In this document: positions 1 through 36,600 of the stretch, piece by piece | Layout: each line of letters opens with the position of its first letter | Position numbering within the stretch: the first letter of the stretch is position 1 | From: an uncultured Verrucomicrobiota bacterium | GTDB taxonomy: Bacteria; Verrucomicrobiota; Verrucomicrobiia; Verrucomicrobiales; Akkermansiaceae | Length of the DNA stretch: 36,600 nt | Assembly (NCBI GenBank): GCA_937867415.1 | Contig: CALMKO010000312.1 | Coordinates: 1 to 36,600, forward strand | Direction: 5' to 3' | Notes under the pieces: model-generated | What the model was told of the DNA's origin: nothing | What the model saw: the letters and a program-made list of their open reading frames with translations, nothing else | The model's database searches: none | Translations under genes and position numbers: made by a program

Positions 1-2
1 CC

Positions 3-1379
3 ACCGCACAAGCCGTCTTCTGCATCGATGTCCGCAGCGAGATCCTCCGCCGCCACCTTGAAGCCGCCCTACCCGGCACCCACACCCTCGGCTTCGCAGG
101 CTTCTTCGGCTTCCCCGTCGCCCACCAACCGGCCCATGCCTGCAAACCCGCGCCGCGCTGCCCCGTGCTGCTCGTCCCACCGATCATCAGCCGCGAAGCC
201 CGCCCCGCCGACGCCGCCCTCCAGCGCGCCGAAAAAGCAGCATGGAAAGCCTTCCAGAACTCCGCCGCCTCCTGCTTCACCTTCGTCGAGTCCCTCGGCC
301 TCAGCTTCGGTGCCAAGCTCATCCAAGCGCGCGACCAGAAACCCGACTTCCAGGCACCCAAGCCCGAAATGGACGAGCTCTCCGCCGAGCAACGCGCCGC
401 CCTCGCCGAGGGCGCGCTACGCGGCATGAGCCTCACCAAGAACTTCGCCCGCCTCGTCCTCCTCTGCGGCCACGGCAGCCACAGCGCCAACAACCCCTAC
501 GGCTCCTCGCTCGATTGCGGTGCCTGCGGCGGCCATGCGGGCGATGTCAATGCCCGCCTCGCCGCCAACACCTTCAACAACCCGGATGTCAGATCCCTCC
601 TCGCGGAAAAAGGCATCGCCATCCCCGCCGACACCCACTTCATCGCCGGCCGGCACGACACCCTCGCCGACGACTTCCTGATCTACGACAGCGAGGCCGT
701 CCCCGCCAGCCACCGCGCCGAACTCGCCGCCCTGGAAGCCGCCCTGGCCACCGCCGGTTCCGCCGCCCGGAGCGAGCGCGCCCCGCGCCTCGGCCTCGGT
801 CACCTCCAGGGCCACGCCCTCGACCAGGCCATCCGCCACCGCGGCACCGACATCGCCCAAATCCGGCCCGAATGGGCGCTCGCCAACAACGCCGCACTCA
901 TCGCCGCACCGCGATCCCGCAGCAGCGCACTCAAGCTCGATGGCCGCACCTTCCTCCACGAATACGACCCCGCCGCCGACCCGGAATCCGCCATCCTCAC
1001 CGCCATCCTCACCGCCCCGGTCGTCGTCGCCAGCTGGATCAACCTTCAGTACTATGGATCCCGTATCAACCCGGAGATCCTCGCCGCCGGAAACAAGACC
1101 ATCCACCACGTCCTCGCTGGGATCGGAGTCATCGAAGGCAACGCCGGCGACCTCCGCCCGGGGCTTCCGCTCCAGTCCATCCACGACGGTGAGAAATTCG
1201 TCCACGAACCGCGCCGCCTCACCGTCATCATCGAGAGTGAGACCGCCCGCATCGACGCCGTCCTGGACGCCCAACCCGCCGTCCGCGACCTTTTCGACCA
1301 TGGCTGGCTCCACCTGATCTGCCTCACCGGCACCTCCGCCCGCCAGCGCCGCCACCAATCCTGGCAGCTCCTGGAGTGA
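3..1379 (+). CDS. dabA: DabA-type inorganic carbon transporter subunit (DUF2309/UPF0753), 5' truncated
   Basis: C-terminal 458 residues of a DabA/UPF0753 protein; the reading frame is open from base 3, so the N-terminus lies outside the window. DabA is a cytoplasmic, carbonic-anhydrase-like zinc protein that works with the membrane subunit DabB to accumulate bicarbonate. The four zinc ligands described for the family are visible: Cys (codon 21-23) and Asp (27-29) in the motif FCIDVRSE, His (471-473) in CGHGS, and Cys (516-518) in the motif DCGACGGHAG. The two-residue spacing of the first pair and 15-residue spacing of the second pair match the family. The C-terminal half keeps the typical QSIHDG and EPRRL segments. 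DabB is usually adjacent and would be expected just upstream, outside this window. The next gene, an RND pump, starts 119 bp downstream and looks unrelated. Family assignment is firm; physiological role is inferred. Confidence 0.93.
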   Translation, partial: TAQAVFCIDVRSEILRRHLEAALPGTHTLGFAGFFGFPVAHQPAHACKPAPRCPVLLVPPIISREARPADAALQRAEKAAWKAFQNSAASCFTFVESLGLSFGAKLIQARDQKPDFQAPKPEMDELSAEQRAALAEGALRGMSLTKNFARLVLLCGHGSHSANNPYGSSLDCGACGGHAGDVNARLAANTFNNPDVRSLLAEKGIAIPADTHFIAGRHDTLADDFLIYDSEAVPASHRAELAALEAALATAGSAARSERAPRLGLGHLQGHALDQAIRHRGTDIAQIRPEWALANNAALIAAPRSRSSALKLDGRTFLHEYDPAADPESAILTAILTAPVVVASWINLQYYGSRINPEILAAGNKTIHHVLAGIGVIEGNAGDLRPGLPLQSIHDGEKFVHEPRRLTVIIESETARIDAVLDAQPAVRDLFDHGWLHLICLTGTSARQRRHQSWQLLE

Positions 1380-1498
1380 GCCCGCGGATGTCGGTGCGGG
1401 CGCAGCGACATGGAACGATGTCTCTCAAAACCAGGAAATCTCATAAATCGGCAATCTCGCGCTAGAAATATCCTCCCGCCTTGCGTAGAGCTACCCGC

Positions 1499-4400
1499 AT
1501 GATTCAATGGTTCGCGCGGAATGACATCGCGGCAAACTTCCTCCTCTTCGGATTTCTCCTCTGGGGTGGCTGGTCGATGATGGAAAAGGTGCCGCTCGAA
1601 GTGCAGCCCGCGATCGTTTTCAACCAGGTCGACATCAACGTTTCCTACCGCGGCGGCAGCCCGGAGGATGTCGAGCGCGCGGTGATCCTACCCATCGAGG
1701 GCGCGCTTGAAGGCCTGACGGGCGTGGATTTCATCGAGTCCCGCGCGACCAGTGGCAGCGCCCGGATCACGGTCCGCGCCGACGAGGACCAGGACCCGCG
1801 CGAACTGATGGAGGAAATCAAAACCCGCGTCGAGCGCCTCAAGAACCTCCCCAGCGAAACCGAGCCACCGGTGGTTTCGATCCCTAACAGCGCCGCGTGG
1901 TTCGATGTGATCAAGATCGCCATCGTCGGTGAGATGGACGAGTCCGACTTGCTCCGCGCCGCCCGCCGCGTGCGGGACGACCTCATCGAGATGCGCGGCA
2001 TTTCCCAAGCCACCGTGCTGGGATCAAATCCGTTGGAAATCGCCATCGAGGCGGATCCCATGCGCCTCCGTGACTTCGGCCTCACCTTCGCCGATCTCTC
2101 CGCTGCTATCCAGCGCTCATCCCTGGATCTGCCTGCGGGCCAGATCCAGACCGATGAGGGAAATCTCATGATCCGCTCGAAAGGGCAGGCCTACACGCGC
2201 ACGGACTTCGAAAACATCGTGATCAGCAACAACCAAGGCTCCGAGGTGCGGCTGGGCAATGTGGCAAGCATCTCGGACGGCTTCGAGGAGGGCCGGCAGA
2301 TCCACCGCTACAACGGGAAGCCCACCCTGTTAGTCGAAGTGCTGCGTCTCAATGATGAGAATGCGCTGGAGATCGCGACAAAAGTGAAAAGCTACGCAGC
2401 CACCGCCCCCCAACGTTTCCCAGCGGGGATTTCCCTGCATGTTTGGGATGATTCTTCGGTGGAACTGGAAGGCCGCTTGGGCACTCTGCTCACCAGCATG
2501 TTGCAAGGAGGCCTCCTCGTCCTCATCGTGCTCGGGCTGTTCCTGCGGCCCATGATCGCCTTCTGGGTGGTGCTCGGAATCCCGGTTTCATTCGCAGGCG
2601 GGTTCATCATGATGCCCTTCTTCGGCATCACGGCGAACGTAATGAGCATTTTCGGTTTCATCATCGTCCTCGGAATCGTGGTGGACGACGGAATCGTTAC
2701 GGCGGAGAATATCTATACCAAACTCAAGGAAGGCGTGGAGCCCATGATCGCGGTGACGGATGGAGCCAAGGAAGTTGCCGTGCCGGTGACCTTTGGGGCT
2801 CTGACCACCATCGTGGCATTCATTCCATTGATGTTTTTCGAAGGGTTTTACGGTTCATTCACCAAGCAGATCCCGCCAGTCGTGGGAGCGGTGCTGATCT
2901 TTTCCCTCATCGAGTCAAAGCTGTCGCTTCCCTGCCACATGAAATACGTCCGAGTGCATCGGAAGCGGCTGAATCGTTTCGAGCGCTTTCAAAAAAGCAT
3001 CGCAGACGGTTTGGAGACCTTCGTGGCACGGGTCTATGACCCCGCATTGCGCCTCGCGGTCCGCCATCGCCACGTCACTCTCGCTTCATTCGCGGCGGTC
3101 GGCATGGCTTCGATTGGAATCCTCAGCAGCGGTCGGCTGGGATTTGTCAACATGCCGGCGATCGACCAGAACCGCATCAACGCCCGCATCCAGATGCCGA
3201 GCGACACGCCGGTGCAGATCACCGATGAACGCGTCCTGAAGGTCGCCTCCGTGGTGGATCAGCTGCGCCGGGAATTCGTCGATCCCGCGACCGGAGAATC
3301 CTTGATCCGCGACATGGTGACCTCCAGCGGTGGCCGCCTTGGCCGCCCCGGTTATGATGCGAGGACTGGCTCCGTCACCATCAACGTGCTTGACCCGGGC
3401 CTGCGGTCACAACCGGGCCCGAAGAACAGTGAGATCGCCAGCCGCTGGCTGGAACTCGTCGGTAAAATCCCCGATGTCGAAAACCTCCGGATCTCCGGCG
3501 ATCGCGGCGGCGGTGGCGGCGGTGGCAATGAGTTGGAATCCTTGGAAATCGAAGTGCGCGGACCCGCTTCCGAAGTGAAGACCGAACTCACCCTAGAGGT
3601 GGAGGAACTCTTGGAAAGCTATCCGGGTATTGCCAGCGCCTGGAACAACGCGGGCGGAAATCGTGACGAGTTACTCATCACCATCCGGCCCGAGGGAGAG
3701 TCGCTGGGCTTGACTCAGCGGGACCTTGCCAACCAGGTGCGGGCGGCGTTTTTCGGCCAACAGGCGCAGCGCCTGCAGCGGGATCGCGATGACATCCGCG
3801 TGATGGTCCGCCTGCCACTGGCCCAGCGGCAGACGCTCAGCACGCTGGACCAACTCCGCATCCGCACACCTGCTGGCGGTGAAGCGCCATTCCACTCGGT
3901 GGCCACCGCGCGCTTCGAACGCGCCCGCTCGGACATCACGCGCATCGATGGCGCCCAGGTCACCACCGTTTCCGCTCAGCCGGTGGATGAATCGGTGGAC
4001 GTGGTATCGATTTCAAAACATCTCGCACCGAAGTTGGATGCGATTTTCAATCTGCATCCCGAACTGACCTGGCGCTACGATGGCTACGTGGCGGAACATG
4101 AGGAAACCAAACGACGCTCGCTCATCGGTGGCATCGCATTGTTTGTCGCGCTCTACGCATTGTTGGCGATTCCGTTCCGCTCTCTCTATCAGCCGTTTTT
4201 CGTGATGCTGGCGATTCCTTTTGGAGTGATCGGCGCGCTCTTCGGCCACATGCTCATCGGCATCACGCCGTCCTATCTATCGGTTTTCGGGATCCTCGCA
4301 CTCGCCGGCGTGGTGGTGAACGACTCGCTGGTCATGGTGGACTTCATCAACCAGCGAAAACGCGAAGGACAGGATCTTTCCGAGGCGGTCATCGAGTCCG

Positions 4401-4693
4401 GGACCAAGCGCTTCCGGCCGATCCTGCTCACCTCTCTCACCACCTTCGTCGGACTGGTGCCGTTGATGTTCGATCCCTCGCTGCAAGCACAACTCCTCAT
4501 CCCGATGGCGACCTCGCTGGCGTTCGGAATTCTGTTTGCCACCGCGATCACCCTGTTTTTGATTCCCACTTCATACCTGGCGGCCGAGGACATCGTCGAT
4601 CATCTGCGGCGGGCATGGGCGTGGTATCGGCGGCCTTTCCAGGCAGAACCCGATTTGGCGGATGCCGGTGACCGCTTGGAAGAAACCATCTGA
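1499..4693 (+). CDS. RND-family efflux permease (AcrB-like inner membrane subunit)
   Basis: A 1064-residue proton-driven RND exporter subunit, of usual family length. The ATG at 1499 is preferred over an in-frame TTG at 1481 because the protein then begins MIQWFARND, the typical short cytoplasmic N-terminus before TM1. Twelve membrane segments are expected: one near the N-terminus, clusters around residues 330-480 and 850-1030, with two large periplasmic loops between. The TM4 proton-relay pair is present (Asp396-Asp397 in IVVDDGIV). In TM10 the AcrB Lys940 position reads Asn941-Asp942 (VVVNDSLV), so the relay differs from classical AcrB. A glycine run near residue 670 sits in the second periplasmic loop. 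The outer-membrane factor gene follows after only 7 bp and a fusion protein after that, so the three genes form one efflux operon. Substrate cannot be told from sequence. No Shine-Dalgarno sequence is apparent. Confidence 0.95.
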   Translation: MIQWFARNDIAANFLLFGFLLWGGWSMMEKVPLEVQPAIVFNQVDINVSYRGGSPEDVERAVILPIEGALEGLTGVDFIESRATSGSARITVRADEDQDPRELMEEIKTRVERLKNLPSETEPPVVSIPNSAAWFDVIKIAIVGEMDESDLLRAARRVRDDLIEMRGISQATVLGSNPLEIAIEADPMRLRDFGLTFADLSAAIQRSSLDLPAGQIQTDEGNLMIRSKGQAYTRTDFENIVISNNQGSEVRLGNVASISDGFEEGRQIHRYNGKPTLLVEVLRLNDENALEIATKVKSYAATAPQRFPAGISLHVWDDSSVELEGRLGTLLTSMLQGGLLVLIVLGLFLRPMIAFWVVLGIPVSFAGGFIMMPFFGITANVMSIFGFIIVLGIVVDDGIVTAENIYTKLKEGVEPMIAVTDGAKEVAVPVTFGALTTIVAFIPLMFFEGFYGSFTKQIPPVVGAVLIFSLIESKLSLPCHMKYVRVHRKRLNRFERFQKSIADGLETFVARVYDPALRLAVRHRHVTLASFAAVGMASIGILSSGRLGFVNMPAIDQNRINARIQMPSDTPVQITDERVLKVASVVDQLRREFVDPATGESLIRDMVTSSGGRLGRPGYDARTGSVTINVLDPGLRSQPGPKNSEIASRWLELVGKIPDVENLRISGDRGGGGGGGNELESLEIEVRGPASEVKTELTLEVEELLESYPGIASAWNNAGGNRDELLITIRPEGESLGLTQRDLANQVRAAFFGQQAQRLQRDRDDIRVMVRLPLAQRQTLSTLDQLRIRTPAGGEAPFHSVATARFERARSDITRIDGAQVTTVSAQPVDESVDVVSISKHLAPKLDAIFNLHPELTWRYDGYVAEHEETKRRSLIGGIALFVALYALLAIPFRSLYQPFFVMLAIPFGVIGALFGHMLIGITPSYLSVFGILALAGVVVNDSLVMVDFINQRKREGQDLSEAVIESGTKRFRPILLTSLTTFVGLVPLMFDPSLQAQLLIPMATSLAFGILFATAITLFLIPTSYLAAEDIVDHLRRAWAWYRRPFQAEPDLADAGDRLEETI

Positions 4694-4700
4694 TAGAACC

Positions 4701-6113
4701 ATGCGGAATCCTGATTTGAAGCACGCCCGTCACTTTCTGTTCGCAGCCGCGCTCCTGTTGTTAGGATCGTGTGAATTCGGCCGGTTTAGCAACCCGGCGG
4801 ATGACCTTTCCATCCGCACGCCCGGCTCCTGGGCGGCGGCCTCCAGCGGCAGCGAACGGCGGATTTCCTCCGGATGGCTCGATAGCTTGGGAGACTCCGC
4901 GCTCACCCGCACCGTCGAGGAAGCCCTCGCAAACAACCGGGACCTGAAAGCCGCCGCCGCCCGCTTCCGGGAGGCGCGGCAGTCCGCAATCATCGGGCGC
5001 TCCCGCATCCTTCCCAGCGTAGGCCTTGCGGGAAATGCAAATGCCAGTGATTCCTCCGGTGGCACTGGCAGAAGCAACTACAGCCTGTCTCTCGCCGCTG
5101 CGTGGGAGCCGGATCTCTGGGGCCGCCTGCGCGATCTGAACCGCGCGGCGGATGCGGTGGAGCGGGCGGCGATGGAGGATTTCCGCGGTGCTCGACTATC
5201 GCTGGCGGCGAACACCGCGAAAGCCTGGTGCAATCTGATCTCCGCTGAACAGGAAGTCATGCTGGCGACCGTCATCCTGGAGTCGTTCCAAAAAAACCTG
5301 AGGATCATCGAGCGGAACTACATCGGCACGGGCGAGGGAGCTCTGGACATCCAGTTTGGCCGCAACAACGTTTCCTCTGCGCAGCGCTCGCTCGAGCAGC
5401 GGAAGCAGGATCGTGAGCAAGCCGCGCGCACGCTCGAACTGCTGTTAGGCCGCTACCCGTCGGGCACCGCCCAAGCCAGCACGGAACTGCCGCAATTGCG
5501 CGGCCATGTCCCTGCCGGGCTGCCAGCGGACCTCATCGACCGCCGCCCGGATCTGGCGGCCGCCCGCGCGAACCTCTTCGCCAGCGCCCGTCTCGCGGAT
5601 GCGGCGCGGAAGGCGCTTTTACCTTCATTTTCCATCACCGGAGGCAACGGAGTCTCCACCACCCGGCTCACGGATCTGCTCGATGCCCAGGGCCTCGTCA
5701 ACACCATCACCGCAAGGTTCTCGCAAGTCATCAGCGAGGGCGGTGCGGTCCGCGCGGAGGCAAATGCCGCGCTGGATCGCAACGACGCGCAACTCAATGC
5801 CTACGCCCAATCGGCGTTAGTCGCCTTCCGCGAGGTGGAATTCTCGCTTTCCGCAGACCGCTCACTGGCAACTCAGGAAACATTCCTAGCCTCGGAGCTG
5901 GAACAGGCCGCCCTCGCAGAGCGCCAGGCGGATCGGGACTACTCGGAAGGCGTCAATCCTAACATCCTGTCCGTACTGGAGGCACAACGCCGCGCGAACA
6001 ACGCCCGCGCCAGCATGATCCGCCTGAAAAACCAACGCCTGCAAAACCGCATTGATCTCCACCTTGCGCTGGGGGGCGATTTCCAAACCCAACCCGCTCA
6101 CGCGAAGCCATGA
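4701..6113 (+). CDS. TolC/NodT-type outer membrane efflux lipoprotein
   Basis: A 470-residue outer membrane factor, the exit duct of the tripartite pump. The ATG at 4701 is chosen because it yields a lipoprotein signal peptide with the lipobox LGSC (Cys24). An upstream start at 4662 would bury this signal and overlap the permease gene. The mature protein carries the duplicated OEP arrangement of long alpha-helical stretches rich in Ala/Arg/Glu (about residues 70-200 and 280-460) and the conserved DLIDRRPDL segment in the second half. The family forms trimers with a beta-barrel and a periplasmic helical tunnel. It lies 7 bp after the permease gene and 77 bp before the fusion protein gene, all on the same strand. 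The permease-OMF-MFP order is less usual than MFP-permease-OMF. Confidence 0.93.
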   Translation: MRNPDLKHARHFLFAAALLLLGSCEFGRFSNPADDLSIRTPGSWAAASSGSERRISSGWLDSLGDSALTRTVEEALANNRDLKAAAARFREARQSAIIGRSRILPSVGLAGNANASDSSGGTGRSNYSLSLAAAWEPDLWGRLRDLNRAADAVERAAMEDFRGARLSLAANTAKAWCNLISAEQEVMLATVILESFQKNLRIIERNYIGTGEGALDIQFGRNNVSSAQRSLEQRKQDREQAARTLELLLGRYPSGTAQASTELPQLRGHVPAGLPADLIDRRPDLAAARANLFASARLADAARKALLPSFSITGGNGVSTTRLTDLLDAQGLVNTITARFSQVISEGGAVRAEANAALDRNDAQLNAYAQSALVAFREVEFSLSADRSLATQETFLASELEQAALAERQADRDYSEGVNPNILSVLEAQRRANNARASMIRLKNQRLQNRIDLHLALGGDFQTQPAHAKP

Positions 6114-6190
6114 GATGTTTGAAAGCAAGCGCCGCGGACTTCGTCATTGGCATCTTGTGCGTTCTGGAGGATGATCTCCCCAGCTAAAAC

Positions 6191-7393
6191 ATGCTTTCAA
6201 GGATTCTCATACCGCTTTTCATCCTCGCGCTCGGTGTCGGCGCATGGTTCTGGCTGGGCAGTCCAGTCGGGGAGCCGACACCCGTTCGCCAGGATGCACA
6301 GAAACTGCAAACCACCCGCAGCGTGCTGAACCGGACCCGCTTTCCGGTTGTCTTGCAAACCCAGGGCACCGTGCGAGCCCATCACACCACCCTGCTCACC
6401 GCCCAGGTGCCAGGCACGGTGAAATCCGTGAGCGGCTTGTTCGAGGATGGCGCGTTTTTCAATACGGGCGATGTCCTGCTCGAGTTGGACCCTTCCGATC
6501 TCGGCACCCAGCTCGTGGCATCCGAGTCCCGGCTCGCACGCGCTGAAGCAGCCCTCGCCCAGGAAGAAGCACGGGCCAAACAAGCGCGCCTCAATTGGGA
6601 GGATATCGGCTACAAAGAGGCCCCGTCCCCGCTTGTGCTCCGCATTCCCCAACTGAAGGAAGCGAATGCAAACGTCACCGCCGCTCTGGCGGATCTCGAG
6701 CAGGCCCGCAGGAATCTCGAACGGACAAAAATCCGGGCGCCATTCTCCGGGCGCGTCAGAACCCGCCTCGTCGGCCTCGGTCAGGCGGTCGGGGCCACCA
6801 CCCAGCTCGGCGAAATCTTCGCCACCGACTACGCGGAAATCCGGCTGCCGCTCTCCGCCTCACAAATCGCCTTCACCAGACTGCCCACCCGCAGTGATGA
6901 CACGCCTGTGCCCGTCACCCTGACAGACGCTCTCGCTTCAAACAGCTCCCCGCACACGTGGCAGGCGAGAATTGTCCGCACGGAGGGAACCCTGGATGAG
7001 TCATCGCGGGAATTGTTCGCGATCGCACGCATTGACGACCCCTTCGGCCTCATTTCCAAGAAGCCGGAACTCCGCATCGGCCAGCCAGTCCGTGCCGCTG
7101 TGGAAGGTGTCGTGCTGGATGGCGTCTTTGTGCTTCCCCGCAGCGCCCTGCGCGGGCTCAACAGCGTTTTTCTCATCAACCGTGAAACAATGACCATCCA
7201 GCGCACCCAAGTTTCCCCGATCTGGAGCACCTCCGAGTTTCTCGTCCTCCGCGAGGGATTTTCCGACGGTGATTGGCTCGCGACGTCGCGTCTGCCCTAC
7301 GCCCCGAACGGTGCGCCGGTGGAAATCATCGACCAGGAAAGCGCCGCGGACCTCCCCGCTGCTGCCGGGACGACCAAAGCCAGCGAGTCATGA
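6191..7393 (+). CDS. RND efflux membrane fusion (periplasmic adaptor) protein
   Basis: A 400-residue HlyD/AcrA-like adaptor linking the permease to the outer membrane duct. The N-terminus is an uncleaved or cleavable hydrophobic segment (residues 4-24), with no lipobox Cys. It is followed by a first half-lipoyl strand (about 65-100), an alpha-helical hairpin (about 105-175), and the second half-lipoyl motif RTKIRAPFSGRV near residues 178-189. The beta-barrel and membrane-proximal domains fill the rest, and the C-terminal 30 residues are low complexity. It is the last gene of the efflux operon; the next gene is convergent. The 77-bp gap from the previous gene holds no evident promoter. No clear ribosome binding site precedes the ATG. 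The hydrophobic start makes this ATG the natural choice. Confidence 0.92.
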   Translation: MLSRILIPLFILALGVGAWFWLGSPVGEPTPVRQDAQKLQTTRSVLNRTRFPVVLQTQGTVRAHHTTLLTAQVPGTVKSVSGLFEDGAFFNTGDVLLELDPSDLGTQLVASESRLARAEAALAQEEARAKQARLNWEDIGYKEAPSPLVLRIPQLKEANANVTAALADLEQARRNLERTKIRAPFSGRVRTRLVGLGQAVGATTQLGEIFATDYAEIRLPLSASQIAFTRLPTRSDDTPVPVTLTDALASNSSPHTWQARIVRTEGTLDESSRELFAIARIDDPFGLISKKPELRIGQPVRAAVEGVVLDGVFVLPRSALRGLNSVFLINRETMTIQRTQVSPIWSTSEFLVLREGFSDGDWLATSRLPYAPNGAPVEIIDQESAADLPAAAGTTKASES

Positions 7394-7597
7394 GGCGGGG
7401 GCTTACGCGCTTTTCCAGCAGACTCACCTGCGCTAGGGCGAATCGGAGTCCGCTCCTCCTTGGGATTTGGAGTTTCGGGAATGACTACGGACAAGCCGTC
7501 TCACGGAGGACTCCAGGACCCAGCGCTAACGACTCCGTGCCCCCACAGCCTCGGGGAGGGGTGTTCTTTCCCCGGAAAAATCCAGGGCGCGGGGCCG
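7394..7597. other. Intergenic region between convergent genes
   Basis: About 200 bp between the efflux operon and the convergent GH30 gene. No gene is apparent. A perfect 7-bp inverted repeat (CACGGAG at 7502-7508, CTCCGTG at 7533-7539, loop 24) is present, but no T-tract marks a canonical intrinsic terminator for either side. Confidence 0.5.
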
Positions 7598-10500
7598 TTA
7601 TGGAGCGGGAAGGCTGGCACGGAGGCGGGCGAAAAGCCGGGCGGAACCGGCCTCCATCGGCAACGTTACGGTCACAAGGTCGGAGGCGGAATCACGCGGG
7701 GTGACGACGACGCCGGCGGCGGACGAGGCGGTGTCAACCCCGACGCTGAGCGTGATCGGCCATGAGCCAAGGGTGGCACCGGCCTCCACAACGAGAACGA
7801 CCCCGGCGTCGCGCGCGTTGTGGGTGCGGGGGAAGGAAAAGACCAGGGATGCAGGGACGGACGAGGAGACCTGAGGGACGAGACCCGAGGGCTGGGAACC
7901 GGACGGAGAGGAACCGAAGGTGAATTCGAGGAGGTTCGCCAGACCGTCCGCGTCCGGGTCGGCGGTGGGAAGCGCGGAGTCGCCCGTGAGGCCGGCAGAC
8001 CCCGCCCAGTCGCCAAAGCTGGGGGTAAGACGGGCAAGAAGGATGCGTTGGCCGGAGAGATCAAACAAAACGGCGTAGCCAGCGGGGAGCCCGGTGACGG
8101 AAGCGAAGGATGCAGCGCCGGAAAGACTGCCGAAGGTGGCGAGGGTGTAAGAAGCAGCCGTGACCCCACCGGACAGGCTTTGGAGCTCAAGGGTGGCGGC
8201 GGAGGTGGCGAGGGCTCCTGTGACGGCAAGGCGGTCGGATGAGGAGCCGTCGATTTCCAGGCGGAGGCTGCCACCAAGAGTGGCGGAAGAAGCGAAGGCA
8301 AGCGTCCCAAGGCCGCCGGAACCGGGCGCGATCACGCCGTCGGACACGGTGGTGACGGCACCACCGAGGGTGCCGGTGCCGGAGAGGGTGGCAGAACCGT
8401 TGTCAGCATTACCATCGCCTACAGATACGGCGCCGGTGGCATGGGTGGCGTCGCCAAGAATGCACAGCTCGCCGGCGGATACAGTGGTGAGGCCGGTGTG
8501 GGAAGCGGGGCCGGTAAGCGTCCAACGGCCGGGGCCGGCTTTGAGAAGGGAGACGGTGGAGAGGCCGTTGGTAATGGTGCCGAGGGTGCTGTTCGTGGCG
8601 GCACCATCAAGGCGCAGGCGCTTGGGAAGAGCGTTGGCGGTGATGGAAGCGGAAGCGATTTGCACGCCGGTGTTCGCGACGAGGGTGACGGGCTGGTTAT
8701 CATTTCCGCCCGTGAGGCGAACCTCGGTAAATGAGGCGGTGGCGGCGGAGTCGGTAAGGTTGGGGCCGGGGTTGAAGGTGAAGTTGACGCTGCCAAGATC
8801 GAGCAAACCGAGGGTGTGGGTGAAGCCCGGGCCGGAGGTCGCACGGTCGAGGAAAAGGGTGCCGCCGTGGGTCGAGCCACTGGTGAGGTTGAGGGAGTTG
8901 GCGGAGGTATCGGTGCGGAGGGCGAGAACACCACCACCCGATGCGGAGAAGCGCACCCAGCTTCCGGATGCTCCAAGGGCGGCGGGGTGGGCAAGGGCGA
9001 CGGTGCCGCCGGCGGTAAAGGTGAGGACGTCGCCGGTGGTAGGGGCGAGCAGGTTGGAGCTATTCAGCACGACGGTGCCGGGGCCAGACTGCGCGAGGCG
9101 GCCGGGGCCGGAGAGCAACGTGGGAAAGTGAACGCCCTGGGTGACGGTGTCGCTGCGGTTGAAGCCAAGGGTGGCGCCGTTCAGGAATGTGAGGGCACTG
9201 GCAAGGGAGAGCGTGCCGGTAGTGCCGCCATTGCCGAGGCGAAGGGTGCCGCCCTCGATGGAGGTTGGCCCGGTGTGGGTGGTGTTACCAGTCAGGGACC
9301 AGGTGGACGTGTTCGCCTTGATCAGGCTGAGGGTGGTGGTGGCGTCGGCCGAGCCGTTGGAAATGGGGCCCACGGTGTTGAAAGCGGAGGTGCCGTCGAG
9401 CTGGAGGCGGCGGGTGGTGTTCGCGCCGAAGTTGCTGAAGCGGGCGACGGAGCCGACGGTGTAAGCGGCGGAGCCGTTGAGGAGGACGGGGCGGTCATTG
9501 TTGCCGGCGGTGAGCCGCAGCTCGGTGAAGGATGCGCCCATGGTGCCGGAGGCGATGTTGGGACCGGTGTTAACAGTCAGGGAGCGGCTACCGATTTCGA
9601 AAATGCCGAATGGCTGGGTGAAGCCCGGGCCGGAGGTGAGGCGGCCGACGCTGAGGGTGGTGGTAGCAGGGGTGCTGCCGCCGCCGAAGTTGTAGCGGTT
9701 GACTGGGCTGTCGGTCTCGAAGGCGAGGGCGGTGTTGATGCCGTTGGCGATGCTGATTCCGCCGTCGCTCGCGCCGAGGGCGGCGGGATGGCGGAGGGTG
9801 ACGGTCGAGGCGCTGTTGAGCACGAGGCGGCTGGGGGCGGCGAGGGCGGCGGAGCCGGAGAGGATGAGGGAACCTGCGCCGGTTTTGATGAGACCGGCGG
9901 CGGAGGAGCCGTTGAGCAGGCCGCCGGAGAGGATCAGGGAGCCGCCGGTGGCGACATCCACAGTGCGGGGGCCATTGAGCGTGAGGGGGAAGGCAAGGGT
10001 CTGGGCCGCCGCCGAGGCAACGGAAAGGTTGCCGGTGAGAGTGACGGGTGAACTACCGAAGAAGGTGTGGGCAGCAGCGGTGGACTCGAAGGTGATGGCG
10101 GAAGCGGTGAGGTCGGCAAGGTCCTGGCTACCCGAGCGGGCGGTGGCGGCGTTGAATAGGAAGGTGAAGGAGCCACCGGAGAAAGGAGCGGCACCGGTCC
10201 AAGCGGAGGCATCCGACCAGCTGGCAAGATCGGGGCCGGACCAGGTGGAGGTGGTGGCGGTGGCAGTGGCTGGTGCGGAATCGGGGGATGCAGCGGAGAG
10301 GGCGTTGACGCCGCTGACAACGTAGAAATAGGGGCTGCCGAACACAGCAGTCGTATCGGTGAAAGTGGTGGCGGTGATGCCGGTGGCAAGGGTGGTGTAG
10401 GGCCCGCCGGATGCCGTGGCACGCTTGACGCTGTAAGAGACGGAACCGAAGAGGGCGTTCCAGGACAGGACGACGGATTTGTTATCGGCACGGGCGGTGA

Positions 10501-13500
10501 GACCGGAGGGCGGAGTCGTGCCCGGGGCGACGGGAGTGGCGGAAATCTCGGAGGATGGGAGGCCTTCACCGGCCGCATTTTCAGCGGTGACGACGTAGAA
10601 GTAGGTGGTGTCGTTGGCGGCGGAGACGTCAGTGTAGCTGGTTCCGGCGAGGCCCGAGGCGAGGGTGGCGTAAGGGCCACCGGAGGTGGTTGCTCGTTTG
10701 ACGCGATAGGATGCGGCATTGGCGACAGCAGCCCACGACAAGGAAACGGTGGCGTTGCCCGCCTCGGCAGTCAGGTTGGCCGGCGCGACCGGGGCAACCA
10801 AGGTGGGCGCGGAGGAAAGGACGCTGGTGGGGGCACTCTCGTTGAAGGAGCCAGCGGCGGTGACGGTATAGTAATAAGCGGTGCCGTTGACGACGGTGGC
10901 GTCGGTAAACTCGGTGTTGGTGGTTTCTCCAATGTAGATGAAAGGGCCTGAGGATGACGTGGACCGGCGAATCCGATAGAAGGAACCGGTGCCGGAGGCG
11001 GTCCAAGTGAGATGGATGGAGGTGGGCGTGCTGGTGGAGGAGAGACCGGAGGGAGTGGCGACGCTGGTGTAGCCGGTGACCTTCACGTTGTCGAAAGAGG
11101 CGGGATGAAGAACGGTGTTGTTCATCGAGCACACGGCAAGACCGGCGAGGAAGGCCGTGTTGGAGCTAAAGGTTTGGGGGGAGCCGATCTGGGTCCAGGT
11201 GACGCCGTCGGCGCTGTGGAAGGCGATGAAAGTGCGGTTGCGACTGCCGCCGCGGGTGAGGCGGACGTAGCGCGGGAGGGATTGGCCGGTGGCGGTGGCA
11301 ACGACGGCCACCGTGCCGCCATTGCTCGTGCGGACGCAAAACTCGACCGCACCATTGGGCGAGAGTCCGACGTAGGCGAATCGGGAGTTGGCGGCAGTGG
11401 ACTCGCGGAGCATCACGCCGACCTTGGCCGTGGAGGATGCGGTGCCGACGGTTGCGACGCGGGCGGAAATTTCCCCTGCACCGGAAAGAGAGACACGGGT
11501 GAACGAGAAGGAGTCGGACATTCCCGCGAGGGAGGATCCGGCACCGGCGGGGGTGAAGGTGCCGGTGCTGTGATCGGCATAGCCAGCAAGCCCGGTGGTG
11601 CCGATGTCAGAGTGGGTCCAACCGGACGGCAAGGGGAAGTAGCTGGCAGTGACGCTGACAGGACCCGCGGGCGGGCTTTCGCCGTCGGGATTGAGGGCGG
11701 TCACCGTGTAAAGGGCCGCAGTGCGATTGGGGGCACCGGTATCAAGGAAAGAGGTACTGGACAGGGTAGCTAGAATAGCGAAGGATGAACCACCATCGAG
11801 GGAGCGGCGGAGGCGGTAGCCAGTCGCACCGGAGACTGCGGACCACGATAGGGTAATACCACCGAGACCAGGACTGGCGGTAAAGGTGGCGGGTGAGAGG
11901 GGCGAGCGGAATCCGGTGGAAGAAAAGTTGGAGAGGACCGCAGTGGTGGACGTGGTGTTATTGTTGGCGGTAACCGCGATCCCGGCGAGAAATTCGGAGC
12001 CGAGATCGAGGGTGAGGGCAGTGCCAACGGCTGCCCAGCTGATGCCATCGGCACTGGTAAAGGCGGTGAGGGAGTTGCCGATTTTTGTAAGACGCAGCCA
12101 GCGAGGGGCAGTGCCGGAGACCGCGCCTTGGGAGGCGGCGTTGCCACCCGTGGCGGAGCGGTATTCGAACTTCACGCCACCGCCGGGGGTGAGGGCGATG
12201 ATGGCGTAGGCGGAGTTCGCGGCGGAAGAAGCCCGGAACATGAGGCCGGACTTGGCGGCGAAGGTGTCGGTGTTGACCAAGGAATCGGCACGAATGGTCA
12301 TGGTGCCATCGCCATTGACGGGGGTGTAGCTGTAATTGAAGCCGTCGCTGGTGCCCCAGATGGTGGAACCTGAGGCCTGGACGGTGTAAGTGCCGGCATT
12401 CCATGAAGCGGAACCGGGGAAGCCGACGGAGCCAATGTCGGCATTGATCCAGCCGAACGGGAGAAAGTTGGAGCTGGGGGTGGCGGAACCGGTGGCGGAG
12501 GCGGAGCCCTGGCCAGCGGAGCTGACGCCGCGAATCTGATAGTGGTAAGTGGTGCCGTTGGCAGCGTTTTGATCGGAATAAGCAGGGCTGGTGGACACGC
12601 CGATTTGGACGAAGGGACCGGAAAGCGAAGTGGAGCGGAAGATGCGGTAGGAGGTGGCGTAGGGGGTAGGTTGCCAAACGAGACCGACGCTGGCATTACC
12701 AGGAGTGAGGGCGAGGCCGGCGGGCGCAGGCGGAAGAGGCGCGGGCAGCCCCGGAATGGACACCGAGTCGAAGCGGGTGACGCCAAGCGTTCCCTGGACG
12801 GTGGAGCCGACAGAGAGCCCTGCGAAGAGCGTGGCGGGCAAGTCGAGGGTCACGGAGGCGGCGATCTGAGTCCAAGTCACGCCATCGAGAGAGGAGAAAC
12901 CGGTGAAGGTGTTGCCAGACCTGACGAGACGAAGCCAGTGGGGAGCGAAGGGGCCGGAGGTATTGGTGCCAGCAGTGACACCAGAAGTGGCGGCGCGGTG
13001 GTGGAAGGCCACGCCATTTTGGGGGGTGAGGAGGGCGTGGATGTGGCGAGAGTTGGCGTTGAGGGACTCGCGGAACATGAGGCCGGATTTTGCCCATTCG
13101 TGGGTGCGTTCCTGGGAAATGACGCGGACGGTGAGAATGGCATCCCCGGTGACAGGAACATGGGCGAAGCGGAAAGCGTCTGCGGTGTTCCAGATATCTG
13201 CGCCAGCGCCGGCGAGGGAGATGACCCCATCGCTACCGGCTGCACCACCAATGCCGGTGACGCCAGTGTTCCCAATGTCTTGTTGCTGCCACGGTGCGGG
13301 GAGAGTTGCGCCGCGTGGGGTGATTTCGCGGACAAGGGAATCGGCGGATACACCTTGTGCGTTGGTGGCGGAAACGGTGTAGAAATAGGCGGTGCCGGCG
13401 GTGGTGGTGGAGTCGGTGTAGGACGTCCCGGTGAGGCTGGAGGCGAGGGCGCTGAAAGGGCCGGAGGCGGAAGTGGCGCGTTTGACGGTGTAGGTGGCGG

Positions 13501-15535
13501 CGGTGGGGGCGGCCTGCCAAGAGAGGGAAACAGCGGTGTTAGGTGCGCGGACAGCGAGGCCAAGGGGCGGGGGTGGAACAGAGGCGACGGCGGGCGGAAA
13601 CAGGCGCTCGCGCGGGATGATTTGTTTGGCGAGGGTGGGAGTGGCCCAGGAAAGGGCGATGCGGCCGCCGCCGGTGGAGACGGAGCTGAAGTATTCCAAG
13701 CGGACCGTAGCGGGTTGGCCAGCCGTAAGGCCAATGGTAGCAGAGGACTCAGCGAGGACACCGGTAGTCCAGCGGTCGAGGATCAGCTGGTCGTTCACCC
13801 AGAGGCGGACGCCATCGGCGGCATTTACGAAGAACGTGTGGGGGGCAGTGGAGGAAGGGAGAACGCTGCCTTCCCAGCGGGCGCTGAAGTTGTCGGGACC
13901 GAGCGAATCGGCCGGAGACTCGGCGGGAAAGGTGAAATCCTGGGTGATCGGGGGAACGGCGTCCGGGTCGATGACGATGGGTTCGGTACGGCGGGCGCGC
14001 CAGGTGAAGTCGATGGTGGGATCGGTGCGGCGCTCGGAGGTGCCAGTGAGGTCGGCGTTGTCGAAATAGGTGGCGGCGAGACCGGAGCCGCCGGTGGCGT
14101 CGCGCCAGAGGAAGCTCACAAGGGACTGGGCCGGGATGGGGTATTCGATACGGCGACCGGAGTCCTCGACGGTGATGGTCCGGGTGCCGCCGCTGTCGTT
14201 CGCCGCGACAAGGACCTTTGACCCGTCGGGATTTTGGTAGGCTGCGTAGAGAATGTTACCGGTGAAGACGCGGGTGATGGGATCGCGAGGATTATTGGTG
14301 CCTATGCGGACTGCGCCCTTGCGGATGAATTTACTGAAGTGGCCGGTTTCGTAGTATTCGCCGTAGAGTTCGTAGTCTTTGCCGTCGGGGGAAATGCGGA
14401 CGAAAGGACGGTCGCCGGCCAGGGAATCGAGGCGGCGATCGAGCATCCAGACGGCGTTGGTGCGGGCGTTGTTGAGGGAAGGGACGATGAAGATATTGCG
14501 GGCGTGCCACATCATGGAGCCGCCGAAGCCGCGGTTGGGAAGCAGGCCGGTCTGCTCGGTGAAGTAAACCGCCTTGTCGGGGTGGACGTCGGTGAACTGA
14601 TAGATATCGGAAGTGGTGCCAGCGTAGGCGTGGAAAGCGGCGCCATGGATCCAGTTTCTGGCGATGGGATCGTCGAGCACAGCGATGGGATAGGCGAGGT
14701 TGTCGCAGTTGTGATCCCAAGCGAGAATGCGGGCGGAAAAGCCGGCCTGGTCGAGGGCGGGACCGAGGGCTTTGGCGAAGTCAATCTGGTCAGCGGCATC
14801 CATGCGCATGCCCTGATACCAGTATGGCTCGTGCTGGGGCTCGTTTTGCATGGAGACGAGCGAGACTCCTAGGCCGCGGGCGTTCCATTCCTGGAGCCAT
14901 TTGACGAAGTAATTGGCGTAGGTTCCGTAATATTCAGGGCGGAGTTTGCCGTAGCCGAGGTTGCCGGAGGTTTTCATCCAGGCAGGGGCGGACCACGGGG
15001 TGCCCAGGATGGTAACCTCGGGGTTGAGCTCCTTGGCGCGCTGGGCCAGAGGAATCTTCATCTCAAGGTCGCCAGCGATGGAGAATTGGGAGAGGCTTGG
15101 GTCAGTTTGACCGGCGGGGAGGTCGTTATAGGTGCGGTCGGGGCCGACCAGACCAGTCTCCCCCATGGGAACGCGCAGAAGGTTCAGACCGATGCCGCTG
15201 GAGCGGGAGAAGAGGCGGCGCATGATCTCGTCGCGAACAGCGGGGTCTGCCTCGGTCCAGAGAGCGGGCATGCGGAGAGAAGCTCCGAAGCCCTCGATGG
15301 GTTGAAAGCGTTGGGACTCGTTGACGACGGCGTTATCAGCACGGGCAGCGGTGGTACTGCTCCAGGCAAGGTCGGCCTGGCGTTCGAGAAGCTTGGTGGC
15401 GTCGCCGGTGGTGACCCAGACCTGAACCGGCCCGGAGATCGCCGGAGTGACGGCAGGCTCGGGATCGAGGGCCCAAGTCGCGCTTCCGAGTGCGGACGCG
15501 AGGAAGAGCAACGGAAAGAGCTGAAAAAGGCGCAT
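7598..15535 (-). CDS. Giant secreted GH30 glycosidase with PA14, Fn3, ConA-like and PATR repeat modules
   Basis: A 2645-residue exported protein. Residues 1-22 form a signal peptide. Residues 35-475 are a glycoside hydrolase family 30 catalytic domain (glucosylceramidase / endo-beta-1,6-glucanase clan), with the acid/base Glu232 in MQNEP and the nucleophile Glu327 in YFTEQTG. Both are present, so it should be active. Residues 485-640 form a PA14 domain. Six fibronectin type III modules (about 652-740, 932-1020, 1211-1300, 1491-1575, 1583-1668, 1675-1758) alternate at first with three concanavalin-like modules (746-930, 1025-1210, 1302-1488). Residues 1765-2500 are autotransporter-associated beta-strand (PATR) repeats. 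Residues 2504-2645 begin with a calcium-type DPDADGLANLLEF motif common in verrucomicrobial secreted proteins. There is no C-terminal autotransporter barrel and no PEP-CTERM signal, so the export and anchoring route is open. Substrate is inferred to be a beta-glucan-like glycan. Confidence 0.93.
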   Translation of the reverse strand: MRLFQLFPLLFLASALGSATWALDPEPAVTPAISGPVQVWVTTGDATKLLERQADLAWSSTTAARADNAVVNESQRFQPIEGFGASLRMPALWTEADPAVRDEIMRRLFSRSSGIGLNLLRVPMGETGLVGPDRTYNDLPAGQTDPSLSQFSIAGDLEMKIPLAQRAKELNPEVTILGTPWSAPAWMKTSGNLGYGKLRPEYYGTYANYFVKWLQEWNARGLGVSLVSMQNEPQHEPYWYQGMRMDAADQIDFAKALGPALDQAGFSARILAWDHNCDNLAYPIAVLDDPIARNWIHGAAFHAYAGTTSDIYQFTDVHPDKAVYFTEQTGLLPNRGFGGSMMWHARNIFIVPSLNNARTNAVWMLDRRLDSLAGDRPFVRISPDGKDYELYGEYYETGHFSKFIRKGAVRIGTNNPRDPITRVFTGNILYAAYQNPDGSKVLVAANDSGGTRTITVEDSGRRIEYPIPAQSLVSFLWRDATGGSGLAATYFDNADLTGTSERRTDPTIDFTWRARRTEPIVIDPDAVPPITQDFTFPAESPADSLGPDNFSARWEGSVLPSSTAPHTFFVNAADGVRLWVNDQLILDRWTTGVLAESSATIGLTAGQPATVRLEYFSSVSTGGGRIALSWATPTLAKQIIPRERLFPPAVASVPPPPLGLAVRAPNTAVSLSWQAAPTAATYTVKRATSASGPFSALASSLTGTSYTDSTTTAGTAYFYTVSATNAQGVSADSLVREITPRGATLPAPWQQQDIGNTGVTGIGGAAGSDGVISLAGAGADIWNTADAFRFAHVPVTGDAILTVRVISQERTHEWAKSGLMFRESLNANSRHIHALLTPQNGVAFHHRAATSGVTAGTNTSGPFAPHWLRLVRSGNTFTGFSSLDGVTWTQIAASVTLDLPATLFAGLSVGSTVQGTLGVTRFDSVSIPGLPAPLPPAPAGLALTPGNASVGLVWQPTPYATSYRIFRSTSLSGPFVQIGVSTSPAYSDQNAANGTTYHYQIRGVSSAGQGSASATGSATPSSNFLPFGWINADIGSVGFPGSASWNAGTYTVQASGSTIWGTSDGFNYSYTPVNGDGTMTIRADSLVNTDTFAAKSGLMFRASSAANSAYAIIALTPGGGVKFEYRSATGGNAASQGAVSGTAPRWLRLTKIGNSLTAFTSADGISWAAVGTALTLDLGSEFLAGIAVTANNNTTSTTAVLSNFSSTGFRSPLSPATFTASPGLGGITLSWSAVSGATGYRLRRSLDGGSSFAILATLSSTSFLDTGAPNRTAALYTVTALNPDGESPPAGPVSVTASYFPLPSGWTHSDIGTTGLAGYADHSTGTFTPAGAGSSLAGMSDSFSFTRVSLSGAGEISARVATVGTASSTAKVGVMLRESTAANSRFAYVGLSPNGAVEFCVRTSNGGTVAVVATATGQSLPRYVRLTRGGSRNRTFIAFHSADGVTWTQIGSPQTFSSNTAFLAGLAVCSMNNTVLHPASFDNVKVTGYTSVATPSGLSSTSTPTSIHLTWTASGTGSFYRIRRSTSSSGPFIYIGETTNTEFTDATVVNGTAYYYTVTAAGSFNESAPTSVLSSAPTLVAPVAPANLTAEAGNATVSLSWAAVANAASYRVKRATTSGGPYATLASGLAGTSYTDVSAANDTTYFYVVTAENAAGEGLPSSEISATPVAPGTTPPSGLTARADNKSVVLSWNALFGSVSYSVKRATASGGPYTTLATGITATTFTDTTAVFGSPYFYVVSGVNALSAASPDSAPATATATTSTWSGPDLASWSDASAWTGAAPFSGGSFTFLFNAATARSGSQDLADLTASAITFESTAAAHTFFGSSPVTLTGNLSVASAAAQTLAFPLTLNGPRTVDVATGGSLILSGGLLNGSSAAGLIKTGAGSLILSGSAALAAPSRLVLNSASTVTLRHPAALGASDGGISIANGINTALAFETDSPVNRYNFGGGSTPATTTLSVGRLTSGPGFTQPFGIFEIGSRSLTVNTGPNIASGTMGASFTELRLTAGNNDRPVLLNGSAAYTVGSVARFSNFGANTTRRLQLDGTSAFNTVGPISNGSADATTTLSLIKANTSTWSLTGNTTHTGPTSIEGGTLRLGNGGTTGTLSLASALTFLNGATLGFNRSDTVTQGVHFPTLLSGPGRLAQSGPGTVVLNSSNLLAPTTGDVLTFTAGGTVALAHPAALGASGSWVRFSASGGGVLALRTDTSANSLNLTSGSTHGGTLFLDRATSGPGFTHTLGLLDLGSVNFTFNPGPNLTDSAATASFTEVRLTGGNDNQPVTLVANTGVQIASASITANALPKRLRLDGAATNSTLGTITNGLSTVSLLKAGPGRWTLTGPASHTGLTTVSAGELCILGDATHATGAVSVGDGNADNGSATLSGTGTLGGAVTTVSDGVIAPGSGGLGTLAFASSATLGGSLRLEIDGSSSDRLAVTGALATSAATLELQSLSGGVTAASYTLATFGSLSGAASFASVTGLPAGYAVLFDLSGQRILLARLTPSFGDWAGSAGLTGDSALPTADPDADGLANLLEFTFGSSPSGSQPSGLVPQVSSSVPASLVFSFPRTHNARDAGVVLVVEAGATLGSWPITLSVGVDTASSAAGVVVTPRDSASDLVTVTLPMEAGSARLFARLRASLPAP
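8462..9823 (-). repeat. Internal tandem duplication in the PATR region of the GH30 protein
   Basis: Residues about 1905-2100 and 2170-2358 of the giant protein are two copies of one unit about 190 residues long, offset by 259-267 residues. Shared landmarks in the same order are HPAALGAS (1916 and 2183), TSGPGFT (1967 and 2233), an ASFTE-RLT-GN block, and a SLxKA...LTG...HTG block (2070 and 2329). The last block is the typical PATR signature. The duplication must predate much divergence, since only the landmarks remain close. Confidence 0.8.
10256..13582 (-). repeat. Fn3 / concanavalin-like module array in the GH30 protein
   Basis: Six fibronectin type III modules and three modules beginning LPxxWxxxDIG (residues 746, 1025, 1302) make up residues 652-1760. 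The order is Fn3-ConA-Fn3-ConA-Fn3-ConA-Fn3-Fn3-Fn3. The first and last Fn3 copies share a VKRAT-SGP(F/Y)-LA--LTGTSYTD signature (residues 684, 1612, 1703), suggesting recent duplication. The ConA-like copies each contain a KSGLMFR-type motif and a D-G-(V/I)-(T/S)-W motif, as in DUF1349-like carbohydrate-recognition domains. Confidence 0.8.
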
Positions 15536-15744
15536 GGTAGGGTTATTGAAAGTTACTCTTGAGGTGAAGGATGCTGCACGAGCCCGGCGACTGTCCGCAT
15601 CACAGAGACGGAAGTTTGTGGGTGATTCTATAGGTTGCCTGTGGGATATGCAATGAATTCGGAATCGGAAATGGGTTACCGAATTTCTCGTGAATTATGT
15701 TCCGGATTAAGTCACTTGTCATCCCCACCACGGGGTGAAATCGG

Positions 15745-15762
15745 ACTACTCTTTCGGGTAGT
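15745..15762. promoter_or_regulatory. Candidate LuxR/NarL-type operator (18-bp near-palindrome)
   Basis: The 18 bases ACTACTCTTTCGGGTAGT form an inverted repeat with seven-base arms around a TTTC centre; one arm pair is a T/G mismatch. A TAC(C/T)C...GGGTA core resembles the geometry of sites bound by NarL/GerE-type HTH proteins. It lies 210 bp upstream of the GH30 gene and 0.4 kb from a solo LuxR-type gene. Function is inferred. Confidence 0.35.
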
Positions 15763-16064
15763 TATTGCTTTCCATTTTGATTCCACGATGCATGCCCCGA
15801 TGCGGATTTTCGAAGAGATGGTCAGGCAAGTGCGGACAATCGACTCCCTCACAAATCACCCTCGTCGTTCGATGAAAAAACTCTCCGGAAACCCGATTCA
15901 AGGACGATGACGTGGAGCATTCATGCAGGTTCACGCCTAGACCATCGACCGTCCTGTCGAACACAACTCACACGGCGGCGGCTTGATCGAATGTGGCGAG
16001 CACCTCATGCCATGCGCCCCCACTCACCCTTAGATCACGCTACAGCACTTGGGCTGCCTCAAGG

Positions 16065-16103
16065 GGCCGGCAAAGACTCCCCCATGACGGAGCCTTGCCG
16101 GTC
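16065..16103. other. Strong imperfect hairpin
   Basis: GGCCGGCAA (16065-16073) pairs with TTGCCGGTC (16095-16103), one G-U pair included. After a small internal loop, CTCC (16077-16080) pairs with GGAG (16089-16092) around an eight-base loop. It lies 60 bp beyond the stop of the LuxR-type gene on the minus strand and may act as its terminator, although no T-tract follows. It could also be part of a structured RNA or element end. Confidence 0.45.
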
Positions 16104-16163
16104 GCTTCAACCAACGAGAAAGCAGCGCAGCCGACGGTGCATGTTCGCCGATGCTGGTCCAAG

Positions 16164-16577
16164 CTATCTACGGGACACCTTACCAACGGGCGAGCTGCCG
16201 TATTTGTCACACAGCGGACACGCTTGAGTGACCCAATAGCCACAAATGGGGGACACTCCGCTTGTCACATCGGCAGTCAGCCGAAGGAACTCGCCTAAGA
16301 CCAACTGCACCAACTCCAGCCTGCTGCGGACCTTCAGTTTTCCATAAATCCGTTCCACGTGGGTATGCACGGTATGGGGAGAGATCCCTAACCTGTCGGC
16401 GATCATCACCTCCTTTTCATCATCAAAGATACACTGCAGAATCTGCTGATGGCGCAAAGACAAATCCATACTCACGGCGATCGCGGACCACGCCACTTCG
16501 CTCAACATGCGCGAACCCTTTTCGGGCCGCCATCCACTTTCATTTGATTCGGATTTCATCGCATCATTTCCATGCAA
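16164..16577 (-). CDS. Solo LuxR-type HTH transcriptional regulator
   Basis: A 137-residue protein whose centre (residues 38-97) is a GerE/LuxR helix-turn-helix: LSLRHQQILQCI, then IADRLGISPHTVHTHVERIYGKL, the recognition helix region. No receiver or autoinducer domain is present, so it is a single-domain regulator. The start at 16577 is the longest; ATG codons at residues 7 and 24 are alternatives. Beyond the HTH there is an odd 40-residue tail with three cysteines in the pattern C-x7-C-x2-C (Cys112, 120, 123). The DNA of that tail holds three copies of a GTGTCC-type repeat. The tail may be a metal or redox site, or read-through into foreign DNA. The gene is divergent from the PEP-CTERM protein gene, a plausible regulatory target together with the GH30 gene downstream. 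Confidence 0.8.
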   Translation of the reverse strand: MHGNDAMKSESNESGWRPEKGSRMLSEVAWSAIAVSMDLSLRHQQILQCIFDDEKEVMIADRLGISPHTVHTHVERIYGKLKVRSRLELVQLVLGEFLRLTADVTSGVSPICGYWVTQACPLCDKYGSSPVGKVSRR

Positions 16578-17036
16578 CCACCAGAGCCACTCTCAAACAG
16601 CAATATAACAAAGCTGCGCCCGTGCCAAGAAAAACCGTCAACGATCCCACTAAAATTTAAAAACCTCCCACTTCAAAAAGCATTTTTTCAATCCACCGCA
16701 ACCAACTGATAGATTGAAGATCGGGGATAGGGGCTAACAAACGATACGCCAGCCCATAGTCCCGCCCCTCAACAAATCTCGCTACATGTGACTTATGAAC
16801 CAACTGTGTGACATCCCCTGCTCTCCTGCCAAACGGCTACCGATGCCCGACAAACACTCAGGTGTCCCCTGCGTATCCGAGGGCTGCATAGCCGACTTTT
16901 CAAGTTCAGGAAAGAAACCACTATCGGACCGTTGAGCAACGATTGAATGGAATCATCCAGCAGAAACTGCCCCCCTCAGATCATGCAGACATCGTTGCCC
17001 AAGACAAGAAGCACAAAACCAATAGAAACAACCGAT
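16578..17036. other. Divergent, AT-richer intergenic region between regulator and PEP-CTERM gene
   Basis: About 460 bp separating the LuxR-type gene from the PEP-CTERM gene. It is visibly richer in A/T than the flanking genes, with A/T runs around 16650-16690. It should hold both promoters. The octamer TCCCCTGC occurs twice, near 16815 and 16865, and could be an operator element. No gene is recognised. Confidence 0.5.
16602..16628 (-). promoter_or_regulatory. Possible promoter of the LuxR-type gene
   Basis: On the minus strand TTGGCA (16623-16628) and TATATT (16602-16607) resemble -35 and -10 boxes. The spacer is only 15 bp, shorter than optimal, and the start codon lies 25 bp beyond the -10 box. 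Confidence 0.3.
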
Positions 17037-17726
17037 ATGCAAACTATCATCAAAACCATCAGATCCGGGGCATTTGCCTTTGCCTTCTCAGCGTCTCTCT
17101 GCACCAGTCAGGCGGCTGTGAGTTATGCGGACTTGCTCGTGCCGAACGCATCCATCACGAGCGGGGACAAGATATTCTACAACTTCACGACGCCAACCCA
17201 GGTCGGCAACTTAACCGTTAATTTATCGGACATCTTCATTACCCCGATCCAAAAAGGACCCGACTACGGGATTCGCTTTCAAAGTGCACTTTGGGAGCTT
17301 TCCGGGACAGGACTGACCTACGACATGGAGTTCGAGTATGACGTAAGAACCGTTTCAGGACAACCTTGGATCATCGGCAACACGCTGGAAATGACTGCGG
17401 GTCATTCAGGAACAGGAACTGCTACGATCGACGAGAACGTCCTTGCAAAAGACGCCCTAGGGTTCGTTGCCGACCAAATCGTCTACCTGAATGTCGGCAC
17501 TCCCAGCACGTCCGATCTGATCGACTCCGACATTTACTCCACCGGATACTTCGACTTAAGGGTCAAGAAGGATTTGGCGATGTCAACAGGAGCAAACGGT
17601 ATTGTGTCTGTAAGCGGCTTCGACCAGACTTTTTCACAAATCCCCGAGCCAGCCTCGGCGCTGGCCAGCGGGGTGCTGTTGACCTGCTGTTTGGTGTTGC
17701 GCCGACGGGACCGCCAGCTGGCATGA
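17037..17726 (+). CDS. PEP-CTERM sorting-signal surface protein
   Basis: A 229-residue exported protein of unknown function. The ATG at 17037 is chosen because a signal peptide (basic KTIR, hydrophobic core to about residue 22, Ala-rich cleavage site) follows at once; upstream in-frame starts at 16947 and 16983 would add a polar leader. Residues 25-195 are beta-rich and unlike any family I recognise. The C-terminus is a PEP-CTERM signal: Pro-Glu-Pro at 203-205, a hydrophobic stretch with an unusual Cys-Cys pair, then Arg-Arg-Arg. Such proteins are processed by an exosortase and displayed on the surface or in exopolysaccharide; the exosortase is not in this window. It is divergent from the LuxR-type gene. 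Its base composition is lower in GC than most genes here. Confidence 0.85.
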   Translation: MQTIIKTIRSGAFAFAFSASLCTSQAAVSYADLLVPNASITSGDKIFYNFTTPTQVGNLTVNLSDIFITPIQKGPDYGIRFQSALWELSGTGLTYDMEFEYDVRTVSGQPWIIGNTLEMTAGHSGTGTATIDENVLAKDALGFVADQIVYLNVGTPSTSDLIDSDIYSTGYFDLRVKKDLAMSTGANGIVSVSGFDQTFSQIPEPASALASGVLLTCCLVLRRRDRQLA

Positions 17727-17795
17727 ATCAGCCAACGGGGCAACTCGACTAACTCACCCGGTGCCCTCCCCTGCCGCATGAATCAAAAAGAGAAC

Positions 17796-17830
17796 GGATA
17801 CCATGGAACCGGGGCGGTTCGATGGTATCC
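17796..17830. terminator. Long hairpin downstream of the PEP-CTERM gene
   Basis: GGATACCATGGAACC (17796-17810) and GGTTCGATGGTATCC (17816-17830) form 15-base arms with a single mismatch around the loop GGGGC. It starts 70 bp after the PEP-CTERM stop codon. No T-run follows on the plus strand, but on the minus strand it is followed by a T-rich stretch. It may be a bidirectional terminator or transcript-end stabiliser separating the two plus-strand genes. Confidence 0.55.
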
Positions 17831-17986
17831 GGAAGCGGAACTCCCGCAGCGAGGAAAATCATCCGCCGCAGAAAGAAATGAGCGCCACCACGGTCGAGAC
17901 GCTTGTGAAGCGGCTTGAAAAATGGCTGAAGTTTGGTTGGTTCTCAGGCGCAGCATCCTGACGATCAAGACAACCTAACCAAACCC

Positions 17987-20806
17987 ATGCACGCCCGCTC
18001 TGTCATCCTGTGTTTTTTTGCCTCGCTTTTTCTGTTAGCTCCGAATGTATCCCTTGCCGCGCCGCAGGTGCTGGTGGATGCTGCGACTGGGCAAACCAAA
18101 GGATTTGATCCGCCGCCCGCGGTTTCCGAGGAGCAGGGAGCCAAGGTTTGGCGCGGCCCCAGCGAGTGGAAAATTCCGGCTCGCGATGGCATTTTTACCA
18201 TCAGCTTCGGTTTTCTCGGCTACGAGTCCACAAAGCAGGAGGACCTCATCGTGCTGCTGTCGGGAGCGCCCGCTCCGGTGGCGATCGTGCGGAATGTGAA
18301 TTCCTCAGCGCGCTTGAAATCGACCGGACGCCATCTGATTTCCGGGCCGGACGGGCGCTATCGCAAGAATCGCTGGCATGAGGTGAAGATGGTCTATCAC
18401 TCGGCAAAAGGGACGCTCGAAGTGATCTGCGACGGTAGCGTGAAAATGGAAGAAGCAGTGACCAAGATGGGCACGCGCTTCGCCGGGCTGAGCTTCTCGA
18501 AAGCGGCGGCTTTGAGCGGATTGCGCATCACCCGGGAACCGCTGCCTGAGCCCTCGCCGGAGGAAACTCGACTGCAAGCACGCCGTGCCGAGCTGGCAGC
18601 GAAGATCGAGGCCCTGCCTGCGGGGAGTCCGGAAGCGAGCCGTCAGCGCGCGGTGCTGAGATATCATCTTACTCAGCTCGACCAGGCCTTGTTGCAGGAT
18701 GCCATCGCGGTGGGCGAGGACATCGCCACGGACATCGCGGTGGGGCTGGAGCGTCCGATGGGCAGGATGGTTGCCGGCCAGGTCTGGCAGCGGCCAGTCG
18801 CCCAGCCCTCTAACAACCCCTGGCTGGCAGAGAAATTTCTCAACGACTGGTTGCGCGACTGGAGCGCCAAGAGCGACCATGACTGGAAAGTCTCCACCCC
18901 GGAAACGCAAGTTTATGAGGGCATTCACGGGGGGCGCGGCACCCGTGACCAGGGTCAGGCGGCCAACCAATGGATGCTGCTGTATTCCCACCCCGCCAGC
19001 CCCTTGCGCGATCGTGAGGAACTGCTGATCCGCGCCCTCCGCCGCATCGATGCCTACCTGCGCGACTATCATTTCCATCAGACCCTTGAGGAAAACAGCC
19101 ATCTTAATGACTTCTTCGCCTTCGGCCCGGCCTTGATGGGAGCGGTCATGATCCAGAAAACCTATCCGGATCTCCTGCTCCCCCAACAAACCGCCATCTG
19201 GCAGGCCGCCGCCGAGAAGGCTGCCAAGCGCTACCACCTCATGAAGGGCAACGGCAACTACTCGAATGCCGACCTCGCCCACGCGCGCATCTTCATCGCC
19301 TCCGCGCTTTTCACCGGCAACCGCGCGGATCTCGCCCACGGCCTCAAACTGGCGCTCTCGTGGAATGATAACATTTTCCCCGATGGCGCGAGCTCTTACA
19401 TCGCGAAACAAAACGAAAGCCCGGGCTACCACGGCCCCTGCATCGACATCCAGATCGACAACTGGGTGATGACGAATGATCCCGCCTTGCTCGAAACGAT
19501 TCGTCGCACGGAATGGTATCCGCTCAGTGTGAATGACGGTAACCGCATCGGGGAGTGGTTCACCGTGCCCTCCTGGAAACAATCTTGGTATGGCCCCAAG
19601 GGATTTTCCGGCCATGCCGCCGTCTGGTATCTTACGGCAAACCCCTGGTATGCGGCACTGGGCGAGCCGGATCGATTCGATCGCGTGACTGAACCGTCGA
19701 TAAAGCTCGCGATGCTATACCGGAAACACGCCGCCACGCCGCGCGCCTTGCCCGGGAGATTCGCGTTTTATGATCGCAATATCCTCGGCGCCCGCATGTC
19801 TAACGGGCGCTGGTCCACCGCTATGAACGGCCGCATCACCGATCAACTCGTCGGCAAGAACACCTACGTCGGGCTGACCCTCGCGGAGGCCGATGGAAAT
19901 CCCGACCCAGCGCTGAACGCCGCGCTCTATGGCATCATGCTTTACCCGGTAAGTCCCGGGCAGGGCACCAACACGCCCACCGAGGAATCGATCGGCGTGG
20001 CGATGGGAAATCAGGTTTCCGCCCTGGGCGCGCATTACCAACTCGCCCGGCGAATGCCGGGACCGAGCCGCCGCCCCCTGCCTTGGCGCGGCCGCCAATG
20101 CTGGCTCATGCTGCCCGACCGCATGATCGGCTTTCTCGAGGTCACCCCGGAAAAGCAAGCCGCCGCACACGGCGTCAGCTTGCACCTTGAGCTGGGTCGC
20201 GCGAAGGCCGGATCCCGCCGCAATGAGGGCATCCGGAAGCTGTCGGACCGCCTGCACGGCTACGGCGACCTGCGGGTGCGGATTCTCGAAACAAGTCTCG
20301 GCCCGGTGCTCACCCGCGATGCTCCCGATGGTCTCGCTGCGGATGGCGTGCGCGGTCCGCATGCCGAATACCACCTCGTCGATGCCGCCAGCGCCAAAGG
20401 CTGGAGTGCCAAGCCCACGATCCGCAGCAATAGCGAATACGCATTGGTTGAAATGTCTATGAGTGGCAGCCCGGACGCATCAAGCATCAGCCATATCAAA
20501 GAGGGGGCGCTCATTGGCATTTGCGCTAGCTTACCCGGATCTAACATGATCACTTTATATAACTCCGGAAAATCCGCACTACCGATTCCCACCGCACGTT
20601 TTCAACTCAAGGGGCGGACATCGTTGATTGGAAACCGCCCGGACTTCAGGATCACCAGCCCGGTTCCTGCGGAATTTTCCCTGCCTGCCGGAGAATCCGT
20701 GATCCTGGTGGCGGGCGGGGATGAGCACTTGCATCGGCCACCGGTCATCGGCGTGCAGCAGATGCTGGAATCCAAGGAACGCCCCGTTTCCAAAATCACC
20801 GAATGA
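17987..20806 (+). CDS. Large secreted protein, putative polysaccharide lyase-like enzyme
   Basis: A 939-residue exported protein. The ATG at 17987 gives a clear signal peptide (residues 1-24, ending SLA-AP); an upstream TTG at 17933 would bury it. Residues 50-185 look like a concanavalin/LamG-type beta-sandwich, 190-240 like a charged coiled linker, 270-560 like an alpha/alpha toroid and 600-939 like a beta-sheet-rich domain, the layout of several polysaccharide lyase families. Aromatic and polar motifs such as NYSNADLAHA (424-433) and NESPGYHG (476-483) are candidate active-site segments. I could not assign a CAZy family, and lyase activity is inference from layout. The gene meets the heme/SUMF gene tail to tail with an 11-bp overlap of coding ends. 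A long hairpin separates it from the PEP-CTERM gene upstream. Confidence 0.85.
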   Translation: MHARSVILCFFASLFLLAPNVSLAAPQVLVDAATGQTKGFDPPPAVSEEQGAKVWRGPSEWKIPARDGIFTISFGFLGYESTKQEDLIVLLSGAPAPVAIVRNVNSSARLKSTGRHLISGPDGRYRKNRWHEVKMVYHSAKGTLEVICDGSVKMEEAVTKMGTRFAGLSFSKAAALSGLRITREPLPEPSPEETRLQARRAELAAKIEALPAGSPEASRQRAVLRYHLTQLDQALLQDAIAVGEDIATDIAVGLERPMGRMVAGQVWQRPVAQPSNNPWLAEKFLNDWLRDWSAKSDHDWKVSTPETQVYEGIHGGRGTRDQGQAANQWMLLYSHPASPLRDREELLIRALRRIDAYLRDYHFHQTLEENSHLNDFFAFGPALMGAVMIQKTYPDLLLPQQTAIWQAAAEKAAKRYHLMKGNGNYSNADLAHARIFIASALFTGNRADLAHGLKLALSWNDNIFPDGASSYIAKQNESPGYHGPCIDIQIDNWVMTNDPALLETIRRTEWYPLSVNDGNRIGEWFTVPSWKQSWYGPKGFSGHAAVWYLTANPWYAALGEPDRFDRVTEPSIKLAMLYRKHAATPRALPGRFAFYDRNILGARMSNGRWSTAMNGRITDQLVGKNTYVGLTLAEADGNPDPALNAALYGIMLYPVSPGQGTNTPTEESIGVAMGNQVSALGAHYQLARRMPGPSRRPLPWRGRQCWLMLPDRMIGFLEVTPEKQAAAHGVSLHLELGRAKAGSRRNEGIRKLSDRLHGYGDLRVRILETSLGPVLTRDAPDGLAADGVRGPHAEYHLVDAASAKGWSAKPTIRSNSEYALVEMSMSGSPDASSISHIKEGALIGICASLPGSNMITLYNSGKSALPIPTARFQLKGRTSLIGNRPDFRITSPVPAEFSLPAGESVILVAGGDEHLHRPPVIGVQQMLESKERPVSKITE

Positions 20807-20816
20807 CATCGGTGAT
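20795..20816. terminator. Perfect hairpin spanning overlapping convergent stop codons
   Basis: ATCACCGA (20795-20802) and TCGGTGAT (20809-20816) are a perfect 8-bp inverted repeat with a six-base loop. The plus-strand stop TGA (20804-20806) is in the loop; the minus-strand stop (20796-20798) is in the stem. On the minus strand a short T-run follows, as in an intrinsic terminator. It probably ends both transcripts. Confidence 0.65.
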
Positions 20817-23800
20817 GACGATGCGGAAACCGACGTCGAAGACCCGTTGGTGCGCTTGGTAGTGGACGCGGGCGTTCACGGTGGCGAGGTGGGGACGGAC
20901 ACGCCACGAGCCGCCACGCGCGACGCGCAGGCCGTCTGAGGTGCTGTCGGCGGTCCATTCCCAGGCGTTGCCGATCATGTCGTGCAGGCCCCAGGCATTG
21001 GGCTGGTATTTGCCGACGGCGGTGGTGACGAATCCACCGTCGTCGAAGCGGTTGTCGCGCGGGATCCAATCGTCGTATCGGTTCGGGTTCTCGATGGGTT
21101 TCGCGGCATGGTAGTTTTCTTGTGCGGTGCAAGCGGCGAACTCACGGAGGCGTTGATCGCCGAGGTTGGCGTGCGGCGAGTAGTCGGCATCGGCCTGGCC
21201 GAAGGGAAAGGCAGTGGTGGTGCCGGCGCGGCAGGCCCATTCCCACTGGATGCCAGCAGGCAGGGCGGCGGAGGTCTTGTGGGTTTCGCCCAGCCAACGG
21301 GCGAAGGCGCTGGCATCATTCCAGGAAATGCGCACGGCCGGTTGTGTATCGCCATTCATATCATATCCGCGGCGTCCGAATTGATAGCCGTGGCGTGACT
21401 CGTCGCGGCTGTCGTGCGCGGTCTTGAAGCGGCGGAACTGGGCGTTGGTGACCTCCGTTTTGGCAATCCAGAACGACGGGACATCCGTACCATTGATACG
21501 TCCGGCAGGCACTTGGATGAAATCCATGGCGACGCCCCCGCCGAGGTCGATGGAGCGCGACTGGGTGCGGGCGTCCTTGATTTCGATCACCACGGGTTTT
21601 TCCTGCGCCGCCGCTAGCGGTCGGGCGCTCACGGGTGTGGTATCGTAGGTGGGAAGCGGCGGGATTTTTTCATAATCCGACATCGGAACGGCAGGCGCGT
21701 AGCGTTCGCGCAATTCCCGCGCGCGGCTGAGTTGGGAGGTGACCTTTGCCTCGCCCACAACCTCGCTCCAGGTGCCGTGGAAAGGGGCGTTGATGTCGGC
21801 CCAGGTGACGATGCGCTCGAACGATTCGCGGTCGAGTTTCACCCCGTGGTGGCCCTCGCGCAGCATGCGCCCGAGGTCGGTGGTGCTGAAGTGGTAATCC
21901 ATCGGGCTGAGCACGCGCATGTCGCTCTCGATGCCGGGCCGCCGGATATAGCGGTGGAGCTCGGCATAGGAGGCCGTGAATTGGCCGCCGTAATCTCCGG
22001 CGTTGCCGGAAATTCGCGAGGCCCAGTCGGTGATCCGGCGGTCGCCCTTGAGGTAAGGTTCGGCGTGGCCTTCTTCGCCGGAGTGGCATGGGGTGCAATG
22101 GCGGTCGAGCACGGGCTGCACTTCGCGGGCGAAGTTGAAGCCCCTCACCGGTGCGAGCCAGGTCGCCTCGATGTCGGCGGGCGGCAGCAGCGCCGCACGC
22201 GCTGCGGCGGAGGGCGGAGCCTCGTTCATGCCCGCATGGCAGCCGACGCAGGAAACGCGCTCGCCCGGCATGCCGGTGAACCAACTCCGCATGGTCTGCA
22301 GCGCCTGGCCCTCGGAATCGAGCGGCTGCACCATCACCGGCGTGTTGGCGGGGATGATAAAATGGGCCGAGCCGTCTTCTTCCACGGGCACGGTGCCCAA
22401 CACGCGCCGGATGTCCCAAGGGCCGTCCATGCCCAAGGCTCCGATCATGCCGCCCATGCCGCGCGGGCTGAAGTAATACTCGACGACGCGCAGTTTTTTC
22501 ACCGTGCCGCGCGGAATGCCTGCGAGGCCGGGACCCTGATAGATATCCGTTAGCAACACGGAAGCATCCGGCTTGGCGGCATCGATGCGGGCGGGGATGA
22601 CGGGGGCCTGCAGACGGGCGGTGAGGGCGATGGGCTCGAACAACGAGTTTCCGGCGGACTCATGGATGAGCGTAATATTGTCGAACACATCCACCAGATA
22701 GATGCCCCAGAGGGAATCCGGGCCGGGCTTGCAGGAAACGAGGACGTGTTTTTCATCGAGCGGCCATGGCATGAGAAACTGCGGCCAGACGTCCTTGACG
22801 AGCTGATCCTTGACGATGGCTTCCACCTTGCGCCCGCGATGCGGAAACTCATGCACCACGCCATCAGCTTCGTAGCGGCTGATGGCGGGGTCGAGCATCA
22901 GCAAGCGTCCTGCGCGCGCCACGCCATGGTGACCGCCAGCGATGCCGATGATCTTCGAGGCATGGCCGGGCACGGGGCGGGCATAGAAAAAGGAATTGGG
23001 GAAATACGAATTGCTTCCATATAACTCGGATTGATTGGTGCCGTCCGGATTCATCTGGAACAGGATGCGTGAGTTCGAGTGCGGCAGGTCGGTGTATTCC
23101 CAACGTTGATACATGACACGCCCGTCGGGGAGGATGGTCGGGTTCCAGTTGTGTTCCTGATCAAAGGTAAGGCGGCGGATGGTACCAGTGGCGGATTGGA
23201 AGTGATGGAGATTGCCGATCTGGGAATTTCCACCGACGCAAGGGACGCCGATGTAGGTGGCGGTGGAGTTGAAAATGATGTTGCCGTCGGGCAGGTAACA
23301 GGCGTCGTAGTTGTCCACGTCCGGCTCATCGATGAGCGGGAGCGCCACGGGCACGGTGCCGTCCAGGGCCATTTCAAAAATTTGCCAGCGGTTGCTCTTG
23401 CCGACCATCGAGAAAAGCAGGCGTCCGGCATCCGGGTGGAGCTCGATGTCGGTGATGAGTTTGCGGGATTCCGGCTGATAGATGCTATCGAGCACGGGCT
23501 GGCTGCGGAGCTTGCTGAGGACAGCGATGCGGTTACTCAACTCCCCGCGGGTGAGCTTGGAGTTGCCATCCCAGTTTTGCGGCAGGGCAGGCACGCCCGC
23601 TTCGCGCTCGATCAGGAGAATGCGGTCGAAATCGAGCAAGGGATGAGCCAGCAGCGCCTCGCGACGTAAGGCAGCTAGGGCATCAGCCGAGGGCGCGGGG
23701 CCAAGGGCATCGAGGCGCTTGAGATACTCCGCGCCCTGCGGGTAGCGATCCCCGAATGATTTTTTGAGATCGGAAATCGCCACGCGCAGGGTGGACGCGC

Positions 23801-23876
23801 TGCCGGAACCGGCAGGTGCCGCCGCGAGGGGTGCTGCTAGAAATGCGAGGACCGTGAGCCAGGTGGGAAGTTTCAT
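20796..23876 (-). CDS. Secreted heme-binding PD40/HZS-alpha-like protein fused to a SUMF/FGE-type domain
   Basis: A 1026-residue exported protein with a signal peptide (residues 1-20). Residues about 130-430 contain PD40/TolB-type propeller motifs such as DIELHPDAGRLLFSM and WNPTILPDGRVMYQRW. The middle region resembles the hydrazine synthase alpha-subunit middle domain found in many Planctomycetes and Verrucomicrobia proteins. Two c-type heme motifs follow, CVGCH (543-547) and CTPCH (594-598). Residues 775-1022 form a formylglycine-generating-enzyme/SUMF1 fold (WEWACRAGT, GNAWEW, RGGSW, GFR). The paired catalytic cysteines of true FGE are absent after RGGSW, so sulfatase activation is unlikely; ligand binding or structural use is inferred. 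Its ATG overlaps the stop of the aldo/keto reductase gene by 4 bp, making it the last gene of a four-gene operon. The anammox reaction is not implied. Confidence 0.88.
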   Translation of the reverse strand: MKLPTWLTVLAFLAAPLAAAPAGSGSASTLRVAISDLKKSFGDRYPQGAEYLKRLDALGPAPSADALAALRREALLAHPLLDFDRILLIEREAGVPALPQNWDGNSKLTRGELSNRIAVLSKLRSQPVLDSIYQPESRKLITDIELHPDAGRLLFSMVGKSNRWQIFEMALDGTVPVALPLIDEPDVDNYDACYLPDGNIIFNSTATYIGVPCVGGNSQIGNLHHFQSATGTIRRLTFDQEHNWNPTILPDGRVMYQRWEYTDLPHSNSRILFQMNPDGTNQSELYGSNSYFPNSFFYARPVPGHASKIIGIAGGHHGVARAGRLLMLDPAISRYEADGVVHEFPHRGRKVEAIVKDQLVKDVWPQFLMPWPLDEKHVLVSCKPGPDSLWGIYLVDVFDNITLIHESAGNSLFEPIALTARLQAPVIPARIDAAKPDASVLLTDIYQGPGLAGIPRGTVKKLRVVEYYFSPRGMGGMIGALGMDGPWDIRRVLGTVPVEEDGSAHFIIPANTPVMVQPLDSEGQALQTMRSWFTGMPGERVSCVGCHAGMNEAPPSAAARAALLPPADIEATWLAPVRGFNFAREVQPVLDRHCTPCHSGEEGHAEPYLKGDRRITDWASRISGNAGDYGGQFTASYAELHRYIRRPGIESDMRVLSPMDYHFSTTDLGRMLREGHHGVKLDRESFERIVTWADINAPFHGTWSEVVGEAKVTSQLSRARELRERYAPAVPMSDYEKIPPLPTYDTTPVSARPLAAAQEKPVVIEIKDARTQSRSIDLGGGVAMDFIQVPAGRINGTDVPSFWIAKTEVTNAQFRRFKTAHDSRDESRHGYQFGRRGYDMNGDTQPAVRISWNDASAFARWLGETHKTSAALPAGIQWEWACRAGTTTAFPFGQADADYSPHANLGDQRLREFAACTAQENYHAAKPIENPNRYDDWIPRDNRFDDGGFVTTAVGKYQPNAWGLHDMIGNAWEWTADSTSDGLRVARGGSWRVRPHLATVNARVHYQAHQRVFDVGFRIVITDVIR

Positions 23877-24886
23877 GTCGGCTGGGTTGCGGGTTCGCCC
23901 ATGGCCGCGAGATCGCGCGACATGCGCGCAATCTCAGCCGCGGGGATTTCCAGATCGGCGGCGGCGGCGGTCTCGCGGATGTGGTGGAGCTTGCGCGCCC
24001 CGGCGAGCACGTGGGTGACGCCGGGCTGCGCCAGTGTCCATGCGAGGACGAGTTGCGCAAGCGAGCAGCCGTGGGTCTCACACAGCGGATGCCAACCTGC
24101 TAGAACATCCAGCACGCGGCGGCGGTTCACCGGCAGCAGCCATGGGAACCAATCGGCGCTGGTGCGGAACTCGCCCTCCTTGAACTGGTGGTCCATGCCG
24201 ATTTTTCCGGTGAGAAGCCCTTGCTCGAGCGACATGTAGGTGAGCGTGGCGATGTTGCGGGCGCGGCACATCGGCAGCATGGCGGCTTCCGGACCGCGCG
24301 AGAGCATCGAGTAGCGGAACTGATGGCTGGCGATCTCCCCGCACGATAGATAGGTTTCCAGCTCTGCGGGCGACAGGTTGCACACACCGATGGCGCGGAT
24401 TTTTCCTTGGTCCCGCAGCTTCAGCAGGGCGGCCATGGTGTCTTCGATCGGCGTCTTGTCCGGCTCCACGGCGGGCCAGTGAATCTGATAGAGATCAATG
24501 CGGTCGGTGGCGAGATCGCTGAGCGAGCGCTCGATCTCGATGGCGATGGTATCCGGGCGCAGCGAGCGGTAGATGCTCTTGCCGTTGAACTCGGTGAAAT
24601 AGGAGCCGCGCGTGTCGTCCCACCACAGGCCGCACTTGGTGGCAAGCAGGACGGTGTCGCGCCGCCCCGCGATGGCTTTGGCGATGAGCCGCTCGCTATG
24701 ACCCCAACCGTAGGCGGGCGCGGTATCCAGTAGGTTGATGCCGGCATCAAGCGCGGCCTGGATGGTGGCGATGGACTCGGAGTCATCGGAGGCGTCGCCC
24801 CAGACGGCACCGCCGCCGATGGCCCATGCGCCGAAGCCGATGACTGAGGATGAGAGGCTGGAGTTTCCTAAGGGGAGGTATTTCAT
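23873..24886 (-). CDS. Aldo/keto reductase
   Basis: A 337-residue NAD(P)H-dependent oxidoreductase of the aldo/keto reductase superfamily (TIM barrel), of typical length. The catalytic tetrad is visible: Asp54 and Tyr59 in LLDTAPAYG, Lys84 in ATKCG, His136 in QIHWP. The C-terminal GARKLHHIRE segment fits the cofactor-binding GA(R/S)xxxQ(L/I)xE motif, with His in place of Gln. No signal peptide is present, so it is cytoplasmic. It sits between the di-heme protein gene (21 bp upstream) and the heme/SUMF gene (ATGA overlap downstream), so translation is probably coupled. A role in reducing or oxidising a sugar-derived carbonyl is suggested by the neighbours. An Ala/Glu-rich tail follows the domain. 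Confidence 0.93.
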   Translation of the reverse strand: MKYLPLGNSSLSSSVIGFGAWAIGGGAVWGDASDDSESIATIQAALDAGINLLDTAPAYGWGHSERLIAKAIAGRRDTVLLATKCGLWWDDTRGSYFTEFNGKSIYRSLRPDTIAIEIERSLSDLATDRIDLYQIHWPAVEPDKTPIEDTMAALLKLRDQGKIRAIGVCNLSPAELETYLSCGEIASHQFRYSMLSRGPEAAMLPMCRARNIATLTYMSLEQGLLTGKIGMDHQFKEGEFRTSADWFPWLLPVNRRRVLDVLAGWHPLCETHGCSLAQLVLAWTLAQPGVTHVLAGARKLHHIRETAAAADLEIPAAEIARMSRDLAAMGEPATQPT

Positions 24887-24907
24887 GATGATATAGTCGA
24901 TGTGATG

Positions 24908-26725
24908 TTAGAGTGAAAGCAGGTATTCGATGAGGTCTTCGATTTCAACAGGTTTGAGAGCACTGAGATCGCCGTGGTCGTCGTCGGGGTTGTGATGGAT
25001 CAGCACGTCGCGCAGCGTGGCGGCGCGGCCGTCGTGGAGATACGGCGGGGTGCGCCAGAGCTCGACCAAGGTGGGCACGTCGTATTGTGTTTTGCCACGG
25101 TCCAGCGGTGTGGCGGTGCCCACGTCCTTGAGCCCGAGGTTGGTATAGAGCGGCGCAGGGTGGCACTGGGCGCAGCCGACCGACTTGCGGTGGAAGATTT
25201 TTTCACCCCGCTCGGCTGCCGCCGAAAACGAGCCGTCCGGCAGACGATACGGGCTGACCACCGGCTGCAGCGAGCTTAGATAGGCGCTGACCGCCTCGGC
25301 TTCGCCGGGCTCCGGCTGGGTGAATTGGATGTGGACGAAGCCCGCGCGCACGGCGGTTTCCATGCTGTCGCGCACGCCGAGAGACATCACGGGCGGAGTG
25401 GCATGGCTGAGCAGCATCGATCGCGCGTTCTTCGGGTTGCCGACGCCGTCGTTGAGCAGGTCCCAGTTCAGGCCGTCGGCGCGGGCGTCGGCGTGGCAGG
25501 TGGCGCAGCTCAACCAACGTTGGTAACAACGGCCGGCATCGTGGAAGGAAATTTCCCCACGCCGCACGGGATCGGGTGCGGACTGCGGACCGAGAGGAAG
25601 GAAGACGGGATTCGCGGCGTCGCCATCTAACAAAACCACTCCTCCGGAGAAATATCCGGCTGCGGCGATCCTACGCCCATCGGCGGAAACAGCAATACCG
25701 CGCGGGCCTTGGACGGGAAGGTCCACACGACGCAGGATTCCCCCGCGATGCAAGGCCGAGAGATCGTTGGTAAAGGCATCCGGGTCCGAACCAAGCATGG
25801 CGGTGAGTTTCCTGCGGTCGAGGACGGCAAGTTGATGAACTCCGGAAAGGGTGATGAACAAGTGATCACCCTGCGGATCAATGGCGATCCCCCACGGATC
25901 GGCCGCGCCGTCCATGATCTGGTCGAGCAACACGGTGGCGCTGCGCGTGGCGGATGTTAGATCGATGATGGAAAGGGCGTTGGTATTCACCCAGCCACGG
26001 TCGAGCTGGGTGGTCGGTAGGTGGAAGCGCCCCAGCGTGTGGACGACGTAAGCGGTGCGCCCCGTGGCATCGATGGCGATGCCGCGTGCGTTGGTCGATC
26101 CGGTGGGCAGCCGCACGGATGCGCTGACGGCCATTTTTGTTAGATCGACGAGGGTGACTTCGGTGGCATGATCCGGCGCGGTGGCAGCAGTGGCGGGGAT
26201 GAGGTTGCTGACGGCGGCAAGTAGCCCATCCGCGCTGACCGAGACACGCATCGGCTGCCGCCCGACAGGGATGTGCGCGAGGGTCTTGCCGGTGGCGGAA
26301 TCGAGGATGGCGAGTCGGTCGAGGCCGCGATCACAAACGAGCAGGAGCCCGGCTTTTCTAACAAATTGCAGTCCGCTCGGATAGCGGCCGGTGGGAAATT
26401 GACGCGTGATTCTTCCGCTGGCGGCATCGATCTCAGCGACGCTGCCGGCACCGGTTTGCGAGGCGAAGATGCGTTTTCCGTCACCAGACCAAGCCAGGCC
26501 TTCGGGTTTACCGGCGAGCGGGATCCTGGCGGTGATTTCCCGCGTTTCCGGATCCATGAGAGTAAGGCCCGGGGTGGTCGCGTCGCCCACGGCGAGCACA
26601 GAGTCATTCGGCGAAAAAGCGACTACCAACGGGGAGTGGATGACCGCTGAAAATGCGGGCGGACCAGCCATCACGCACCATGCTGCGAACATGAATGAAC
26701 GGAGCAACAGTGTCTCGATGGGCAT
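24908..26725 (-). CDS. Secreted YVTN beta-propeller / di-heme cytochrome c peroxidase-like protein
   Basis: A 605-residue exported protein. The ATG at 26725 is chosen over a GTG one codon upstream because a GAGGTG ribosome binding site (26731-26736) lies five bases from it, one of the few clear ones here. After a signal peptide, residues 30-370 form a seven-bladed-type propeller of YVTN/lactonase repeats (for example VVAFSPNDSVLAVGD and SVSADGLLAAVSN). Residues 390-605 form a MauG/cytochrome c peroxidase-like domain with two heme motifs, CATCH (407-411) and CAQCH (518-522), and a conserved YLHDGRAATLRDVLIHH segment. It would act in the periplasm as an electron-transfer or peroxidase-like partner. 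It is the second gene of the operon, 49 bp after the RidA-like gene. Confidence 0.9.
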   Translation of the reverse strand: MPIETLLLRSFMFAAWCVMAGPPAFSAVIHSPLVVAFSPNDSVLAVGDATTPGLTLMDPETREITARIPLAGKPEGLAWSGDGKRIFASQTGAGSVAEIDAASGRITRQFPTGRYPSGLQFVRKAGLLLVCDRGLDRLAILDSATGKTLAHIPVGRQPMRVSVSADGLLAAVSNLIPATAATAPDHATEVTLVDLTKMAVSASVRLPTGSTNARGIAIDATGRTAYVVHTLGRFHLPTTQLDRGWVNTNALSIIDLTSATRSATVLLDQIMDGAADPWGIAIDPQGDHLFITLSGVHQLAVLDRRKLTAMLGSDPDAFTNDLSALHRGGILRRVDLPVQGPRGIAVSADGRRIAAAGYFSGGVVLLDGDAANPVFLPLGPQSAPDPVRRGEISFHDAGRCYQRWLSCATCHADARADGLNWDLLNDGVGNPKNARSMLLSHATPPVMSLGVRDSMETAVRAGFVHIQFTQPEPGEAEAVSAYLSSLQPVVSPYRLPDGSFSAAAERGEKIFHRKSVGCAQCHPAPLYTNLGLKDVGTATPLDRGKTQYDVPTLVELWRTPPYLHDGRAATLRDVLIHHNPDDDHGDLSALKPVEIEDLIEYLLSL

Positions 26726-26730
26726 CACAA

Positions 26731-26736
26731 CACCTC
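26731..26736 (-). promoter_or_regulatory. Ribosome binding site deciding the di-heme gene start
   Basis: GAGGTG on the minus strand lies five bases before the ATG at 26725 and only two before the alternative GTG. It is notable because most genes in the window lack any such sequence. Confidence 0.6.
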
Positions 26737-26774
26737 AGGATACCGCAAGAAATGCGGAGTCCTTTCAGCGCGTT

Positions 26775-27971
26775 TCAAAAATCCGGAAAATCGGACCGAT
26801 CCGCGGAAACGCAGGCGATTCCTTCGATTTCAATCAGCCAGCCCGGTCGGCAAACCGGGGCGTGAAGGACGATCATGGGCAGGGATTCGAAACGCTGGCG
26901 GAGCGCGTGTCCGATCATCGCGCCATCGGCGGGATCGCGCAGATAGACGAGTATCATGGTGAGATCACAAAGCCCCGCATCTGCGGAAGCGAGCAGGGCC
27001 TCGATGTTTTGAAGGGTGCGGTCCAGTTGCCGCATGACATCACCCGGGTGTACGATTTCACCAGCCGGATCGATGCTGGCGGTGCCGGAAAGGAAGATAT
27101 GGGTGCGGTCCGAGTAGGTGACCGATGTGGCCCGCTCGAAGGTCACCCCATACAGGTGGGTGGGACCGAGGTGCTCCGGCGCACTGAGATGCGCCATCTG
27201 CCCCGGGACCAATCCGCGGATGGAATAGGAATCCAGTGACAGCCGCACCGCCTGCCGGTGATGACTGCCGGCGATCCCGGTGCTGGCGATGTAACGCGTT
27301 TCCTCTGTTAGGCCATGGTGATCAAAAACCTCGCGACGGGCATCGACGAGCCCTTGGTAGTCCAAGTCGATGTCGCGGACATACCACCAAGTGCGGATCA
27401 CATGGTCTTCGAGAGTCATGCCTCCTTCTGCCAGGCGCCGGTTGTGTTCATCCAACACGGCGTGGGTTTGCGAAGCCGAGTCGCCCTTGCCGGCGTCGTG
27501 CAGGCCGGACATCCATACATGCCGGAGCGCGCCGCGGCTGATGGCGAAACAAGTGCCGTCCCCCCTTCCTGCCAGGGGTTCCGTGTCCTCAGCCAGATGA
27601 TACGACCACAGCGCAAAACGGCCACCTGCCAATGGCGTCTGGCCGATGGCGGAAAAGCCGCCGGGATAAGCTCGGGAAAACGAGTCCAATTTCGAAAACT
27701 GATTGACCACATCGCTGCAAAAGACGCGGCGCATCACCGTGCTTTCCGGGCGGATCCCGGCATCGCCCAGAGAGGCAAGCCAGCGTTTTTCCAGCGCCTC
27801 GACCGTGTCTTCACCCGCTATCGTGACATGCCACTCGCCCGCCCCGGTGGCGCGGGCGAAATGGGAAACCCGCACTGGGGATGAGCCATCACCGAGCCAT
27901 GCGACGTCAGGGGCCGCCTCGTGCGGTGTGATGCATCGCTTGGATTCCCTCCGCTGCAAGGTGTGGGTCAT
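26775..27971 (-). CDS. Tandem RidA-like (YjgF/YER057c/UK114) protein
   Basis: A 398-residue cytoplasmic protein, about three times the usual RidA length of 130. The C-terminal part (about 270-390) is a clear Rid domain: an IFLSGTASID strand, a PGDVMRQLDRTLQNIEALL helix, and the ending APVCRPGWLIEIEGIA. The Cys and Arg before PGWL match the RidA active-site region. The N-terminal 260 residues contain a weaker, likely related half, including VWMSGLHDAG and the helix THAVLDEHNRRLAEGG. RidA proteins hydrolyse reactive enamine/imine intermediates; whether this double form does so is not known. It opens the four-gene operon. About 270 bp without a gene lie upstream. No Shine-Dalgarno sequence is evident. 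Confidence 0.82.
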   Translation of the reverse strand: MTHTLQRRESKRCITPHEAAPDVAWLGDGSSPVRVSHFARATGAGEWHVTIAGEDTVEALEKRWLASLGDAGIRPESTVMRRVFCSDVVNQFSKLDSFSRAYPGGFSAIGQTPLAGGRFALWSYHLAEDTEPLAGRGDGTCFAISRGALRHVWMSGLHDAGKGDSASQTHAVLDEHNRRLAEGGMTLEDHVIRTWWYVRDIDLDYQGLVDARREVFDHHGLTEETRYIASTGIAGSHHRQAVRLSLDSYSIRGLVPGQMAHLSAPEHLGPTHLYGVTFERATSVTYSDRTHIFLSGTASIDPAGEIVHPGDVMRQLDRTLQNIEALLASADAGLCDLTMILVYLRDPADGAMIGHALRQRFESLPMIVLHAPVCRPGWLIEIEGIACVSADRSDFPDF

Positions 27972-28239
27972 CGAGTGGATGATTACGGGTCGGCGGAGGA
28001 TGGTCTTTCCATGATTTCAGGCAAAGCGCCATGGGTGCTGATTGCCTTTCCAGCCAATGGCGCGGCTTCACCTGATGGTTTGACCGCTTTCCATCGGGTT
28101 TCTTGCCAGCGTGCTTGATGAGCGGGAAAAAATCCATGGGCCCGTCAAGCATCGCGACAAGAACAGCCTCCATCGCGACGGCGCCTTTGCCAGGTATCGA
28201 TCCATGGAAAAGCGCGTTAGCTCCCGTTCATCGCCTCCC
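27972..28239. other. Intergenic region upstream of the heme/AKR operon
   Basis: About 270 bp on the minus strand between the SET-domain gene end and the RidA-like gene start. It should contain the operon promoter. I see no gene and no clear promoter boxes; short CGCCAT / ATGGCG inverted bases near 28030-28065 are too weak to call. Confidence 0.4.
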
Positions 28240-28800
28240 TTACTCCGGCTGCTGCGCCTTCAAGCGGGTTTCGAGTTCGGCCCATTGACTGCGGCTCACA
28301 ATATATCCCACGCAACTGGATTTTCCACACAAACAACGATGATCCTCGTAACAGTCAACGTCGAAACCATAATCGAAGGTCAGCTCCTCACCCGCCTGGA
28401 TTTCGACCAATGAATGAATGAAAATCTTCCGCCCCACAATCCATGCCTCACAGTTCGGCTCACAGGAATGATTGATCAAGCGCGCCGTATTCCATGGCAC
28501 GTTACCGTCGATGTCGTATTTCTTGGAAAGTGTGAAAATATAGACGGCCGCATCGCCGGATTTGATTGACTTCGCGTGTTGGGATACCCCCCTTCTCTGA
28601 CTCTCGTGCTTGTCGACAAGTTCACCGACGTATTCGATGATTTGCGTCCCTGGAGGGATTAGACAGGTGGCATAGACACCCCGTCCGTGGATGTCGGAAC
28701 CACGCACCTCGCAATACGGACTTTGCCCCCGGTTCCAAAGCTTGATGAGCTTGCGATGCAACAGCTTCTGATCCATTTCCAATTTTTTCTTCGATGCCAT
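28240..28800 (-). CDS. SET-domain protein (putative lysine methyltransferase)
   Basis: A 186-residue protein with a complete SET fold. Residues 39-45 GRGVYA and 110-117 NHSCEPNC supply the S-adenosylmethionine and pseudoknot motifs, FDYGF (142-146) holds the catalytic-site Tyr144, and a post-SET cysteine cluster (Cys156, 158 and 163, with Cys117) would bind zinc. All key residues are present, so methyltransferase activity on a protein lysine is likely; the substrate is unknown. The N-terminus is basic and cytoplasmic. It lies 14 bp after the secreted protein gene, and its AGGTGA ribosome binding site (28811-28816) overlaps that gene's stop codon, suggesting translational coupling. Bacterial SET proteins occur sporadically and are often thought to be acquired from eukaryotes. 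Composition here is slightly lower in GC than in the neighbours. Confidence 0.92.
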   Translation of the reverse strand: MASKKKLEMDQKLLHRKLIKLWNRGQSPYCEVRGSDIHGRGVYATCLIPPGTQIIEYVGELVDKHESQRRGVSQHAKSIKSGDAAVYIFTLSKKYDIDGNVPWNTARLINHSCEPNCEAWIVGRKIFIHSLVEIQAGEELTFDYGFDVDCYEDHRCLCGKSSCVGYIVSRSQWAELETRLKAQQPE

Positions 28801-28814
28801 GGGATGTCGTTCAC

Positions 28815-29495
28815 CTAACGGGATTCACGTTTCTCCAGCGGTGGAAACTGGAGATCCTGCGGCAGGGTTGCGAACAGCCCGCGCAGGTCGTTGACGGTTA
28901 GACCGGACCCGTCGATAAAGGTCCAGTTGTTCTGCCCCTTGTCTGAAATGGCCACCTGGAAGCCGACGCTGTCGATCAAGGTCGGCTTGGTCTGCCCTTC
29001 CCGGATGACACGGAACTTGGTGGCCGTGGGCACAAGCACCAACCATTTGTGAAATACAAGACTCTCCACCTCGGCACCACCCACCGTCTCGACCTTCCGG
29101 CCCGGACCCACCTCGTAGGAACGTGCGGCACCCTGCGGCTTGAATGAAATGATGCTGATCCCCTGCTGCACCATCTGCTTTGCCACCCCGCTGAGCTGCT
29201 TTTCGAGCTGCTCCATCCCACCCATCCTCTTCGCCGTGCGCTCTTTCCATGCCGGATTCATCCGCTGCACCGCGACTTCATAGCGGCCCATGGCGACCTG
29301 CTCTCCAAGGCTCGCCACGGCAGCCACGGCAGAGGCCACCACATCCGCGGGAGCTGCCGAGGAAACCGCAGAACGAGGAACCTCCGCAGCGATCTTGGGT
29401 AGCGGAGCAAGTGGTGGCGGGGAATCCTGCGCCCCCAGACGCCTGCTCGCGACTGCCAGCGTCGCAAAAAAGATCACTAAAAACAAGGATTTCAC
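28815..29495 (-). CDS. Secreted hypothetical protein
   Basis: A 226-residue exported protein of unknown function. It starts with GTG at 29495 and a signal peptide (hydrophobic residues 4-17, cleavage near LGAQ). A Pro/Ala-rich linker (residues 25-55) precedes a mixed alpha/beta domain with the motifs VAMGRYEVAVQRMNPAWKER and NNWTFIDGSGLTVNDLRGLF; the latter looks like the end of a periplasmic cystatin-like or NTF2-like fold. I do not recognise a family. It is the first gene of a two-gene unit with the SET-domain gene. It is divergent from parB with 91 bp between start codons. Confidence 0.75.
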   Translation of the reverse strand: MKSLFLVIFFATLAVASRRLGAQDSPPPLAPLPKIAAEVPRSAVSSAAPADVVASAVAAVASLGEQVAMGRYEVAVQRMNPAWKERTAKRMGGMEQLEKQLSGVAKQMVQQGISIISFKPQGAARSYEVGPGRKVETVGGAEVESLVFHKWLVLVPTATKFRVIREGQTKPTLIDSVGFQVAISDKGQNNWTFIDGSGLTVNDLRGLFATLPQDLQFPPLEKRESR

Positions 29496-29586
29496 GCCCC
29501 ATGAATGACGCTCCGCCCCCTCCTCGTCAAGCTTGGCTGATTTCCGCTTGGAATTCTACACGGATTTGCCTCATGCTCTCATCCCC

Positions 29587-30486
29587 ATGGCGAAACAGGC
29601 ACTCGGAAAAGGACTCGGCGCACTCATCAAAAAAAGTGTCAATCCACCCCCACCCCTTTCTGACGAAGGGGACTTTAAACGCGTCCGTGAGGTATCGCTC
29701 GACCTCATCGTCCCCAGCCCGCTTCAACCCCGGACCCAGTTTGTGGAGTCGCCGCTGGATGACTTGATGGAGTCCATCCGCCAGCACGGGATCATTCAAC
29801 CGCTGATCGTCCGGCCCGTGGATGGCAAGCTCGAACTCATCGCCGGCGAGCGCCGCTGGCGTGCATCCCGCAAACTGGGCCTCACCACCGTTCCCATCAT
29901 CGAACGTGAGGCATCCGACCGCGATGTGTTAGAGATGGCGTTGATTGAAAATCTCCAACGCGAAGACCTCAACCCCATGGAAGAAGCCGCCGGCTACGTT
30001 CGGCTCGCGGAGGAATTTTCACTCAAACAGGACGAGATCGCCGCCCGCGTCGGCAAATCACGTGCCAGCGTCGCCAATGCCATCCGCCTGCTGGGCCTCC
30101 ACCTCGACATCCAACTGCTCGTCGCCCAGGCCCGCCTGAGCGTGGGCCATGCCAAGGCGATACTTTCGATCAAGGATCAAGACGCCCAGCTTCTCGCCGC
30201 AGACCAGATCATCCGCCGCCAGCTCACCGTCCGCGCTACGGAAAAGCTTGTGCAATCCCTGCTCAATCGTGAGGACACGGCGGACCCGAGCCAGCAAAAG
30301 AAAGCGCCTGCCGCCCGCGAGATTGACATCCACGTGCGTGCCATCACCAACCGCCTGCGCGAACACCTCGCCACTCACGTCGCGATCCAGCACAACGCGA
30401 AGAAGGGAAAAATCGAAATCGAATACTACGGCGACGATGATCTCCAGCGCCTGATCGAGCTGCTTGGGTTGCCAGGTGCTGATTAG
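29587..30486 (+). CDS. parB: Chromosome partitioning protein ParB
   Basis: A 299-residue ParB/Spo0J protein, of usual length. The ATG at 29587 gives the classic start MAKQALGKGLGALI; an upstream TTG at 29533 is rejected. Residues 33-125 form the ParB/sulfiredoxin CTP-binding domain with GERRWRA (87-93) and ENLQREDLNP (121-130). The central HTH follows (DEIAARVGKSRASVANAIRLL, 149-169), and a C-terminal dimerisation domain ends the protein. With ParA and parS sites it segregates and organises the chromosome origin region. No parA gene is adjacent, which is unusual. A stable hairpin 80 bp downstream probably ends the transcript. Confidence 0.95.
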   Translation: MAKQALGKGLGALIKKSVNPPPPLSDEGDFKRVREVSLDLIVPSPLQPRTQFVESPLDDLMESIRQHGIIQPLIVRPVDGKLELIAGERRWRASRKLGLTTVPIIEREASDRDVLEMALIENLQREDLNPMEEAAGYVRLAEEFSLKQDEIAARVGKSRASVANAIRLLGLHLDIQLLVAQARLSVGHAKAILSIKDQDAQLLAADQIIRRQLTVRATEKLVQSLLNREDTADPSQQKKAPAAREIDIHVRAITNRLREHLATHVAIQHNAKKGKIEIEYYGDDDLQRLIELLGLPGAD

Positions 30487-30564
30487 GCGCTGACCTGCTG
30501 GCCCACCCGGCATCCCGCGGCGCCTGCGGATTCCGCCCGACCTTCCGCCTAGCAGATACGGATG

Positions 30565-30587
30565 CACCGCCGCCGCAGCAGGCGGTG
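30565..30587 (+). terminator. Probable terminator after parB
   Basis: CACCGCC (30565-30571) and GGCGGTG (30581-30587) are a perfect 7-bp GC-rich stem with a nine-base loop, followed by TTT. It lies between convergent parB and gnd, in an otherwise gene-free 200 bp. Confidence 0.5.
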
Positions 30588-30687
30588 TTTACGGACCGGA
30601 AAGAGAGGTCGAGGTGCCGCGTGAGGACGGCAAAACCCCGACTTCTCCCGCGAAGCACCCGAATGGACCTTGCTGCCGGAAGCTTGC

Positions 30688-32106
30688 CTAGCCGATGACT
30701 TCCGGCCAGTCGGTGTGGAACATCTCGCCGCGTGGCTTGTCGGTGCGTTCGTAGGTATGCGCGCCGAAGAAGTCACGCTGGGCTTGCAGCAGATTCGCAG
30801 GAAGCACCGCACTACGATAGCTGTCGTAGTAACCCAACGAAGCGCTGAACGCGGGAACCGGAATGCCAGCGAGGGTGGCCATCGAGACGACTTCACGCCA
30901 GTTCTGCTGGAACTCGTTGAGAAGATTCTGGAAGAACGGGGCGAGCATCAGGTTGGTGAGGCCTGGATCGGAACGATAGGCATCGGTGATGTCATTGAGG
31001 AAACGGGCACGGATGATGCAACCGCCACGCCAGATCGAGGCGATTTTCGAGAGGTCGAGATCCCATCCTTTTTCAGCACTCATGGAGGTGATGAGGTCCA
31101 GCCCTTGGGCGTAGGAAATGATTTTGGAAGCAAAGAGCGCGTCGTGGACTTTTTTGACCAAGACGGCTTTTTCCCCTTTGATTTCCGCCTTCGGCCCCTG
31201 GAGGTGGCTGCTTGCGGCGACGCGCTTGTCTTTCATGGATGAAAGGATGCGGGCCTCGACGGCGGCGTTGATGGTGGAGATGACCACCGCATTTTCCACA
31301 GCGTTGATGAGTGTCCACTTGCCGGTGCCCTTCTGGCCGGCGGTGTCGAGGATCAGATCGACCAGCGGCTTGCCGGTCTCGGGATCGACTTGAGCGAAGA
31401 TCTTGGAAGTGATCTGGATCAGATAGCTTTCCAGGTCACCCTCATTCCAATCCGTGAAAACCGTAGCCAATTCCGCAGGGGTGAATCCGGCGGCTTTAAA
31501 AATGTTATAGGCTTCGCAGATCAGCTGCATGTCACCATACTCGATGCCGTTGTGGATCATCTTCACGTAGTGACCGGCACCGCCGGGACCGATGTGGATG
31601 ACGCAGGGCTCGCCATCGACATGAGCGGCGATGGATTCGAAAATCGGCTTCATGACATCCCAGGTGGACGCTGGACCGCCTGGCATGATGGATGGCCCCT
31701 TGCGAGCGCCTTCCTCACCACCGGAGACGCCTGCGCCGATAAAGCGGAAACCGAGATCGCCCAACCATTGATCGCGGCGCTCGGTGTCGGTGTAGAGGGA
31801 GTTTCCGCCGTCGATGATGATGTCCCCCTTGTCGAGAAGCGGGATGAGGGATTCGATGACGGCGTCGACCGGTCCACCAGCCTTGACCATGATCATGACC
31901 TTGCGGGGTGAGGCGAGCGAGCTGACGAAGTCTTCGAGGGACTTGGCTCCGACGAGTTTTTTGTCGGGATGGGCGGCGACAAACTCATCCGTCACCGCGG
32001 TGGTGCGGTTGTAAACCGAGACTTGAAAGCCGCGGGATTCGACGTTGAGAACGAGATTCTGGCCCATGACGGCCAGACCGATAAGTCCGAAATCGCTTTT
32101 GCTCAT
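30688..32106 (-). CDS. gnd: 6-phosphogluconate dehydrogenase, decarboxylating
   Basis: A 472-residue enzyme of the oxidative pentose phosphate pathway, converting 6-phosphogluconate to ribulose 5-phosphate, CO2 and NADPH. The N-terminal Rossmann fold has GLIGLAVMGQNL (7-18) and the coenzyme-specificity region VYNRT (31-35) typical of NADP-dependent enzymes. GGNSLYTDTERR (100-111) and GVSGGEEGARKGPSIMPGG (126-144) bind substrate, and HYVKMIHNGIEYGDMQ carries the catalytic Lys182 and Glu189. Length and motifs fit the long (dimeric) form. It is divergent from pgsA with 98 bp between starts and convergent with parB. No Shine-Dalgarno sequence precedes the ATG. Confidence 0.97.
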   Translation of the reverse strand: MSKSDFGLIGLAVMGQNLVLNVESRGFQVSVYNRTTAVTDEFVAAHPDKKLVGAKSLEDFVSSLASPRKVMIMVKAGGPVDAVIESLIPLLDKGDIIIDGGNSLYTDTERRDQWLGDLGFRFIGAGVSGGEEGARKGPSIMPGGPASTWDVMKPIFESIAAHVDGEPCVIHIGPGGAGHYVKMIHNGIEYGDMQLICEAYNIFKAAGFTPAELATVFTDWNEGDLESYLIQITSKIFAQVDPETGKPLVDLILDTAGQKGTGKWTLINAVENAVVISTINAAVEARILSSMKDKRVAASSHLQGPKAEIKGEKAVLVKKVHDALFASKIISYAQGLDLITSMSAEKGWDLDLSKIASIWRGGCIIRARFLNDITDAYRSDPGLTNLMLAPFFQNLLNEFQQNWREVVSMATLAGIPVPAFSASLGYYDSYRSAVLPANLLQAQRDFFGAHTYERTDKPRGEMFHTDWPEVIG

Positions 32107-32204
32107 AATGTAAATCCCGCTTGGGGTGGCCTTGACGTAGAAGGATTGGTGAATTCATGCAACACCTTGTTGCTATCTGGTGATGCATTTCACACATTGC
32201 GAAA

Positions 32205-32798
32205 GTGAACTTACCGAATGCGATCACTTTCTCGCGCTTGATCATGACAGCCGCCTTCGTGCTGGCGGTGTCCCAGCGCTCCTTGACGGGTTACGGAACC
32301 GGATTGGTGCTCTTCGTCATCGCTGCGGCGAGTGATTGGCTTGATGGCTATCTGGCGAGGAAGATGGGTCTGGTGACGCCACTTGGAAAATTGATGGACC
32401 CCTTGGCGGACAAGATCCTGGTAAGTGCTGCGTTTGTGTTTTTCACCGAGCAGAAACTCTGCCCGGTGTGGGTGACGGCGCTGATCATCGGACGGGAGTT
32501 CCTGGTCACGGGCCTGCGCCAGATCGCGATTGAAGCGGGGGAAGTGCTGGCCGCGGATCGCTTGGGGAAATGGAAGACCACCTTCCAACTCGCCTACCTG
32601 ATCACCGGATTGATCTGGCTCACCGCGGATCACGCGACCCATCGCCACCCGGTTCTTGATGGGCTCGGCCAGCTCGCCCGACCCGCGTGGGACGGCGGGT
32701 GGATTCAGCCGGTTTTCCTCTGGGGGGCCGTCGCCCTGACGATGGTCTCGGGCTGGAACTACCTCTGGAGCTCGCGCAATCTTTTAAGGGGGAGATAA
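32205..32798 (+). CDS. pgsA: CDP-diacylglycerol--glycerol-3-phosphate 3-phosphatidyltransferase
   Basis: A 197-residue integral membrane enzyme making phosphatidylglycerol phosphate from CDP-diacylglycerol and glycerol-3-phosphate. The full CDP-alcohol phosphatidyltransferase signature is present: Asp44, Asp47, Gly48, Ala51, Arg52, Gly61, Asp65, Asp69 in DWLDGYLAR...GKLMDPLAD. Hydrophobic segments near residues 10-25, 30-45, 70-95, 125-145 and 165-185 fit the family's membrane topology. The start codon is GTG at 32205, giving the typical MNLPNAIT. It is divergent from gnd and convergent with the NlpC/P60-type gene. A lipid methyltransferase-like gene 1.2 kb away suggests, weakly, a lipid-metabolism neighbourhood. 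Confidence 0.95.
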   Translation: MNLPNAITFSRLIMTAAFVLAVSQRSLTGYGTGLVLFVIAAASDWLDGYLARKMGLVTPLGKLMDPLADKILVSAAFVFFTEQKLCPVWVTALIIGREFLVTGLRQIAIEAGEVLAADRLGKWKTTFQLAYLITGLIWLTADHATHRHPVLDGLGQLARPAWDGGWIQPVFLWGAVALTMVSGWNYLWSSRNLLRGR

Positions 32799-32852
32799 GG
32801 ATTTTCTGGCGAGGCTTGGGGGCTAGATCGGCACGAAATCGCAGAGCCTCGT

Positions 32853-33389
32853 TCAGTAGCCTGCCGGATGGCGCATGAAATGGCCACGACCCTGGCGGGT
32901 CTGGGTCTTCCAACGGGGACCGGTTTCCCCGCCCGGACCACCGGTGTCGAGACGGAGGCCTGCAACCGTCATGAAGACGTGCCCCTTCCTGACATAGATG
33001 GTGATCCATTTGCCAGCGCCCTTTTTGCCATAGTTGAAGTATCCCCGCGAAGGCATGGAGCCCTTAAGCAGGCCCGCCTCACGCAGAATATAGGAAACAG
33101 AACCCGAGCAATCATAGCCGGAGTCATGATTTTTCGCATGTCCCCCACCCCATTTGTAGGGCATGGATTGTAGGCGGTTACCTGCGGCGATCGCACGCTT
33201 GACCGCCGCAGGCGCATTGCGGGGCGCGTAGGCGACTCCGCCCTTGATCATCGCCGTCCGGCCGTCCTCAAAACGATAGGAAACGGGGTGACGGGCCTTT
33301 ACCTGACTCGAACAGGAGGCCAAAAAGCAACAGAGGCTGGCACCAAGGACCAAAATCAATTTCACGACGCAGATGTTTGCCAATTTCAT
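32853..33389 (-). CDS. NlpC/P60-type cysteine peptidase lipoprotein
   Basis: A 178-residue predicted lipoprotein. The ATG at 33389 is chosen because it directly precedes a signal peptide with lipobox LASC (Cys26); a start at 33452 would overlap the upstream gene. Residues 77-178 show an NlpC/P60 core: YKWGGG, Cys94 in DCSGSVSYIL, and His137 in KGHVFM. These are the expected nucleophile and base, implying a cell-wall D,L-endopeptidase or related amidase. The domain is a little divergent and the C-terminus (RGHFMRHPAGY) resembles the family end. It is the last of three minus-strand genes after argG and the methyltransferase-like gene (46 bp upstream). Confidence 0.82.
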   Translation of the reverse strand: MKLANICVVKLILVLGASLCCFLASCSSQVKARHPVSYRFEDGRTAMIKGGVAYAPRNAPAAVKRAIAAGNRLQSMPYKWGGGHAKNHDSGYDCSGSVSYILREAGLLKGSMPSRGYFNYGKKGAGKWITIYVRKGHVFMTVAGLRLDTGGPGGETGPRWKTQTRQGRGHFMRHPAGY

Positions 33390-33435
33390 TAAGAAATGCA
33401 AACCATTTTCAAATCCAATGGGCAACGCCTCCCCG

Positions 33436-34005
33436 TCAAGCGTCCAAGGCAAACGCCGACTTGCGCAATTCCATGACGTTGAGCGGTGGAATGTTCAGCA
33501 GGCAATGTTCACTCCGTGAGAGATCAAACAACTCATGCTCCGAAAGCTGAAGCGAAAACTGATAGGTAATGAAGATGCTGTTAGGCCCCATGGTGCTCGC
33601 GATGCTGTTCAACAGCTTTTCACGCAGCTCCTTTTCCATGATGGTGAATGGAATCCCTGAGACGATATAGTCAGGATCGGAAATCCCCATCCCCTCCAAG
33701 GTCGGCCCGAGATGCAAGGCGTCGGTGTGGAGCACGGTGACCCGAGCATCATCCTTGAATTGCCTTTGCAGGTGACGCGCGAAGTGATCATCGAGCTCGA
33801 TGAGCACCAGCTTGGATTCCCGGTTCATCCGCCGGACGATCTGGCGGGTATGACAACCTTCACCCGGCCCCAACTCCACCACCACCCGCGGCTTTGAAAA
33901 ATCAAGCCGCCGGGCGGTCTTGCGGGTGAGAAACCCTGAACTCGGCACGAGGTAGCCAACGCGGATCGGATTCGCGAGAACTCTTCGGAAAAATAGCAGA
34001 CTCAT
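33436..34005 (-). CDS. Class I SAM methyltransferase, phospholipid N-methyltransferase-like
   Basis: A 189-residue Rossmann-fold methyltransferase. The ATG at 34005 gives MSLLFFRRVLANPIRVGYLVPSS, the usual start of PmtA-like proteins; a longer start at 34101 would overlap argG. The SAM-binding motif ELGPGEG is at 44-50, the acidic residue closing strand 2 is in IELDD (69-73), and DYIVSGIPF (112-120) is the motif IV region shared by PmtA and rRNA adenine dimethylases. The small size favours a PmtA-type enzyme, which methylates phosphatidylethanolamine. Substrate is inferred from family resemblance only. It lies 55 bp downstream of argG on the same strand. Confidence 0.82.
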   Translation of the reverse strand: MSLLFFRRVLANPIRVGYLVPSSGFLTRKTARRLDFSKPRVVVELGPGEGCHTRQIVRRMNRESKLVLIELDDHFARHLQRQFKDDARVTVLHTDALHLGPTLEGMGISDPDYIVSGIPFTIMEKELREKLLNSIASTMGPNSIFITYQFSLQLSEHELFDLSRSEHCLLNIPPLNVMELRKSAFALDA

Positions 34006-34060
34006 GGTGACTGATGGGTTGGGCCCGAGGAATGAACCATCGGTGGAATACCAAAAAACC

Positions 34061-35344
34061 TCACTGGGCCTGCCGGGCGGTCGCCTTGAGGCGGAGGGCA
34101 TTCAGAGCGATGAAGCCCGTGGCATCATCCTGATTGTATGCCTCTTCCTGACCACCTTCCATGGTGGCCACCGCTTCCGAATACATGCTGTATGGCGAGC
34201 GCCGACCGGCTTGCATGACATTGCCCTTGTAGAGCTTCATGCGGACTTCGCCGGTCACGGTCTTCTGGGTCTCGGTGACCAGAGCTTGGATCGCCACCCG
34301 CTCGGGAGCGAACCAAAAACCATTATAAACGAGTTGCGCGTATTTCGGAATGAGGCTGTCCCGGATGTGCATCGACTCTCGATCGACCACCAGGGTTTCC
34401 AAATCGCGATGAGCCGCGAGCAGGATGGTCCCGCCGGGAGTCTCATAAATGCCGCGGGACTTCATGCCGACGAAGCGATTCTCCACGATATCCACGCGTC
34501 CGATGCCATTGCGTCCGCCGAGCAGATTGAGAACCCGCATGATGCCGTAGGGCGTGAAAAGCGAGTATCCATCCTGCTGGCCCGTGGATTTCACGTCGCC
34601 AAGCTCGCCCAGGACGGTGCAGAGCGATTCATGCTTCAGACCGATGGCATTACCCTTTTCAAACAGGATTTCCACATACTCCGCCCGGTCCGGCGCGTCC
34701 TCCGGAGACACCGAGAGCACATACATATCCCTGTCCGCTGGCGTGGTGGCGTCATACCACGGATCTTCCATGGCACCTGCCTCGAAGGAAATGTGGAGAA
34801 GATTGCGATCCATGGAATAGGGCTTCTTCATCGACGCCTTGATCGGGATGTTGTTCGCCTCCGCGTAGGCGATCATTTCCGCACGGCCTGGAAACTCCTT
34901 GCGGAACTCCGCATCGCGCCAAGGGGCGATGCACTTCAAGTTGGGGGCGAGCGCTGCCGCCGAAAGCTCGAACCGCACCTGGTCGTTGCCCTTGCCGGTC
35001 GCACCATGCGCGATCGCGTCCGCACCTTCCGCCAGAGCGATGTCGATCATGTCCTTGGTGATGCAAGGGCGGGCGATCGATGTGCCTAACAAGTAGCGAC
35101 CTTCGTAGATCGCACCCGCCTGGATCATCGGGAAAATATAGTTCGCGGCGAAATCTTCCTTGAGGTCACCGATGAAGCACTTGGAAGCACCGGTGCTCAG
35201 AGCCTTGGCTTCGAGGCCATCGAGCTCATCCCCCTGCCCCACGTCGGCACAGTAGGCGATGATTTCCGCGTTGTATTTGGCCTTGAGCCAGAGAAGAAGG
35301 ACAGAGGTATCAAGACCCCCCGAGTAGGCGACGACGATTTTCAT
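34061..35344 (-). CDS. argG: Argininosuccinate synthase
   Basis: A 427-residue cytoplasmic enzyme joining citrulline and aspartate with ATP in arginine synthesis. The ATG at 35344 gives [17 protein letters not shown], the exact family start with the PP-loop motif at residues 6-14. The frame stays open for another 364 codons upstream, but that part is antisense to the kinase gene and is not coding. Further hallmarks are the [14 protein letters not shown] and [14 protein letters not shown] motifs that bind citrulline and ATP. The length exceeds the usual 400-410 slightly because of a C-terminal extension. It is divergent from the kinase gene across 276 bp. Two minus-strand genes follow closely, possibly co-transcribed. 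Confidence 0.97.
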
Positions 35345-35452
35345 GTGAGGGGACAAGGCAAGCATGAAGCCGTAAGCCGGGCAAGGGGTAAGACACCCCA
35401 GATGACGGATTCTGGAATATGGCGGATCCCAGCGCCCCCGTGCCCCCTTTGA

Positions 35453-35485
35453 AAATATTCGCAATTTATTGAATATCAAATATTT
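35453..35485. promoter_or_regulatory. AT-rich inverted repeat between argG and the kinase gene
   Basis: An A/T-rich island in otherwise GC-rich DNA holds ATATTC (35455-35460) / GAATAT (35471-35476) and a palindrome AAATATTT (35478-35485). It lies about 110 bp upstream of argG in the 276-bp divergent gap, so it may contain an argG promoter or operator. Likeness to an ArgR box (TGAAT...ATTCA) is only partial. Confidence 0.3.
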
Positions 35486-35620
35486 ATGAAAACCCAAGCA
35501 TTCATCCTCAAGCACATCCCCAGTCACGGCGCGTGATGGATCATTTACGGGAATCACATTCCATCGTTTTCGTGATTGCGGCCCCTGCGATAATTGAACA
35601 TCCTGAGGCACGTCGAAATC

Positions 35621-36600
35621 ATGGAAGAACGATACGAGATCCGCGGAAAAATCGGCCAAGGCGGCCTTGGAGCAGTCTATCGTGGCTTTGACACCCGAAT
35701 GAACCGCGAGGTGGCCATCAAGCGAATCTCCGTATCGAACGGCGACGCGGACCTCCAGGAGGAGTCCACCCGCCAATTGATCAAAGAGGCTGGGGCGCTC
35801 GCCTCGCTGCAACACCCGAATATCGTCACCATCTACGATGTCGGAACCGATGAGGACGGACCTTTCGTGGTGATGGAACTCATCAGCGGCAAAACCCTGG
35901 ACGAACTGATCGAGCGCGCGCCGCTCACTTGGCCCGACTTCAGGGAGCTCGCCATCCAAACGCAGGAGGCCCTGATCGCGGCGCAGGAGCTCAACCTCAC
36001 CCACGGCGACATCAAGCCCTCCAACCTGATGCTCACCTGGCTGCCATCCGGAAAATTCCAGGTGAAAATCGTGGACTTCGGTCTGGCCACGCTGAGCCAG
36101 TCGCAAACCGCTGAAGAACTGGAACAAATCGAGGCGGTTTTCGGGTCGATTTTTTTCATGGCCCCGGAACAATTCGAACGGGTGCCGCTGGACGCGCGGA
36201 TGGACATCTATGCGATGGGCTGTGTTTACTACCAAGCACTGACTGGCCTTTATCCATTCACGGGCGATACCGGCCACGAGGTCATGGTCTCCCACCTCCA
36301 TCACAAGGTCACCCCACTCCAGGACGTCCGTGCGGACATTCCGCTGTGGGCATGTGACTGGATCATGTGGATGATCAACCGCCAACCGGCTGACCGTCCG
36401 GATTCCTCCCGAGCCGCGCTGCAGGTGTTTTTCCAAAACGATAAAACCCCGAATCCCACCAAGAGTCTCGGCAAGGCGCAGGCCGCTGTTGCCGGTGCCC
36501 CCCGCGCCCGCCTGCCCATCCCGGGAAGCGAACCTTCACCCAGCCCCACCAAACGGATCATCGCCGATCCCCGGATGGCACCACCAGGCTATGTTCCTCC
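35621..36600 (+). CDS. Hanks-type Ser/Thr protein kinase, 3' truncated
   Basis: The first 326 residues of a protein kinase that runs off the window. The catalytic domain (residues 6-271) is complete: glycine loop GQGGLG (12-17), Lys34 in VAIKRI, the alpha-C Glu56, HGDIKPSN (128-135) with catalytic Asp130, DFG (152-154), APE (181-183), and Asp195. The residue before the catalytic Asp is Gly instead of Arg, so this is a non-RD kinase. A Pro/Ser-rich linker follows after residue 275 and continues to the window end, as in large kinases with C-terminal sensor or repeat domains in this group. The ATG at 35621 fits the domain start. It is divergent from argG. Cytoplasmic catalytic domain; substrates unknown. 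Confidence 0.93.

Follow-up and report, generated by a model that had tools for sequence, protein, structure and literature searches.

Homologues of the subunits of hydrazine synthase (HZS) occur outside the anammox bacteria. According to the sections consulted of Hagglund et al. (2025; PMC12758564), the non-anammox HZS-like proteins form clades I to IV, include a representative from Opitutus terrae (Verrucomicrobiota) and are not hydrazine synthases, and no function had been experimentally confirmed among the top fold matches to the alpha subunit. hzs-like genes are also described in Phycisphaerae and KSB1, and a broad family acting on other substrates has already been proposed (PMC10732223, in the part consulted). 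In the literature, we found no non-anammox member of the HZS superfamily with a known function. In the literature, pairings among chorismatase, imelysin, DUF1501, hydrazine synthase and FkbO were, among the matches listed, all of chorismatase with FkbO; Akkermansia together with chorismatase gave no paper, and together with hydrazine synthase a single one, off topic to judge by the title.

A conserved gene unit on the minus strand

We analyzed a stretch of 36,600 nucleotides (the window) from an uncultured bacterium of the Akkermansiaceae (contig CALMKO010000312.1). The features of interest are as follows.

26775..27971, minus strand: chor, chorismatase/RidA-like protein (FkbO/Hyg5 family), 398 aa, opening the unit
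26829..26852, minus strand: C374-R375...E381 of chor, Hyg5-type Cys, Arg and catalytic Glu (alignment, 150/150 rows)
24908..26728, minus strand: BC, HZS beta-gamma-like fusion, 606 aa, GTG start
25493..25507, minus strand: heme gamma-I-like CxxCH of BC, C408-H412, invariant in 20/20, aligning to HZS gamma CASCH
25160..25174, minus strand: heme gamma-II-like CxxCH of BC, C519-H523, invariant in 20/20, aligning to HZS gamma
23873..24886, minus strand: AKR, aldo/keto reductase, 337 aa
20796..23876, minus strand: HZA, HZS alpha-like/FGE fusion, 1026 aa
22236..22508, minus strand: HZS_alpha middle domain of HZA, ending with the alpha-I-like CxxCH (Pfam and profile alignment)
22236..22250, minus strand: heme alpha-I-like CxxCH of HZA, C543-H547 (alignment to HZS alpha)
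22083..22097, minus strand: heme alpha-II-like CxxCH of HZA, C594-H598 (alignment to HZS alpha)
20817..21488, minus strand: FGE/SUMF-like domain of HZA, residues 797-1020 (PF03781, 117.7 bits)
17933..20806, opposite strand, convergent: ORF initially called "lyase-like", 957 aa

The spacing of the four genes is as initially annotated: chor and BC are separated by 49 bp when counted from the ATG at the second codon of BC (46 bp from its GTG start), BC and AKR by 21 bp, and AKR and HZA overlap by 4 bp. Conservation of the gene order in relatives, the check proposed with the initial annotation, holds in part: the order is identical in one congener (locus L090, genome G014) and recurs in a second (L091, G052) with one additional HZS-alpha paralogue between AKR and the HZA fusion. 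Pairwise comparison with two congeners gave ratios of dN to dS of ~0.16-0.33 for all four genes. On the basis of these ratios and the order in L090 and L091, the four genes are a unit conserved beyond chance. A sister genus with small genomes has the compact trio of alpha, beta-gamma and chorismatase genes in 13 genomes, all near-complete, and cultured hosts may therefore exist. AKR, a YdjG-like protein (PF00248, 220.8 bits; NF049922, 297.7 bits against a cut-off of 550), is 81-83% identical in L090/L091 and 63% in L105, and it is linked at only 4 loci.

Relationship of the encoded proteins to hydrazine synthase and chorismatases

Profile and fold comparisons identify HZA as a homologue of HZS alpha and BC as a homologue of fused HZS beta and gamma, with 5C2V as the closest solved relative of both. 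HZA scored 110.7 bits against PF18582, above the Pfam gathering score of 26.6, and its profile scored 117 bits against 5c2v_A; its predicted fold ranked 5c2v first (VIA Z 31.8 across 558 residues). BC comprises a propeller (residues ~32-368; 100.9 bits to 5c2v_B) and a di-heme domain (~386-605; 95.9 bits to 5c2v_C), and 5c2v also ranked first for the predicted fold of the propeller half (VIA Z 45.1 to 5c2v_B). The two CxxCH motifs in each protein, confirmed here, give the four-heme layout of HZS, and both proteins begin with a hydrophobic, signal-like segment as judged by eye. The propeller/di-heme and heme/PD40/SUMF genes of the initial annotation are present, but their homology to HZS subunits had been missed. 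The superfamily is sizeable, with at least 44 HZS_alpha matches in one relative.

The FGE-like domain of HZA is PvdO-like in sequence, with PvdO 5hha as the best solved match. The catalytic Cys pair of FGE would be expected after an RGGSW motif; no Cys follows this motif in HZA or in the 10 other FGE-bearing aligned relatives.

The NCBIfam HZS models scored the window proteins at 6-22% of their cut-offs (alpha, 44.4/800; beta, 122/560; gamma, 90.3/625; beta-gamma fusion NF052342, 163.9/1250 for BC). We do not class HZA and BC as hydrazine synthase because they retain neither the proximal Tyr ligand of heme alpha-I nor gamma-His144 and gamma-Cys165. In HZS, Tyr591 is the proximal ligand of heme alpha-I and lies four residues after His587 (PMC12758564, section consulted); the corresponding position of HZA, H547+4, is Asn551, and no Tyr occurs within the next several residues. 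By alignment and residue count, the positions of gamma-His144 and of gamma-Cys165 (the third thioether) are Ser and Val, respectively, in BC, and 5 of 20 BC relatives (L093, L094, L096, L098, and L099) have a Cys one residue off the latter. HZS alpha-His772, the distal ligand of heme alpha-II, aligns to H677, the second His of GHH; the adjacent H676 is the more conserved of the two, and the register here may be shifted by one residue. The profile alignment leaves the region of the zinc ligand alpha-Cys303 unaligned; this residue is reported to be absent in Scalinduaceae also (PMC12758564, section consulted).

Heme attachment to HZA and BC is plausible: PF01578 and ResB matches were found in 8/8 genomes tested, and G104 has genes of both kinds immediately after BC and in its orientation. 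The window's own genome has a single, weak PF01578 match (54 bits) with an internal TGA. PF13447, the HAO/HDH-family multiheme profile, matched in 0/8 genomes, and its control likewise matched in none.

Initially described as a tandem RidA protein, chor has a RidA domain, a single one by Pfam (residues 290-387; PF01042, 60.7 bits), and the protein resembles the FkbO/Hyg5 chorismatases. Its profile matched Hyg5 5ag3 (61 bits) and FkbO 4bps (50.9 bits) as well as plain Rid proteins (2dyy, 63 bits), and TIGR04444 scored 60.3 bits, well below the cut-off of 325. Gly296, Cys374, Arg375, and Glu381 are invariant in 150/150 aligned chor rows. Glu381 occupies the position of the catalytic Glu334 of Hyg5, Cys374 that of Cys327 and Gly296 that of Gly240; Cys374 and Gly296 were also matched by residue count to Cys318 and Gly231 of Nat-Hyg5 in the numbering of PMC7170507, of which the part consulted describes the roles of the catalytic Glu and the type-II Cys. 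FkbO has Ala at the positions of Gly296 and Cys374, and 2dyy (126 aa, single domain) has Ser at the latter. Gly232 (149/150 rows), placed at Gly164 of Nat-Hyg5, does not discriminate CH-II enzymes from FkbO because FkbO has the same TGI. DAHP synthase genes lie within 100 bp of chor on the same strand at 3 of 145 loci, two scoring above the NCBIfam cut-off (L122 and L230) and one below it (L132; 244 against 267.75), and farther along the chor strand at L134 and L160; NCBIfam scores ruled out that these PF00793 neighbours encode KDO-8-phosphate synthase. This coupling at a few loci supports chorismate as the presumed substrate. Its sequence suggests that chor is a relative of Hyg5-type chorismatases that probably converts chorismate to hydroxybenzoate. 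Because the chor residues are of the Hyg5 type, we do not favour a route to a catechol by FkbO-type (CH-I) chemistry with AKR as a dihydrodiol dehydrogenase.

Genomic partners of chor

In a sample of 387 genomes, chor was found in 79, BC in 75 and both in 39, in 28 of which they are close together; 36 of the 75 BC-bearing genomes had no chor match at 1e-20. Among 23 genomes of genus g21, 13 have both, 1 has chor only, none has BC only and 9 have neither. Of 80 chor match rows, 66 neighbourhoods were examined, the window included; the other 14 had only weak matches (E 3e-25 to 8e-21), and in 8 of their genomes (G105, G118, G151, G198, G212, G303, G340, and G352) BC is close by on the same contig.

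In Verrucomicrobiota, chor adjoins the HZS-like complex, PSCyt2/PSD1-DUF1501-PPC genes, or imelysin-DHOR genes; Bacteroidota and Chromatiaceae, as well as two g21 genomes, have imelysin-DHOR operons that contain chor. At least 8 changes of the HZS-like partner label are needed on the chor tree. The tree calls for repeated changes of partner, and on it the HZS-like pairing was formed or lost several times. A search of genome contigs confirmed at least 583 chor loci, and among the best 80, a non-random sample, an HZS-like partner was beside chor in none (0/80), and in 12 chor lies near either a 2OG-Fe(II) oxygenase or the family neighbouring it. Heme is ruled out as the common feature of the partners because none of the 118 PSCyt2/PSD1 (41), DUF1501 (34), and PPC (43) ORFs beside chor contains CxxCH.

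The pairing of chor with HZS-like genes, which recurs in relatives, suggests that aromatic metabolism is tied to this heme enzyme family in a way not yet described, and the same chorismatase points to a theme common to two other widespread gene sets. Because a substrate class can be named, the recurrent pairing makes the question of what the non-anammox HZS superfamily does testable by one enzyme assay.

A possible two-compartment function and comparison with known systems

We tentatively favour, with rather less than even confidence, a two-compartment unit in which cytoplasmic hydroxybenzoate serves a periplasmic four-heme HZS-like complex. In the cytoplasm, where chor and AKR, which lack signal-like N-termini, would remain, chor would cleave chorismate to hydroxybenzoate (most likely 3-hydroxybenzoate) and pyruvate, and AKR may adjust a carbonyl on this route. 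In the periplasm, HZA and BC would form a complex of HZS-like architecture, with the gamma-II-like heme as the putative electron entry, the gamma-I-like heme as a first open site, a propeller loop at the presumed tunnel, and the alpha-I-like heme as a second open site. Its product would not be hydrazine because the active-site residues differ. Exported hydroxybenzoate or a derivative, the presumed link between the compartments, would be a substrate, reductant, or ligand of the complex; the unit itself contains no aromatic-acid transporter. From the catabolic unit initially suggested, this keeps two exported c-type heme proteins and two enzymes without a signal-like N-terminus, and drops the glycan link and the imine/enamine step.

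The presence of chor in imelysin-DHOR operons, the 2OG-Fe(II) oxygenase-type neighbours at 12/80 loci, and the iron regulation of imelysin systems in several bacteria (PMC3143127, in the part consulted) would also fit iron or metal acquisition. The chor product would then serve as a reductant or as a ligand of iron; the HZS-like complex would be a periplasmic iron oxidoreductase filling the role of imelysin and the DHOR di-heme protein at other chor loci. We consider this unlikely. The regions upstream of 139 chor loci and the window were scanned with a Fur-box consensus and compared with single-letter shuffles; the best site upstream of the window unit had 10/19 matches to this consensus and was equalled in 68% of shuffles, and p ≤ 0.05 was reached by 1/18 HZS-like units, 0/5 loci with BC alone, and 3/31 imelysin-DHOR units. 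As the scan gave no signal over shuffles, Fur regulation of the HZS-like units was rejected. Moreover, the trio at L117 is flanked by phosphate-transport, PhoU, and U32 peptidase genes, a non-iron setting.

RidA-type damage control, in which a periplasmic heme complex would oxidise amines and chor hydrolyse reactive imines or enamines with no glycan involved, takes up the imine/enamine detoxification of the initial annotation and draws on the PF01042 match and the profile similarity to Rid proteins. However, the Hyg5 set of Glu, Cys, and Gly, with Cys in 150/150 chor rows in place of the Ser of 2dyy, the coupling of a few relatives to DAHP synthase, which is unexpected for a Rid enzyme, and the lack of a signal-like N-terminus in chor, unlike the exported heme proteins, make it decidedly improbable.

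Very little likelihood attaches to a glycan catabolism operon using products of the convergent, supposedly secreted lyase-like protein. This ORF is large and adjacent, its 3' end overlapping that of HZA by 11 bp, and planctomycete-type cytochrome genes have been suggested to mirror glycoside hydrolases (He et al. 2017, PMC5615132, in the part consulted). However, the 957-aa protein is convergent and matched no Pfam or NCBIfam family and no solved structure at E up to 0.1, and "lyase-like" is thus unconfirmed. It also had no relative at E 1e-5 in 169 loci (L090-L258) or 29 short loci (L061-L089), some of which are limited in what they could show by contig ends, and therefore the glycan reading is unsupported. 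At L090, an aspartokinase-family gene is convergent to the unit instead; the L091 contig ends too early to tell. Finally, all three subunits and the four-heme layout are represented, but a genuine hydrazine synthase in a non-anammox bacterium is extremely improbable given N551 for Tyr591, Ser for gamma-His144, a residue other than Cys for gamma-Cys165, the scores at 6-22% of cut-offs, and the same conclusion on other non-anammox homologues in the sections consulted of PMC12758564.

Beyond the two-compartment reading, a chorismate-derived mediator (redox partner, ligand, or co-substrate) could be common to the mutually unrelated HZS-like, PSCyt2/PSD1-DUF1501-PPC, and imelysin-DHOR systems, with HZS derived from a larger family of aromatic-acid heme enzymes. 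This is speculative and quite unlikely; if it were true, bacteria from lakes to animal guts would plug chor into whichever exported system they own, and the two-site heme enzymes of this larger family would act together with aromatic acids, leaving the anammox enzyme as the exception.

Compared with HzsABC of Kuenenia (5C2V), HZA and BC have in common the alpha fold with two CxxCH motifs, the propeller beta and the di-heme gamma; beta and gamma are fused as in Scalindua HzsBC, and the alpha and beta-gamma genes are neighbours in both. The window unit differs in lacking equivalents of Tyr591, His144, and Cys165 by the alignments made, in the extra FGE-like domain on alpha, and in the added chorismatase and AKR. 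With clades I-IV, it shares co-located alpha and fused beta-gamma homologues without the HZS key residues (PMC12758564, sections consulted). FG-GAP/CRTAC1 genes lie near clades I-III and ABC genes also near clade III, whereas clade IV has neither (same sections); the chorismatase, AKR, and FGE fusion are features of the window that the parts examined of PMC12758564 and PMC10732223 do not mention for their homologues. In imelysin-DHOR (EfeOB-like) operons, as in the window unit, a di-heme protein gene lies beside chor, but these operons contain imelysin and porins where the window unit has the HZS-like alpha, and iron regulation is documented for them and was not found for the window unit. The chorismatase relative shares the Gly, Cys, and catalytic Glu positions and a similar length with Hyg5/CH-II (5AG3; Nat-Hyg5), whereas overall similarity is low, under the NCBIfam cut-off, in an alignment covering only the C-terminal two thirds; the operon partners of Hyg5 are polyketide or peptide synthases, and those of chor are exported redox or binding proteins.

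Hydrazine synthase-like proteins of the four-gene unit

The initial annotation described four closely spaced genes on one strand, two of them for predicted exported products with two CxxCH motifs apiece, and a convergent gene for a large protein. All of these are present in the sequence, with the four genes on the minus strand and the convergent gene encoding 957 aa; the observation was correct, and what it overlooked is that the heme proteins are related to hydrazine synthase (HZS) of anammox bacteria. In order, the unit encodes a 398-aa chorismatase-like and RidA-like protein (Chor), a 606-aa fusion of an HZS-beta-like propeller and an HZS-gamma-like di-heme domain (BC), an aldo/keto reductase (AKR) and a 1,026-aa HZS-alpha-like protein with a C-terminal FGE-like domain (HZA). 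Pairwise dN/dS against two unit-bearing congeners was ~0.16-0.33 for all four genes. Two further features of the window are:
28240-28800, minus strand: gene for a SET-domain protein (PF00856, 85 bits) in this bacterial genome, co-oriented with the unit and upstream of it
7598-15535, minus strand: one open frame of 2,645 aa

In Pfam, HZA has an HZS_alpha domain at 110.7 bits, against a cut-off of 26.6, as well as a domain of the FGE type at 117.7 bits. A profile built from 20 HZA relatives matched HZS alpha (5c2v_A, 117 bits) over five separate segments, and both heme motifs lie within these. For the AlphaFold2 model of HZA (mean pLDDT 73, pTM 0.68, FGE-like end largely poorly predicted), 5c2v_A was the top match by Foldseek and ranked first by VIA-align (Z 31.8, rmsd 2.9, 558 residues), followed by TolB (25.7). 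The HZS_alpha family is strongly expanded in the congeners G054, G057, G019, G029 and G026, which have 24 to at least 44 matches per genome; the window's genome has 1. Among solved structures, BC is closest to HZS beta (100.9 bits), followed by HZS gamma (95.9 bits), and its score against the NCBIfam beta-gamma fusion model (163.9 bits) is far under the cut-off of 1250. Using the BC model (pLDDT 80, pTM 0.83, heme domain weaker), 5c2v_B ranked first (Z 45.1; next 35.7). This fold search supports a predicted HZS beta-like fold for the propeller half only, and the di-heme half is putatively assigned to HZS gamma based on sequence. A propeller loop (the PTTQLDRGWVNTNAL region) is conserved among BC proteins and was aligned to the HZS beta loop region. 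BC-like proteins with frames of ~1,400 aa and a long N-terminal extension ahead of the propeller are encoded at L104:6086-10480, L106:2110-6321 and L113:8081-12289.

For the roles of HZS residues, we relied on those described in PMC12758564 and PMC12607021. HZA has Asn551 at the position of Tyr591, the proximal ligand of heme alpha-I, and BC has Ser at gamma-His144 and Val at gamma-Cys165, as counted by hand on one pairwise alignment with HZS gamma; alpha-His772 is possibly kept in HZA, as H676 or H677. HZA and BC thus keep the four-heme layout and not the diagnostic HZS residues tested, and we therefore do not classify them as a hydrazine synthase. In five BC proteins (L093, L094, L096, L098 and L099), a Cys adjoins the gamma-Cys165 position; these proteins, unlike the window's BC, may therefore carry a third heme thioether.

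Matches to PF01578 (cytochrome c assembly) and ResB were found in 8/8 genomes tested. The window's genome has a lone weak PF01578 match (54 bits) with a TGA inside and ResB on another contig. In G104, BC (1279683-1281503) is directly followed on the same strand by ResB (from 1281689) and PF01578 (from 1282591).

Chorismatase-like features of Chor

Chor scored 60.3 bits against the NCBIfam FkbO/Hyg5 chorismatase model, below the cut-off of 325, and a profile from 15 Chor relatives matched the Rid protein 2dyy (63 bits), Hyg5 (5ag3, 61 bits) and FkbO (4bps, 50.9 bits). The initial annotation had read this protein as acting on imines or enamines, which was not borne out: Glu381, Cys374 and Gly296 of Chor, which are Hyg5-type residues, align with the catalytic Glu and the CH-II Cys and Gly named in PMC7170507, while FkbO has Ala at the Cys and Gly positions. 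Together with Arg375 and Arg280, these three residues are invariant across 150 aligned Chor relatives.

Genes for DAHP synthase, with which the chorismate pathway begins, are found no more than 100 bp from chor and on its strand at 3 of 145 chor loci, namely at L122:7811-9683 (1-bp gap) and L230:4983-6835 (4-bp overlap), both above the NCBIfam cut-off, and at L132 (244 versus 267.75, possibly frameshifted). This proximity provides independent gene-context support for chorismatase identity. L134 and L160 also carry co-oriented DAHP synthase genes, at a greater distance from chor; of the remaining matches, that at L167 is on the opposite strand, and that at L147 is a partial gene where the contig ends. 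In Parabacteroides, L151:9974-13726 and L153 each have two chorismatase-like genes, two genes apart.

Conservation of the unit and partners of chor

The four-gene order of the initial annotation recurs exactly at L090 (G014), and at L091 (G052), where the contig stops inside HZA, an additional HZA paralogue separates AKR from HZA. In G079, which belongs to a different family of the order, the run at L105 is BC-AKR-HZA-HZA(FGE)-HZA and begins near the contig end, beyond which a chor gene may lie. L109 (G068) has HZA(FGE), one gene, BC and chor. In a sister genus of the same family, HZA(FGE)-BC-chor is present in 13 genomes, with the FGE part in 13/13; ~1 kb separates HZA from BC at L222. AKR is linked to the unit at only four loci. 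Among the 23 genomes of this genus in the matches listed, to which further genomes may add, 13 have both chor and BC, 1 (G288) chor only, none BC only and 9 neither (Fisher 1e-5).

BC was detected in 23 of 99 relatives (1e-20). Across 387 genomes of the phylum, a profile search at 1e-60 found BC in 75, chor was detected in 79 of 387, and both were present in 39 (Fisher 3e-12, kinship ignored), taking the two 387-genome samples as identical, as their handles agree where listed. The two genes are close together in 28 of these 39 genomes and on other contigs or far apart in 11; 36 of the 75 BC genomes lack chor.

Besides the window, 65 chor neighbourhoods from the 387-genome sample of Verrucomicrobiota were considered. 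The partners were BC at 19 (14 with HZA in the same gene run), PSCyt2/PSD1, DUF1501 and/or PPC genes at 32, imelysin-DHOR at 2 and none at 12, some of the latter on short contigs. Among the best 80 of at least 583 genome_contigs loci, none had an HZS-like partner; chor was accompanied by imelysin/DHOR at 31, by the PSCyt2/PSD1 set at 12 and by a 2OG-oxygenase or its neighbour family at another 12, whereas 25 had no partner. On a FastTree phylogeny of 150 Chor proteins, with partners scored as four states, 12 changes were required; the HZS-like state taken by itself required 8 (9 counting partnerless loci), 4 of them forced by well-supported branches. The pairing of chor with HZS-like genes has therefore arisen or disappeared several times, and this speaks for a functional tie between them rather than common inheritance of one block.

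The chorismatase-like gene is last or first in PSCyt2/PSD1-DUF1501-PPC operons (L114, L115, L121, L207, L210, L212 and others), in which CxxCH motifs were found in 0/118 ORFs (0/41 for PSCyt2/PSD1 alone). It lies inside imelysin-DHOR operons of Bacteroidota, Chromatiaceae and two genomes of the sister genus (L134, L151, L177, L190, L159, L138, L256 and L257); in several Bacteroidota, these operons also encode porins together with a protein of ~240 aa that has a single CxxCH, and some have a CcsA/ResB gene.

Proposed role and relation to known systems

We think that a chorismatase product links Chor to the exported set, all steps past chorismate cleavage being conjectural. Chor would cleave chorismate to hydroxybenzoate in the cytoplasm, and hydroxybenzoate would be bound, oxidised or used as reductant by the exported set, in which the HZS-like complex would have two potentially open hemes. 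Against this reading, we count that the PSCyt2/PSD1 set lacks heme motifs, that BC often occurs without chor, that the best 80 genome_contigs loci have no HZS-like partner, that Chor is Rid-like and below the chorismatase cut-off, that AKR is rare and that the gamma residues come from one pairwise alignment. Alternatively, the unit may function in iron metabolism, as the imelysin-DHOR operons in the account of PMC3143127 would suggest; however, a Fur-box-like signal was not found for HZS-like units, and the genes flanking the HZA(FGE)-BC-chor trio at L117 are not iron genes. For PSCyt-type genes, He et al. 2017 (PMC5615132) suggested a carbohydrate role and called their function wholly unknown; for the unit itself, the glycan reading of the initial annotation was not borne out.

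Our literature search, which included Akkermansia, found no paper joining the HZS-like family and chorismatase. Hagglund et al. described co-located alpha and beta-gamma homologues outside anammox bacteria and likewise judged them not to be hydrazine synthase (PMC12758564), and PMC10732223, which described hzs-like genes in Phycisphaerae and KSB1, proposed a broad family acting on other substrates. Compared with the non-anammox genes as described in these sources, the operon type with a chorismatase is the addition here, i.e., a variant of the HZS-like family partnered by chorismatase.
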